Source: a virus
Direction: 5' to 3' (one strand)
DNA: 54,373 nucleotides
IMG/VR virus record: IMGVR_UViG_3300042373_000932
Span: 1-54,373 of that record
The position numbers and the translations under genes are program-made. The notes under the pieces are model-generated. The model had not been told where the DNA came from, ran no database searches, and was given only the letters and a program-made list of their open reading frames with translations. Every line of letters starts with the position of its first letter. Position 1 is the stretch's first letter. Shown here piece by piece: positions 1-54,373 of the stretch.

Positions 1-576
1 CGATGTACCGTTCGTTCCAGATGTACCTGAACTACCTGAAGAACCACTAGACCCTGATGTTCCGTTTGTTCCATTAGTACCTGAAGTACCATTTGTACCT
101 GAAGAACCACTTGAGCCAGATGTTCCGTTTGTTCCTGAAGTTCCGTTAGTTCCTGATGTTCCGTTACTTCCACTTGAACCGCTAGTACCATTAGTACCTG
201 AAGTACCATTTGTACCACTAGTCCCGTTTGTTCCTGAAGTCCCCGAACTTCCAGAAGAACCACTTGTACCACTTGAGCCTGAAGTACCTGATGAACCATT
301 CGTACCTGAAGTCCCGTTTGTTCCGGATGTACCATTTACACCTGATGAACCTGAAGTTCCGTTAGTACCATTAGTTCCTGATGTTCCATTACTTCCACTT
401 GAACCGCTAGTACCATTAGTTCCTGACGTTCCATTTGTTCCGCTCGTTCCACTTGAACCTGAAGTTCCATTTGTACCGTTAGTGCCGCTAGTTCCGTTAG
501 TTCCGTTCGTACCTGAGGTTCCATTAGTACCGTTCGTACCATTAGTACCGCTAGTTCCTGAAGAACCACTTGTTCC
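1..576 (-). repeat. Collagen-like Gly-X-Y coding repeat, distal block
   Basis: A second Gly-X-Y block in the same frame. It is richer in G-T-N and G-N-G triplets than the main block and continues past the window edge. Confidence 0.88.
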
Positions 577-3500
577 ATTAATTACACCTAACGTAGTTTG
601 ACCATATGAATAATGAGTTGTACCTTCGGTTACGAAAGTAATAGTATGTGATTGATTTGAGGTATTTGTAGCTCGAACTTTAACAAATATCCTATCTGTT
701 GTATTGATTGAAAATCCTCCTTGAAATCCATCAGATAATACCATTGATGGGTTTGGTGAATTTGTTGTTACAGGTGCTGGGTCTGTTGAAAATAATAAAG
801 TTTCAGTCCCACCTGTTGTTCTTGAATAAACTTCACAGAATATGTCAAAACTTGCATTATTGTTTTGTTTATACGCGTGTAAGAAGAAAGACCAAATTCC
901 CGCAGGTATGGTTGATACATTCGGATAAGTTGAGGGTGTTAAATATGATTGAATAGTTGATGTTACACCATTCGCAATAGTAACCGTAACTGTTTGTTGT
1001 GACCCTGATGTCGATATTGGTGAAAATTCTTTATAAGGGGTTTGTGTTACTGATTCGTTAAAGTAATAAACAGCACCACCTGAAATACCATTAACACCGC
1101 TCGTACCACTAGAACCTGATGTTCCTGATGAACCTGAAGTTCCTGAAGAACCGCTTGTTCCTGAAGAACCTGACGTTCCTGATGAACCACTTGTTCCATC
1201 AATACCCGAAGAACCTGAAGTACCGCTTGAACCTGATGTTCCACTAACTCCTGAAGAACCACTTGTTCCACTTGAACCTGATGTACCTGAAGAACCGCTA
1301 GTTCCATCAATACCACTTGAACCTGAAGTTCCTGAAGAACCGCTTGTTCCATCAATACCTGAAGAACCTGAAGTTCCGCTTGAACCTGATGTTCCTGACG
1401 TTCCTGATGAACCTGAAGTTCCTGAAGAACCTGAAGTACCTGAAGAACCACTTGTTCCACTAGAACCTGATGTTCCCGAAGAACCACTTGTACCTGATGT
1501 ACCACTAGAACCTGATGTACCACTAGTTCCTGACGAACCACTTGTTCCACTTGAACCTGATGTACCATCTATTCCACTTGAACCCGAAGTTCCTGACGAA
1601 CCACTTGTCCCTGAAGTTCCTGAAGAACCACTTGTACCTGAAGAGCCGCTTGTACCGTCTATACCACTTGAACCAGAAGTTCCTGAAGAACCTGAAGTTC
1701 CACTAGAACCTGAAGTCCCTGAAGAACCACTTGTTCCATCAATACCACTAGAACCTGATGTCCCTGAAGAACCACTTGTTCCTGATGTTCCACTTGAACC
1801 ACTTGTTCCATCAATACCACTTGAACCTGATGTTCCCGAAGAACCTGAAGTTCCACTTGTGCCTGATGAACCTGAAGTACCACTAGAACCTGAAGTCCCT
1901 GAAGAACCACTTGTTCCTGAAGTCCCTGAAGAACCACTTGTACCATCTATACCGCTAGAACCTGATGTTCCACTAGAACCACTTGTCCCACTTGAACCTG
2001 ATGTTCCTGATGAACCGCTAGTTCCATCAATACCACTTGAACCTGAAGTTCCCGAAGAACCTGAAGTTCCCGAAGAACCTGATGTACCATCGATACCTGA
2101 AGAACCTGAAGTCCCACTTGTTCCTGACGAACCACTCGTACCTGAAGAACCCGAAGTTCCATCTACACCGCTTGAACCAGAAGTTCCTGATGAACCTGAA
2201 GTACCATCAATACCACTAGACCCTGAAGTCCCTGATGAACCACTTGTACCATCTATACCGCTAGAACCTGATGTCCCGCTAGAACCTGATGTCCCACTAG
2301 AACCACTTGTACCTGAAGAACCTGAAGTTCCACTTGTTCCTGATGAACCTGAAGTTCCACTTGTTCCTGATGAACCTGATGTTCCACTAGAACCTGATGT
2401 CCCACTTGTACCTGATGAACCGCTAGTTCCATCAATACCACTTGAACCAGAAGTCCCTGATGAACCACTTGTACCATCTATACCGCTAGAACCTGATGTC
2501 CCGCTAGAACCTGATGTCCCACTAGAACCACTTGTACCTGAAGAACCTGATGTCCCTGAAGAACCGCTAGTTCCATCAATACCACTTGAACCTGAAGTTC
2601 CCGAAGAACCTGAAGTTCCCGAAGAACCTGATGTACCATCGATACCTGAAGAACCTGAAGTTCCACTTGTACCACTAGAACCACTTGTACCTGATGAACC
2701 ACTTGTTCCTGAAGTCCCTGAAGAACCACTTGTCCCATCTATACCGCTAGACCCTGATGTTCCCGAAGAACCGCTTGTTCCCGAAGAACCACTTGTTCCT
2801 GAAGAACCTGATGTTCCATCTATACCACTAGAACCGGATGTTCCTGAAGAACCTGAAGAACCGCTTGTACCGTCTATACCACTAGAACCTGACGTTCCTG
2901 ACGAACCACTTGAACCTGACGTTCCTGATGTTCCGCTTGAACCTGATGTTCCTGATGAACCACTTGTTCCGTCTATACCTGAAGAACCGCTAGTTCCTGA
3001 AGAACCTGATGTTCCATCTATACCTGAAGAACCTGAAGTCCCTGAAGAACCTGATGTTCCTGAAGAACCTGATGTTCCCGAAGAACCTGATGTTCCATCT
3101 ATACCACTAGAACCGGATGTTCCTGAAGAACCTGATGTTCCATCTATACCTGAAGAACCTGAAGTCCCTGAAGAACCACTTGAACCTGACGTTCCTGATG
3201 TTCCACTTGAACCTGATGTTCCTGATGAACCACTTGTTCCGTCTATACCTGAAGAACCGCTAGTTCCTGAAGAACCTGATGTTCCGTCTATACCTGAAGA
3301 ACCTGATGTTCCTGAAGAACCACTTGAACCTGATGTGCCTGACGTTCCAGAAGAACCACTAGTACCTGAAGTACCTGAAGAACCTGAAGTCCCTGATGAA
3401 CCGCTTGTTCCATCTATACCTGAAGAACCTGATGTTCCACTAGACCCTGAAGTCCCTGATGTTCCTGATGAACCGCTAGTTCCATCTACACCTGAAGAAC

Positions 3501-5112
3501 CCGATGTTCCTGATGAGCCACTTGTTCCATCAACACCTGATGAACCTGATGTTCCTGATGAGCCACTTGTTCCACTAGACCCTGAAGTTCCTGATGTTCC
3601 TGATGAACCACTTGTTCCGTCTATACCGCTTGAACCTGATGTTCCTGATGAACCACTAGTTCCATCTATACCACTAGACCCTGAAGTCCCAGACGAACCA
3701 CTTGTTCCTGAAGAACCCGAAGTTCCTGACGAACCACTTGTTCCGTCTATACCTGAAGAACCTGATGTTCCTGATGAACCACTAGTCCCTGAAGAACCAC
3801 TTGTTCCTGAAGAACCTGAAGAACCACTTGTTCCTGATGTTCCTGATGAACCACTTGTACCATCTATACCACTAGACCCTGAAGTTCCTGACGAACCACT
3901 TGTTCCTGACGAACCACTTGTCCCTGAAGAACCACTTGTTCCTGAAGAACCTGATGTACCATTTGTTCCACTTGAACCACTTGAACCTGAAGTACCGTTT
4001 ATACCTGAAGAGCCACTTGTCCCTGAAGAACCACTTGTCCCTGAAGAACCACTTGTTCCTGACGAACCTGATGTACCACTTGAACCTGAAGTCCCTGAAG
4101 AACCACTTGTTCCGGCAGTTCCTGAAGTTGAAGTATACGCTACAGCCGCGACACCTACATTTTTTATATCAACAATAATTGAAGGTGCCGCAGGTATTAA
4201 TGGTGATGTTTGACCACTAATTGCCGTTAATTGAACACCTGTTTTAGTTGCTGAAAACGCAATTTCAATATAATCTCCTTGATTTAATTGAAGTATTGTT
4301 TGTATATATGGTAATGCTTTAATATTAGGGCTCGCAAAACCTTCAACACTATTTGTCCTGTCAACATTATTACCATTTATTTTTAACCAAACATTAACAT
4401 CTAAATCACCATTAAATAGAGTTTTTTCAACCATTGGTGAAAACCCAATTTCATATATACCATTATATTGGATTGTAATTTTTGACCCATTAACAATTGA
4501 AATACCATTTTCTATTTCAACAGTATCATAAGTTACGATATATTCGGTATTTGCAGAAGTAGCAAATTGAGTTTGAGAACTACTATATGTTGCATAATAG
4601 TTAGCGACACCTATACCTGATGTCCCTGACGAACCACTTGTCCCTGATGAACCACTAGTTCCATCTATACCACTAGACCCTGAAGTTCCTGAAGAACCTG
4701 ACGTTCCTGATGAACCACTTGTTCCGTCTATACCCGAAGAACCTGATGTTCCTGAAGTACCGGCTTGAGCAATTAAACCCCAATTGAAATTGGTGTCCGG
4801 AGCACCTCCACCTGATGGTATTGTTGTTGTTGCAAGATATGAACTACCATTATAATAGACAACATCTCCTTCAATATAATTAATTGAAGATGACCAAGTC
4901 CCTTTCCAAATAAAACTTTTTCCGTCAATACCGGAAGTTCCACTTGTACCTGATGAGCCAGAAGTTCCCGCACTAAATTGTGCAGTTAAGGCTGAATAAT
5001 ATATGTAATTTGTCTGTCCGGTAGGTACCAGGTCATAGTTTACTATAACTAAAAGAGATTCCGGAAATGCCGAAAACGCTTGAGGTAACTGTGAAATAGG
5101 TATATTTGCCAT
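1..5112 (-). CDS. Giant collagen-like tail fibre/adhesin (partial, C-terminus outside window)
   Basis: One open frame runs from an ATG at 5110-5112 to base 1 without a stop, at least 1704 residues. I read the frame through all three non-repeat inserts and found no tta, cta or tca in phase. Order: a short N-terminal head; a small domain around 4770-4930 with W and GDVVYYNGSSY motifs like CBM5/12-type sugar-binding modules; a beta-sandwich around 4130-4610 resembling C1q/TNF jelly-roll heads; about 3 kb of Gly-X-Y repeats (GTSGSSG, GIDGTSG); another beta-rich domain around 580-1075; then further Gly-X-Y repeats. Such proteins are trimeric phage fibres. The repeats lack proline and are rich in Thr, Ser and Asp, which offers O-glycosylation sites. 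The gene has its own TATTTATA element and follows a terminator. Host receptor binding is inferred. Confidence 0.88.
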   Translation of the reverse strand, partial: MANIPISQLPQAFSAFPESLLVIVNYDLVPTGQTNYIYYSALTAQFSAGTSGSSGTSGTSGIDGKSFIWKGTWSSSINYIEGDVVYYNGSSYLATTTIPSGGGAPDTNFNWGLIAQAGTSGTSGSSGIDGTSGSSGTSGSSGTSGSSGIDGTSGSSGTSGSSGTSGIGVANYYATYSSSQTQFATSANTEYIVTYDTVEIENGISIVNGSKITIQYNGIYEIGFSPMVEKTLFNGDLDVNVWLKINGNNVDRTNSVEGFASPNIKALPYIQTILQLNQGDYIEIAFSATKTGVQLTAISGQTSPLIPAAPSIIVDIKNVGVAAVAYTSTSGTAGTSGSSGTSGSSGTSGSSGTSGSSGTSGSSGTSGSSGINGTSGSSGSSGTNGTSGSSGTSGSSGTSGSSGTSGSSGTSGSSGIDGTSGSSGTSGTSGSSGSSGTSGSSGTSGSSGTSGSSGIDGTSGSSGTSGSSGTSGSSGTSGSSGIDGTSGSSGTSGSSGIDGTSGSSGTSGTSGSSGTSGSSGTSGSSGVDGTSGSSGTSGSSGVDGTSGSSGTSGTSGSSGTSGSSGIDGTSGSSGTSGSSGTSGTSGSSGTSGTSGSSGSSGTSGSSGIDGTSGSSGTSGSSGIDGTSGSSGTSGSSGTSGTSGSSGSSGTSGSSGIDGTSGSSGTSGSSGIDGTSGSSGTSGSSGTSGSSGTSGSSGIDGTSGSSGTSGSSGIDGTSGSSGTSGSSGTSGTSGSSGSSGTSGSSGIDGTSGSSGSSGTSGSSGIDGTSGSSGTSGSSGTSGSSGTSGSSGIDGTSGSSGTSGTSGSSGTSGSSGTSGTSGSSGIDGTSGSSGTSGSSGTSGSSGIDGTSGSSGTSGSSGTSGSSGTSGSSGTSGSSGIDGTSGSSGTSGSSGIDGTSGSSGTSGTSGSSGTSGSSGTSGTSGSSGTSGTSGSSGTSGSSGTSGSSGTSGSSGIDGTSGSSGTSGSSGIDGTSGSSGTSGSSGVDGTSGSSGTSGSSGTSGTSGSSGIDGTSGSSGTSGSSGTSGSSGIDGTSGSSGTSGSSGTSGSSGTSGSSGIDGTSGSSGTSGTSGSSGTSGSSGTSGSSGTSGTSGSSGTSGSSGIDGTSGSSGTSGTSGSSGTSGSSGIDGTSGSSGTSGSSGTSGSSGTSGSSGIDGTSGSSGTSGSSGTSGTSGSSGTSGSSGIDGTSGSSGTSGSSGTSGTSGSSGTSGTSGSSGTSGSSGTSGSSGTSGSSGTSGSSGTSGTSGSSGTSGSSGIDGTSGSSGTSGSSGIDGTSGSSGTSGSSGTSGSSGVSGTSGSSGTSGSSGIDGTSGSSGTSGSSGTSGSSGTSGSSGTSGSSGTSGVNGISGGAVYYFNESVTQTPYKEFSPISTSGSQQTVTVTIANGVTSTIQSYLTPSTYPNVSTIPAGIWSFFLHAYKQNNNASFDIFCEVYSRTTGGTETLLFSTDPAPVTTNSPNPSMVLSDGFQGGFSINTTDRIFVKVRATNTSNQSHTITFVTEGTTHYSYGQTTLGVINGTSGSSGTSGTNGTNGTNGTSGTNGTNGTSGTNGTNGTSGSSGTSGTNGTSGTNGTSGSSGSNGTSGTNGTNGTSGSSGVNGTSGTNGTSGTNGSSGTSGSSGTSGSSGSSGTSGTNGTSGTNGTSGTNGTSGSSGSNGTSGTNGTSGTNGTSGSSGSSGTNGTSGTNGTNGTSGSSGSSGSSGTSGTNGTS
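1075..4125 (-). repeat. Collagen-like Gly-X-Y coding repeat, main block
   Basis: About 3 kb of degenerate 9- and 18-nt units that encode G-T-S, G-S-S, G-I-D and similar triplets on the minus strand. Third-position variation is frequent, so the protein repeat is kept while the DNA is shuffled. It leaves long antisense open frames that are not genes. Confidence 0.9.
4609..4765 (-). repeat. Collagen-like Gly-X-Y coding repeat, short proximal block
   Basis: A short run of the same GTSGSSG/GIDG triplets. It joins the N-terminal sugar-binding-like module to the jelly-roll-like insert of the giant fibre. Confidence 0.85.
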
Positions 5113-5136
5113 CTATATGTCTAAAGTTATTTATCC

Positions 5137-5144
5137 TATAAATA
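5137..5144 (-). promoter_or_regulatory. Candidate phage late promoter element, TATTTATA
   Basis: TATTTATA on the minus strand, 24 nt before the ATG of the giant fibre and just after the upstream terminator. It is one of fourteen such elements in the window. Confidence 0.55.
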
Positions 5145-5173
5145 CTTGTGAAATCAGTATTTACTCAACAAAC

Positions 5174-5209
5174 TAAAAAAATAAATCCCCCAATTAATTT
5201 GGAGGATTT
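5174..5209 (-). terminator. Rho-independent terminator after the 2OG-oxygenase gene
   Basis: On the minus strand an 11-bp stem (AAATCCTCCAA with TTGGGGGATTT, one G-U pair) and a 5-nt loop are followed by a run of seven T. It lies 16 nt past the stop of the 5225 gene and separates it from the giant fibre gene. Confidence 0.85.
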
Positions 5210-5224
5210 AATATTTGTTAATTA

Positions 5225-5857
5225 TTATTTTTTATTTTGAAAATAATTTTCAATTCTACGGCTTAATCTTATTCTTGGGTCATTTTCATTTCTACCTAAA
5301 ACATTATATGGTACTAAAAACCCAAAACTTAAAAAAACTCTTCTTGAGTTAAACTCCTCTGTCCAATGTTTATATAGTGACGCTTCAAAACAATACAAAT
5401 CTTTTTGTTCTATAGTTGGGGATGATTTATCTATAAAAATTTTATAATCTTCAGATAAAACACTTATATTACATTTGTAATTAATGTATCCATCAACAGA
5501 TGCGTCGTAATGTGGTTGTATTCTACCACCCTTATTCATATCAACAGCTTGAAGAAATATATTATCAAGGGGTATATTATTTTCCTTTGAGATTCTTTCA
5601 AAGATGTTCATTATAATTTGTGGGACTTCTTGGTTTGAAACTTTAGAAACCGATTGAAAATTTGTAATGTAGTTTGTAAGTTTAGTCTTTGAAATATCTA
5701 TAATACAAGATTTACCCTTCAGTGCTTTTGAAATTTCACTTAAGTGGTAATTGGGGTCGCCGTCTTCCGGATGTAACGAATCAACCCAACTAACGAGTTG
5801 TAAAACCTCGTCATCGTTAATAAACCCTTTTACTATTTTATAATCTTCACTCCCCAT
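5225..5857 (-). CDS. 2-oxoglutarate/Fe(II)-dependent oxygenase-like protein
   Basis: This 210-residue protein has the double-stranded beta-helix pattern of the prolyl-hydroxylase-like 2OG-Fe(II) family. The iron ligands would be H116 and D118 (PHYD) and H164 (YKHW), with R172 or R173 (NSRRVFLSFGFLVP) as the 2-oxoglutarate-binding arginine. Such enzymes hydroxylate proteins, bases or small molecules. The gene ends the short minus operon from 6325 and its start overlaps the previous gene by 25 bp. The next gene is the collagen-like fibre, so fibre hydroxylation is possible, but proline is almost absent from those repeats and the substrate is unknown. The family call is good; the role is inferred. 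Confidence 0.72.
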   Translation of the reverse strand: MGSEDYKIVKGFINDDEVLQLVSWVDSLHPEDGDPNYHLSEISKALKGKSCIIDISKTKLTNYITNFQSVSKVSNQEVPQIIMNIFERISKENNIPLDNIFLQAVDMNKGGRIQPHYDASVDGYINYKCNISVLSEDYKIFIDKSSPTIEQKDLYCFEASLYKHWTEEFNSRRVFLSFGFLVPYNVLGRNENDPRIRLSRRIENYFQNKK

Positions 5858-6081
5858 TTATTAAGAAATTCTTTTGGACCGATTTCTAACTCCATTATAG
5901 ATAAGTTTTTTTTATTGTAAATCAGCATCATTTTTTCTTCAGAACCGGCCATTGTACAAAACCAATGAGTTGCAGGTTCTTCTCCTGTTGGGGAACAAGG
6001 TATTTTCATTACATTTTTATTTACCCAAGCTTCTCTAACTTGTTCTACCTTATCGTTTTCTGTTAAAATATTTATTCTCAT
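5833..6081 (-). CDS. Small conserved-type phage protein, unknown
   Basis: An 82-residue protein with no family I recognise. It reads as a compact alpha/beta protein, with a Cys-Ser-Pro-Thr-Gly segment and a Trp-Phe-Cys-Thr stretch in the middle. It has no signal peptide or membrane segment. It lies 1 nt after the 6083-6325 gene and overlaps the oxygenase gene by 25 bp, so the three are almost certainly co-transcribed. Confidence 0.7.
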   Translation of the reverse strand: MRINILTENDKVEQVREAWVNKNVMKIPCSPTGEEPATHWFCTMAGSEEKMMLIYNKKNLSIMELEIGPKEFLNKWGVKIIK

Positions 6082-6082
6082 A

Positions 6083-6325
6083 TTATTTATTTTTTAATAA
6101 ATTAAGTAGTTCTTTTTTTTCTTCTCTTGATTTCGGTTTACTCTTGAACAAATTAAAAACTTCAGTAATTTCTTCAGAAGTATATGTATTAAGTAATGTA
6201 GTTTTAGTATCCTCACACTCTCTGTGTGTCATTTCATAAGCCTCCTTTGAGTTATCAACCCAAATATCGTTTTCTAAAGATTGTAGAAACTTATTATCAC
6301 TTTTTCTTTTAATATATTTTATCAT
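6083..6325 (-). CDS. Small basic/acidic helical protein, unknown
   Basis: About 80 residues. I chose the ATG at 6323-6325 over one 39 nt upstream, because the upstream ATG overlaps the previous gene. The chosen start gives MIKYIKRK, the same first eight residues as the unrelated-looking protein at 37379. The C-terminal half is Lys/Glu-rich and probably helical (SREEKKELLNLLKNK). Function unknown. It is in the short operon with the 5833 and 5225 genes. Confidence 0.65.
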   Translation of the reverse strand: MIKYIKRKSDNKFLQSLENDIWVDNSKEAYEMTHRECEDTKTTLLNTYTSEEITEVFNLFKSKPKSREEKKELLNLLKNK

Positions 6326-6344
6326 TTTTTTAATTTTTATAAAG

Positions 6345-7307
6345 TTAGTCGTTGAAGACCTCAAAAGTTAATGTGCTATTAGCACAGAATTGATTTACTA
6401 AATTGGTTGGCATTTCTAAATTCACAAATCCATCTCCAGCATCAGAATATGTCCCTAAATAACTCATATCTGGTTCAGAGTTTAAGTAAGTTATAAGTTC
6501 TGACATATCATTTACTGTACCATCTCCGTAAAGTGATTGAATGTAATTTCCATTACAAAACAAAGCAATACTAGTAAGAGTAATAGGAAACGATGATTCC
6601 ACAGTTCCACTTAAAGTAATTGGTGTTGTATCAGTATCTTGTATAATTTGAATCTCAATAGGGAAATAATACAAACTATTAGAAACTGGTTCAGGAACAC
6701 TAACATCAAAAACCGCAAGAAGAATACTATCGTCTTTTTCAATAACAGTATAGGGTAATACGAAAGTATCTATTGTGGTAGGACCAAAAAATGGTATTGC
6801 AACATTTCCACTTAAAACAAATGTTGTGTTTCTATTAAAAGTATTATACAATGGACCTGTGGTTGAATTAAACCCTACATAAACCCCTGTAAAATCCTCA
6901 ATCCACTCAATATCGAATCCCAAGTTATTTTCTAATACTGTTACCGCTAAATTACCACTAGACACTAAAGTAGAACCGTTATCCCAATTTGTTGGTGTTT
7001 CTCCTGTTGCAATGAATACACATCCCGTTGTGTCTATAACTCCACTTGTTACATTAGCGATATTACTAAAACTATCACCACTAACATAAGTGGCTATGGT
7101 GTAAGTTTCACCTATAATAAAACCATCATTAAAACCACCAAAATCATTTAAGGTAGTACCAGTCTGAGAACCTATCTGAGTTAGTAGTGCTTTGTAAGTT
7201 GCTAAACTTCCTGTTGTAACTCCGGTAACACTTAAATTCCCATTAATTGTTATATTACCATTTATGGTTTGTCCCGATAAGTTATTTACTATGTATTTTG
7301 TTTCCAT
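6345..7307 (-). CDS. Tail fibre-type structural protein
   Basis: A 320-residue Thr/Gly/Asn-rich beta protein. The N-terminus carries an INGNITINGNLSVTGVTTG stretch, a pattern common where phage fibre shafts begin. The rest looks like several beta-sandwich segments with no catalytic motif. It starts 2 nt after the 7310-9910 fibre gene, so it is probably its co-transcribed partner and may sit distally on the same appendage. The fibre role is inferred from composition and position. Confidence 0.65.
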   Translation of the reverse strand: METKYIVNNLSGQTINGNITINGNLSVTGVTTGSLATYKALLTQIGSQTGTTLNDFGGFNDGFIIGETYTIATYVSGDSFSNIANVTSGVIDTTGCVFIATGETPTNWDNGSTLVSSGNLAVTVLENNLGFDIEWIEDFTGVYVGFNSTTGPLYNTFNRNTTFVLSGNVAIPFFGPTTIDTFVLPYTVIEKDDSILLAVFDVSVPEPVSNSLYYFPIEIQIIQDTDTTPITLSGTVESSFPITLTSIALFCNGNYIQSLYGDGTVNDMSELITYLNSEPDMSYLGTYSDAGDGFVNLEMPTNLVNQFCANSTLTFEVFND

Positions 7308-7309
7308 TT

Positions 7310-9910
7310 TTATTCGTTAATATTTTTTATTGTTAAGACATCACTTGCGTCGTAGTAAGATAATCTATTTGTTAGATTCGAGTTTTTGAAAATATTACAA
7401 GTATATAACTCATAAACTGAAGGGTTTTGACTAATACTTGTAACCGTAATGATTACATCATCAGAATAAACGGATTCAACAATTATGGTTATGTCTTCCG
7501 TACTACCAAACACATCTCCAGATATTGTTAATAGCTCTCCAACTAAATAACCTGTGCCTCCCTGATTTAACACTACGCTACTAACTACTCCGCTAGTGAC
7601 TGTAACATCAAAAGATGCGTTTTCGCCACTACCCGTACCTTGAGCAAATATATTAGGATATGAACCTGTAACCCCTGTTATTCCAATCCCATTCCCTGAA
7701 AATGTAGTAATAATACCTGTGTCACCTCCAATAGATGTACCTAATATTGTTATTGTATCACCAATAACATATAGTTTACCTGAATTATTTACACTAACAT
7801 TAATAACACTTCCACTAACCACATCAATTTGAAATAATGCGTTAACACCATTACCATTAGTTGTACCACCAACATTACCATAACTAGAATCTGTAGCGGT
7901 GTTTCCTGTTGCAAAATAAGTAATACCACTTATGTTTCCATAATTTGTGGTGAAATCGATATTATCTACATAGGTATCAACAATATTCCATTGGAAGTAT
8001 TCCCCAATTGTGTTATTGTAAAAGTTATCAGGAATTGTATTGTTGTAAAAGTATTCACCAATAGTATTATCATTAAAATAATTTCCAATTCTATTTCCCT
8101 GATTATATGAACCACCAAAACCAAATCCATCTTGTATTTCATTACTTCGAAAATCTGTACCCAGTGTATTGTATAAAAATGAACCATAACAAGTATTAAA
8201 TGAAAAATAATCCCCAATATTGTTATGTGATGTATTACCACTAAAAGTATTTGGTGAACACCCAAACCCTATATTATTAAATCCAAACTCCTCAAATATA
8301 TCATTACCCTTAAAATCTGTTTTAATTTGGTTACTCCAAAAATTACCTTGAATGTCGTTACCCTTAAAATTATTCATAATTTGGTTGTTTTCAAAAGTAA
8401 GTAAGTTGTCAACTCCACCAATTGTGTTTAGATTGAAACCATTTAATATTGAATTTTTTCTAAACATAAAATATATTGTATTAGTATTAAAATCATCTCC
8501 TATACTATTTGAGTAGAAAGAGTTTGGTATGATATTGTCATAAAAATTATCACCTATAAAATTGTCATTGAAGGACTGATTAATAATAAGATTGCTATAA
8601 AAGTCACCAACAATAGTATTGTTTCGGAATCCACTATCTATGAGGTTATTATTAAAGCTGTCCCCAATATTATTGTTAATGAAATCACCATTTATATTCG
8701 TTAAGAAATTATTTGTGAAATATGAACCTATTCGGTTAAAATCAAAATCTTGTCCATCAGCATTTCCTAACATATTATTTTGAAAATAGTTACCAATCTG
8801 ATTTGAGTCCATATCACAATCAATAATATTATATTGAAAATATGAACCTATAATATTTCCGTCAAAATTATTTGTTATTATATTATATTGACAATACGGT
8901 CCGACTATATTTGAGTTCATAACATCATTGAAGGTATTACTCACCACATTTCCACCAAATGTGTTATTTTCATATGGTCCGCTTAAAAATACGTTATTTG
9001 ATAATATGAAAATATTATAATCAATATTATTCCCCAAGTATGTGTTATAATTATTCCCATCATTAAATGTATAATACTCCGCAAATTCATCATTAGTTGT
9101 TCCTGTGATATTACATTGGAATGGATTCATATAATCAGGTAATCTTATCCCCGCAGAATAATAGACATTACTCACATTTGCTAATGTTCTACCTGTGACA
9201 TACATTTCAACATTACTAACTATCGATGAAATTTCATAATATTGGAAACTAGCTATCCCATTAATACCCGGTGAGTAAACTCCAAAAATATCACCAACAG
9301 TAAAATCAGTTGTGAATGATGTTCCTGATTGTGCTGTAGTAACTTGTCCGGTTGTACCATCCAAATTAATTTTACCATTATAGAATTGTTCTGAAAAATA
9401 ACCAACATATCTTATAAATTGAACCGCTCTGAAATCATAGTCGGCTCTGTTATTAAATTGGTCAATTCTTTCAGTAATTCTACCTTTAGCCGGTCCACCT
9501 GTTACTTCAGTTATATTCCAAGTTATATCATAAGATATTTTATCTTGTGGGTGTAATGTTGAATATACCGTAGGAGAGAATCCTGTTGTTGATATTGCTA
9601 ACAATAATATAGGTTCTGTTGACCCTGTCTTATAATTACCGGTAGCTATTGGGGTACCATTAACATCATAGTTTGGTTGGTCGTAACACGTTTGGAAGTC
9701 AGTCATTAAATAATAACTTCCTGCGGTTAGTGTTTCACCTGTGGCGAATGAATATAACTCATCGTAAGTTCCTTCGTTATAGTTTGAATTAGTGAATGCC
9801 GAATATGCTATATGGTATGTGTCACCGCTCAATTCTACGGGAAATAATGTATCGTTTGTTGGAAATTGTAAAAGAGATAATTCTCCGATTGTTTTACCTG
9901 TTAATGCCAT
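7310..9910 (-). CDS. Large tail fibre with Asn/Ile/Phe beta-helix repeats
   Basis: 866 residues. The N-terminus (KTIGELSLLQFPTNDTLFPV, then a GDTYHIAYSAF segment) is the kind of head found on phage fibres that attach to baseplates. Roughly residues 300-650 consist of a 10-residue repeat, N-x-I-G-x-x-F-x-x-N, about 30 copies, with Asn, Ile and Phe at fixed places, as expected of a stacked beta-helix. The C-terminal 180 residues hold two related Gly-rich motifs (SGKLYVIGDTITILG and GTGYLVGELLTISG) typical of fibre shafts. A TATTTATA element lies 16 nt upstream. A host-recognition fibre is likely; enzymatic activity against a polysaccharide is possible, but I see no catalytic triad. Confidence 0.78.
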   Translation of the reverse strand: MALTGKTIGELSLLQFPTNDTLFPVELSGDTYHIAYSAFTNSNYNEGTYDELYSFATGETLTAGSYYLMTDFQTCYDQPNYDVNGTPIATGNYKTGSTEPILLLAISTTGFSPTVYSTLHPQDKISYDITWNITEVTGGPAKGRITERIDQFNNRADYDFRAVQFIRYVGYFSEQFYNGKINLDGTTGQVTTAQSGTSFTTDFTVGDIFGVYSPGINGIASFQYYEISSIVSNVEMYVTGRTLANVSNVYYSAGIRLPDYMNPFQCNITGTTNDEFAEYYTFNDGNNYNTYLGNNIDYNIFILSNNVFLSGPYENNTFGGNVVSNTFNDVMNSNIVGPYCQYNIITNNFDGNIIGSYFQYNIIDCDMDSNQIGNYFQNNMLGNADGQDFDFNRIGSYFTNNFLTNINGDFINNNIGDSFNNNLIDSGFRNNTIVGDFYSNLIINQSFNDNFIGDNFYDNIIPNSFYSNSIGDDFNTNTIYFMFRKNSILNGFNLNTIGGVDNLLTFENNQIMNNFKGNDIQGNFWSNQIKTDFKGNDIFEEFGFNNIGFGCSPNTFSGNTSHNNIGDYFSFNTCYGSFLYNTLGTDFRSNEIQDGFGFGGSYNQGNRIGNYFNDNTIGEYFYNNTIPDNFYNNTIGEYFQWNIVDTYVDNIDFTTNYGNISGITYFATGNTATDSSYGNVGGTTNGNGVNALFQIDVVSGSVINVSVNNSGKLYVIGDTITILGTSIGGDTGIITTFSGNGIGITGVTGSYPNIFAQGTGSGENASFDVTVTSGVVSSVVLNQGGTGYLVGELLTISGDVFGSTEDITIIVESVYSDDVIITVTSISQNPSVYELYTCNIFKNSNLTNRLSYYDASDVLTIKNINE

Positions 9911-9926
9911 AATTTGTTTTTTATTT

Positions 9927-9934
9927 TATAAATA
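9927..9934 (-). promoter_or_regulatory. Candidate phage late promoter element, TATTTATA
   Basis: TATTTATA on the minus strand, 16 nt before the ATG of the beta-helix fibre gene. It lies in the 38-nt gap after the 9949 gene. Confidence 0.55.
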
Positions 9935-9948
9935 TTTTTAATTTTATT

Positions 9949-10935
9949 TTAATACATTAAATAAAAATTATCACCAACAATAATATATTCATCATTTTCA
10001 GTTATAATTGGATTAATTAAAATGTCAATTGGTGTTGAAGGTGTAGGAGTTGGTGTAGGAGTACTTGTCAATGTAGGTGTAGGGGTACTTGTAAATGTAG
10101 GTGTTGGCGTTGGCGTAGGAATAAAAGGAATAACAATAATTTCATATGTACTTCCAACCGGAGTTCCTGATAATTGACTAAAAAATGGCTCTCCTGTGTA
10201 GTTGTTATAATCTTCATCTATTGTAACAATAGTTTGTCCTGATAAACTTCCCAAATTAACCGTAACACCTGTAAATATTGTAATTGGAGAACCACTATAA
10301 ACATTTAGAACATTTTCAAAAGTAACATTTATTTCTTCACTATATGGACGATTTAATACTAATGTATAATATGCAATTATAGACCCCGGTTCATATTCGA
10401 CAAAAAGAGTTAAATTTAATGGTTCTAATGTTGGCGTTGGAGTTGATGTCTGCGTAGGGGTATTTGTTTGTGTTGGTGTTAAAGTTGGTGTTGATGTTGA
10501 AGTTGGTGTTACTAAACAAGGATTAAGTGTAACAGTAGGTGTTGGAGTAGACGTTAACGTTGGAGTTACGGTTGATGTGTTTGTTGGTGTTGGTGTTGGA
10601 GTTAATAAACAAGGGTTTACCGTTACTGTTGGTGTTGGAGTACTTGTTTGAGTTGGAGTTAATGTAGGTGTACTTGTCGGGGTTAATGTCGGAGTTGGTG
10701 TTGGGGTAGGTCTTGGAACATTTAATAAGTTTGGACATTGAACCCCATTTACTGTAACAACAATAGTATAAGTACCGTAAACATCTCTAGGTGGAGATAA
10801 TAAATAAGGTCTAAACAAAAACGGTAATGTTTGTTGTCCCAAATTAATTACTACATTATCAACGTCAGGGGTAAAGATTATATTAGCAATCTCCCCATCG
10901 TAATTTATACTATTAATTATTATTGACTGTGACAT
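9949..10935 (-). CDS. Virion protein with Thr-Pro linkers and a Calx-beta-like domain
   Basis: 328 residues. A short N-terminal beta domain is followed by a long Thr/Pro-rich linker (TPTPTPTLTPTSTPT style) containing two copies of an N-P-C-L-(L/V)-T-P unit. A beta domain around residues 175-260 resembles Calx-beta repeats; a second PT linker and a short C-terminal IITENDEYIIVGDN motif end the protein. PT linkers give extended, protease-resistant, often glycosylated stalks. It is 10 nt downstream of the LamG-like gene and probably in one unit with it. An adhesion or appendage role is inferred. Confidence 0.68.
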   Translation of the reverse strand: MSQSIIINSINYDGEIANIIFTPDVDNVVINLGQQTLPFLFRPYLLSPPRDVYGTYTIVVTVNGVQCPNLLNVPRPTPTPTPTLTPTSTPTLTPTQTSTPTPTVTVNPCLLTPTPTPTNTSTVTPTLTSTPTPTVTLNPCLVTPTSTSTPTLTPTQTNTPTQTSTPTPTLEPLNLTLFVEYEPGSIIAYYTLVLNRPYSEEINVTFENVLNVYSGSPITIFTGVTVNLGSLSGQTIVTIDEDYNNYTGEPFFSQLSGTPVGSTYEIIVIPFIPTPTPTPTFTSTPTPTLTSTPTPTPTPSTPIDILINPIITENDEYIIVGDNFYLMY

Positions 10936-10945
10936 ATTAATTTAC

Positions 10946-13210
10946 TTATTGTATTATTGTTGTTGTCGTTGTTGTTACAGGTATTGTTGTTGTCGTGGTT
11001 GTTACCGGAATAGTTGTCGTTGTTGTAGTTGAGATATCACCTATTGTGTATGTAAAATCATCAGGAGGACAAATTTCTGTACTACAATCAGGACAATCAG
11101 GATTAAACATTCTAAATGTATTTTTCAATATATTAAAATTGTGTTTAACTTCCGGAGCTGATAATGGTGTTACATACATTCTAAATTGAGAAATTCCCCC
11201 TTCAAATGTTCCTGCAAAATTTTGTTCAATAACTATATTTGTGTTCATCCCATTAAATGTTGTTCCTGTCAAATCATTAACAGGGAAACATTCAGGGTCT
11301 TGTTGATATGGACCATAAGGTAATGTACAAGATGAAAATGTTAAATTTTCTCTTAAACCTTGAGTTCCACCACCCCATGATATATTAAAAGGAACACCAA
11401 CTTGTTTTTCCTTATCAGTACTTAACGCTCTTGGTATTATTTCTTGAAAATCTTCTATGGTATAAAATATTTTACCATTAATATAAATTTTTAATCTTCC
11501 TCTTCTGTATTTTTCCTCCTCTAACCATCTTGCATTTAAATTAACCAATTCAATTTTTGCTGGGTCGATGTTTAATTGTGAAGTATAAGGTACATTAATT
11601 AATGATACCGAGTTATGTGCTAATGATTCTAAATATTTTTCTTGAGTAATAATACCTAAACCACCTCTATACCATAAATCACAATCATCAAGCCAAGTGT
11701 ATCTTTCCCACACAGCGTCTAATTGAAACCAATGTTCCTCATCTAACCACGCAGGGTTTTCTGTGTAACAAGTTGGATAAATTCCTCCCGGTGAACAATA
11801 TTCTGTAACAGTATATCCTGTTGTATAAGTTAATCCACTAGTTGAACATGTTCCGCTAGTTTCACAACCACCGGTAAATCTTAAAACCTTAACACCTATT
11901 TGAGGATTTTTAGGGTCACCACATAATTTAAATGATAATGCGTTAGACATCGCATCAAACAATGGATTTGTTTCACACGTATATTCTATTGATGAGTATC
12001 CCGTAGGTACACAAGTGTTACAATTATTAAAATCATAACATGGATTACAATCACTACAAGTTTCTGTACACGTCGGTGTAGATGGTAAACAATTTGTTGG
12101 TGTTGATGTCGGTGTTGGTGTTGGAGTAGGCGTTGGTTCAATAATTGACGCACAAGTATGTGTCTGACATTCCCATCCACAAGATTCACACGGGTCTAAA
12201 TTACAATTACAACCACAAGTTATTTTTTGTTCAGGAATACCACGACATTCATGACATCCATAATTAACGTGTGGGTCGTGAATACCATATAATGACCTTG
12301 GAGGATAAACATAGATACATCTACTATCCGTCACCGTTCTATTACAACAAGCACAAGTTTGAATACAATTATATAAATCTGATGTTACACGAGTATATCC
12401 TGTAAAACAATTTGGTGTTCCGTTAGCGTGATGATAAAATTTATTTTCGGCTCTCGCACCTAAATAAAAGAATATGTTTTTATTTTGTGGATAAATTTTG
12501 TTTAATGTTGTTTCACCTGATGTTGGAATATATTCATTAAACAATCTTGGTTTTAACAACATTTCAACAGACCACCCTCTATTCATTCTTTCAGGAAATA
12601 TTTCGTAATCATAACCAAATAATTTATAAAACCCTTGATAGAATCCACCGTATAATTCGTGGTATCTTCCTTCATAAGGACTATATTTACTTACAACTTC
12701 ATATAAAACAGTTTTATTAAATCCGGAAAATCTAACATTAGGTGATTGAGTGTTTCCGGTTACTTGGAACAATTTCAATCTTCTATCAAAATACATTCTA
12801 TTAAACTTTAAGTCATCAGAAAATAACCCTTCGGTAAATGTAATAGTTTCTCCGGTCATTTTAGTAACCAAACCATTATCAATACCGGTCAATCCAATAT
12901 CACAAGAAGTATGTGATTTAAAACATGTTATATCTAATTCTTTAGGATTGTAAAAATTTTGAGAAACAAAAATATTATTTCTATTGTAGTCCTTATATGT
13001 TAATGTTAAATCTTGAACACTTAATGGATTATTAATGTCAAAATAAAATGGTAATCTATTACCATAGGTCTGAGCAATCAAATATGGGGAGAAAACAACC
13101 TCTTGATTGTATCCTCTCTCATCTGATGTTAAAGACATATCGTAGGATTCTAAAGCAAAATTTAGACCCCAATTTGGATAGACGTATTGATTTATATTTT
13201 GTTGTGCCAT
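10946..13210 (-). CDS. Large Cys-rich LamG-like virion protein with poly-Thr tail
   Basis: 754 residues. Regions flanking the middle read as a concanavalin-like (LamG-type) beta-sandwich; the C-terminal part has the signature GGISQFRMYVTPLSAPEVKH typical of that fold. A Cys-dense insert at roughly residues 260-410 (for example CGCNCNLDPCESCGWEC) is split by a TPTPTPTP linker. The protein ends in poly-Thr with I-P-V interruptions. LamG domains bind glycans, so a receptor-binding or surface-decoration role is plausible. It is the first gene of the leftward fibre block and shares a 50-bp divergent promoter region with 13261. Confidence 0.7.
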   Translation of the reverse strand: MAQQNINQYVYPNWGLNFALESYDMSLTSDERGYNQEVVFSPYLIAQTYGNRLPFYFDINNPLSVQDLTLTYKDYNRNNIFVSQNFYNPKELDITCFKSHTSCDIGLTGIDNGLVTKMTGETITFTEGLFSDDLKFNRMYFDRRLKLFQVTGNTQSPNVRFSGFNKTVLYEVVSKYSPYEGRYHELYGGFYQGFYKLFGYDYEIFPERMNRGWSVEMLLKPRLFNEYIPTSGETTLNKIYPQNKNIFFYLGARAENKFYHHANGTPNCFTGYTRVTSDLYNCIQTCACCNRTVTDSRCIYVYPPRSLYGIHDPHVNYGCHECRGIPEQKITCGCNCNLDPCESCGWECQTHTCASIIEPTPTPTPTPTSTPTNCLPSTPTCTETCSDCNPCYDFNNCNTCVPTGYSSIEYTCETNPLFDAMSNALSFKLCGDPKNPQIGVKVLRFTGGCETSGTCSTSGLTYTTGYTVTEYCSPGGIYPTCYTENPAWLDEEHWFQLDAVWERYTWLDDCDLWYRGGLGIITQEKYLESLAHNSVSLINVPYTSQLNIDPAKIELVNLNARWLEEEKYRRGRLKIYINGKIFYTIEDFQEIIPRALSTDKEKQVGVPFNISWGGGTQGLRENLTFSSCTLPYGPYQQDPECFPVNDLTGTTFNGMNTNIVIEQNFAGTFEGGISQFRMYVTPLSAPEVKHNFNILKNTFRMFNPDCPDCSTEICPPDDFTYTIGDISTTTTTTIPVTTTTTTIPVTTTTTTIIQ

Positions 13211-13220
13211 CTTTTTTATG

Positions 13221-13228
13221 ATAAATAC
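13221..13228 (-). promoter_or_regulatory. Candidate phage late promoter element, GTATTTAT, leftward
   Basis: GTATTTAT on the minus strand, 10 nt before the ATG of the LamG-like gene. It faces away from a TATTTATA element at 13241, so the 50-bp divergent gap holds one element per direction. Confidence 0.45.
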
Positions 13229-13240
13229 ATTAAAACGAAG

Positions 13241-13248
13241 TATTTATA
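13241..13248 (+). promoter_or_regulatory. Candidate phage late promoter element, TATTTATA, rightward
   Basis: TATTTATA on the plus strand, 12 nt before the ATG at 13261. It is followed by an A-rich stretch, as at the other sites. Confidence 0.52.
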
Positions 13249-13260
13249 TGAAAAAGTTAT

Positions 13261-14091
13261 ATGATAAATTTTAATACAGAGTACTATAGTAATAATTATT
13301 ACTTCTTTTTGAAAGAGAGAGCGGACAAAATCTCCTTATATTATTCTATTGCGGATACTTTAACTGAATCTCGAAAGAATGATGAGAGAATTGACTTCGA
13401 TAAAAAAGATTCTAAAAAAGTTAAAAATATTGTTGGAAATGTTTTAAAATCTAAAACAAAAGTTTCCAAAGACGCATTAACCAAAAAGTTAAAAAGTATT
13501 AAACCTAAAAAAGAAATTGATGAATTAGTTGATTCTGATGGAACAATGTTAAGTTCAAAAATACCATTTCTTAATCAAACTTTAACACCACACAAAACTA
13601 CTGACCAAACTGTTGCTATGGCAAGAATTACGAATGACCCGGTAACAAGAGGTTATAGAGTTTATTATGGTGAAAGTGAAGAAGGTTCTGATGAAGTTAT
13701 TAATGAGGTTGATTATTCTGAAGCATTTGGGTATGAAGAAACCAAAGATATGGATTTTAAAGATACGGTTAAAACACTTAAAGAAATGGGTGTTGAGAAT
13801 GCGATTGAAAGAGCGAAACAATTTGGTAAATTACCAAAACAAAAAAGAGAAGATGGTGAATTAAAACAAAGATTATCTGAAAAAGATAGTATTGAAGAAC
13901 AACAAAGAAAAAAAATGATTAAAATGGTTGAGGATATGTTAACCAAAAAATCATCAAATAATTCTGATGTAGTAAAAGATAAAGGAATAAGTAAAATATT
14001 ATTAAAAAATATTCAATCAATTAAAAAAATTGCTGATAAAGAAGGTATCAGTATCAATATGTTAATCAAAGCGTTAAAATCTAATGAATAA
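13261..14091 (+). CDS. Charged helical virion-type protein, unknown
   Basis: 276 residues, very rich in Lys, Glu and Asp, predicted mostly helical, and without a recognisable fold. It has an aromatic N-terminus (many Tyr/Phe in the first 30 residues) and a Lys-rich helix-like C-terminus. It is first in a plus-strand operon of five genes (13261-16127) that overlap or nearly touch, and overlaps the next by 8 bp. Position opposite the fibre block suggests a structural or internal virion protein. Function not recognised. Confidence 0.75.
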   Translation: MINFNTEYYSNNYYFFLKERADKISLYYSIADTLTESRKNDERIDFDKKDSKKVKNIVGNVLKSKTKVSKDALTKKLKSIKPKKEIDELVDSDGTMLSSKIPFLNQTLTPHKTTDQTVAMARITNDPVTRGYRVYYGESEEGSDEVINEVDYSEAFGYEETKDMDFKDTVKTLKEMGVENAIERAKQFGKLPKQKREDGELKQRLSEKDSIEEQQRKKMIKMVEDMLTKKSSNNSDVVKDKGISKILLKNIQSIKKIADKEGISINMLIKALKSNE

Positions 14092-14554
14092 AGATTTATA
14101 TGGAAATACCGTTCAATTACCTGAAGATGTTGTAGAATATTTACAACAATGCTTTGATTCTGCAAACACAGATGATTCAACCATTGAAGGATTTAAAAGA
14201 AATCAAGAATTAAGAGATAGTCGTGAAACCACTTATCAACAATTAAAACGAATGAAAAATTGGTTTGATAATTTTAATGGTCTTGAAAATGATTTACCTT
14301 TTATTTTGAATGGTGGACACTATGTAAAAAATTGGGTTAACGACACATTAGGTGGAATGAGAAATAATGTATATATGGGTAAGAAATCAAAATCTGAAGT
14401 TTTACCAAATCAATTTATACAAACTCACACTAAAGATAATTTAAATACAATGAATAGACAAAGTAAAAGTCATAGTTCAACCACCGGTAATATTAACAAA
14501 GATATCACAGAAAGTTTAAAAAGAATAAACGAATTAATAAAAAAAATAATTTAA
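14084..14554 (+). CDS. Virion-type protein, unknown
   Basis: 156 residues, mostly helical. It contains a well-defined segment (NGGHYVKNWVNDTLGGMR) and an Asn/Ser/Thr-rich tail ending in a helix. I do not recognise a family. The start overlaps the end of 13261-14091 by 8 bp, which suggests translational coupling, and the next gene begins 2 nt after its stop. Probably a small structural or assembly protein, by context only. Confidence 0.72.
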   Translation: MNKDLYGNTVQLPEDVVEYLQQCFDSANTDDSTIEGFKRNQELRDSRETTYQQLKRMKNWFDNFNGLENDLPFILNGGHYVKNWVNDTLGGMRNNVYMGKKSKSEVLPNQFIQTHTKDNLNTMNRQSKSHSSTTGNINKDITESLKRINELIKKII

Positions 14555-14555
14555 T

Positions 14556-14849
14556 ATGGCAAATTTAGAACCTTTAGATTTCGCACAACCCGAAAATGAA
14601 TTATCAGCAATTGCGGATATGCAAAGAAAAATGTTATTCCCAAAGAATGACTTTAAAATCACAAATCAATACTCAGCCGTTAACCCTGACGCTTTAGCCG
14701 ATGGTGATGAGCAAGGTAAAGGTACTGGTGGATTTTTAGATGTTTATAATCAAGGTGCGGGGGCAATACAAGACATTATGGAAAGAAAATCTGAAATAGT
14801 TGTTAATAAATACAAAGAAGTAAAACCATACACAACACCAAGTGCATAA
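14556..14849 (+). CDS. Small virion-type protein, unknown
   Basis: 97 residues, with no membrane segment or known motif. It is Asn/Gln/Ala-rich with a central Gly-rich turn (GKGTGGFLDVYNQGAGAI). The stop overlaps the start of the WYL-like gene by 1 nt. Function unknown; the operon suggests a minor structural protein. Confidence 0.7.
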   Translation: MANLEPLDFAQPENELSAIADMQRKMLFPKNDFKITNQYSAVNPDALADGDEQGKGTGGFLDVYNQGAGAIQDIMERKSEIVVNKYKEVKPYTTPSA

Positions 14850-15529
14850 TGAAACTTTACAACACATTTAAATCACTTATTTTAGAAATAGCGTCTGTTG
14901 ACTCTATAGTCGACGCTATAAAAAAACGAGATAAGATTATAATTTACTATGATGGGGATGAACCAGGTGGACGTGGATTACGTTTAATTGAACCGGTTTG
15001 TTTTGGTTATTCAAAAGCTGATAATCCTGTTGTAAGAGCGTGGGACTCTCAAGGAGCTTCTCATACCGCGTATTTAGGAGAACAACCTTTACCGGGATGG
15101 AGACTTTTTAGAGCTGACAAAATATTCTCTTTTAAACCAACGGGTGAAACATTTAACGAACCAAAACCAAACTACAATCCAAATGGTGATAAAAGTATGA
15201 ATCGTGTTATTATTAATGCCGATTTTTCTGAAGTCACACCACAACAAGCACCTGAACCAACTACACCAGAAACTGAAGTTGAAGTTAATGATGTAATTGA
15301 TGATGTAATTATCACCACAGTTAATGATATGATTAACAATATCATTGAAAAAGATGGTGCCGATTCATTAGAAGGTGTTGATTTATCTAAAGCCGCAGAA
15401 TCATATAAAAGAATATATTCCGGTATTGAAGATAAGATTCGTAGAAATTTATCCAATCAAGAGAAAAATGATTTAAGACCAAAAGTTTCAGAACTAATAC
15501 AACAATCTCAAAGTTTAATTAAAAAATAA
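14849..15529 (+). CDS. WYL-like domain protein with a possible prohead-protease site
   Basis: 226 residues. Residues about 20-100 read like a WYL ligand-binding domain: an I-I-I-Y-Y-D-G strand, then RGLRLIEPVCFGYS, a V-R-A-W-D segment and LPGWRLFRADKIFSF. WYL domains in bacteria sense nucleic acids or nucleotides and regulate defence and repair genes. There is no DNA-binding domain here; the C-terminus is acidic and then helical. The N-terminus (MKLYNTFKSLILE) ends in L-I-L-E, which fits the (I/L)-x-E prohead-protease consensus. It lies in a virion-type operon, so injection into the host is a possibility. The WYL call is moderate. Confidence 0.62.
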   Translation: MKLYNTFKSLILEIASVDSIVDAIKKRDKIIIYYDGDEPGGRGLRLIEPVCFGYSKADNPVVRAWDSQGASHTAYLGEQPLPGWRLFRADKIFSFKPTGETFNEPKPNYNPNGDKSMNRVIINADFSEVTPQQAPEPTTPETEVEVNDVIDDVIITTVNDMINNIIEKDGADSLEGVDLSKAAESYKRIYSGIEDKIRRNLSNQEKNDLRPKVSELIQQSQSLIKK

Positions 15530-15530
15530 T

Positions 15531-16127
15531 ATGACAAACGAAAATGATTTAATTCAAAAACTTATGATTTCCAAACAAATCATGGAAAAACATAATCAAA
15601 CCCCAAGAGGTGGTCTACCATCTATAGATACGTATGGTACACCTGAAGTAGCAACATACAATGCTCCTCCGGCAACTTATAACTTACCTCAAGATATGTT
15701 ACAAGAAGCCTCTGTACCGGTACAAACAGTTAGCCAACCAATGACTCAAGATAGAGTTATGGCTTCAAAATTACCGGATGAGATTAAACGATTAATGATT
15801 GAACACCCAATAGCTCAACCGGCAGGTATGGGTGGACCTACTCTATCCAATGATTTAATTGATAAGGCGGCAAGATTAATGAATGCAGATGCCAGAGGTA
15901 ATCAAGTAAGCCAACCAAAACAAAGAGTTCAAGAACAATCTCAACCTCAATCTAACTTTAATAACAAACAATTAAGAGATATGTTAAAAGAAGTTGTAGA
16001 AGAAGTATTACTAGAAAATGGGATTTTAGCTGAATCAACACAAAAATCAAATAACGAACTATTTTCTTTTAAAGTAGGAAAGCATATATTTGAGGGTAAG
16101 GTTACTAAGATTAAAAAAATATCTTAA
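15531..16127 (+). CDS. Virion-type protein with disordered Pro/Gln-rich body
   Basis: 198 residues. The N-terminal two thirds are Pro/Gln/Ala/Thr-rich and probably disordered. A helix near residue 145 (NKQLRDMLKEVVEEVLLENG) is followed by I-L-A-E and a short C-terminal beta tail (ELFSFKVGKHIFEGKV). This helix plus (I/L)-x-E arrangement recurs in several proteins here, and the C-terminal tail resembles that of the 53407-54369 protein. It is the last gene of the operon and is followed by a strong terminator. Function unknown. Confidence 0.72.
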   Translation: MTNENDLIQKLMISKQIMEKHNQTPRGGLPSIDTYGTPEVATYNAPPATYNLPQDMLQEASVPVQTVSQPMTQDRVMASKLPDEIKRLMIEHPIAQPAGMGGPTLSNDLIDKAARLMNADARGNQVSQPKQRVQEQSQPQSNFNNKQLRDMLKEVVEEVLLENGILAESTQKSNNELFSFKVGKHIFEGKVTKIKKIS

Positions 16128-16150
16128 ACTTTATTTACTCTAAAAACTAA

Positions 16151-16180
16151 ACCCTCAAGGAAACTTGGGGGTTTTTTATT
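16151..16180 (+). terminator. Rho-independent terminator
   Basis: A 9-bp stem (ACCCTCAAG with CTTGGGGGT, one T-G pair), a GAAA tetraloop and a run of six T. It closes the operon 13261-16127 and isolates the glycan island. Confidence 0.92.
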
Positions 16181-16238
16181 TCTTAATAGTTGATATTATA
16201 ATACTCTTTAATTATACTTTCTGTGATAATATTAAACT

Positions 16239-17459
16239 ATGAAAGAAAAAATTAATGTTTTAGTTCTCCCATCAGACAAAACCGGTGTTGGGAAATTCAG
16301 GTCTATTGACCCTCACGTATTTTTACAAAATCTATATCCTGACGATTTTCACGTTGAGATTGATTATGAACCAAAAATAAACGATATCAAATATTGGGAT
16401 AAATACCAAATTATCCACGTACACCGAAACATCGGCAGTCATTACGACCAAACACCATCAATCATTAAGTATTTAAAGTCGATTGGTAAAGTTGTTATTA
16501 TTGATATTGATGATTATTGGTTACCTACTGTTGACCACCCAATCCACAGTATTATTGTACAAAACAAAATTCACGAAAAAATTGTAGCAAATTTAAAAGA
16601 AGCTGATTGGGTAACAACAACAACGGATATATTTGCAAATGAAATTCGTAAACTAAATAAGAATGTGTTGGTGTTACCAAATGCAATCGACCCTAAAGAA
16701 CCTCAATTTAATCAAGTGACACCACCATCAGATAAAATTAGAATTGGTTGGTTAGGAGGTTCATCTCACTTACACGATTTAGGTTTATTAGACGCGTTTG
16801 TTCAAAAGAATCAAGACATCAACGATAAATTACAATATGTAATTTGTGGGTTCGATACAAGAGGTTCTGTAACTGAAATTAATCCAACAACCGGAGAACA
16901 AAAGAAAAGAGATATTTTACCTCACGAAACAGTGTGGGTTAATTATGAGGGAATTTTCACAAATAATTATAAAACGTTAGACGAAAATTATGTTAAATTT
17001 TTAAAGGAATTTAAAGACGAAAACTATATTTCAGATAAAGAATTACCTTACGTTAGAGTTTGGACAAAACCTGTTAACTCTTACGCCATGAATTATTCAA
17101 AATTTGATATATCTTTAGCACCAATTAAAAACCACATTTTTAATAGAATGAAATCTCAATTAAAAGTAATTGAAGCAGGATTTTATAAAAAAGCATTAAT
17201 TGCTTCAGAGATTGGACCATACACCATAGATTTGGTTCATTGTTTAAAAAATGGTGAGTTTAACGATAATGGTAATGCAATTTTAATACCTGAATCAAGA
17301 AACCATAGTGATTGGTCAAAATCAATTAAAAAATTAGTTCAAAACCCTGAAATGATAACCGAATTAGGTGAGAGATTATATAACACCGTAAAAGACAAAT
17401 ATGACCTTAATAAGGTTACAGTTACAAGAGCGGAATTTTATAAAAGTTTAATTAAATAA
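16239..17459 (+). CDS. GT-B (GT4-like) glycosyltransferase
   Basis: 406 residues with a two-Rossmann GT-B layout. The N-terminal domain carries an I-D-I-D-D-Y-W segment; the C-terminal domain starts near IRIGWLGGSSHLHDLGLL and has FDISLAPIKNHIFN and KVIEAGFYKKALIASEIGPY, the donor-binding pattern of GT4 enzymes. It would transfer a nucleotide-activated sugar to an unknown acceptor in the cytoplasm. It is the first gene after a terminator. The upstream 58 nt hold no convincing promoter, though a weak TTG...TATACTTT is present. Confidence 0.8.
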   Translation: MKEKINVLVLPSDKTGVGKFRSIDPHVFLQNLYPDDFHVEIDYEPKINDIKYWDKYQIIHVHRNIGSHYDQTPSIIKYLKSIGKVVIIDIDDYWLPTVDHPIHSIIVQNKIHEKIVANLKEADWVTTTTDIFANEIRKLNKNVLVLPNAIDPKEPQFNQVTPPSDKIRIGWLGGSSHLHDLGLLDAFVQKNQDINDKLQYVICGFDTRGSVTEINPTTGEQKKRDILPHETVWVNYEGIFTNNYKTLDENYVKFLKEFKDENYISDKELPYVRVWTKPVNSYAMNYSKFDISLAPIKNHIFNRMKSQLKVIEAGFYKKALIASEIGPYTIDLVHCLKNGEFNDNGNAILIPESRNHSDWSKSIKKLVQNPEMITELGERLYNTVKDKYDLNKVTVTRAEFYKSLIK

Positions 17460-17461
17460 AA

Positions 17462-17917
17462 ATGAATACAAAAAAAACAATCGGTTTTACCGCAGGTAAT
17501 TTTGACTTACTTCATCCGGGATATATCTATACATTTGAAGAAGCTAAACGTCATTGTGATTATTTTATGGTTTTTTTACAAAGAGACCCATCTGAAACTA
17601 GATTCACAAAATATAAACCTGTCGTTCCTTTATATGAACGATATAAAACATTAATGTCAATTAAATATGTTGATGAAGTGGTCACATATCAAACTGAAGA
17701 AGATTTGATTCAATTAATGGAATTTTACAAACCTGACGTTAGAATTTTAGGCGATGATTATATTGGAAAAAGATTTACCGGAGACCATTTACCTATTAAA
17801 GTAATTTATACAACAAGGTCTCACAATTGGTCAACAACTAAAATTAAAGATTTAATTACAAGACAAACAATCATACAAAATCCGGATATTATTAAAAATT
17901 TAGAATCAAATGATTAA
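17462..17917 (+). CDS. Cytidylyltransferase-like nucleotidyltransferase
   Basis: 151 residues, about the length of glycerol-3-phosphate cytidylyltransferases (TagD type). The G-N-F-D-L-L-H-P-G-Y motif at 12-21 matches the family's HxGH loop, except that the second His is Tyr (Y21). A later W-S-T-T-K-I motif fits the family's second nucleotide-binding motif. The expected reaction is CTP plus a phosphorylated alcohol or sugar giving a CDP-linked donor. Together with the glycosyltransferases it may supply CDP-glycerol or a related donor. The Tyr substitution makes activity uncertain. Confidence 0.78.
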   Translation: MNTKKTIGFTAGNFDLLHPGYIYTFEEAKRHCDYFMVFLQRDPSETRFTKYKPVVPLYERYKTLMSIKYVDEVVTYQTEEDLIQLMEFYKPDVRILGDDYIGKRFTGDHLPIKVIYTTRSHNWSTTKIKDLITRQTIIQNPDIIKNLESND

Positions 17918-18620
17918 AACACCATTAACTAAAATATTATTTTTAGATATTGAAACAGTTGGAATTGAAAAAGATTACGACACTTGTTTAGAAAAAAGAC
18001 CTGAATTGGCAAAACAATTTGACAAATATTATGATTGGTTTTTAAAACGTTTCCCTGAAGACAAGGAAATTGAATCAGACCAAAAGAATAAAGTATTTTC
18101 AACAAGAACCGCATTAGTTCCTGAATTTGCAAAAATTGTTTGTATGAGTGTCGCCTTTGTAATGGAAAATGGCGAGATTAAAAAACAAACGTTTTCAGGG
18201 GATGACGAAAAAGTGTTACTAAAAGAATGTCAAAATTTATTAGAACGTTGTGGAAAATTAGATTTTTTCCTATGTGGTCATAATTTAAAAAACTTTGATA
18301 TTCCAATGACCGCCAAAAGAATGATAATCAATGGATTATTACCCCCATCGATTCTACCATCTTATGATACAAAACCGTGGGAAATAAAAGCAATTGATAC
18401 CAGAGAAATTTGGCAATACGGAGCATACACCGCAATTGGTTCATTAGATTTAATGTGTACATCAATGGAAGTTCCTTCACCAAAAGAAGGTGATGTTACC
18501 GGAGATAAAGTACACGACGCATATTGGAATAAAAATATGTTAGAAGAGATATCAGCATACTGTGAACGTGATGTACTAGTATTGATTGATTTAATAAAAA
18601 AATTAAAAAATTTAGAATAA
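17910..18620 (+). CDS. DEDDy-type 3'-5' exonuclease
   Basis: 236 residues. Exo I is F-L-D-I-E-T (D13, E15); Exo II is G-H-N-L-K-N-F-D (D130); Exo III is Y-C-E-R-D (Y217, D221), which makes it DEDDy, as in family B polymerase proofreading domains. It stands alone with no polymerase domain. Likely roles are single-strand DNA trimming in replication or recombination. Its start overlaps the cytidylyltransferase gene by 8 bp and its stop overlaps the dUTPase gene by 1 nt. Confidence 0.85.
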   Translation: MIKTPLTKILFLDIETVGIEKDYDTCLEKRPELAKQFDKYYDWFLKRFPEDKEIESDQKNKVFSTRTALVPEFAKIVCMSVAFVMENGEIKKQTFSGDDEKVLLKECQNLLERCGKLDFFLCGHNLKNFDIPMTAKRMIINGLLPPSILPSYDTKPWEIKAIDTREIWQYGAYTAIGSLDLMCTSMEVPSPKEGDVTGDKVHDAYWNKNMLEEISAYCERDVLVLIDLIKKLKNLE

Positions 18621-19216
18621 TGTTAAACGAAGATTTAGATTTCTTAAAAAACAAAGCCGAGGAATTAAAAAAATTGGCAAATATTGATTTAGATGATTTA
18701 AGTTATGAGGACATAATGAGTGAGTTTGGTTTGGATTTAAAGCAACTTGAAGACGATATGATGAATTCAAGAACTAGGCTTCCATTAGGGTTTGTAAAAC
18801 TTCATCCTGACGCAGTAACACCAAAATATAATTATGATAGTGATTCAGGGTTTGACCTACACTCTATTGAAGAGGTTACAATTGAACCTTTTGGTAGAGC
18901 ATTAGTCCCAAGTGGATTATCATTTGATATTAAAGACGGATATGAACTTCAAGTAAGAACTAAAAGTGGATTAGCAATCAATCAAGGACTTATGGTTTTA
19001 AACTCACCGGGGACTGTTGATAATGGTTATACAGGTGAAGTTAAAGGTATTATATTTAACACCAACCATCACCCCGTAACTATCCATAAAGGAATGAAAT
19101 TTGGCCAAGCGGTATTATGTCCCGTTGTAAATGGGGGTTGGGTTCATTTGGACCAAAGAAAAGAAGTAATTGATAAAGAAAGAGGTAATAACGGATTTGG
19201 GTCAACAGGAATTTAA
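18620..19216 (+). CDS. dut: dUTPase (dUTP diphosphatase)
   Basis: 198 residues, longer than the usual 140-150. All five trimeric dUTPase motifs are present in order: DSGFDLHS, RTKSGLA, GTVDNGYTGEVKG, GMKFGQAVL and the C-terminal RGNNGFGSTGI. The extra N-terminal 50 residues are acidic and helical and are absent from typical dUTPases. It converts dUTP to dUMP and pyrophosphate, which keeps uracil out of phage DNA and feeds dTMP synthesis. It sits with the exonuclease gene as a DNA-metabolism pair inside the glycan island. Confidence 0.95.
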   Translation: MLNEDLDFLKNKAEELKKLANIDLDDLSYEDIMSEFGLDLKQLEDDMMNSRTRLPLGFVKLHPDAVTPKYNYDSDSGFDLHSIEEVTIEPFGRALVPSGLSFDIKDGYELQVRTKSGLAINQGLMVLNSPGTVDNGYTGEVKGIIFNTNHHPVTIHKGMKFGQAVLCPVVNGGWVHLDQRKEVIDKERGNNGFGSTGI

Positions 19217-19217
19217 A

Positions 19218-19940
19218 ATGGAAATAAATAATGTAAATGTAGGTATTTGTTTAATAATTAAAAACGAAACCCAATATTTGGATGAATGGTTAGAACATTA
19301 TCGTAAATTAGGTGTTGATAAATTTTTTATTTATGATAACAATTCTTCAACACCAATTAAAATTGACGATAATGATGTTGAAGTTATTTTATGGGATAAT
19401 GAGTTATTTGGTTCTCAAAATAACGCATATTTAGATTGTTGTCAAAAAAATCTATCATTTGATTTTATAGGATTTTTTGATACTGATGAGTTTTATTTTT
19501 CAAAAAGTATGAACATTAAGTCAGACATTAATCATTTTAAATCTTTATATGGTGATTTTGATGGATTTGCAATCTATTGGAGATTATATGGTAAACAATC
19601 TCCTTATTTCACAGAAAGACAATCTATTGAAATGTATACCCAATATTATGAAGATGGTCATATAAAAAGTTTATTAACCCCTAAAAAAGTTGTAAGTTTT
19701 GGTCAACCCCATTTTGCTAGTTTACTTAACGGTAAATATATTGATGAATTAGGTAGAATTGTTTTTTCCCCAATAGGAGAACATACTAGTGATTATGTGT
19801 GGATAAAACATATTTGGGCTAGAAGTGAAGAAGAATTCAAAGAAAAATTAATAAGAGGTGATGTTAATTGGAGAAAACAAATAAACACAGATTTTAACGA
19901 ATTTTACAATTATAATGATAGATGTGTTTTAAATGACTAA
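19218..19940 (+). CDS. GT92/GT2-like glycosyltransferase
   Basis: About 240 residues. I chose the ATG at 19218, one base after the dut stop; an ATG 48 nt upstream would overlap dut. The sequence opens VGICLIIKNETQYLDEWLEH, then KLGVDKFFIYDNNSS, and has a D-T-D-E-F motif as the GT-A metal-binding DxD. This is the pattern of Glyco_tranf_2_4/GT92-like enzymes. A later IKHIW segment may be catalytic. The acceptor is unknown. It belongs to the continuous plus-strand island. Confidence 0.78.
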   Translation: MEINNVNVGICLIIKNETQYLDEWLEHYRKLGVDKFFIYDNNSSTPIKIDDNDVEVILWDNELFGSQNNAYLDCCQKNLSFDFIGFFDTDEFYFSKSMNIKSDINHFKSLYGDFDGFAIYWRLYGKQSPYFTERQSIEMYTQYYEDGHIKSLLTPKKVVSFGQPHFASLLNGKYIDELGRIVFSPIGEHTSDYVWIKHIWARSEEEFKEKLIRGDVNWRKQINTDFNEFYNYNDRCVLND

Positions 19941-19952
19941 CAGATAAAATTT

Positions 19953-21461
19953 ATGATAACAATAATATATTCAACACATAAAGATGAACAATTTAATAAC
20001 AAATTTAAACAACATTTGTTACAAACTGTTGGTCTAAAAGATGTTCAAATTTTGGAATATAAAAACAATAATGAATTTAGTTTGAGTGAGATTTATAATA
20101 AAGGTATATCTCATTCAAATTTTGATATTGTGGTTTGTTGCCATAATGATATAAAATTAGAAAATGGGTGGGGTAAAAAACTTTTAAAAGATTACTCTGA
20201 TAATCCTGAATATAGTATTATTGGAAAAGCAGGTACATCATATTTTCCTGAATCAGGGGTGTTTTGGGAAAAAATGCAACAAACTATGGTGGGACAAGTT
20301 TACCATCAACCTGATAAAGATAAGTGGTTAAGTAAATATTCCCCAAAATTACCAATAATTGTTCCCGTAGTTTCAATAGACGGTTTATTTTTATCATTTA
20401 ATAAGACAAAAATAAAACATACGTTTGATGAAAGTATTGGTAGATTTCACTTTTATGACCATTTATTTTGTTTACCAAATTATTTAGACGGAGTTAAGAT
20501 TGGTGTCACATCATCTTTTGAAATTATTCATCAATCAATCGGAAGACCAAATCAGGAGTTTTACGAAACCAAAGAAAAATTTGTGGAGAAATGGAAACAC
20601 GTTTTACCATTAGATTTAAAACCTGAAAAAATTTACATTCCGGAAATAAAAGAAAAACCAATTAAAAATATTGGTAAAGTAGCCGTTATCATCCCAACCA
20701 AAGGAAATATTGAAATGTTGAAAGAATGTGTTGATTCATTTTACATTCATTGTAACTCTGAATTATTTGACATTTTCATTGCTGATACCGGTTCAACAGA
20801 TGACGAAAAAGAAACATTAAAAAGTAATATAAAAGATTATAATAACATAAAATTAATTGAATATGATTATTATAATTTTGCAAAAATTAATAATGATGTT
20901 GTTAAAAATCACGTAACTGATGAATACGAATTTTTATTATTCTGTAATAATGATATTAAATTATTGAATAATGTAATTTATGGAATGTTAAACATTTTTA
21001 AAACAACACCTAAAGTTGGTACGATTGGATGTAGATTACATTTTGAAGACAATACCATCCAACATGACGGTGTCATTTGTTTATTTGATAGTAAACAAAA
21101 TTTATTAATATCTCATCACGGATTAAATAGTTATTACAATTTTTCAAATAATAACAGAAAAATATTAGGTTCTACGGCAGCATTACTTATCATTAAAAAA
21201 GAGGTATTTATTAAATGTGGTTATTTTAATGAAAATTACACCACTTGTTTTGAAGATGTTGAATTGAATTTAAAGTGTTTAATGTTGGGTTTAGATAACT
21301 ATTGTAATAGTAATTTAGTTTCTTATCATTATGAAAGTCAAACAAGAAATAACGATGATGAAAAATCTAAAAAACAATTTAATGATTATAACAATATATT
21401 AAAACCATTTGTTATTAACAATTATGATAAGTTAAAAACTCATATACAAATAATAAAATAA
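19953..21461 (+). CDS. Two-domain glycosyltransferase (StrF-like plus GT2)
   Basis: 502 residues. Residues 1-210 resemble the StrF/Glyco_tranf_2_5 type (IIYSTHKDEQFNNKFKQHLL; CCHNDIKLENGWGKKLL). Residues 245-490 are a GT2 GT-A domain (VAVIIPTKGNIEMLKECVDS; ADTGSTD; FCNNDIKLL; CFEDVELNLKCLMLG with the ED acceptor motif). The fusion suggests one enzyme making two linkages or adding a repeat unit, as in two-domain polysaccharide synthases. It is preceded by a 12-nt gap and followed by a DegT aminotransferase gene. Confidence 0.8.
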   Translation: MITIIYSTHKDEQFNNKFKQHLLQTVGLKDVQILEYKNNNEFSLSEIYNKGISHSNFDIVVCCHNDIKLENGWGKKLLKDYSDNPEYSIIGKAGTSYFPESGVFWEKMQQTMVGQVYHQPDKDKWLSKYSPKLPIIVPVVSIDGLFLSFNKTKIKHTFDESIGRFHFYDHLFCLPNYLDGVKIGVTSSFEIIHQSIGRPNQEFYETKEKFVEKWKHVLPLDLKPEKIYIPEIKEKPIKNIGKVAVIIPTKGNIEMLKECVDSFYIHCNSELFDIFIADTGSTDDEKETLKSNIKDYNNIKLIEYDYYNFAKINNDVVKNHVTDEYEFLLFCNNDIKLLNNVIYGMLNIFKTTPKVGTIGCRLHFEDNTIQHDGVICLFDSKQNLLISHHGLNSYYNFSNNNRKILGSTAALLIIKKEVFIKCGYFNENYTTCFEDVELNLKCLMLGLDNYCNSNLVSYHYESQTRNNDDEKSKKQFNDYNNILKPFVINNYDKLKTHIQIIK

Positions 21462-21482
21462 ACAAAAAAAAAATAATTAAAA

Positions 21483-22631
21483 ATGAAAAGAGAAACAATA
21501 CAACTGTTCAAAGTTTTTATGTCTGAAAACGCAGCACCTGAAGTTGCCAAAGTATTAAACAGTGGATATATTGGTCAAGGTGAAAAGGTTGAACAATTTG
21601 AATCTAAATTACAAGATTTCTTTATGAAAGATTACATTGTAACATTAAACTCCGGTACTAGCGGACTTCATTTAGCTTTAGATTTATTAAAAAAATCTTC
21701 AGGTAAATGGCCAGGATTAGAAGATGGTGATGAGGTATTAGCAACATCATTAACGTGTACAGCGTCAAATTTTCCAATTTTAGCAAACAATTTAAATATT
21801 AAATGGGTAGATGTTGACCCAACAACATTAAATATGGATTTAGATGACTTGTCAAGAAAAATAAGTCCAAAAACCAAAGCCATTATGTTAGTACACTGGG
21901 GTGGTTATCCAAATGATTTAGATAGAATTAAAGAAATTCAAAATAAATGTTTTGAGTTATATGGGTTTAAACCGGCGGTTATTGAAGATGGTGCTCACTC
22001 ATTTGGTTCTAAATATAAAGGCAAATATATTGGTAACCATGGTAATATGACTATGTATAGTTTACAAGCTATTAAACATATCACATCCATTGATGGTGGT
22101 TTATTATTATTACCTCACCAAGAATTATATGATAGAGCGAAATTATTAAGATGGTACGGTATCGACAGAAATTCAAACAGAAAAGATTTTAGATGTGAGG
22201 CGGATATTCAAGAGTGGGGTTTTAAATTTCATATGAATGATGTTTGTGCAACAGTTGGTATGGAAAATTTAAAACACGCAGAGGAAATTGTTGGTAGACA
22301 TCAATCTAACGCAAAATTTTATGATGAAAATCTACAAAATATTCCGGGATTAACAACATTAACTAGACATGAGGGTCATGAATCAGCATTTTGGATTTAT
22401 AGTATGTTAGTTGAAAATAGAGACGGTTTTTATAAACACATGAAAGATTGTGGTATTGTAGTTTCTCAAGTTCACGAAAGAAATGATAAACACACTTGTG
22501 TTTCTGATTATAAATCATCATTACCTACTTTAGATAGAATTATTGGGAAAGTTGTTTCAATACCTGTTGGATGGTGGGTTACAGATGAAGATAGACAATA
22601 CATTGTTGATTGTATTAAAAAAGGTTGGTAA
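21483..22631 (+). CDS. DegT/DnrJ/EryC1/StrS-family sugar aminotransferase
   Basis: 382 residues, the standard family length. It carries the PLP-dependent signature: LNSGTSGLHLALDLL near residue 55, E-D-G-A-H-S-F-G with D169, and S-L-Q-A-I-K-H with K198 as the Schiff-base lysine. These enzymes aminate a nucleotide-linked keto-sugar to make an amino sugar such as a dTDP- or UDP-amino-deoxyhexose. No dehydratase that would make the keto-sugar is visible here, so the phage probably draws on host intermediates or on genes outside the window. Confidence 0.9.
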   Translation: MKRETIQLFKVFMSENAAPEVAKVLNSGYIGQGEKVEQFESKLQDFFMKDYIVTLNSGTSGLHLALDLLKKSSGKWPGLEDGDEVLATSLTCTASNFPILANNLNIKWVDVDPTTLNMDLDDLSRKISPKTKAIMLVHWGGYPNDLDRIKEIQNKCFELYGFKPAVIEDGAHSFGSKYKGKYIGNHGNMTMYSLQAIKHITSIDGGLLLLPHQELYDRAKLLRWYGIDRNSNRKDFRCEADIQEWGFKFHMNDVCATVGMENLKHAEEIVGRHQSNAKFYDENLQNIPGLTTLTRHEGHESAFWIYSMLVENRDGFYKHMKDCGIVVSQVHERNDKHTCVSDYKSSLPTLDRIIGKVVSIPVGWWVTDEDRQYIVDCIKKGW

Positions 22632-22632
22632 T

Positions 22633-23580
22633 ATGATTAATTCAGAACAAAGAAATCTTTTGAATGAAATGATTTTGGATTTAAATAACTCCAAAATTTC
22701 AGAATATAAACCTAGTAGTGTGTGTTGGGAAAGTTTATCAAACCAATTTGAGATATTTTTCAATGAAATTGGTATTAATAATGTTCAAAACCAAATAAGG
22801 TATAATAATTTATTTTCTTTTATACATGATATTCCAGGATTGTCATTTCAGTCTGCTGTATGGAGTTACTATAGTTATTTGAAATTAAAAGATAAGTACA
22901 ATATATTAACTCTAACAACCGCTTTACCATCAGGTAATTCTAATTTAGATTATAACCCATCTGAAAAAATAGATGGTAGACCTAAAGATAGAGAAAATAA
23001 ATTAATTAATTGGGATTATTTAATTTCTTTAGATACGATTATGACTATCTTGGAATGTAATCCTGATTTATTAAACAAACCTGTAACTATTTGTGAAGTA
23101 GGTGCTGGATGGGGTCGAGTAGGTTATTATTTAACACAAATTAATAATAAAATATCTTATAACATATTTGATATCCCGCACACTTTATTAATATCGTCTG
23201 ATTATTTGTATAATAATGTTAAACACATTAAAGTATTTAAGTATTTAGAAACTAAACAAAATAATTTTACAACCAAAAAATTACTGTTAAAAAATCCGGG
23301 TATAAATTTTTATACACCAAATAAGTTAGAAGATTTTGAAGATAAGTGTTTTGATTTATTTATTAACATAGCGTCATTTCAAGAAATGAATATTGAACAA
23401 GTGACAAATTATTATAAAAAAATTAATCAGTTGTCAGATAATTTTTATAATCAACAAAGATATAAAGATTTAGATATGGAATATAATAAATATCCATTGT
23501 ACGATAACTGGAAAAAGGTGTTTGATAAAGACATAAACTTTCACCCATTATGGTTTGAGCAATATTTTAAAATAAGTTAA
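22633..23580 (+). CDS. Putative sugar O-methyltransferase
   Basis: 315 residues from the ATG at 22633, one base after the aminotransferase stop; a longer frame starting within that gene is unlikely. The SAM-binding motif is I-C-E-V-G-A-G-W-G-R-V-G near residue 157, followed by an acidic strand end (YNIFDIPHTLL). The layout matches the NanM-type putative sugar O-methyltransferases found in surface-polysaccharide loci. It would methylate a sugar hydroxyl with S-adenosylmethionine. Its place after the aminotransferase fits a decorated-sugar pathway. Confidence 0.75.
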   Translation: MINSEQRNLLNEMILDLNNSKISEYKPSSVCWESLSNQFEIFFNEIGINNVQNQIRYNNLFSFIHDIPGLSFQSAVWSYYSYLKLKDKYNILTLTTALPSGNSNLDYNPSEKIDGRPKDRENKLINWDYLISLDTIMTILECNPDLLNKPVTICEVGAGWGRVGYYLTQINNKISYNIFDIPHTLLISSDYLYNNVKHIKVFKYLETKQNNFTTKKLLLKNPGINFYTPNKLEDFEDKCFDLFINIASFQEMNIEQVTNYYKKINQLSDNFYNQQRYKDLDMEYNKYPLYDNWKKVFDKDINFHPLWFEQYFKIS

Positions 23581-23584
23581 AAAA

Positions 23585-24286
23585 ATGTTTGATTACATTG
23601 TTTGTTTTTATTTTGGAGAAAGAAGAGTTAGAACAACCAATTCATTATTATTATCTGATAGATATTTTTTTGTTAAAAAACATTTAGATTTTATAAAAAA
23701 TAATGAAACAGTTTTAAACGACATTAATAACGTAATTTTAGTTATTAATAATTCAAATGATGACGATTTAAAATCCGTTACAAATATTAAAAATGAATAT
23801 CCCTTCTCAGATAAAATTATTATCATAGGAAGGGATAATTCAAATTATTCTTATGGTGGGTGGAATGAATCATTAATTCATCAAATAAATTTAAATACCC
23901 CATCGTTACACGCATTTCTTTGTGAAGATGATTACATACCTTGTAATGATAATTTTCATAAAAAATTTATAGAATTTTTTAATTCCGATGTTATATATGT
24001 TTGTCAATTATTTATGAATAATCATGCGGCAATTTCAAATGGTTTCATAACTTATAACATAATAAAAGATTATTATAATAATACCAAAGAATTATTTGTG
24101 CTCACTAATAGTTATGATTATAGAAGTGCCGAAATTAACCAAGTTAACTTTTTAAATAATTTTAAAAATTTAAAGTGTGTTGACATCAGTGAAAAATATT
24201 GTTCAAAATTTTTAGATTTCAATAATAGTATTGTTGTTTATGGGAATAAAACCGGTGAAGAATTAATAAAACCAATTTTAGAATAA
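23585..24286 (+). CDS. Glycosyltransferase-like protein of the glycan island, weak
   Basis: 233 residues. A GT-A-like reading is possible: a first strand (DYIVCFYFGERRVRT), a strand ILVINNS where a nucleotide-sugar site would be, GGWNESL, and a C-E-D-D-Y motif that could serve as the metal-binding DxD. None of this is decisive. It lies 4 nt after the methyltransferase stop and overlaps the GNAT gene by 1 nt. The glycosyltransferase call is an inference from weak motifs plus context. Confidence 0.55.
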   Translation: MFDYIVCFYFGERRVRTTNSLLLSDRYFFVKKHLDFIKNNETVLNDINNVILVINNSNDDDLKSVTNIKNEYPFSDKIIIIGRDNSNYSYGGWNESLIHQINLNTPSLHAFLCEDDYIPCNDNFHKKFIEFFNSDVIYVCQLFMNNHAAISNGFITYNIIKDYYNNTKELFVLTNSYDYRSAEINQVNFLNNFKNLKCVDISEKYCSKFLDFNNSIVVYGNKTGEELIKPILE

Positions 24287-24768
24287 TGATAAAATTTAAA
24301 AAATTAGAAGAAGACGACTTACAATTCTTAAACGATGTAAGAAACGAATATTGCGAAGAATTTTTACATGATAGTAGACAATTCACATTAGAAGAAACCA
24401 AACAATGGTTCCATAAATATAATCCGGACTTTTACATTATTACGTTAGACGATGAAAGAATTGGGTATTTTAGACTATCCAACTATTCTGATGTGAATAA
24501 AAATATTTACATTGGTGCCGACATTTCACCAAAATTTAAAGGTAAAGGTTTGGGTAAATTATCTTATGAAAAATTTATACCTTTTTTGTTTGAAACCTAT
24601 AATTTGAATAAAATAAGTTTAGAAGTATTGTCTAATAACATAATTGCTTTAAATTTATATAATAAACTTGGGTTTGTAACCGAAGGTGTTAAACGTCAAG
24701 AAGTTTATAAAAATAATCAATGGGTTGATTCCATTATTATGTCAATATTAAAAAATGAATATGAATAA
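24286..24768 (+). CDS. GNAT-family N-acetyltransferase
   Basis: 160 residues with the GNAT fold. Motif A reads IGADISPKFKGKGLGKLSY, with G-K-G-L-G as the acetyl-CoA pyrophosphate loop; motif B is LEVLSNNIIALNLYNKLGF, followed by the terminal VKRQEVYKNNQW typical of RimJ/RimL and sugar N-acetyltransferases. Next to the DegT aminotransferase it could acetylate the new amino group of the sugar. Its 3' end overlaps the next gene. Confidence 0.85.
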   Translation: MIKFKKLEEDDLQFLNDVRNEYCEEFLHDSRQFTLEETKQWFHKYNPDFYIITLDDERIGYFRLSNYSDVNKNIYIGADISPKFKGKGLGKLSYEKFIPFLFETYNLNKISLEVLSNNIIALNLYNKLGFVTEGVKRQEVYKNNQWVDSIIMSILKNEYE

Positions 24769-25492
24769 TTTAAAATTTGAACTTATTATAGCTTACTATA
24801 AAAGACCTAAAATTGTTTTAAATGCTTTAGAATCTATATTAAAATCCACATATGACAATTGGCATCTAACATTTGTTGATGATTCCGGTGACGATTCTTT
24901 TAAAGAGACCTTTTTAAATTATGGTTTTGATTCTTCTAAAATAACATATTCCCCAATATTAATGTCTGATGACGAAAAAAATAATATAGGAGGTTCAATA
25001 TTTGGTAAGTACGTTAACGACGCTATCCAAAATACCGATGCCGATATTATTATATTAATATGTGATGATGACGCAATATTTCCTGATTATATGGAAAATC
25101 TTAATAAATTTTATACTAAAAATCCTGATAAAATGTGGGGGTATTGTCATGTTGAATTTTATAACCCTGAAATTGAACATTATACCCAATCAACCAAAAC
25201 TAACGGAGACTCATCTTTAGGATTTTCAGATTTAAATGCTTTAACAATCCCAATAATGCCAGTTAATAAAATTGATAGTTCTCAAATTTCTTTTAGAAAA
25301 ACCGCATTTACTGATGGTAATGTTTGGTATCCACATCCGTATACCGTAAGTTTAGATGCCCACGTTTTTCGTAATATGTTTAAGGTTTGGGGATTATGTG
25401 AGTTCACAAATTGTTATGGACAATATAAAGGTTGGTTCGCAAATCAATTAGGGGTTAGAGTTAGAAAAAAAATAGGTACATTTATAAAATAA
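24761..25492 (+). CDS. GT2-like glycosyltransferase, tandem copy 1
   Basis: 243 residues. I chose the ATG at 24761 rather than 24755 because the tandem partner starts with the same MNNLKFEL. GT-A motifs: FELIIAYYKRPK, LTFVDDSGDD and I-C-D-D-D-A as the DxD. Copy 2 (25505) is nearly identical over residues 1-130 and at the C-terminus (NCYGQYKGWFANQLGVR). The middle, residues about 140-200, differs, and this part usually sets acceptor choice in GT-A enzymes. It starts inside the GNAT gene by 8 bp. Confidence 0.8.
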   Translation: MNNLKFELIIAYYKRPKIVLNALESILKSTYDNWHLTFVDDSGDDSFKETFLNYGFDSSKITYSPILMSDDEKNNIGGSIFGKYVNDAIQNTDADIIILICDDDAIFPDYMENLNKFYTKNPDKMWGYCHVEFYNPEIEHYTQSTKTNGDSSLGFSDLNALTIPIMPVNKIDSSQISFRKTAFTDGNVWYPHPYTVSLDAHVFRNMFKVWGLCEFTNCYGQYKGWFANQLGVRVRKKIGTFIK

Positions 25493-25504
25493 TAAAAAAT
25501 AAAT

Positions 25505-26236
25505 ATGAATAATTTAAAATTTGAACTAATAATCGCTTATTATAAAAGACCCAAAATTGTCTTAAACGCGTTAGAATCTATATTAAAATCTACATATGAT
25601 AATTGGCATTTAACATTCGTTGATGATTCCGGTGACGATTCTTTTAAAGAAACTTTTATAAACTACGGGTTTACACCTTCTAAAATAACATACTCACCAA
25701 TATTAATGTCAGATGATGAGAAAATTAAAATAGGTGGGTCAATATTTGGAAAGTACGTTAACGACGCAATACAAACCACAGATGCTGATATCATTATACT
25801 AATATGTGATGACGACGCATTGTTTCCGGATTGTATGGAAAACCTTAATAAATTTTATACCGAAAACCCTGATAAAATGTGGGGGTATTCTCATGTTAAA
25901 TTCTTCAATCCCGAAAAACAACATTATTCAGAATCAACCGATGTACCAAGCGATAGAACATTTAACACATCAAATTTAAATGATTACACATCACCAATTC
26001 AACCATCGTGTAGAGTTGATAGTTCTCAAGTATCTTTTAGAAAAAACGCTTTTACACAAACAAATTTATGGTACCCTTATCCACATACAAAAGATTTAGA
26101 TAGAAATGTTTTTGAAAAATTATATAAAAAAATAGGACTATGTCATTTTACTAACTGCTACGGACAATATAAAGGTTGGTTTGCAAATCAATTAGGTGTT
26201 AGAGCACGAACAGGTAAAGGAGATTTTATTAACTAA
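25505..26236 (+). CDS. GT2-like glycosyltransferase, tandem copy 2
   Basis: 243 residues, a paralogue of the 24761 gene 12 nt upstream. The same GT-A motifs are kept (LTFVDDSGDD, I-C-D-D-D-A, KGWFANQLGVR). Many codons differ silently between the copies while the protein core is unchanged, which points to an old duplication held under selection. Differences cluster in residues about 140-200. It probably adds a related sugar or uses a different acceptor. Confidence 0.8.
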   Translation: MNNLKFELIIAYYKRPKIVLNALESILKSTYDNWHLTFVDDSGDDSFKETFINYGFTPSKITYSPILMSDDEKIKIGGSIFGKYVNDAIQTTDADIIILICDDDALFPDCMENLNKFYTENPDKMWGYSHVKFFNPEKQHYSESTDVPSDRTFNTSNLNDYTSPIQPSCRVDSSQVSFRKNAFTQTNLWYPYPHTKDLDRNVFEKLYKKIGLCHFTNCYGQYKGWFANQLGVRARTGKGDFIN

Positions 26237-26254
26237 ACAACTAAAATAATTTAA

Positions 26255-27001
26255 ATGGCTACATACAGCAAATCAAAGAACGCTAAACCTACCCCTACTC
26301 CGGAAACTACAAGTAAACCGGTTAATAAGAAAGAATTAATTAACCAAATTATTAAAAGAAAAACTAAAGAAAAGTTTTTAACCAACAATCAAAAAAAATA
26401 TTATGATACTTTAATTGACAGTGAAATCACTGTTTGTTCCGGACCTGCGGGTGTTGGTAAAAGTTATATTACAATGAAAGCCGCGATTGACTTACTCGCT
26501 GACCCTGAAACACCATATGAAAAAATTATTATTGTTAGACCCGCTGTTGAAGCTGAAGAAAAATTAGGTTCACTACCAGGTAATGTTGAAGAAAAATTAG
26601 ACCCATACATTTTCCCATCATATTATTTATTAAATAAAATTATTGGGAAAGAATCTAGAGAAAAATTAAAAGAAATCGATGTTATTGAAGTATTTGCCTT
26701 GGCATTTATGAGAGGTATGAACATTGATAATTCTATTTTAATTTTTGAAGAGGGTCAAAATGCCACCCCAAGTCAAATGAAATTACTTTTAACTAGAATT
26801 GGGTTTAACAGTAAATTCTTTATATCCGGTGATGTAGAACAATCAGACAAATATAAAAATAAAACTCATAGTGGTTTATGGGACGCAATTGAAAAATTTA
26901 GAGATAGTGAATATATATCAATTTTTGAATTTAAAGATAAAAAAGATATCGTTAGAAATCCGTTGATTAGTAGAATATTAGACAAGTACGAAGAAAACTA
27001 A
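26255..27001 (+). CDS. phoH: PhoH-like P-loop ATPase
   Basis: 248 residues. Walker A is G-P-A-G-V-G-K-S at 63-70; the Walker B region is I-L-I-F-E-E-G-Q-N, close to the family's DEAQN form but with E-E-G. I-I-V-R-P and the GSLPGNVEEKLDPY segment are PhoH hallmarks. PhoH proteins are common in marine and freshwater phages; their role is unsettled, with RNA-linked ATPase or helicase activity proposed. The N-terminus has a Thr/Pro-rich disordered stretch. The operon ends at a strong terminator just downstream. Confidence 0.92.
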   Translation: MATYSKSKNAKPTPTPETTSKPVNKKELINQIIKRKTKEKFLTNNQKKYYDTLIDSEITVCSGPAGVGKSYITMKAAIDLLADPETPYEKIIIVRPAVEAEEKLGSLPGNVEEKLDPYIFPSYYLLNKIIGKESREKLKEIDVIEVFALAFMRGMNIDNSILIFEEGQNATPSQMKLLLTRIGFNSKFFISGDVEQSDKYKNKTHSGLWDAIEKFRDSEYISIFEFKDKKDIVRNPLISRILDKYEEN

Positions 27002-27020
27002 TTTTAATATATTTTATTAT

Positions 27021-27063
27021 AAAAGATAGGTAAACACAATTTAGTTTACTTATCTTTTTTTTT
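27021..27063 (+). terminator. Long-stem rho-independent terminator
   Basis: A stem of at least 12 bp (AAGATAGGTAAAC with GTTTACTTATCTT, one G-T pair), an 8-nt loop and nine T. It ends the phoH transcript before the 27081 gene. Confidence 0.9.
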
Positions 27064-27080
27064 ATATAACTTTTGTTGAT

Positions 27081-27683
27081 ATGAGAATTGGTATAGAAAT
27101 TAATGGAGTGTTAAGAGATACTTTAGGAAAAATTGAACAAACTTATCAGAAATTTTTAATCGATAAAACTGATGGTATTGAAGACGACGAGTCATTTGAA
27201 TATAAAATGACCTACCCGATAAATAGTTTAACATTAAACGACCATTTTTCATTTCCGGATGATGATGAATTATATTCATTTTTATATGAAGAATTTGCTA
27301 TGGAAATTTTTGGTCACGCACAATCCTCAGAATATAATACATTTATTGATTTAAACGAAATTTATATATCTTTAAGAGATAATCACGATTTATTAATTGT
27401 TTCGGATGAAATAGGAAAATCAAAACCCGCATCATTATTCTTTTTATCAAAATTTGGATGTCAATTAGAAAAAGTAAAATTTTATAGTAATTCAACAATT
27501 AATTCAATGTGGGATGAATTAGATATTTTACTTACATCCAATCCAGCCTTATTATTGGATTATCCGTCAGATAAAATATTAATAAAATATGAAACGGATT
27601 ATAATGAGAATATTACCACAATCCATTCTATAAAATCTATAAAAGAATTGGATGATAAATTAAAACAAATTTTAGAATGTTAA
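27081..27683 (+). CDS. HAD-like protein with altered active site
   Basis: 200 residues. The opening MRIGIEINGVLRDTLGKIEQ has the shape of HAD/5'-nucleotidase motif I (DxDGVLxDT), but the two catalytic Asp positions read Glu and Asn. A later strand-Ser (LLIVSDE) and a Lys (IGKSKPAS) resemble motifs II and III. The fold call is moderate; phosphatase activity is doubtful. It begins 18 nt after the terminator and overlaps the next gene by 7 bp. Confidence 0.62.
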   Translation: MRIGIEINGVLRDTLGKIEQTYQKFLIDKTDGIEDDESFEYKMTYPINSLTLNDHFSFPDDDELYSFLYEEFAMEIFGHAQSSEYNTFIDLNEIYISLRDNHDLLIVSDEIGKSKPASLFFLSKFGCQLEKVKFYSNSTINSMWDELDILLTSNPALLLDYPSDKILIKYETDYNENITTIHSIKSIKELDDKLKQILEC

Positions 27684-27955
27684 AAGTATTAGGAGAAAAC
27701 TATTATGTAGATTTGGATAAAATTGACGATTATGTTCAAATAAAAGCAAAAAAAACCGTCACGTCAGGTGACACTGAAGGGACTACCATAAGTATAATTA
27801 AATACGAAACAATTAAATTAATGTTAGAGATAGTTATGGATGAACCTGAAGAAATTGATGAGCAATTAGGGGCTAAAGGTACTAACAACTTATCAATCCC
27901 ATTTAAACTAGCGTTTAATACTCTATTGTATAAAAAATTAATAAATAAAATATAA
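27677..27955 (+). CDS. Small conserved-type protein, unknown
   Basis: 92 residues. A beta-rich N-terminal half (YVDLDKIDDYVQIKAKKT) and a helical C-terminal half with an acidic E-P-E-E-I-D-E segment. No family recognised. It overlaps the HAD-like gene by 7 bp and is followed after 5 nt by a glycosyltransferase gene, so it is part of the same transcript. Confidence 0.68.
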   Translation: MLKVLGENYYVDLDKIDDYVQIKAKKTVTSGDTEGTTISIIKYETIKLMLEIVMDEPEEIDEQLGAKGTNNLSIPFKLAFNTLLYKKLINKI

Positions 27956-27960
27956 TAAAC

Positions 27961-29022
27961 ATGACACAAGAACAAATTACAAAATTAGAACAGTCGATTC
28001 AAAACATGAAAGATAAAAAGTCAAGGATTTATCTTTTAGTTCAAGACACTAAAGGTAATGCAAAAGCTTCAGTCGCTTACATATACGAGTTAGGTATGGC
28101 ATTATTAAAAAATGGATACAACCCAATTATCTTACACGAAACACCTGATTATACTGGAGTTGGTGAATGGTTAGGTGAGGATTATATGACATTACCACAT
28201 AAAACAATTGAAGGCCAAAATTTAGAAATTGCACCTGAAGATTTAATTGTTATCCCTGAATTATACGGGTTTGTGATGAGTCAAATTTCAAAATTACCTT
28301 GTGGTAAAATTGTATTGTCTCAAGCCCATGACCATATCTTGGAAACATTACAACCAGGCCAGACATGGTCACAATTAGGGTTTTATAAATGTATAACAAC
28401 TTCTGAAGCTCAAAAAGAATATATCGAGAATATTATGAGAGGTATTTCGATAGATGTTTTAAAACCATTTATTTCTGATAAATTTAAACCACATACTTTA
28501 CCATCAAAACCTATTATTGCAATTCATGCTAGAGAACAAAGAGAAGCCCTTAACATGATTAAAAGTTTTTACATTAAATTTCCTCAATACAGATGGATAA
28601 CTTTTAGAGACATGAGAGGACTATCTATTGATGAGTTTGCAAGTGCTATGAAAGATTGTTTCTTATCTGTTTGGATTGATGAAACAAGCTCTTATGGTAC
28701 ATTCCCATTGGAATCTATGAAATGTAAAATACCTGTAGTTGGTTTAGTACCAAATTTAGTTCCTGAATGGATGAATGAAGACAATGGTGTTTGGGTTAAC
28801 AATAAAATCCAAATGGTTGATTTTGTCGCGGACTTTTTACAAAATTGGTTGGAAGACAGTATTAATGAAAATTTAGAAACTGAAATTATTAAAACTGCAG
28901 AAAATTTAAGTACTAAAGAAGATTTTGAAAAAATTTCATTAAACTTATTTGAAGGATATCTAACTAAAAGATTGGAATCATTTGAAGAACAATTAAATAA
29001 ACTACAAACAATAGAAGAATAA
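27961..29022 (+). CDS. GT-B glycosyltransferase (GT4-like)
   Basis: 353 residues. The N-terminal domain has a Rossmann strand (SRIYLLVQDTKGNAKASVAY). The C-terminal domain carries IIAIHAREQREALNMI, then MKDCFLSVWIDETSSYGTFP and L-E-S-M-K-C-K-I-P-V-V-G, the GT4 donor-binding pattern. A Glu-rich coiled-coil-like tail follows. Acceptor unknown. It sits 1 nt before a GT-A gene, so the two may act in sequence. Confidence 0.78.
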   Translation: MTQEQITKLEQSIQNMKDKKSRIYLLVQDTKGNAKASVAYIYELGMALLKNGYNPIILHETPDYTGVGEWLGEDYMTLPHKTIEGQNLEIAPEDLIVIPELYGFVMSQISKLPCGKIVLSQAHDHILETLQPGQTWSQLGFYKCITTSEAQKEYIENIMRGISIDVLKPFISDKFKPHTLPSKPIIAIHAREQREALNMIKSFYIKFPQYRWITFRDMRGLSIDEFASAMKDCFLSVWIDETSSYGTFPLESMKCKIPVVGLVPNLVPEWMNEDNGVWVNNKIQMVDFVADFLQNWLEDSINENLETEIIKTAENLSTKEDFEKISLNLFEGYLTKRLESFEEQLNKLQTIEE

Positions 29023-29023
29023 T

Positions 29024-29830
29024 ATGGAAAATTACTTTGACGTATCAGTTATATTACCGATTAAATCGGCAACCGCACCATTTTTTGAAGATTACTTTAA
29101 GAAATGTATTGAATCATTAAATAATCAAAAATTAAAAATTAATGAATTAGTTATTGTTCACACAAATGAAATACCTTTAGTTGAACTTTTAAAAGATTAC
29201 GATTTTGGTGACTTAAATGTAGTTAAATTAGAATGGGAAAAAGAACCTAATTACGCGGCACAAGTTAATCACGGTGTTAGAAATTCAAAATCTGAATGGG
29301 TTTCATTATTTGAATTTGATGATGAATATTCTAACATATGGTTTAAGAATGTTGACATCTACTCAAAAGCATACCCTAATATGGATGCGTTTTTACCAAT
29401 CGTTGTTGATACAGACCAACAAGGTAAATTTGCCGGGTTTACTAATGAAGCAACTTTCGCGGCAAACTTTACTCCGGAAATGGGTGTATTAACTCACGAT
29501 ACTTTATTAGATTATCAAAACTTCCAATCATCAGGAATGGTAATCAAAAAATCAAAATTTGTTGATTATGGATTAATCAAACCTTCGTTTAAATTAACGT
29601 TTGGGTATGAATTATTTTTACGATTAACACATAATTCAATTAACATTATGTCTATCCCAAGAATTGGTTATAAACATACTAATTTAAGAGATGGGTCAAT
29701 CTTTTGGAATTACAAAAATGGTAGAGATGTCTTAACTCCGGAAGAAGTTAAATTTTGGATTGAGTCCGCAAAAAAAGAATATTTTTTCATTAATGACAGA
29801 GCGATAAAATTTGAATCTCAAGAAGTTTAA
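29024..29830 (+). CDS. GT2 (GT-A) glycosyltransferase
   Basis: 268 residues. It opens VSVILPIKSATAPFFEDYFK, and has a nucleotide-binding strand (NELVIVH), an A-A-Q-V-N-H-G segment and F-E-F-D-D-E-Y as the metal site. A later FKLTFGYELFLRLTH segment matches the family's acceptor ED/YE region. Its stop overlaps the start of the sigma-factor gene by 1 nt, so regulation and glycan synthesis are on one message. Confidence 0.8.
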   Translation: MENYFDVSVILPIKSATAPFFEDYFKKCIESLNNQKLKINELVIVHTNEIPLVELLKDYDFGDLNVVKLEWEKEPNYAAQVNHGVRNSKSEWVSLFEFDDEYSNIWFKNVDIYSKAYPNMDAFLPIVVDTDQQGKFAGFTNEATFAANFTPEMGVLTHDTLLDYQNFQSSGMVIKKSKFVDYGLIKPSFKLTFGYELFLRLTHNSINIMSIPRIGYKHTNLRDGSIFWNYKNGRDVLTPEEVKFWIESAKKEYFFINDRAIKFESQEV

Positions 29831-30579
29831 TGACTGAAAATATTAATTTAACAGGGGATACAAATGTTGAGTTAAAAAAGAAAGGTAGAAAACCAACCCA
29901 ATTAAATTATTTTGATGTCCGAGAAGAAATGGCGGTAATAAGATTTTTAGAGTCCACGTCTTACGAAGAAAAAAATAAAATATACAATGAGTTTTTAAAA
30001 AAACCTTTAGACAAAATGATATCTTCAATCATACGAAGATACAAATTATATAGAAAAGACATGGATTTCACTGATATACATGTAGATACTCACTCGTTTT
30101 TAATGACAAAGATAGATAAGTTTAAACCTTCTAGAGAAAAGAAGGCTTATTCTTATTTTGGTACAATATGTAAAAACTATTTAATGGGTCAAATCATTAA
30201 AGACCAAAAAGAAACAAATAGAAAAATATCTTATGAAGATATTTCAACTAATTTGGAGAATAATGAAAATTTTTCCTATTACATAGAAAATGACGGACTA
30301 GATTCTGAAAAAGTAATTAAACACTTTTTAATTGAATTAGACAGATTCATTAAAGAAGAAAATTTATCAGAAAATGAAATTAAATTAGGACACGCACTTT
30401 ACGACATTTTTGAAAATTATGACTCGATATTTATTGGTAACGATAATAACAAGTTTAATAAAAATATTATTTTATTGTCTTTAAGAGAAATGACCAATCT
30501 TTCAACTAAAGAAATTAGGGGTTCAATGAGAAAATACAAAAATATGTATTACTCATTGATTCAACAGATGGTTAATTAA
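29830..30579 (+). CDS. gp55-like late sigma factor (sigma-70 region 2-like)
   Basis: 249 residues. Residues about 55-130 fit sigma-70 region 2: a core-binding helix (LDKMISSIIRRYKLYRK), then K-F-K-P-S-R-E-K-K-A-Y-S-Y-F-G-T-I-C-K-N-Y, where the aromatic residues would melt the -10 element. The C-terminal part (NLSTKEIRGSMRKYKNMYY) resembles a short helix-turn-helix, as in region 4. A basic N-terminal stretch (KKKGRKPTQ) precedes these. T4 gp55 is the comparable late sigma factor. It would direct host RNA polymerase to late genes, probably the TATTTATA sites here. Confidence 0.75.
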   Translation: MTENINLTGDTNVELKKKGRKPTQLNYFDVREEMAVIRFLESTSYEEKNKIYNEFLKKPLDKMISSIIRRYKLYRKDMDFTDIHVDTHSFLMTKIDKFKPSREKKAYSYFGTICKNYLMGQIIKDQKETNRKISYEDISTNLENNENFSYYIENDGLDSEKVIKHFLIELDRFIKEENLSENEIKLGHALYDIFENYDSIFIGNDNNKFNKNIILLSLREMTNLSTKEIRGSMRKYKNMYYSLIQQMVN

Positions 30580-30595
30580 AAAATAATAAATTAAA

Positions 30596-30603
30596 TATTT
30601 ATA
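30596..30603 (+). promoter_or_regulatory. Candidate late element TATTTATA, unusually close to the start
   Basis: TATTTATA ends 3 nt before the ATG at 30607. As a -10 element it would give a leaderless message, so either transcription starts at the ATG or this copy has another role. Confidence 0.35.
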
Positions 30604-30606
30604 ATT

Positions 30607-30987
30607 ATGGCAAGACCGACAAAAAAAGAAATTAATTTAAGTAAAGAATCAATGTTATCATTGATGCAGGAAATCTACAATGAACTTGTGGAACAAAGAA
30701 GTACTGCTATTAGAATTCAAAACAAAATGTTAACAATGATGAAAGGTCCTGAAGATATGACTTTAATTGGTCCGGTGATTGAAAAACAACAAAAAATTAT
30801 TAATGATTGTGTTGAAAAAAAATTAACCCTATCTAAACTACAATCAAGTATGTGGGAAAAAACAAACAACAATGATGATGGTGGAGGATTTTCTATTACT
30901 GATTTAGGAGTTGACGACGCAATGCTTAAAACTTTAATTGAGAAAGACGCGTCTAAATCAGAGGGTTCTTATAAAATGAAAAAATAA
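30607..30987 (+). CDS. Small helical virion-type protein, unknown
   Basis: 126 residues with a basic N-terminus (MARPTKKEINLSKESML). The middle is a long helix rich in Gln, Met and Lys; a Gly/Asp turn (NDDGGGF) and a short C-terminal helix follow. No family recognised. It directly follows the sigma gene and precedes the 637-residue tail gene by 6 nt, so a small assembly or chaperone protein of the tail is plausible. Confidence 0.7.
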   Translation: MARPTKKEINLSKESMLSLMQEIYNELVEQRSTAIRIQNKMLTMMKGPEDMTLIGPVIEKQQKIINDCVEKKLTLSKLQSSMWEKTNNNDDGGGFSITDLGVDDAMLKTLIEKDASKSEGSYKMKK

Positions 30988-30993
30988 TTTGTT

Positions 30994-32907
30994 ATGGCGT
31001 CATTAGATTTAGGTGTTGATTATAAAAAAATACAAGACAAGGTTACTGCTACCAGAAATTATAATGAGTTAAAAACTCAATATGATGATACTAGAAAACA
31101 AGCCGGTGAAGCTTTTGAACAGAAAAAAGCCGCTGTTACAGGTCAACTTGGTAAAATCAAGGAACAAACTAAACGTTATCAAAAAGAAATAAAAAATCAA
31201 TTTGAACAACTTTTAGATTTAGCAAACACTACCGGAGGAAAAGGGAGCGGTTCTCCAAGTTATATTAAAAGATTATTAATCACCGCTCTTAAAAATATTG
31301 AACCTAAACTTTCTCAAATAGCTTTAGAAGAATCAATAAACGCGGTTGGTTGTGACCAACAACAAGAATATAATGGTAGTTCTACATATTATATTAAAGT
31401 AAAATCAGTTGATTTATTAAATATTTTAACTTTAGACCCGAAAACTGAAGGTAAACCTTTATATGAAAAAGACCCAATATTAGTTCAGAATTATCCATTT
31501 TCAATGAATAAAGAATTATATCAATTGATTCAAACGGGTCAACCATATTCTGTGGATAATGGTCAAAATTACATAGGTCAATCAGGTCAAGATTTATTTG
31601 ATATCCAATACGTTAATTTAAACGCAAACAATGAAACCGGTCCTTGGTTTAAAGTTACATTATCAGATAGAGTTAATGGTGTTAATAAAGTTGGGACATT
31701 TCTAGTTGATTATTATAAAACAATTAAAATTACCGAACCAACCAATATGATAGCGTCAATAATGGAATCGTTAAGTGGTGCAGTATCAATGAGTGTTGGT
31801 GCCGGTGTAGGTCAAGTTGAAGACCAAAGTAAATTTGATATATTAATTCAACGAATTCTTGGATTATGTTTTGATAATAGAAGTGAAATTGATGTTAGCG
31901 GTATTGCTAAAGTACCTGAACTTGATGGTGTTGACGAAACGTTTTTTGAATTTACTGATATTGATTTAAGAAAAATAGACCAAAGAGTAACTAATATTAA
32001 AAATAAAGTAATAGAATTAGAAGAGTGTGATAATATATTATTACCTGTTGATTATCCGGCAGTTATCGCTCAAATTAATAATTTAAATTTAATTGATAAT
32101 AATAGTGACTTTATAAACGCTGCGGATAATTTAACTCAAGTATTAGCAGATAACCCTCAATGGGGTGCGGGTATTCAAACCAATGCTCAAGCGGCCCTAA
32201 ATTTTAATTTTATTAAATTAATCGCTCAAGGTATTGCGGGAGCATTTTTAACACCTAAAATATTACTACCAATATACGTAATGTTAAAAGCTATAGGTCA
32301 AGAAACAACCGACGCAATAAAAGGATTTGTTGATTTTGTAAAACAATTTAAAAAATTCGCAATAAATTTTATTTCTAAAATAGGTGCATTATTTGTTCAA
32401 GAATTATTTGAATTAATTAAAAGAGATATTTTATTATTAATTCAAAGAGTTATAAGTGATATTGTTAAAGAAAAAATTGATAAAAGAATTTCAATGATTT
32501 TAAAACTTATTCAGTTATTGTTAATTGTTGCTTCTTTTATAAGTGATTGGAGGAAGTGTAAAAGTGTCGTTGATGAATTACTGGCCCTATTAGATTTAAT
32601 AACAAGTAGTTTAGGTTTTGGTAGTCAAATCCCTTTACCATTATTATTCGCGTCACAACTATTAGACGGGTATTCCGAATCAAGAGCTTTTGTTGGGGCT
32701 ATTGAAGAATTCCAAAAAAGCGGTATCCCAACGGGAGCATTACCTGATGGTAGTCCTAATTTAGATATTTTAGGTAAATTTGGACAAATGAAGGCTATGG
32801 CAAGAGAAGATTCCGATAATAATAAAGTTCAACTTGCTATCGGCCCATTAACTATAACTCCAGCCGGTTTAACAGTACCTTCGAGTGCTTTTGGTAAAAA
32901 ATTATAA
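30994..32907 (+). CDS. Large tail/baseplate-region protein with hydrophobic helices
   Basis: 637 residues. The first 75 are a charged coiled coil; a mixed alpha/beta middle follows, and residues about 405-560 form several long hydrophobic or amphipathic helices (for example ELIKRDILLLIQRVISDIVK). The C-terminal tail is Pro/Gly-rich. The helices could insert in a membrane during DNA delivery or pack in the tail tube. Position just before the OB-fold spike gene suggests a hub, tape-measure-like or pilot protein. None of this is proved by motif; I do not recognise the family. Confidence 0.72.
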   Translation: MASLDLGVDYKKIQDKVTATRNYNELKTQYDDTRKQAGEAFEQKKAAVTGQLGKIKEQTKRYQKEIKNQFEQLLDLANTTGGKGSGSPSYIKRLLITALKNIEPKLSQIALEESINAVGCDQQQEYNGSSTYYIKVKSVDLLNILTLDPKTEGKPLYEKDPILVQNYPFSMNKELYQLIQTGQPYSVDNGQNYIGQSGQDLFDIQYVNLNANNETGPWFKVTLSDRVNGVNKVGTFLVDYYKTIKITEPTNMIASIMESLSGAVSMSVGAGVGQVEDQSKFDILIQRILGLCFDNRSEIDVSGIAKVPELDGVDETFFEFTDIDLRKIDQRVTNIKNKVIELEECDNILLPVDYPAVIAQINNLNLIDNNSDFINAADNLTQVLADNPQWGAGIQTNAQAALNFNFIKLIAQGIAGAFLTPKILLPIYVMLKAIGQETTDAIKGFVDFVKQFKKFAINFISKIGALFVQELFELIKRDILLLIQRVISDIVKEKIDKRISMILKLIQLLLIVASFISDWRKCKSVVDELLALLDLITSSLGFGSQIPLPLLFASQLLDGYSESRAFVGAIEEFQKSGIPTGALPDGSPNLDILGKFGQMKAMAREDSDNNKVQLAIGPLTITPAGLTVPSSAFGKKL

Positions 32908-32909
32908 TT

Positions 32910-33131
32910 ATGAATAATATTGAGAAATCCGAAAAAACAAAAAATATAATTAAAGATTATAAAAATTCATCAAACAAAGATTTATCGTTTGCTATGGATT
33001 TTATTCAAGAAGATTTTAAGTTAACTAAAGAATCATTAATAAATTTAACACATCATTTAGATAAATTAGAATTAACTTATAATACAATATTAAAAGAGTA
33101 TCAGTCAAGAACAAAGAAAAATGGTCAATAA
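32910..33131 (+). CDS. Small helical protein, unknown
   Basis: 73 residues, Lys/Asn/Glu-rich, predicted to be a single helical hairpin. It is placed between the 637-residue tail protein (2-nt gap) and the spike gene (11-bp overlap), so it is translated with them. Probably a small baseplate or assembly factor; function unknown. Confidence 0.65.
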
Positions 33132-34686
33132 TCAAATAATTTTTCCCGGAATAGTACTTAACAATCAAGACCCTATGATGTTAGGGAGACTTCGTGTTAT
33201 ACCTGAAACTAAAAATTATCAAGATATTATTGCGTCAATTCCAGATTGGAATGAAGAAACTGACCCGTGGACATCAAGAGACCCTTTAATTTGTTTATCA
33301 TTATTACCTTTTTACGTTAGTCAAGTACCTCTTAAAGATGAATATGTTCATATAATTTATTCTAATAAAGATTTCCCATTTACTAATCAATTTTATGTTC
33401 AAGGGCCTTTTTCATCTCCAATGATAAGTCCATTTGAGAATTATCAAGGGGCTAAAAAATTCTTAGCATCAGGTGATAGAATTGCTCAAGGTATCTCAAT
33501 TAAAAACCAAGTAGGTGCTTATAGAAATCAAGGTAGTGTAGGAGTATTTCCTGAACCAGGTGACAATGCGTTGTTAGGTAGAGGAACTGCTGATGTGGTT
33601 GTTAAAGAAAATGAAGTATTAATAAGAGCCGGTAAAACTAAACGATTAGTAAAAGACCAACTACCTTTAGGTAATGTTAATAGAGCGTTTCTTCAATTAT
33701 CTAATTTTACACAACAAAAAATAACTAAAGACCCTGAAGGTGTAACAAGATTAGTTGAACAGGTAAAAGTTGTTAAAAAAATGATTATATGGAACATTGA
33801 TAATTTAGAAAATCTTCAAGGAGCGTTTAATGGTTCTGTTGGTTTATATAATGTGGTTCCAAGTGTTAGTGTAAATAGTGCAAATTTTAAATCAGATACT
33901 ATTACACAGTTGTCCGTTGGAACAAATTATGGGTCACCATTAGAGGAAATTAAATTTAATCAAAAAACATTTGATGAAGCATCTAGTATAATTAATAACT
34001 TTGTACAAGGTGTGTTTAGTGGTTTTATAAATATATCAGGTTATACTGTTAATAACCCCCAAAATTTTGCGCCAAACGTAACATTCCCATTAGTCGTTAC
34101 CCCTTCAAAATTAACATATACAACCGGTAATAAATTTTCACCTAACGACCTTGTTAGTGAAGTTGCGGAATATGTTAATTATGTAAGATTTTCTGATAAA
34201 ATAACATTAGACCCTGCAAGTAAAAAATACAAAGGATGGTTTTTAGTTTGGGAAAACAAATCAGGTAAACCAATTCTTGGTCCACAAGCCGATTTAAAAG
34301 AAGAAATAGTTATACCAACAGAGTTTATTCCTTCAGATATTACTTATAGTATTATGGGGTCTCAACGTATGTATTTCTTATCACAAGATTCCGCAGGGCC
34401 TAAAGGAAAAATTAGTTTAAGTCAAACTTTATATGGAATACCTCAAGATAAATTTATTGGAGATGAAAATAGTATTCTTAATCAAACATACCCTGTTGTT
34501 AGAGGAGATGAATTAATGGCGTTACTTAGAAAAATATTTTCATTTGTTACAGGACACGTTCATCCGGTGGCCACAATGGCACCTGTTCCGGTCGCAGCGG
34601 GTAACGGACAAACAACCGCAGAAATCAATGCAATCCTTGCAGATGCAGAAAATACCATCTTAAATCAAAATATTAGAATTAATTGA
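33121..34686 (+). CDS. gp5/VgrG-like OB-fold baseplate hub or spike protein
   Basis: 521 residues. The N-terminus ([20 protein letters not shown], then D-P-W-T-S-R-D-P and [10 protein letters not shown]) is the OB-fold seen at the start of T4 gp5 and VgrG spike proteins. The C-terminus has [13 protein letters not shown] and G-H-V-H-P-V-A, typical of baseplate hub proteins. I see no lysozyme domain, unlike T4 gp5. It would sit at the tip of the tail and pierce the outer membrane. It overlaps the small upstream gene by 11 bp. Confidence 0.75.
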
Positions 34687-34694
34687 TATTTATA
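34687..34694 (+). promoter_or_regulatory. Candidate phage late promoter element, TATTTATA
   Basis: TATTTATA immediately follows the stop of the spike gene and ends 14 nt before the ATG at 34709. Confidence 0.52.
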
Positions 34695-34708
34695 TGTAAA
34701 ACATATTC

Positions 34709-36187
34709 ATGTCAATAATTAATTCATATTTCAGCAAGAACAATACCCTTATATCAAATAGCTTTACCAATACAGGTAGAAACCCTGTAATGGAACTATT
34801 TTATGGTAATGTTGCCACAACTCAATACCCAAATAACTATAGCCGTTTTATTTTTGATTTAGATTTAACTTTATTAAAACAACTAATTTTTAACGGAACT
34901 ATAACTACAGGGTGTACAGATAATATGACGCATACTTTAAGAATGACAAATACGTCTACTTTTGATGCCGAACTATTAAACACACTCACGTCTCAAATGA
35001 GAATGAGAGCCACTTCATTTGATTTAATCTTATTTAGAATCCCTTATTTAAATAATAATCCGTCAACACCTCAACTTTGGGATGAAGGTGTTGGGTATGA
35101 TTTTGCGGATTTAATTTATCAATATAGTGAATCAGATAAAAACTTTTCAAATAGACCATCAAATTGGTATCAAACAACAACTATTGGTGTTTGGCAACAA
35201 CAGGGAATTTATAATAATAAAAATTTAGGTCCTGTTCCTTTTAGTGGAATTACCATTGTGGATACACAACATTTTGAATTTGGTAACGAAAATATTGCTT
35301 TCGATATGACGGCAGAAATTAATGGTGTATTAAATGGTTCAATACCAAATGTATCAGGGTGGGGAATTGCATATAAACCTCAAGTTGAAAATCTTACAGG
35401 TCTTACCGATAACTATGAAGTTCAATTTTTTACTCGTCATACTCAAACATTCTACGAACCATATCTTGAAACAAGTTACAATGATTTAATTGAAGACGAT
35501 AGAAATCAATTTACTTTAGGTAAAGTTAACAAATTATATTTATACCTATTTGATAATGGTAACCCAATAAATTTAGATTACCCCCCAAATGTTGATATAT
35601 TAGATATGATGGGTGATGTTATTCCGGGATTATCCGGATTAACAACGTGTCAAAGAACTAGAGGTGTTTATGAGGTTGTTATCCCACCTCTTATGGGATA
35701 TCAAACTCCTTGTACATTTTCAGATAGATGGTACAACTTAAGTTATAACAACTTTCCACTTCCACAGGTATTAAATGATTTTACATTACAACCATTTAAA
35801 AATGCAATTCAAATTGGTGTTGTATCCGCAAACCCATTATTATACGGATTTGATTTTTACGGATTAAAACAAGATGAACAAATTGTAAATACGGATACTC
35901 GTAAAGTAGGTGTAATTATTAAACAAGCTTATACAACCCAAAATTTATTATTAAACGTGGATGCGTCATATAGAATTTATGTTAAAGAGGGGACAACTGA
36001 AGTACAAGTTCAAGGGTGGACAAAAATTAATAGAACACCTAACGAATACTATTTTATATTTGATAGTAGAGACAAAATACCAAATGAATATTTCATTGAT
36101 ATACAAGTAATTAGTAGCGGTGAAATAAACACATATAAACGACAAATTAAATTTCAAGTGGTAAATACAAAATATTTACAATTATAA
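34709..36187 (+). CDS. Baseplate/tail structural protein, unknown family
   Basis: 492 residues, rich in Asn, Thr, Tyr and Phe, mostly beta, with no membrane segment. It opens MSIINSYFSKNNTLISNSFT and continues with GRNPVMELFYG. The C-terminal 100 residues read as an immunoglobulin-like beta domain (IYVKEGTTEVQVQGWTK; FIFDSRDKIPNEYFIDI). It is placed after the spike gene with its own TATTTATA element. A baseplate wedge or peripheral tail role is inferred by position. Confidence 0.7.
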   Translation: MSIINSYFSKNNTLISNSFTNTGRNPVMELFYGNVATTQYPNNYSRFIFDLDLTLLKQLIFNGTITTGCTDNMTHTLRMTNTSTFDAELLNTLTSQMRMRATSFDLILFRIPYLNNNPSTPQLWDEGVGYDFADLIYQYSESDKNFSNRPSNWYQTTTIGVWQQQGIYNNKNLGPVPFSGITIVDTQHFEFGNENIAFDMTAEINGVLNGSIPNVSGWGIAYKPQVENLTGLTDNYEVQFFTRHTQTFYEPYLETSYNDLIEDDRNQFTLGKVNKLYLYLFDNGNPINLDYPPNVDILDMMGDVIPGLSGLTTCQRTRGVYEVVIPPLMGYQTPCTFSDRWYNLSYNNFPLPQVLNDFTLQPFKNAIQIGVVSANPLLYGFDFYGLKQDEQIVNTDTRKVGVIIKQAYTTQNLLLNVDASYRIYVKEGTTEVQVQGWTKINRTPNEYYFIFDSRDKIPNEYFIDIQVISSGEINTYKRQIKFQVVNTKYLQL

Positions 36188-36189
36188 GA

Positions 36190-36197
36190 TATTTATA
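36190..36197 (+). promoter_or_regulatory. Candidate phage late promoter element, TATTTATA
   Basis: TATTTATA ends 13 nt before the ATG at 36211. It overlaps a TATAAATA at 36194-36201, so this copy holds both orientations of the element. Confidence 0.52.
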
Positions 36198-36210
36198 AAT
36201 AAAAAAAATT

Positions 36211-36588
36211 ATGGGATATAATGTTAATGTAACCGCAACAACTTGTGAAGGAATATCACAATTAATTATTTTACCGGGTGATGTAGAATTTGACGAAAGT
36301 AAAATTTATCAATTACCTACCGGACAATGTGTATCGTTAACTTCAGGAGATACTGTTGGATTTTACGCAAATTCAATGATAATTGCGGGGCCATTTGACA
36401 CCTGTGACGAATGTGCTGAACCAACTATAGCTAATGATGGTGGTAATGGTGGATTAGTTTGTCAAGATAATTGTAGTGGAGGAACATTTACTATTGTCCC
36501 ACCACACCCTGTTTATACTAATGGACAAAATCAAGCTATCGTACAATTAAACGCAATCACAATTGGTGGTAATGGATTAAACTCATAA
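36211..36588 (+). CDS. Small beta-rich virion-type protein
   Basis: 125 residues, Gly/Thr/Ser-rich, with Cys residues at 13, 49, 69, 72 and in a C-Q-D-N-C segment. The beta-strand pattern and low charge suit a small decoration or tail protein. No family recognised. It ends 4 nt before the 36593 gene. Confidence 0.68.
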   Translation: MGYNVNVTATTCEGISQLIILPGDVEFDESKIYQLPTGQCVSLTSGDTVGFYANSMIIAGPFDTCDECAEPTIANDGGNGGLVCQDNCSGGTFTIVPPHPVYTNGQNQAIVQLNAITIGGNGLNS

Positions 36589-36592
36589 TAAT

Positions 36593-37270
36593 ATGAAAAG
36601 AGTAGTTAAATTATCAGAATCTAAATTAACTGAATTAGTTAAACGAATTATGTCTGAACAAGATAGTGAAAGATATATGTTTTTTAGTAATTTAGAACAA
36701 ATTCATAGACAAACAGGTTTATTATTAGAATTAAATAAAAACACTGTTGAAGGTATTTTAGATGGTGGACACGATTGGGCTCAAGACCACGTATCAACCG
36801 CAAAAGAAAGCCTTGACCAAGTTTTTGATTTTATGATGAATGAAACTAAAAATGAAGACAATATAACTGTTTTAGAACAAGATTATTCTTCAGACACTGA
36901 AAGACCTACAAGTGACAGAGAACGTCAAGTAAAGTCCTTATTTGGTGATAAATATGGACAGTATATTCCTAACGATGTTATTAGATATATAAGAAAGAGT
37001 CCTGCTCAATTCATTAAGAAAATCTATCAAATGTACGGAGACAAGGTTTATGATTATCTTGATAAAGCAAAAAGTCAAAGTAATGATGAGGTAGTTTCTG
37101 AAGGTAAAAAGAAACCCGGTACTAAATTATGTGCTCGTGGTAAAGCGGCTGCTAAATCAAAATTTAAAGTTTATCCTTCAGCTTATTCAAACGGCTTTGC
37201 GGTTCAAGTTTGTAAAGGAACTAAAGCAGGGTTAGACGGTCAAAAGAGGTGTTCATCACCATATTGTTAA
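36593..37270 (+). CDS. Virion-type protein with basic DUF5872-like C-terminus
   Basis: 225 residues. The first 23 form an amphipathic helix (VVKLSESKLTELVKRIMSEQ), a leader type found on several proteins in this window. The centre is helical and acidic. The last 60 residues are basic with paired Cys (GTKLCARGKAAAKSKFKVYP, then YSNGFAVQVCKG and a C-S-S-P-Y-C end), a pattern I associate with DUF5872. A DNA- or capsid-binding internal protein is possible. A perfect terminator follows its stop. Confidence 0.68.
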   Translation: MKRVVKLSESKLTELVKRIMSEQDSERYMFFSNLEQIHRQTGLLLELNKNTVEGILDGGHDWAQDHVSTAKESLDQVFDFMMNETKNEDNITVLEQDYSSDTERPTSDRERQVKSLFGDKYGQYIPNDVIRYIRKSPAQFIKKIYQMYGDKVYDYLDKAKSQSNDEVVSEGKKKPGTKLCARGKAAAKSKFKVYPSAYSNGFAVQVCKGTKAGLDGQKRCSSPYC

Positions 37271-37274
37271 AAAT

Positions 37275-37302
37275 AAAAAACCCCCATTAATTGGGGGTTT
37301 TA
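37275..37302 (+). terminator. Rho-independent terminator ending the long plus-strand block
   Basis: CCCCCA with TGGGGG around a 5-nt loop, extended by flanking A/T pairs and ending in T-rich sequence. It lies a few nt after the stop of the 36593 gene. Confidence 0.9.
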
Positions 37303-37328
37303 TTTTATAAATAATATTTCTTATTATT

Positions 37329-37359
37329 TTTGGTTATTTAAAAAATTTGTGTATCTTTG
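37329..37359 (+). promoter_or_regulatory. Bacteroidetes-type host promoter (TTTG, 19 nt, TATCTTTG)
   Basis: TTTG at 37329-37332 and TATCTTTG at 37352-37359 match the -33 and TAnnTTTG -7 boxes of the Bacteroidetes housekeeping sigma factor, with a 19-nt spacer. The start of transcription would fall near 37366, just before the ATG at 37379. Confidence 0.82.
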
Positions 37360-37378
37360 TCGTGTTAAAATTATTAAG

Positions 37379-37822
37379 ATGATAAAATACATAAAACGAA
37401 AATTAAAACGTAGAGCAGTTAGAAAAAAATTATTGCAGTTCCAAATAATTTATGATGTTGTTGACGCGGGTAAGTTAGCAGACATGAACGATTGTATGTT
37501 TATTTTTCGTAATACATTAAAACATCCAAGTTCTATCTATGAAATTGCTCCACTATCTTCACATAGAATTATCGAAAATAAAAAATTGGGAGTGTTTGTA
37601 GTATTAGATGATAAAAAAATAACAATCATTAATCACGTTTGTTATTATAGTAATATTTCCATGACCGATAGAGATTGGAATAAAATGGTTAGAATGTTCG
37701 ATAATAGAGTTCAAGAAAATCGTATGAGAAGAATTGAACAAATGAAATCTCAAGTAGAACATTCATTATCAAAGTTAAAGAATAAAATCTTACTTAAATC
37801 AAAAACCCCTACTATCGAGTAA
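37379..37822 (+). CDS. Small basic protein under a host-type promoter, unknown
   Basis: 147 residues from the ATG at 37379. A longer frame from 37349 would start inside the promoter and is rejected. The first 25 residues are strongly basic (MIKYIKRKLKRRAVRKK), the middle is a compact alpha/beta domain (LGVFVVLDDKKITIINHVCY), and a long helix ends it. No family recognised. A host-type promoter and its position after a terminator suggest early or constitutive expression, unlike the neighbouring structural genes. A nucleic-acid-binding or host-takeover role is possible. Confidence 0.72.
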   Translation: MIKYIKRKLKRRAVRKKLLQFQIIYDVVDAGKLADMNDCMFIFRNTLKHPSSIYEIAPLSSHRIIENKKLGVFVVLDDKKITIINHVCYYSNISMTDRDWNKMVRMFDNRVQENRMRRIEQMKSQVEHSLSKLKNKILLKSKTPTIE

Positions 37823-37832
37823 GGGGTTTTTT
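37800..37832. terminator. Bidirectional terminator between convergent genes
   Basis: CCCCT-ACT, loop ATCG, AGT-A-AGGGG with A and T tracts on both sides. It overlaps the stop codons of the 37379 gene (plus) and the 37812 gene (minus) and can serve both. Confidence 0.85.
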
Positions 37833-38513
37833 AAATTCTTCTTTTAATACCTTTTTAATTATATTTCTTAATGATTCATTTTTTGAAGGGGTTTTTAGTC
37901 CATTTGGGACAACATCTTCTATAAGGGTGTCTTTGGTTATCTCAACCCATTCATTAACCGTATTTACATCGTATGTATCAATGTGGTATGTACCATCCAC
38001 ACCTTTTTCCCACATACCAACAACGGTGTCTCTATTACCTTTTAATGTTTTACTTTTACTCTTATTATTAAATTCAGATTCAAGGGTATTTACAAATGGG
38101 TCTAATTCAGATTTAATCCATTTTCTCAAACCTAATTCAATAGGACCATTGTATTCTCCGGCACTAACGGTCGTTGTATTTTCATCAATAGGAACAATTT
38201 TCTTACCTTTACCAGGAGTTTGATTTAATACCCCACCTTCTTCATCATTCTGCTCCGGATGTTTTTTTACGTATTTGGCAATTTTTCTTGATTCTTTCTC
38301 TATTTTAGATATTTTAGATTTTGGAGTACTCATCTCACCATCATAACTATCAAACGCTAATTCAGCACTATCATATTTTGATGTAGGTACAGTAAATGGT
38401 TGTAGTTGCTCTTTATTGAACAATCTAACTCCCGGGCTCAAAGGAACTCTTACTTGTCCCGAGCCACGATGACCGGTTGCCTCTTTAATTTGATTTTTGT
38501 TATTTTTATTCAT
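37812..38513 (-). CDS. Virion-type protein with (I/L)xE motifs at both ends
   Basis: About 233 residues. I chose the ATG at 38511-38513; an upstream frame would run through the neighbouring promoter and start. It begins MNKNNKNQIKEATGHRGSG, where I-K-E matches a prohead-protease site, and ends with an amphipathic helix (LRNIIKKVLKEEF) containing L-K-E. The centre is hydrophilic, partly disordered, with an alpha/beta segment near residues 115-200. Family not recognised. It is likely a capsid-internal or tail-associated protein. Confidence 0.68.
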   Translation of the reverse strand: MNKNNKNQIKEATGHRGSGQVRVPLSPGVRLFNKEQLQPFTVPTSKYDSAELAFDSYDGEMSTPKSKISKIEKESRKIAKYVKKHPEQNDEEGGVLNQTPGKGKKIVPIDENTTTVSAGEYNGPIELGLRKWIKSELDPFVNTLESEFNNKSKSKTLKGNRDTVVGMWEKGVDGTYHIDTYDVNTVNEWVEITKDTLIEDVVPNGLKTPSKNESLRNIIKKVLKEEFKKPLTR

Positions 38514-38518
38514 ATACT

Positions 38519-38526
38519 TATAAATA
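38519..38526. promoter_or_regulatory. Candidate late element between divergent genes
   Basis: TATTTATA on the minus strand, 5 nt before the ATG at 38513. On the plus strand the same bases read TATAAATA, the T4 late consensus, 15 nt before the ATG at 38542. Which gene it serves is open. Confidence 0.4.
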
Positions 38527-38541
38527 TACAAAATTTTAATT

Positions 38542-38772
38542 ATGGAACAACAACAAGAACTATTCGGAAAATTATTTAATACAATCCCATTGTACAACGA
38601 AGACCATTTAGATGTCCTACTATCAACAATGGATAAAGAACAATCAATCTATATCCTAACACAAGCAGTTAGTTTTGCATTTCATTCAGGGATATTTTCA
38701 TTGGGGGAATCTGAAATCATCTCAAAATCAATTAGAACTTTAAATAAAGTTGAAAAAAATGTTGTAGAGTAA
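38542..38772 (+). CDS. Small helical protein, unknown
   Basis: 76 residues, acidic and helical, with no signal peptide. It is Gln/Glu/Ser-rich, with a hydrophobic helix around residues 36-54 (YILTQAVSFAFHSGIFSLG). Its 3' end overlaps the host-type promoter of the next gene. No family recognised. Confidence 0.65.
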   Translation: MEQQQELFGKLFNTIPLYNEDHLDVLLSTMDKEQSIYILTQAVSFAFHSGIFSLGESEIISKSIRTLNKVEKNVVE

Positions 38773-38791
38773 AAAATAATAATTACATTTG
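38762..38791 (+). promoter_or_regulatory. Bacteroidetes-type host promoter (TTG, 19 nt, TACATTTG)
   Basis: TTG at 38762-38764 and TACATTTG at 38784-38791, a full TAnnTTTG match, with a 19-nt spacer. Transcription would begin about 10 nt before the ATG at 38809. Confidence 0.72.
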
Positions 38792-38798
38792 TAAAAAA

Positions 38799-38806
38799 TA
38801 TTTATA
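38799..38806 (+). promoter_or_regulatory. TATTTATA copy inside the predicted leader
   Basis: TATTTATA ends 2 nt before the ATG at 38809. It lies downstream of the host-type promoter, so here it is either a second late start or part of an AT-rich initiation region. Confidence 0.25.
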
Positions 38807-38808
38807 TT

Positions 38809-39063
38809 ATGAAAAAATTATTAATTATCTTGTTATTATTAGTTAGTGGTTTGTCGTTTTCTCAAGAAAAGAAAAAAGTTTCAACCAAAAAAATAGACCA
38901 AACCGTTACTCAAAAAATGGACTCCTTATCTAAAGTTTATAAAGTAAAAGTTATTGGCTCATATAAAATAACCCATAACGATGTTTATGTTGAAGGAATT
39001 GTTTATGAAGACAAATCAGGAAATGTCCACGATAAAGAAACTAAAAGAATTAAAATTAATTAA
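38809..39063 (+). CDS. Small secreted protein with signal peptide
   Basis: 84 residues. The N-terminus MKKLLIILLLLVSGLSFSQ is a textbook type I signal peptide of the Flavobacterium kind, giving a mature protein of about 65 residues with a Lys-rich start and a beta-rich end (YKVKVIGSYKITHNDVYVEG). No lipobox Cys. It would act in the periplasm or outside the cell. With its own host-type promoter it resembles a phage-carried moron, for instance for superinfection exclusion or envelope change. Function unknown. Confidence 0.78.
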   Translation: MKKLLIILLLLVSGLSFSQEKKKVSTKKIDQTVTQKMDSLSKVYKVKVIGSYKITHNDVYVEGIVYEDKSGNVHDKETKRIKIN

Positions 39064-39073
39064 AAAAGGGTGA

Positions 39074-40204
39074 TTAAATACAACCTCCCTCTATTTTAAA
39101 TCCTGTTGACCCCATTCCAGGACCCCCAATAGGTGCATAAACAAAAAATAAATTATTACCTTTACTAGTATCATATACTAATTCATATGGTGTAGTTCTT
39201 TTTTCATAAAGTACGAACTCTCTAACACCATTATTATATTGCTCTAATAAATTAACGAATCCTAAAGAAACTTCACCAGTACCTGTATTAGCTTGTAATA
39301 TTGACTTTAATTTTTTCAAATCATTTTTGTTAATTAAATCTAATGAAATATTTTTTAATTTTTCGTTTTTAAAAATCAATGAAACTAATTCATCTATTGA
39401 TGAAACATTTTTAGTAATTATTTTACTACCACTAACTGCAGGGGATTTTTGGTTATATATTTTAGTTAAACTATCAACCCACGCAGGTATATAATTTATT
39501 ATATCATCCAAATATAATTCTGTAGATACATATCCGGTGTCTAATGTTATTTGTTTTTGAGTATCAGTAACAATTAATCTATCAGGCATTGTTCCCGTAT
39601 CAAAACTCAATTTACCTTTATCATTTAAGTCATTTTGATATTTTGAAGGTAAAATTGCAATATAATTATTCGATTTAGAACCTTGAACTCCTTCATAGTC
39701 AATGTTAAAGTTACACTTCTCAGTAGATTTTTCTGCGGATAAATTTAAAGTTACATATTGATATTTTGTATAGTCAGGGTGTTTAGAACCTTTGGTTTCA
39801 TCCCACTCAGGACCTTGAGCTCCTAAATTATTAATTTTAATAGATATTTTATCACCTAATTTTGATTTTATATATTTTTCAACTTCCGAAGCTCTTAATT
39901 TGGATAAATCTCCTGAGTTTAACCCTACACCTTCATTTGGAACTTTCGATTCTGATGAATTAATCACGATAGTGTTAAATGAACCTTTACCGGATTTTAA
40001 ATAATCATTAATTTGTTTTATTGCATTATCAATTTCAGTAGTATTATTTAACTCATATTCACCACTAGGAAACGAATTTGAAATATTAAATTTTATAGGT
40101 TCTGTAATATCTTCTTTAATTAAATAAAGTTTTTTAGTAGCACTTTCATGAAGTCCTAAAATTCTATTTTTTTCTTCACTTGAAATTTCAAATAAATTTT
40201 TCAT
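39074..40204 (-). CDS. Virion-type protein with OmpA-like segment
   Basis: About 376 residues from the ATG at 40202-40204; a longer frame would run through the terminator and promoter upstream. The leader (MKNLFEISSEEKNRILGLHE) is followed by L-I-K-E, a possible prohead-protease site at about residue 31. Residues about 60-155 resemble an OmpA-like peptidoglycan-binding domain (IDNAIKQINDYLKSG, then LNSGDLSKLRASEVEKYIKS and a final beta strand). The C-terminal half is not recognised. It sits right after the major capsid gene, with its own TATTTATA element. Peptidoglycan binding during entry is a speculative role. Confidence 0.65.
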   Translation of the reverse strand: MKNLFEISSEEKNRILGLHESATKKLYLIKEDITEPIKFNISNSFPSGEYELNNTTEIDNAIKQINDYLKSGKGSFNTIVINSSESKVPNEGVGLNSGDLSKLRASEVEKYIKSKLGDKISIKINNLGAQGPEWDETKGSKHPDYTKYQYVTLNLSAEKSTEKCNFNIDYEGVQGSKSNNYIAILPSKYQNDLNDKGKLSFDTGTMPDRLIVTDTQKQITLDTGYVSTELYLDDIINYIPAWVDSLTKIYNQKSPAVSGSKIITKNVSSIDELVSLIFKNEKLKNISLDLINKNDLKKLKSILQANTGTGEVSLGFVNLLEQYNNGVREFVLYEKRTTPYELVYDTSKGNNLFFVYAPIGGPGMGSTGFKIEGGCI

Positions 40205-40218
40205 AATTTTTCTTTTAA

Positions 40219-40226
40219 TATAAATA
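40219..40226 (-). promoter_or_regulatory. Candidate phage late promoter element, TATTTATA
   Basis: TATTTATA on the minus strand, 14 nt before the ATG of the 39074 gene and a few nt after the capsid-gene terminator. Confidence 0.55.
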
Positions 40227-40232
40227 TAAGAT

Positions 40233-40266
40233 AAAAAAAAAGAGGACAAATATTTGTCCTCTTTTT
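40233..40266 (-). terminator. Rho-independent terminator after the major capsid gene
   Basis: A near-perfect palindrome, AAGAGGACAAA with TTTGTCCTCTT, with T tracts on both strands. It lies about 20 nt past the stop of the capsid gene. Confidence 0.92.
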
Positions 40267-40286
40267 GGTATATCATAAGATATTGA

Positions 40287-42203
40287 TTATCTCAATTCTC
40301 TTAAGTCAAATGTTCTAACACCATCAACGGTAATTCTTCCGTAAAAACGGTTATTTACCATCTTTTTCGCGTAACGAGTCATTATACCTTTAATCGGTGT
40401 AAAGTTGAATGGGTTGTACATTGTAGGTGTTAATTGTAATGGTACATACGGAGCGTAAATGTATCCTGTGTCTAACAATGATGTTCCTTTGTGTCCAATT
40501 AACACTTGGTTAGCTGGGAAGTAAGGGTCACGGTAAACTTGGTAACGACCTGCTAATGTACCTACTCTTTCAATACCCATGTTGTATTGGTCTTGCTCAG
40601 GAGACGCATTAGATACGTGGAAGTACTCTAAATCATCAAAGATAGCTGAAACTTCAGAAGAAACAACAATCCAGTTTGCTCCACCTCTTAATGTAGATTT
40701 GTGGATTTGTGCAGACAATTGGTTGATTGCTGTAATTAATGTTTGGTTCCAATCTTTTTGAGTATAAGAAGTTGTTTGAGAAATTCTTCTCCAACCATTG
40801 TAATCCCAACGTAAGTTCCATGCTGCACCTTTACGTAAATCTCTTAAGATTTCACGGTCGATTTCAGCCGCAACTTGTTCAGATAATAAAGCTGTTAATT
40901 CAGCTTCAGCATCGATGTTGTGGAAAGCCGCAACGTCTTGAGCTAACTCAGGAGACCATTGTGCTCTTAATTTTCTTTCTGTAACAGATACAGTAACTGA
41001 ATCTAAATCGAAAGAAACCTCACCGATTTTATCTTCAAATTCTAACTCTTCGTAACGTCTGAAAGCCGCTGCGAATGAAGTTCCTGATACCGCAGTTTCG
41101 ATAGTAGTACCTGTGTAACCATCTAAAGATGTAGAATCACAATCAGCACATACCGGACAAGATAAATCAACTTCTAACCAAATACATCCATCAGCGTCAC
41201 AAACATTTTTGAATGAACCACCGTTACCTGTATTAGATGCTGTACCCGCTGGGTTACCTGAAGGGAAGTAAGTTTGAGTAGTATTACCATATTTCACAAT
41301 ACCTCTACCATAGATTTGAGTCACAACTCTAAATAATAAAGAACCTGTACTAACTGTACATGGTGAAGTTGAAGAAACAGTTAAACCATTTCCTGTGTAA
41401 ACGATTAAGTCAGATAAGAATGATTCAGTATCCATTTCGTTACCATCAGGTCCGATTAATTTTCCTGCACCTGTATCAGCAAAACCACACATTTTAATGA
41501 TAACTTTTCTTGTGTTACCTGAAGCAATAACTGCTGCTCCATCAGTTGTTCCTGAAATGTTAGCATCAACTAAAACTCCACCTGTCCATTTTTGGATAGT
41601 TGTAGTAGCAGTGATTGCTGACCAACGACCTTTAGAATAATCAAATAATCCTGGAGGGTCTAATTGAGCCTCATTTCCTTCATAGAATAAATCATAAAGA
41701 TTTTTTTCGTATACAGGGTTATAAGTTCCTGAACCTGTAGTGTAACCTGCATTTGGATTACCACCTGTACCGTTAGGTGAAGGTAATGTACCATCATTGT
41801 AGTTACCCGGAGCTCCAACAGGTGCATAGTGCTCACCTGAATATTGTCCTGCAATACCATCTTTATATCCTTGGATTTTTGGTACAAAGTAGAATAATTT
41901 ACCGATTGGTAAGTTCATAGCTTGTACAGAAACGATGTCATTCGCTAATAATTTAGAGAATACTCTTCTTACGATAGGAAATACAACAGTTTCGAATGAA
42001 CCTGAAGACCCGTCAGAAGTTGCTTCGTTTATTAAGAAAGACGCTTGGTTCTCATATAACTGAGCTACGTTTTCTCTTAAGTGACCTTTAAGACCTTCTA
42101 GAAATCCTAATTTGTCCCATTTATTAATTGTGTCCTCTTTAATAACTTTAAGGTGTTTTAACCCGATGTTACCAACTAGACCTGATTCTAATAATGCTCC
42201 CAT
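40287..42203 (-). CDS. 23: Major capsid protein, T4 gp23-like
   Basis: 638 residues. After a helical propeptide, FLINE at 56-60 matches the (I/L)-x-E prohead cleavage consensus, with mature protein from A61 (T4 gp23 is cut after E65). The mature start (GSFETVVFPIVRRVFSKLLA, then DIVSVQAMNLPIG) is diagnostic of gp23. Compared with T4 gp23 (521 residues) it has an insertion of Gly/Thr-rich sequence, including a Cys-rich stretch (C-P-V-C-A-D-C) near residue 345. The C-terminal part (WIVVSSEVSAIFDDLEYF; GIMTRYAKKMVNNRFYG) is highly conserved in type. It forms the hexameric lattice of the head. Confidence 0.95.
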   Translation of the reverse strand: MGALLESGLVGNIGLKHLKVIKEDTINKWDKLGFLEGLKGHLRENVAQLYENQASFLINEATSDGSSGSFETVVFPIVRRVFSKLLANDIVSVQAMNLPIGKLFYFVPKIQGYKDGIAGQYSGEHYAPVGAPGNYNDGTLPSPNGTGGNPNAGYTTGSGTYNPVYEKNLYDLFYEGNEAQLDPPGLFDYSKGRWSAITATTTIQKWTGGVLVDANISGTTDGAAVIASGNTRKVIIKMCGFADTGAGKLIGPDGNEMDTESFLSDLIVYTGNGLTVSSTSPCTVSTGSLLFRVVTQIYGRGIVKYGNTTQTYFPSGNPAGTASNTGNGGSFKNVCDADGCIWLEVDLSCPVCADCDSTSLDGYTGTTIETAVSGTSFAAAFRRYEELEFEDKIGEVSFDLDSVTVSVTERKLRAQWSPELAQDVAAFHNIDAEAELTALLSEQVAAEIDREILRDLRKGAAWNLRWDYNGWRRISQTTSYTQKDWNQTLITAINQLSAQIHKSTLRGGANWIVVSSEVSAIFDDLEYFHVSNASPEQDQYNMGIERVGTLAGRYQVYRDPYFPANQVLIGHKGTSLLDTGYIYAPYVPLQLTPTMYNPFNFTPIKGIMTRYAKKMVNNRFYGRITVDGVRTFDLRELR

Positions 42204-42236
42204 TTTTTTGGTTTTTATTAATTTTTTAGTTTATTT

Positions 42237-43763
42237 TTATTTTAATTTTGACATTAAATCTTTCATTCTCAAGAACTGTGGATTCTCATATGTTTTAGAT
42301 TCAATTAAGTTAACTGCCGACCCTGTTGAAGGTGCTTTAGCAATTGTTCTTTCTAATGATTCATTCATAGGTTGAGATGCAGTCCCTGTAAGTTCATCTT
42401 TAATGACTTTGTATAAGTTTTTAGATTCTTTAATGTTTTCAACACCGTCAAATCTTCTTAAGATATTTATTTTTTCTTGTTTTGATGTTGAATGTTCTGT
42501 GAACAAACGAGTAGCGTAAGCTAAGTTTGAATTAAACACTGCAACCTCATTCAATTTATTTCTAAATACGTTAAGAGCTTTTCTGTATTCTTCATTCTTT
42601 TCTCTTAAAACTTTTAATTCACTTGTGTTTTGGTTCTCTTTAATTGCGGTATTAAAAGATGAGTGAGCTCTTGGTTTTGGTAACCCACCTCTTCTGAAAT
42701 TACTTCCATTACCTAATGTACGAGAAGCCTCTTTAGGTTCAACTTTTTTAGTTGTATTAGCAATTTTAGTTGTTTGCTCTTTTGTTTCTGTTTTTTTAAC
42801 AGATTTCATTTTTCCTTCAAGATTTTCACCTTCTTTATATTCAAATTTAGCTTTACCTGTTCCCATTGTTGGATTAACTGATTTTTTCACAGTTTTAAAT
42901 CCACCATTTTGGTTTGGTTTTGCATCATATTTAAATTTACTAGGATTACCCATTCCGGTTCCTTTTGGTTTTACAGACATTTTAGATTCCATCATTGTGT
43001 CATCATCCATATCCATATCGTCTTGTTCTTCTATTTCCATGTCCATGTCGTCTTGCTCTTCTAACTCTGAATCATCTTCGTCATCAAAAGAAATTTCATA
43101 AACGATTTCTTCATCGTCCATATCTTCTTCTTCGTCAAACATCATTTCATCACTTTCTCCAAATTCAGAATCTTCGTCGTCATTATCAAATACTCTAGAG
43201 ATAATATCTTCGATACCTTCAGAATCCATGTCCTCTTCTTCGTCATCGAAGTCCATATCTTCTTCTTCGTCGTCAAATTCTTCGAACATTTCTAATTCAT
43301 CTTCACCTTCACCAACAATCATATATTCTTTGTTGTTCTCTTCGTCTTTTAAACTGATGTTACCAGAATCATCTTTAGTAACAACAATATTATCTTCAGG
43401 TCCCATCAATTGGAATACACGTAAGATTTCTTCATCATCTTCTACGTCAGTAAGGTCTATGGTGTCTTCATCATCCATATCCATATCCATATTATCGGTA
43501 TCCATGTCATCTTCCATATCCATATCAACATCTACGTCGTCCATTTCTGTATCGTCCATATCTGTATCCATATCCATGTCATCCATGTCAACCTCAGTGT
43601 CAATCTCCTCATCATCTTGTTCTGTAAGAGATTCTTTTACTAGTTCTTTGATTTCTTGCGACATTGTCGAAGCAAGTATTCCTTTTGCATTTTCCGCTAC
43701 CGCCTCTTCCAAATTTTTCATTTGGATGATAGCTTCTTCAACTAAAGATTTTTCTTTTGCCAT
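42237..43763 (-). CDS. 22: Prohead core scaffold protein, gp22-like
   Basis: 508 residues. The N-terminal helix (MAKEKSLVEEAIIQ) is followed by I-K-E and L-T-E sites near 40 and 48; then an Asp/Met/Glu repeat region (DMDMDTDMDDTEMDD type), a small folded insert, more acid repeats and a helical C-terminal domain. T4 gp22 is the acidic scaffold degraded by gp21 after head assembly. It is longer and far more acidic than T4 gp22 (269 residues). The order gp21, gp22, gp23 supports the call. Confidence 0.85.
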   Translation of the reverse strand: MAKEKSLVEEAIIQMKNLEEAVAENAKGILASTMSQEIKELVKESLTEQDDEEIDTEVDMDDMDMDTDMDDTEMDDVDVDMDMEDDMDTDNMDMDMDDEDTIDLTDVEDDEEILRVFQLMGPEDNIVVTKDDSGNISLKDEENNKEYMIVGEGEDELEMFEEFDDEEEDMDFDDEEEDMDSEGIEDIISRVFDNDDEDSEFGESDEMMFDEEEDMDDEEIVYEISFDDEDDSELEEQDDMDMEIEEQDDMDMDDDTMMESKMSVKPKGTGMGNPSKFKYDAKPNQNGGFKTVKKSVNPTMGTGKAKFEYKEGENLEGKMKSVKKTETKEQTTKIANTTKKVEPKEASRTLGNGSNFRRGGLPKPRAHSSFNTAIKENQNTSELKVLREKNEEYRKALNVFRNKLNEVAVFNSNLAYATRLFTEHSTSKQEKINILRRFDGVENIKESKNLYKVIKDELTGTASQPMNESLERTIAKAPSTGSAVNLIESKTYENPQFLRMKDLMSKLK

Positions 43764-43785
43764 TTGTGTTTAAGTTATTTTAATA

Positions 43786-43793
43786 TATAAATA
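43786..43793 (-). promoter_or_regulatory. Candidate phage late promoter element, TATTTATA
   Basis: TATTTATA on the minus strand, 22 nt before the ATG of the scaffold gene. It would drive scaffold and major capsid together. Confidence 0.58.
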
Positions 43794-43798
43794 TCTCC

Positions 43799-43837
43799 CA
43801 TTATCAAAAAAGCATTATTTTTGCTAATTTGATAATG
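43799..43837. repeat. Inverted repeat between gp21-side terminator and scaffold promoter
   Basis: CATTATCAAA pairs with TTTGATAATG (10 bp), with an inner AGCA/TGCT stem after a 2x2 internal loop. On the plus strand a run of six T follows, so it could end antisense transcripts. It lies just upstream of the scaffold promoter element. Confidence 0.75.
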
Positions 43838-43880
43838 AGTTTTTTATATTAATAAATATTACCAAAAAAATAAAAGCATA

Positions 43881-43907
43881 AAAAAAGGAGACATTTCTGT
43901 CTCCTTA
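43881..43907 (-). terminator. Rho-independent terminator after the 43930 gene
   Basis: On the minus strand AAGGAGACA pairs with TGTCTCCTT around a 4-nt loop, followed by seven T. It ends transcripts from the gp21 gene and the small gene at 43930 before the scaffold promoter. Confidence 0.9.
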
Positions 43908-43929
43908 ATTAATTATTGAATATAAATTC

Positions 43930-44139
43930 TTATTCTATCACTTCATCAATTTTACTTTCAACAATTGCTGTGATTCTCCATTCCATTGTATAATGCTCAA
44001 ATACTTTTGTTACTTTAGCCTCTACGTCAGTTGGGTTGTAACCACTCACTAATTTTTCTTCTCTTAATTTTTTAATCTTACCTGATGCCTCATCAACTGA
44101 GTCCAATGTAATTTTTGCAATGAAATACTTTTCGTCCAT
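43930..44139 (-). CDS. Small protein between gp21 and gp22, DUF4494-like
   Basis: 69 residues, alpha/beta. The layout (YFIAKITLDSVDEASGKIKK, then V-S-G-Y-N-P-T-D-V-E-A-K-V and WRITAIVESKIDEVI) is like DUF4494 proteins of Bacteroidetes and their phages, whose function is unknown. It lies 17 nt after the gp21 stop, so the two are co-transcribed. Confidence 0.6.
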   Translation of the reverse strand: MDEKYFIAKITLDSVDEASGKIKKLREEKLVSGYNPTDVEAKVTKVFEHYTMEWRITAIVESKIDEVIE

Positions 44140-44156
44140 AATTTTTTCTATTTAGT

Positions 44157-44882
44157 TTAATATCCTAAATAATCGTTTAATTTTTTCATTAAGTCAAGTG
44201 ATTTATTTCCTGAATCACCAACATGTCTTTCAATACTCATTTTTTTCTCTTCTTCTAAGTTCTCGTCATACAGATGTTTGTCATCTTTATTTAAGAATAG
44301 ATACGCTCCCGGAGTTGAAGGTGAGGACACCAAGTCAAAACAAATTAATTCAAAATCGTCTTGTACTTCATTTTGTTCACCAATCTTTTTAAGAGAACCT
44401 ACACCTCTTGACGATATACCTAAAGTAACACCTTGTCTTAAGTAATTTGCTGCCAAATCTCCTTTGGTTGAACAAATACCTCTTTCGTGGTATCCCGGTG
44501 ATGTCAATAATTTAATCTTTCCCATTAGGACATTACCTTCCCACCATACTTCGGTGATTGCGTGAGAAACTCTATCTAAATCAATTAAAGATGATTCCGG
44601 GTGATTTAACTCTGAAAGAGCTGTACCCTTTTTAATCATTTTTTTATAATTATCAGCTTCTCTTTTTAATATACGTTCAGGGTATAATCGACCATTTCTA
44701 TTTGGTGTATCATATTTTTGTAATACAGCATAAAATTCAAATGGTTTTGAGTGGTCTAACATTTCATTAGATTCTCTTATTAATGTTTCGTTACGATTAT
44801 CCTTTGGATTAATATATCCGGCATCGTATTCAACTAATATACCTTTTCCTGATTCGTTCGGTTGTAATATTCTTAAACTCAT
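44157..44882 (-). CDS. 21: Prohead core protease, T4 gp21-like
   Basis: 241 residues. The herpesvirus-assemblin-like serine protease pattern is visible: H94 in E-L-N-H-P-E-S-S, S157/S158 in G-V-T-L-G-I-S-S-R-G-V-G, and a D183 strand (ICFDLVSSPSTPGA). T4 gp21 cuts head proteins after (I/L)-x-E during maturation. Length and the neighbouring scaffold and capsid genes agree. The C-terminal acidic tail (ENLEEEKK) may be removed in maturation. Confidence 0.88.
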   Translation of the reverse strand: MSLRILQPNESGKGILVEYDAGYINPKDNRNETLIRESNEMLDHSKPFEFYAVLQKYDTPNRNGRLYPERILKREADNYKKMIKKGTALSELNHPESSLIDLDRVSHAITEVWWEGNVLMGKIKLLTSPGYHERGICSTKGDLAANYLRQGVTLGISSRGVGSLKKIGEQNEVQDDFELICFDLVSSPSTPGAYLFLNKDDKHLYDENLEEEKKMSIERHVGDSGNKSLDLMKKLNDYLGY

Positions 44883-44897
44883 TTTAAATGTTTTAAT

Positions 44898-44905
44898 AAT
44901 AAATA
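44898..44905 (-). promoter_or_regulatory. Candidate phage late promoter element, TATTTATT
   Basis: A one-base variant of the shared element on the minus strand, 15 nt before the ATG of the gp21 gene. Confidence 0.5.
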
Positions 44906-45376
44906 TTAAACATTTTCGGTTTGTAACGTATCTTTAACGGATTTGATTTTTTTAGTTAGATAAAACTTAAAATAATTGTTGTCATAAAAGTTATCGTTGT
45001 AGATTTTATTTGTAATTTTTAATAATGTATCTTTAATTTGTTTTGATTTAAAATCGAGGTTTTCTTCTATAACATAGAAATTAACTTCTAAATTCATAAA
45101 TGATTTTTTACCCAAATTTAATCCACTTGACCTTAAATCTAAATCTACAATAAATTTTGTATCAAAAATTTTATTATTTAACGACTCGTAAACCGAGTGT
45201 TTAATACCCCTACTTAAATTTAAAACTGTTCTCGACCAATTATCGGATTCATAGATTGGTTCAACCCATGTTTGTACGTTTAAGTAAAGTGATTTCAAGT
45301 TTACAGAATCAACTGTCCCATAAACAACTTTCGCGGTTTTGAAACCTGTTAGTTGAGAGGTTTTCCCCTTTTTCAT
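44906..45376 (-). CDS. Virion-type protein upstream of gp21, unknown
   Basis: 156 residues, basic N-terminus (MKKGKTSQLTGFKTAKV), mixed alpha/beta, with several long strands (FIVDLDLRSSGLN; FMNLEVNFYVIEENLD) and a Lys-rich helix at the end. In T4-like phages short completion or tail-connector proteins are found near here, but I see no diagnostic motif. The intergenic gap upstream (45377-45468) is shared with the divergent bS21 gene. Confidence 0.7.
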   Translation of the reverse strand: MKKGKTSQLTGFKTAKVVYGTVDSVNLKSLYLNVQTWVEPIYESDNWSRTVLNLSRGIKHSVYESLNNKIFDTKFIVDLDLRSSGLNLGKKSFMNLEVNFYVIEENLDFKSKQIKDTLLKITNKIYNDNFYDNNYFKFYLTKKIKSVKDTLQTENV

Positions 45377-45468
45377 TAATTTTCATATTTTTCCTTTTAT
45401 TTTTAAAAAAGATAGGTAAAATAAGGGGTCAGGTCAAATTTTTTGTTATTTTGATATATATGTTATAT

Positions 45469-45663
45469 ATGTTAATAGTTAAATTAGATAAAAATACACC
45501 AATAGAGAAAGCACTGAAACTCTATAAAAGTAAAGTTATCAAGACACGTCAAAGTTCTGAACTTAATAAGCGAAAAGAATTTATCAAACCTTCCGTAAAA
45601 AAAAGAAACGTGTTAGCTAAGGCTAAACACGTTCAATTAAAATATTATTCGGATAACGATTAA
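45469..45663 (+). CDS. rpsU: Ribosomal protein bS21 homologue
   Basis: 64 residues from the ATG at 45469; in-frame starts upstream (TTG at 45451, ATG at 45460) would add residues absent from bS21. The protein opens MLIVKLDKNTPIEKALKLYK and has the hallmark ELNKRKEFIKPSVKKRNVLA, matching the R-x-(R/K)-x-(F/E)-x-K-P-S core of Bacteroidetes bS21. bS21 joins the small subunit near the anti-Shine-Dalgarno sequence, which it helps occlude in Flavobacterium ribosomes. The phage copy could replace host bS21 and bias translation to phage messages. Plus strand within the minus capsid block; stop overlaps the convergent gene by 4 bp. Confidence 0.87.
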   Translation: MLIVKLDKNTPIEKALKLYKSKVIKTRQSSELNKRKEFIKPSVKKRNVLAKAKHVQLKYYSDND

Positions 45664-46379
45664 AGATTCTCGTTTAAACTTTTAAGTTTAAAATACGTTA
45701 ATTTGTCGTACTTCTCTGATAACACTTTTGTAAGTGTTTCATCAATTCTAGTTTTCACTGAATTATCTTCGGACGAATTCTTCATTGCTTTTAATTTATC
45801 AACTACATTTTCTTTAAGGGTGTTATATTTCACGGATAATTCACCATCATCTTCAGATAACAATTTAACTATTTCAGCTTTGTCAGATTCACTTAAAGTA
45901 TCAATATAATTCTTAATAGTTTTATTTGCAACACTAACCATAGTTGATAATGGAAGTTCAATACCTTTGGATTCTGTAATTGGAAGTTTTTTCAAATTCT
46001 CAATAATTAAATTTTTACTTTTAATTCTTGATTCAATGGTTAAAACATCTGTTGAAAATAAGTTATCGATATTTTCGTATGAGTTATTAGATTTAGTATT
46101 TCTAACCCACATATTTAATTTTTTCAAATCTGCCGGTAAAATTTTATTCACAGCATTTTCATATAGAGTAATACATTCGTGGATGTATTCTCTTGAATAT
46201 GATTCACTCAAACCTTTTTTAGAGTTTAACTCATCATACATATAGAAAATCTTACTAACATTTTTATTCTCTAATACAAGTTTTTTAAATGTTTTTAATT
46301 CGTCTTTAAATGTGTCGTTTTTATACGACTCAAGTAATACGTTTTCTATCTTCGATTTTAATATACCAAACTTTGTCAT
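45660..46379 (-). CDS. Helical virion-type protein between portal and gp21, unknown
   Basis: 239 residues, almost all helical and Lys/Glu/Ser-rich. The N-terminal helix (MTKFGILKSKIENVLLESYK) contains L-L-E, a possible prohead-protease site. The position between gp20 and gp21 is where T4 keeps small core genes (gp67, gp68), so a prohead core protein is a fair guess. Its stop overlaps that of the bS21 gene on the other strand. The TATTTATA element lies 13 nt before its ATG. Confidence 0.7.
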   Translation of the reverse strand: MTKFGILKSKIENVLLESYKNDTFKDELKTFKKLVLENKNVSKIFYMYDELNSKKGLSESYSREYIHECITLYENAVNKILPADLKKLNMWVRNTKSNNSYENIDNLFSTDVLTIESRIKSKNLIIENLKKLPITESKGIELPLSTMVSVANKTIKNYIDTLSESDKAEIVKLLSEDDGELSVKYNTLKENVVDKLKAMKNSSEDNSVKTRIDETLTKVLSEKYDKLTYFKLKSLNENL

Positions 46380-46392
46380 TTTCTTTTTTAAT

Positions 46393-46400
46393 TATAAATA
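46393..46400 (-). promoter_or_regulatory. Candidate phage late promoter element, TATTTATA
   Basis: TATTTATA on the minus strand, 13 nt before the ATG of the 45660 gene and directly after the portal stop codon. Confidence 0.55.
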
Positions 46401-48269
46401 TCAATCATTTAAGATTTTATCCAATTCTTTTTCCATATCACCTAAAGAATTTCTTGCTCGAGATAAATCAATGTAAGAATCGTCTTCAGTTAGATTACCA
46501 CTTTCCAATAAGATATTCAAATTATCTCGTTTGACTGATTCAGGAGTTATTTCAGCTTCACCACCCGGTGCCGGTGCTCCACCCGGTTCAGGTGCTCCAC
46601 CCGGTTCAGGTTCTCCACCTAAGTCAAGTCCTCCACCTAAGTCAGATTCAAGACCTCCTCCACCTCCTCCACCAGGTGGTGGGGCAGGAGCAGCCGCTCC
46701 AACGGCCGTAGTTCCGGATTTACTCGCGTATAATTTATCTATAGTATCAAATACACCCGTATGAGTAATTATGGTTGCGGTATTAGTTAATTCCGCACCA
46801 ACCGCTTTTTCAATACGTTGTTGTTGTAAATCTAATTTAATTTCTTCATCAGAGAATCCTAATACGTGTTTCTTAGCCCATGTAACAGATACCGGAGCGA
46901 TACCTTCGATAGCCGCAACAGCATCTTTATACAATAAAATTTTCTCTTTCCAAATATCAATTTTTAATAAATCTGCTTGAGATGATGGGTTTGTAAGAGC
47001 CAATGTAAAGTTTGACAATTCATCCTCAAATCCTAATAAGAATAAATGAATAATTGCAACTTTATTTAATTCGGCAATCATAGATTTTTGAATTCTATTA
47101 ATTGTTCTTGCGAAACGAATATCCATTAAAGATAAATTTTTACCATCACCCGTTACTTCCTCAAAACCTAAAAACGCTTTAGGAACACGAAGTGCTGTTA
47201 ATAATTTCTTTTGGATATATTCAATATCGGCAATCTCCGCCAAATTTTGTGCTCCCGGTAAGGTATCAATTGGACTTGGTGCCGCAGGGTCACGAACAGG
47301 AATAAAGTAATCTTGGTCAACAGCCATTTGATTAAATCTCATATCTACATTCCCTGTTTGAGAATCAACCACTTGACTTCTTTTAAATTTGTTAGCCACA
47401 CGTTGTACATATGGTTCAACATCTTTATCGTCCATATTACCAACATAAACTTTAAATACACGTCTTTCAGGAGCTCTTGAAGTTCTATAAATCAACATCG
47501 CATCTTCTGAAAGTAATAATTGTTTCCAAATACGTCTCGCTTTCTCCAACATAGAAGTACCATAAGGAAGTTTTCTATCATCACCTAATAATCTAAAATG
47601 GGCAATCTCCCATGAATTGAATTCCATGTCTTTAATTTTCCATTTGAAACGTAATCCTTTACTATCCGCAGGTTCTTCAACATTTGCTGATTTCGCAGCC
47701 ATACCTCTCTCCAAACGTTCTATTTCAATGTTTGGTAATTGCATACACCCAACAATGCCTTTTTCCGCATCCAATTTTAGATACACGAAGTTATCTCCAT
47801 ATTTACAAGTATTTCTTGTCCACATAGGTAAATTAGTATTTAAATCTAATACGTTGTTAAATAAGTCAGTTAAGATTCCTTTAATTCTTTTTGATTCAGA
47901 ATAAATCTGTAACATATATCCATTTTGGTCAACAGTTGTTGATTCTTCACCATAGATATCCAAAGCGGCAGAAATTTCAGGAGTATACTCCATCGATTCA
48001 TAATCATAAAATGAAGCTAAACGAGTTGGTTCATAATATACCGCTTGAGTATATAAATTACTTTCAATTTTAGTCCATTGATTGGCTAGATAATAAGTTT
48101 GTTGTGCCTGTAATTTTTCTCTCTCGTATTCGGCTTTAGACGTGGTTTTTAATAATTCCTTCTTATCTAACTGATATACGGGATAATCTTGATTCAATAA
48201 CGAATTTGGTCCAAATGCTTTGGATAACCTTTGCCAAACTGTTAAATCATTATTTTGATTGTTTTCCAT
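46401..48269 (-). CDS. 20: Portal protein, T4 gp20-like
   Basis: 622 residues. The gp20 signatures are plain: TRLASFYDYESMEYTPEISA, then LDIYGEESTT, WTRNTCKYGDNFVYLKL, and later LRVPKAFLGFEEVTGDGKNL and RFARTINRIQKSMIAELNKV. The last 120 residues form a Gly/Pro/Ala/Glu low-complexity stretch followed by a short helix (YIDLSRARNSLGDMEKELDK), an extension not found in T4 gp20. It forms the 12-fold ring where DNA enters and the tail attaches. Confidence 0.92.
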   Translation of the reverse strand: MENNQNNDLTVWQRLSKAFGPNSLLNQDYPVYQLDKKELLKTTSKAEYEREKLQAQQTYYLANQWTKIESNLYTQAVYYEPTRLASFYDYESMEYTPEISAALDIYGEESTTVDQNGYMLQIYSESKRIKGILTDLFNNVLDLNTNLPMWTRNTCKYGDNFVYLKLDAEKGIVGCMQLPNIEIERLERGMAAKSANVEEPADSKGLRFKWKIKDMEFNSWEIAHFRLLGDDRKLPYGTSMLEKARRIWKQLLLSEDAMLIYRTSRAPERRVFKVYVGNMDDKDVEPYVQRVANKFKRSQVVDSQTGNVDMRFNQMAVDQDYFIPVRDPAAPSPIDTLPGAQNLAEIADIEYIQKKLLTALRVPKAFLGFEEVTGDGKNLSLMDIRFARTINRIQKSMIAELNKVAIIHLFLLGFEDELSNFTLALTNPSSQADLLKIDIWKEKILLYKDAVAAIEGIAPVSVTWAKKHVLGFSDEEIKLDLQQQRIEKAVGAELTNTATIITHTGVFDTIDKLYASKSGTTAVGAAAPAPPPGGGGGGGLESDLGGGLDLGGEPEPGGAPEPGGAPAPGGEAEITPESVKRDNLNILLESGNLTEDDSYIDLSRARNSLGDMEKELDKILND

Positions 48270-48297
48270 ATGAAAAATTTAAATATTTTTTTATTTT

Positions 48298-48305
48298 AAT
48301 AAATA
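48298..48305 (-). promoter_or_regulatory. Candidate phage late promoter element, TATTTATT
   Basis: A one-base variant of the element on the minus strand, 28 nt before the ATG of the portal gene. Confidence 0.45.
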
Positions 48306-48326
48306 GTTTAGATTAACCAAATATCA

Positions 48327-48830
48327 TCATGGGATTGTTGGTGTGGGGGTTGGCGTTGGATAATTAACCGGTGGTACAGGTATTGGGAACGGGTCACAAT
48401 CAACAATTAAGTTATCACCATTTTCTGCTATAATACGGATAAAGTCCTCAGTCGCTAAGTAACAAATCTCAACAATTGGTGAAGGTGTCATTGTAGGTGT
48501 TGGCGTAGGTGTTGGCGTACCCGTTGGTGGTGGTGTAGGTGTTGGAGTAGGTGTTGGTTCTGCCGTTGGTGTTGGTGGAAGAGCTCCACTAAATGTGTCA
48601 ATAGTTCTAGGTCTATTAAAATCAGGTTCAAATACTTTAACACTTAAAATATCTTGACCAGGAACAACCATTCTAGACCCTGCGAAAATTTTACCTGATT
48701 TTTTTCGATTTACAAAACCACCTGATTTACCGACACCCAAATTAAGAGTTGCATTAGCATACAAATCTGCATTTGCATCAAATGTTATACTATTATTTAA
48801 AGTAGAAGTTTTTCTATCGGTAATACCCAT
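48327..48830 (-). CDS. Virion-type protein with Thr-Pro linker
   Basis: 167 residues. The N-terminal 80 are beta-rich (GITDRKTSTLNNSITFDANA; SRMVVPGQDILSVKVFEPDF), followed by a (T-P)n linker of about 35 residues, a short folded segment (ICYLATEDFIRIIAENGDNL) and another TPTPTP end. The same linker style occurs in the 9949 and 10946 proteins. It lies between terminase and portal genes. Perhaps a head fibre or decoration; the family is not recognised. Confidence 0.68.
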   Translation of the reverse strand: MGITDRKTSTLNNSITFDANADLYANATLNLGVGKSGGFVNRKKSGKIFAGSRMVVPGQDILSVKVFEPDFNRPRTIDTFSGALPPTPTAEPTPTPTPTPPPTGTPTPTPTPTMTPSPIVEICYLATEDFIRIIAENGDNLIVDCDPFPIPVPPVNYPTPTPTPTIP

Positions 48831-48842
48831 TTATGTTTATTT

Positions 48843-48850
48843 GATAAATA
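48843..48850 (-). promoter_or_regulatory. Candidate phage late promoter element, TATTTATC
   Basis: A one-base variant of the element on the minus strand, 12 nt before the ATG of the 48327 gene and directly after the terminase stop codon. Confidence 0.45.
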
Positions 48851-50620
48851 TTATCTTGTACCAAATAACCAGCCATATTTCATATAATCGTCTCGACTTA
48901 TATTTCCATTACTAAATTGACCAATTCTTTCTCGAGTATTTGGTATTACGGGGTTAAACGCTAATGATTCACTTACATTGTCATTATTAGTGACCGCCCA
49001 AGAATCAATCATCGCTTTAGTATGTTCAGTAACTTTAGTTAATTTACTAAACGATGATTCAGCAACGTAGGTTGCCATCGCAATAGACATGATTAAATCG
49101 TCGTGATGACCTTTTTGGTGGTCAGGTCTACCATTCATATAAATAAATGTATTCATTTCATTATACAAACGAGAACTATAAATTCTAAATCCATGTCTCA
49201 TTACTTCTTCAAACGAAGCAATAATTTGAACTCTTTTATTATTAAAGTTTATTCCCGGAATTTTCTCCGCAGCTTTTGGGTCGTATTTCCATTTGTTTGC
49301 CGTGTCAACACCATCAACATATAAATCTTTATAATTCATTTCTTGAAGTTTTCTTGATGTTGAAACACCCATACCTCCAGTGATATCTATTACCACAAAA
49401 CAAGAATAGTTTGTCGCCCATTTGTGACAAATTTCCGCCATAGTGTCCGGAGGTAATTTACCCACATACTCAGCGACTTGTTCTTGAGTATCAAAATCGA
49501 CAATTTGGAATGAACTAAAATCTTCAGAATCCCCACGAGAAACGTCGACACCCATAATGTATTTATGTCCAATCACAGGTTCTTTCCAAATCCAAAGAGC
49601 ATTCCCCATTAACTTTGATATAGGTTCAAGAATCATATTTTCACGAATCTTTTGCATCATAAGAGAATCAAATACGTTATCCCCCGAACCTAAGAAGTTA
49701 CATTCTAACTCTTGGGATACTTTACGTTTATCGTATTTTAATTTCTTAACCATCGCCTCAAACCAAGATGAACAAGGTTTATACCCGGCATCCATAATAA
49801 TTCTTAACTCTTTATAATTTCTATTTTCATAAGGTATTTTAGACCAATCAAGAAATTCATCTGGTTTATAATCTTCTTTATTCAATAGGAAATGAATTAT
49901 ATCATCAGTTTTTACCAAGAATAAATCTTTAGTATAACGTGGGTCACGATACCAAAACATCTCGGTAATTTTGAAGTCATTCATATTACGTAATGCTTGG
50001 TCATATATTTCGTAGTAAATTGGGTCGTATCCGTTTGGAGTTGAAACAACAATTACTTTACCCCCCGTAGATAGGGACGCCATACAAGCAGCCCAAAAGT
50101 CACTGTCAGCTTCGATAAACGCCGCCTCGTCAAATACAAGTATTGTTGGTGTAAACCCACGCAAGGCATCTTTCGATGTCGCAACGGCTTTAACCTCACA
50201 ACCATTTGTTAATTTATAATGTTTTTGGGAATTTTTTGCTTTATCAAAATCTACACCTGTCCAAGACGGCCATTGAGCAACGAACGCTTTTATTTTATTA
50301 GCCATCTCCAGTGAAGTATCCAACTTATTGGCGATAATCAATATTTTTTCGGGGGTTTCTTTTCTTGCGAATACTAACTTTCGTGACATCCAAGCCGCGG
50401 TAACTGTTGATACCCCGGCCTGTCTGTACTTTAATGCAATGTTTTCATTGTATTCTTCGTAATCTTCTAATAAAGATAATTGGTCAGGAAAAAGTTCTAA
50501 TGGAACATATTTTTTAACCGTATTATCATATGTTTCTAAATACGTTCTAAGTGCGTATTCAACATCTCGATTACATTTTACGTATTCAATTAATACTTGT
50601 TCTTTTGTTAAATTTGACAT
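48851..50620 (-). CDS. 17: Terminase large subunit, T4 gp17-like
   Basis: 589 residues. The ATPase domain has the terminase Walker A variant R-Q-A-G-V-S-T (66-72), an I-L-I-I-A-N strand and Walker B I-L-V-F-D-E-A (D164, E165), with S-T-P-N-G as coupling motif III. The RNase H-like nuclease domain has G-V-D-V-S-R-G-D-S-E-D, F-V-V-I-D-I-T-G and G-H-H-D-D-L-I-M-S, supplying its acidic metal ligands. It pumps DNA through the portal and cuts concatemers. The gene is 15 nt after the 50636 gene. Confidence 0.95.
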   Translation of the reverse strand: MSNLTKEQVLIEYVKCNRDVEYALRTYLETYDNTVKKYVPLELFPDQLSLLEDYEEYNENIALKYRQAGVSTVTAAWMSRKLVFARKETPEKILIIANKLDTSLEMANKIKAFVAQWPSWTGVDFDKAKNSQKHYKLTNGCEVKAVATSKDALRGFTPTILVFDEAAFIEADSDFWAACMASLSTGGKVIVVSTPNGYDPIYYEIYDQALRNMNDFKITEMFWYRDPRYTKDLFLVKTDDIIHFLLNKEDYKPDEFLDWSKIPYENRNYKELRIIMDAGYKPCSSWFEAMVKKLKYDKRKVSQELECNFLGSGDNVFDSLMMQKIRENMILEPISKLMGNALWIWKEPVIGHKYIMGVDVSRGDSEDFSSFQIVDFDTQEQVAEYVGKLPPDTMAEICHKWATNYSCFVVIDITGGMGVSTSRKLQEMNYKDLYVDGVDTANKWKYDPKAAEKIPGINFNNKRVQIIASFEEVMRHGFRIYSSRLYNEMNTFIYMNGRPDHQKGHHDDLIMSIAMATYVAESSFSKLTKVTEHTKAMIDSWAVTNNDNVSESLAFNPVIPNTRERIGQFSNGNISRDDYMKYGWLFGTR

Positions 50621-50635
50621 AAGTCGGTTTGGTTT

Positions 50636-51994
50636 TTAGAACCCAAGTGCCGACAAATCAAAATCATCCAAGTCGTCGTCACCGTAGTCGTCATCATCAT
50701 TATCGTCACCCATTTTTTCATCATACTCATCTTTTTTCAAATCATTAACGATTTCGTCAACCATTCTTTGAATAAATTGAGCACCTTGTGGGTTTCCTTC
50801 TAATATTAGTTTAGCTACTCTTAAAAACTCTTGTGCTGATAGTTTCGAGAATCTCACAAATAAATAATGTTGGATGTGTTTCATATCATCATCAAACAAT
50901 TTATCAGGATACGCCTCTAAAAATTTTTCCCAAAATATTGGACCTAATCTAGAATCCCATATTTCGGCAGGTAATGTATCTTCCGCCCCTAAAACCATTT
51001 CGGCTTGTTTTGGGTCATCAGGTAAACCATGTGTTCCAAATACTTCATAAACACCTTTCACTAATTCGTGAACTAATAATGGAAACGTCATAGCTCTTGC
51101 CTTAACTGTTGGTGGGTCTGTTTCATCATCCACTTCACTTTGACCCATTTGTCCACCACCTGAACCTGCCATACCTTCCATATCCGGGTATAACCAATAT
51201 AAGTGTTCCATAAGGGCTTGTGTAACACCATAATGATTAAGTAAGTTAGGGTCTAATCTACTTAATTCATCACTAACTAACACATACATATGACCACCTT
51301 TAAAAGCCGCTCCTTGTATTAACGAGTTAATTAATCTTCTTTTTGATTTTTCTAAATTAAATTTTTCAAATTCATCAGCAAAATCCTCTAATTCTTCAGA
51401 ATGGTCTTCCGCCTTTTTAAATGCGTCTTTAACTTCTTCATCACTAGGTTGTTGAGGTTCTGTCTGCATTCCTTGAGCCGCAGCCATAGGTCCGTGAACT
51501 AATTGAGCATCGAATTGTAATGACCCTTCAGGAATACCAAGTTCTTTAACAACTAAATTAACTGCTAATCTTTCAAGATATTCTTTATTTTGAGATTCAA
51601 CCTGTACAATTCTTTGCAAACCATTCATTACTGTCGACATTAGACCCATCATTGGATTGTTTCCTTGAATTGCGGTAGTATCCCCCAAATATCTTCTTAC
51701 TTTGTCTACAGAATCCTTAAAACGTTTAGAGGAGATTACTTCAATATAATCTTTATCACCATCTTTTGGTAAAGCTGGATTTTGATTAAATGGAGTTTGT
51801 TTTGAAGTAATTTTTCTTTCGATACCCGGTTCCATTCTTTCAGGACCTTCATAATCAATTGGTGCTTCAACTAAACTACTTTTAATTTCTTTAAGTAATG
51901 AACGTTCATTTTTAGTAATTGTACCTTCAGATAATTTTCTTTCTAATTTTGTTTTAGCTTTTAAAATCTCTTCTATTTTTATATTTAAACTCAT
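50636..51994 (-). CDS. Large virion/packaging-region protein, unknown
   Basis: 452 residues. It has a helical N-terminus with L-V-E near residue 42 and a long central helical domain with conserved-looking stretches (GHMYVLVSDELSRLDPNLLN; FPLLVHELVKGVYEVFGTHG). The C-terminus is a poly-Asp tail ending D-L-D-D-F-D-L-S-A-L-G-F. The acid tail could dock to a partner, as terminase or portal-binding tails do. Directly upstream of the large terminase, where a small terminase might be expected, but it does not look like one. Function unknown. Confidence 0.72.
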   Translation of the reverse strand: MSLNIKIEEILKAKTKLERKLSEGTITKNERSLLKEIKSSLVEAPIDYEGPERMEPGIERKITSKQTPFNQNPALPKDGDKDYIEVISSKRFKDSVDKVRRYLGDTTAIQGNNPMMGLMSTVMNGLQRIVQVESQNKEYLERLAVNLVVKELGIPEGSLQFDAQLVHGPMAAAQGMQTEPQQPSDEEVKDAFKKAEDHSEELEDFADEFEKFNLEKSKRRLINSLIQGAAFKGGHMYVLVSDELSRLDPNLLNHYGVTQALMEHLYWLYPDMEGMAGSGGGQMGQSEVDDETDPPTVKARAMTFPLLVHELVKGVYEVFGTHGLPDDPKQAEMVLGAEDTLPAEIWDSRLGPIFWEKFLEAYPDKLFDDDMKHIQHYLFVRFSKLSAQEFLRVAKLILEGNPQGAQFIQRMVDEIVNDLKKDEYDEKMGDDNDDDDYGDDDLDDFDLSALGF

Positions 51995-51996
51995 GA

Positions 51997-53010
51997 TTAA
52001 TCAATTTTAAGACCTATACTATCAAACGATAACCAAGTAGGTAATTCTTTTTTAATAGCTTTAGGTGCCGGTTTAGCACCCGGTTTAGGTTTGTAAGGAG
52101 AATCTGTTCCCGGTCTTGTACCTGGTTTAACTTTTGGTTTTACAGGCGCCGTTTTAGTATCTTCGTCAATTTCTTTTTTAGCTTTAGGAGCTGGTTTAAC
52201 ACCCGGTTTAGGTTTGTATGGTGAATCTGTTCCCGGTTTTGTCCCCGGTTTAACTTTTGGTTTTGCCGGAGCAGTTTTTGTGTCCTCACCAATTAAACTT
52301 AAAAAATCTTTTTTAGACATTTTAGGTGTTATATGTTTTTCAACTAATCTCATAATTTGTTTTTCTATTTCGTTTTCACCAATATTAACACTTGGAGATA
52401 TTTTAGTCAAATTATTTTTCATTCCACCTGCCAATGCCGCACCTACTTTTTTAGTATAATCGTCAAAACTAAAATTTTCTTTTGGTTCTTTTTTCTTTTC
52501 AGGTAATTTATTAAATTTGGTATCTTTAGCAAACTCATCAGCCATTCTACACCACTTATCTCTAATTTTTTTAGATTGTGTTTTATCATTACATCTTGCA
52601 AAGAAATATTTTTGTTGACTTTTAGATTCAAATTTTTCTTGAAGTTGGTTATCCGAATCATCATCCATTCCATCAGGTCCTTGTACTTGTACAGGGTCTT
52701 GACTTACTTCACCTTTATCTTCGTCATCTTTATCTACTTCAGTATCTTCACCTAAATCTTTTTGTTCATTAGGTATCGCAGTTATACTACCATCAGTATT
52801 TTTATTAATATTATAACCTTTAGGCGCCGCAGGTAAGTTACCACCTTTTTCACCAATTTTATACCCTTTTTTGGCAGGTTCTGTTACAGCACTAACTTGT
52901 TCTTGTAATCTATTGAATAATGCGTTAATTTGTTTATCCGACAAATATTGTAATGTTGAAGCTTTAAATCCTTCTTTAATAAGTTTCAATTTTTTTTGAT
53001 TAGTGTTCAT
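51997..53010 (-). CDS. Virion-type protein with leader, small conserved motif and KP-rich repeats
   Basis: About 337 residues from the ATG at 53008-53010; a TTG start 18 nt upstream is less likely. The leader MNTNQKKLKLIKEGFKAST carries I-K-E, a possible prohead-protease site. Near residue 130 is SKSQQKYFFARCNDKTQSKK, followed by M-A-D-E-F-A-K and L-P-E-K, a layout like DUF3008-type small proteins. Two 41-residue repeats follow (E-D-T-K-T-A-P, K-P-K-V-K-P-G-T, S-P-Y-K-P-K-P-G). Lys/Pro-rich repeats may bind DNA in the head. It overlaps the upstream gene by 11 bp. Confidence 0.7.
   Translation of the reverse strand: MNTNQKKLKLIKEGFKASTLQYLSDKQINALFNRLQEQVSAVTEPAKKGYKIGEKGGNLPAAPKGYNINKNTDGSITAIPNEQKDLGEDTEVDKDDEDKGEVSQDPVQVQGPDGMDDDSDNQLQEKFESKSQQKYFFARCNDKTQSKKIRDKWCRMADEFAKDTKFNKLPEKKKEPKENFSFDDYTKKVGAALAGGMKNNLTKISPSVNIGENEIEKQIMRLVEKHITPKMSKKDFLSLIGEDTKTAPAKPKVKPGTKPGTDSPYKPKPGVKPAPKAKKEIDEDTKTAPVKPKVKPGTRPGTDSPYKPKPGAKPAPKAIKKELPTWLSFDSIGLKID
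52042..52287 (-). repeat. Two tandem 123-bp coding repeats
   Basis: Two copies of a 41-codon unit within the 51997 gene that differ in a few residues (A/V, K/R, V/A). This is a recent-looking duplication of a Lys/Pro/Thr-rich segment. Confidence 0.85.
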
Positions 53011-53410
53011 ATACAACTTTTTTTTCAAATTCTAAAACGATGTCTCGTTCATATAATTTATTTTTTACTGATTCTTCTGTTTCACCAAACGAAAATACTA
53101 ATCTAGTTTGTCTATCAAAATCAACGTCATCACTTTCATTTTCATACCCCAAAGCAATTATCCCATCCATAGAATCAATCATCGAAAAATAATCAGAGTT
53201 TTGAATTACTGACATGGTTATCATATCATTCTTCAAAACTCCTACTTTTTTTATGTGTTCTAAATCAGGTGGGAGTGGGTATCTGTTGGATGGTTTAGCA
53301 TCCCAGTTTTCACCCCAAATGTTTTCCAAACTATCCGAGAAAATAAATTCATATATGTTATCCCCTTTATAATTTGGTCCTAATTCGTTAACATATATTA
53401 AATAACTCAT
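53000..53410 (-). CDS. Small conserved-type phage protein, unknown
   Basis: 136 residues, alpha/beta. Notable segments are YLIYVNELGPNYKGDNIYEF at the start, an E-N-I-W-G-E-N-W-D motif, and an R-Y-P-L-P-P turn. It has no transmembrane or signal segment. It overlaps both flanking genes (11 bp and 4 bp), so it is tightly co-translated with the 53407 and 51997 genes. I do not recognise a function; context suggests head assembly. Confidence 0.7.
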   Translation of the reverse strand: MSYLIYVNELGPNYKGDNIYEFIFSDSLENIWGENWDAKPSNRYPLPPDLEHIKKVGVLKNDMITMSVIQNSDYFSMIDSMDGIIALGYENESDDVDFDRQTRLVFSFGETEESVKNKLYERDIVLEFEKKVVYEH

Positions 53411-54369
53411 AGTATCTCACCTTTAGTGTTTACTCTAAGTTGTTTATTATTCATTTCAAATACCAAGTTATGTTTGTTAGTTTTACCAACTAATTTCGCT
53501 CCCGGATATTTTGTTATTAATTTTGTAGAAGCAACTTCTTGAGAAATACTTTCAGAAATTTGTTTGATTTTAGAAATCTTATTTTTTCTATCTTCTTTAA
53601 TTAAATTAACTTTTTGTTTTTTATTTTCAATTAATTGTTTTTCTTTTTGGTCTATTTTAAAATAACCTCTTAATACTTCATCAACTTTTGATTCTGTGAA
53701 CATACCTTCAAACATACCTTCTAAACGGTCAGCGTGGCTGTCTTTCATTGAATGAGGTCTTAATCTTCTATGTCTTGGGTGAGAAGGTAATTCGTCTTCT
53801 ACTTCAAAATCAAATTCAAAATCATCAGGATTATCTTCGTCAACGTCATCATACATAAATCCTTCGGCCATTTCAGGTTCTACATCCATATCAGCTTGGA
53901 TATCTTCAACTTCACTATCATCAGTTAAATCTTCACCATCCATATCGTCACCACCTAAATAATCGTCAGCTTCAATATCTTCAAATTTATTCATTATTTC
54001 TTCTTTATCTTCCTCATCTAAAGATGCTAAATCTAAAGCTGATAAGATTGAGTTAATAACATACTTAATGTCTTTAGAAGTCATTGGTTCGTCTTCTTGA
54101 GCATCTTCAAACGCTCTTAATTTTTGAGCCAATTTACCGGTTAACTTTTGAATAACTTTTAACGTAACAATTTCGTCATCTTCAGTATCCATTTCGTCAT
54201 CACCTAAATCAAGTTCTTCTGTATCATCAATATCAAATTCGTCTTCAGGTGCCGGAGCAGGTGCCGGAGCGGGAGCCGGAGCGGGAGCCGGAGCGGGAGC
54301 CGGAGCAGGTGCCGGAGCGGGAGCTGGAGCCGGTGCCGGTGCTTGTTCTTCTGTTTCTCCACCTTTCAT
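53407..54369 (-). CDS. Acidic virion/core-type protein with Ala-Pro repeat, possibly 5'-truncated
   Basis: At least 320 residues. The ATG at 54367-54369 opens MKGGETEEQAPAPAP; the frame is open to the window edge, so the true start may lie outside. An (Ala-Pro)n stretch of about 15 units is followed by a long Asp/Glu domain with helical parts (LKVIQKLTGKLAQKLRAFED), then a Lys-rich helical region with L-I-E and L-I-K-E, and a beta tail (KYPGAKLVGKTNKHNLVFEM). The acid content recalls the scaffold protein; a second core protein is possible. Confidence 0.68.
   Translation of the reverse strand: MKGGETEEQAPAPAPAPAPAPAPAPAPAPAPAPAPAPAPAPEDEFDIDDTEELDLGDDEMDTEDDEIVTLKVIQKLTGKLAQKLRAFEDAQEDEPMTSKDIKYVINSILSALDLASLDEEDKEEIMNKFEDIEADDYLGGDDMDGEDLTDDSEVEDIQADMDVEPEMAEGFMYDDVDEDNPDDFEFDFEVEDELPSHPRHRRLRPHSMKDSHADRLEGMFEGMFTESKVDEVLRGYFKIDQKEKQLIENKKQKVNLIKEDRKNKISKIKQISESISQEVASTKLITKYPGAKLVGKTNKHNLVFEMNNKQLRVNTKGEIL
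54250..54345 (-). repeat. GC-rich (Ala-Pro)n coding microrepeat
   Basis: About eight tandem units of the type GCGGGAGCCGGA on the plus strand, which encode alternating Ala and Pro on the minus strand. The block stands out by GC content from the AT-rich surroundings. Confidence 0.88.
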
Positions 54370-54373
54370 TTTT

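Follow-up and report, generated by a model that had tools for sequence, protein, structure and literature searches.

An SD-less Bacteroidetes-type bS21 gene within the head-gene cluster of a phage, possibly made outside the feedback loop of host rpsU

The window (the whole stretch of DNA analysed, a linear IMG/VR record of 54,373 bases) carries one copy of a gene for ribosomal protein bS21. The gene lies within a cluster of T4-type head genes and its leader has no Shine-Dalgarno (SD) sequence, as is general among the phage genes of the window, whereas most host rpsU genes have a strong one. The explanation that fits best, in which we place middling confidence, is that the phage bS21 joins the host 30S subunit, keeps the ribosomes blind to SD sequences, and is itself made outside the feedback of the host. 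Among the ribosomal proteins carried by viruses, the bS21 of phages is the commonest.

The reading frame at 45469-45663 on the plus strand gave a clean translation of 64 residues. It matched the Pfam profile PF01165 (Ribosomal_S21) with an E value of 3e-10 and 40.1 bits, above the curated cut-off of 27, and PHROG 21469 (‘ribosomal protein S21’) with an E value of 1.8e-5. Its best relative in the PDB was the bS21 of F. johnsoniae (7jil_z, E 2.6e-7). These matches, together with the tree described below, bore out an earlier note on this DNA, which had called the protein a Bacteroidetes-like bS21 and proposed the profile search, and by its sequence the gene is a Bacteroidetes-type bS21. The AF2 model had helices at residues 12-36 and 41-63 (pLDDT 79.1, pTM 0.38). 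Foldseek returned nine PDB matches for it, all nine of them chains of ribosome entries yet all with E values of 1.1 or more, and a VIA comparison gave Z scores of 4.0-5.3 at an rmsd of 6.0-7.2; the comparison of predicted folds by itself decides nothing on identity. At least 599 stretches in IMG/VR matched a search pattern and, among the matches listed, 579 encoded a relative and near relatives were found on contigs of up to 318 and 322 kb (L032 and L072). Compared with the window, dN and dS were 0.02 and 0.376 for L032, and 0.131 and 1.194 for L046; dS was saturated in four of the eight window comparisons, and dN/dS was low in the close, unsaturated ones. Because of the IMG/VR relatives and these substitution figures, the comparison indicates a maintained gene. 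For cultured phages, six records of the phage collection matched, at a maximum identity of 52.2%, and none of the six was a named isolate. A second in-frame ATG was present at 45460, 9 nt upstream of 45469. The start at 45469 was preferred since relatives of the L046 group have the upstream ATG in another frame, where it would give rise to a very short upstream ORF. The two ATGs of the window lie in repeated TATATATGT (45460-45471).

The genes that define the setting of bS21 are as follows, the four head genes having been assigned by Pfam and PHROG-type profile searches.

40287-42203, minus strand: major capsid protein (MCP, gp23-like)
44157-44882, minus strand: prohead protease (Peptidase_S77, gp21-like)
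44906-45376, minus strand: hyp_44906, 156 aa, the divergent neighbour of bS21 and conserved together with it; its model is confident and the fold has no name
45469-45663, plus strand: bS21 gene, 64 aa, with S21, V23, I24, Q28 and H54 in F. johnsoniae numbering
45660-46379, minus strand: hyp_45660, the convergent neighbour, 239 aa, whose stop and that of bS21 share 4 nt
46401-48269, minus strand: portal (gp20-like)
48851-50620, minus strand: terminase large subunit (TerL)

The bS21 gene is on the plus strand within this minus-strand T4-type cluster of MCP, protease, portal and TerL genes, about 0.7 kb from the portal gene and about 3.3 kb from the MCP gene. It had been described as placed against the capsid genes; it is inside the head-gene cluster, but the wording was loose, with two unnamed genes flanking it and the MCP gene at that distance. 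As far as tested, bS21 is, as was also claimed, the sole plus-strand gene between 39074 and 54369. The test covered the longest other plus-strand ORF in that range, a Ser-rich frame of 181 aa at 43228-43773, which was not accepted as a gene, being antisense to 42237-43763 and carrying stops in 22 of 143 tblastn matches. We compared 184 phage loci, many of them cut by contig ends and some from contigs fetched twice, which amounted to 95 distinct 1-kb neighbourhoods. A match to hyp_44906 was found in 182 loci, to hyp_45660 in 179, to the protease in 174 and to the portal in 164, and no match to any of the four shared the strand of bS21. TerL identity to the window was at least 77.5% in the 36 loci in which at least 200 TerL residues could be aligned.

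Leaders were scored with RNAduplex by pairing the 25 nt that precede each start of bS21 with a 16S tail. All 70 distinct rpsU leaders of F. johnsoniae-like hosts (80 loci) scored -13 kcal/mol or lower, with a median of -19.8, whereas none of the 55 distinct phage leaders did so (median -1.8). Just one phage leader reached -8, or two when an alternative anti-SD was also allowed. The window-type leader scored -1.9; it has no SD and falls short of the extended SD of autoregulated rpsU. In a broader draw of Bacteroidota, in which all 118 genomes have a bS21, 118 host genes were read: the leader scored -13 or lower in 80 genes and was weaker in 38, and with either anti-SD it scored -8 or lower in 91 and was weaker in 27. 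A ‘Bacteroidia-like’ subset of 30 genes, defined by a rough pattern for starts that missed the likewise weak L385, had 18 leaders at -13 or lower and 8 weaker than -8. Three loci in which no start was found (L258, L266, L267) and one with a short upstream (L079) were left out of the leader counts, L273 was left out of the 119 host loci, and genome G100, whose gene is cut by contig ends, was not included.

The same pairing was calculated for 49 window genes, bS21 included (57 listed minus eight with non-ATG starts or at the window edge). The median was -1.2, against -1.1 in shuffles, and three of the 49 genes scored -6 or lower (2.3% in shuffles). The frequency of A in these leaders was 0.65, 0.61, 0.65 and 0.65 at -3, -6, -12 and -13, positions where A is named as a determinant of initiation in F. 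johnsoniae (McNutt et al. 2023, PMC9976891). Judged by pairing, the leader of phage bS21 is the default of its genome, unlike the regulatory leader of host rpsU. Since this default is SD-less, the absence of an SD from phage bS21 may be neutral and carry no special selection. The SD contrast of phage bS21 and host rpsU looks new: no title or abstract on the SD of phage bS21 genes was found in a search that was thin on subscription journals and preprints, and a term search of the main text of Chen et al. (2022, PMC9723584) gave no ‘rpsU’, ‘autoregul’ or ‘promoter’.

In the bS21 tree (177 rows and 64 columns), a weak tree with long branches flagged, all 46 phage rows were on one side of a branch with support of 100/97, apart from bacterial bS21. 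The cellular rows nearest to the phage clade were L350, L387, L378 and L351 (node 94/92, next node 94/35, long branches), and the bS21 genes of all four are SD-less. These genes on the nearest cellular branches are like the phage gene in having no strong SD, but unlike it they are chromosomal; no phage families were found among the 19 flanking proteins scanned at SD-less cellular copies. Because these nearest relatives are also SD-less, no loss of the SD in the phage has to be assumed, and the phage may have inherited an SD-less bS21. Cellular SD-less bS21 genes (at L388:8049-10041, L389:9236-10099 and L390:8725-9864) were observed beside a sigma-70 gene in G107 and G092 and beside DUF2797 in G107 and G057. 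G107 and G092 hold a second bS21 copy with a strong SD, and the SD-less extra copy is possibly a regulated alternative of the host. A second phage form was considered for L238, which has 77% identity to F. johnsoniae bS21 and His54. It was rejected, having no head-gene neighbours and a near-match to cellular L325 and L327, and was judged to be bacterial DNA in an IMG/VR record; L238 was left out of the SD, residue and motif (ATATTTATA, below) counts of the phage rows. L325, L327 and L238 share His54 and a leader with TGAGATGT, which may match an alternative anti-SD. It would fit that of Chryseobacterium-like bacteria, and rescoring with this anti-SD left the phage leaders weak.

The working that we propose draws on published systems. 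In F. johnsoniae, rpsU is autoregulated: ribosomes without bS21 read its strong SD (below -13 kcal/mol), whereas replete ribosomes are SD-blind, and ribosomes without the C-terminus of bS21 start SD-less messages poorly and rpsU well (McNutt et al. 2023, PMC9976891). The bS21 of pelagiphage HTVC008M enters E. coli ribosomes (Mizuno et al. 2019, PMC6375957). From these publications we infer that phage bS21 would be incorporated, would sequester the tail and would act on rpsU. Made during head assembly, it would replace host bS21 in host 30S subunits and keep the 3' tail of 16S rRNA tucked away. The ribosomes would remain bS21-replete and SD-blind, and SD-less, A-rich messages of both host type and phage would initiate best. 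Replete ribosomes could translate the phage bS21 gene, outside the host bS21 feedback loop, because this gene is without the extended SD of host rpsU. Surplus phage bS21 would then hold host rpsU off, and the bS21 pool would turn over to the phage form. That the SD-less gene both escapes the feedback and captures it in this way, silencing rpsU through the host's own autoregulation so that the pool is replaced without a protease, is put forward tentatively. If true, it would answer the question of how an autoregulated ribosomal protein of the host comes to be displaced by that of a phage. McNutt et al. (2023, PMC9976891) speculated on a phage protease for getting phage bS21 into ribosomes, and the SD contrast is a simple alternative to it.

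The N-terminal helix bears on another reading, in which the changed helix makes ribosomes with phage bS21 favour phage over host messages (Chen et al. 2022; Mizuno et al. 2019). The residues of the phage proteins that differ from F. johnsoniae were S21 in 41, V23 in 43, I24 in 45 and Q28 in all of 46 distinct proteins, and Chen et al. (PMC9723584) report significant divergence at Arg21, Phe23, Asp25 (position 24 in the present register) and Thr28 of this helix. However, leaders in the window, without SDs and rich in A, resemble the F. johnsoniae determinants, as judged by base frequencies and SD pairing, and we consider such selection rather unlikely. The idea of the earlier note that a phage bS21 could change which messages are read was not borne out by the same genes, which look like ordinary SD-less, A-rich Bacteroidetes messages and in which no phage-specific initiation signal was found.

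A lowering of general host translation by phage bS21, aided by phage-supplied factors, is improbable. With the pelagiphage protein, the only phage bS21 put to such a test, E. coli ribosomes kept about 5% of wild-type activity (Mizuno et al. 2019, PMC6375957), a result that also weighs against the working proposed above, but that test spanned distant hosts. Moreover, phages need very high translation late in infection, and Chen et al. (PMC9723584) found that related phages transcribe bS21 with the late structural genes. Their RNA data also speak against the suggestion that bS21, being alone on its strand, is timed differently from its neighbours.

The features found between hyp_44906 and bS21 are listed below.

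45377-45468, no strand: divergent intergenic region, 92 bp between the starts of hyp_44906 and bS21
45409-45414, minus strand: TATCTT, candidate -10/-7 element of hyp_44906, found by eye, 18 nt from TTTGAC
45433-45438, plus strand: GTCAAA (TTTGAC on the minus strand), candidate -33/-35 element of hyp_44906
45453-45462, plus strand: GATATATATG, in the bS21 leader, a weak variant of ATATTTATA with two mismatches in the 9-mer

The gap between the two starts was 75-108 nt in all 29 relatives measured, and the 4-nt overlap of the bS21 and hyp_45660 stops was present in 23 of 28. GTCAAA was kept in 51 of the 55 distinct phage bS21 upstreams, where shuffles expect 0.9, and may form part of the hyp_44906 promoter. 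ATATTTATA with at most one mismatch was found upstream of 13 of the 49 window genes, against 1.65 expected from the genome-wide rate and 5 in the opposite orientation. Exact copies on the coding strand, at most 45 nt from the starts, preceded 7310-9910, 30607, 34709, 36211, 38809, 42237-43763 and 45660-46379. The motif, which we take to resemble the T4-type late element, may serve phages of this group as a late promoter. It was present with at most one mismatch in 25 of the 55 phage bS21 upstreams (about 9.5 expected from shuffles; these rows are related and not independent), versus 3 of 80 for host rpsU. The promoter motifs near bS21 are hints drawn from related sequences, and are weak for timing.

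At 1e-3 the window hyp_44906 protein matched neither Pfam nor PHROG, it had no PDB profile match at an E value of 1, and the best PHROG E value among 28 relatives was 0.0027. Its alpha/beta model was confident (pLDDT 88.6, pTM 0.82) and matched an unnamed myovirus protein with an E value of 3.3e-11; no PDB entry was matched at 1e-3. Among these phages the protein occurs as widely as bS21, and it has an invariant IVDLDLR.SG motif. From gene order, its position is presumably comparable with that of T4 gp67/gp68. Either hyp_44906 or hyp_45660 is probably the bS21_CN of Chen et al.

This constant neighbourhood raises a non-ribosomal role for bS21, within the head or as cargo of the virion (packaging was raised by Chen et al.), which we consider very improbable. 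The fixed site among head genes is consistent with it, as is the divergent hyp_44906, always on the opposite strand; against it, the protein retains the residues with which this family binds the ribosome. We know of no bS21 with a head function.

Position 54 of the window protein is His, an imidazole ring in place of the Tyr of F. johnsoniae, and all 46 distinct phage proteins have His (15) or Tyr (31). In autoregulated rpsU as described by McNutt et al. (2023), Tyr54 stacks on A1534. Chen et al. (PMC9723584) describe a ring residue at 54, either Tyr or another one, which is His in a few, and argue that an aromatic or imidazole ring would keep the stacking. The earlier suggestion that phage bS21 bears on the hidden anti-SD is plausible with such a ring, and His54 is the main uncertainty for tail sequestration; if it works badly, phage bS21 would turn host rpsU on. 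The least probable reading is that His54 weakens sequestration and yields SD-reading ribosomes: the 15 of 46 contrast with Tyr54 throughout the 70 distinct F. johnsoniae-like host leaders-plus-proteins, and Y54A favours SD messages, its ribosomes translating SD-bearing rpsU-gfp about 3-fold more (PMC9976891), but SD-reading ribosomes would not serve the window genes with their few paired leaders, two cellular genes (L325 and L327) also have His54, and in the view of Chen et al. His should stack.

The phage bS21 gene, its context and the basic hypothesis are already known, and the window is a member of a group published in 2022. Chen et al. (PMC9723584) reported 47 Bacteroidetes phage genomes with a strand-reversed bS21 between two hypotheticals in the region of TerL, portal, protease and MCP, and had already proposed substitution for host bS21. 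Their clades a-e, from freshwater Bacteroidetes phages, share with the window this arrangement, Tyr54 or His54 and the Bacteroidetes type of bS21, and their size range spans that of the closest large contigs here (318 and 322 kb, among the matches listed); the SD of the bS21 leader does not seem to be treated in their main text. They also report sugar genes like the run at 16239-30579 on the plus strand of the window, which holds glycosyltransferases, a DegT/DnrJ aminotransferase and a heptose kinase/adenylyltransferase-like protein. The bS21 of pelagiphage HTVC008M is likewise borne by a myovirus, but is of alphaproteobacterial type, with another host and origin (Mizuno et al. 2019). The F. 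johnsoniae bS21 belongs to the same family, has the same 64 residues and a comparable anti-SD-contact region, with about 44% identity over the aligned part, by eye. Its rpsU gene has an extended SD and encodes Tyr54, whereas the phage gene is without the extended SD and encodes His54.
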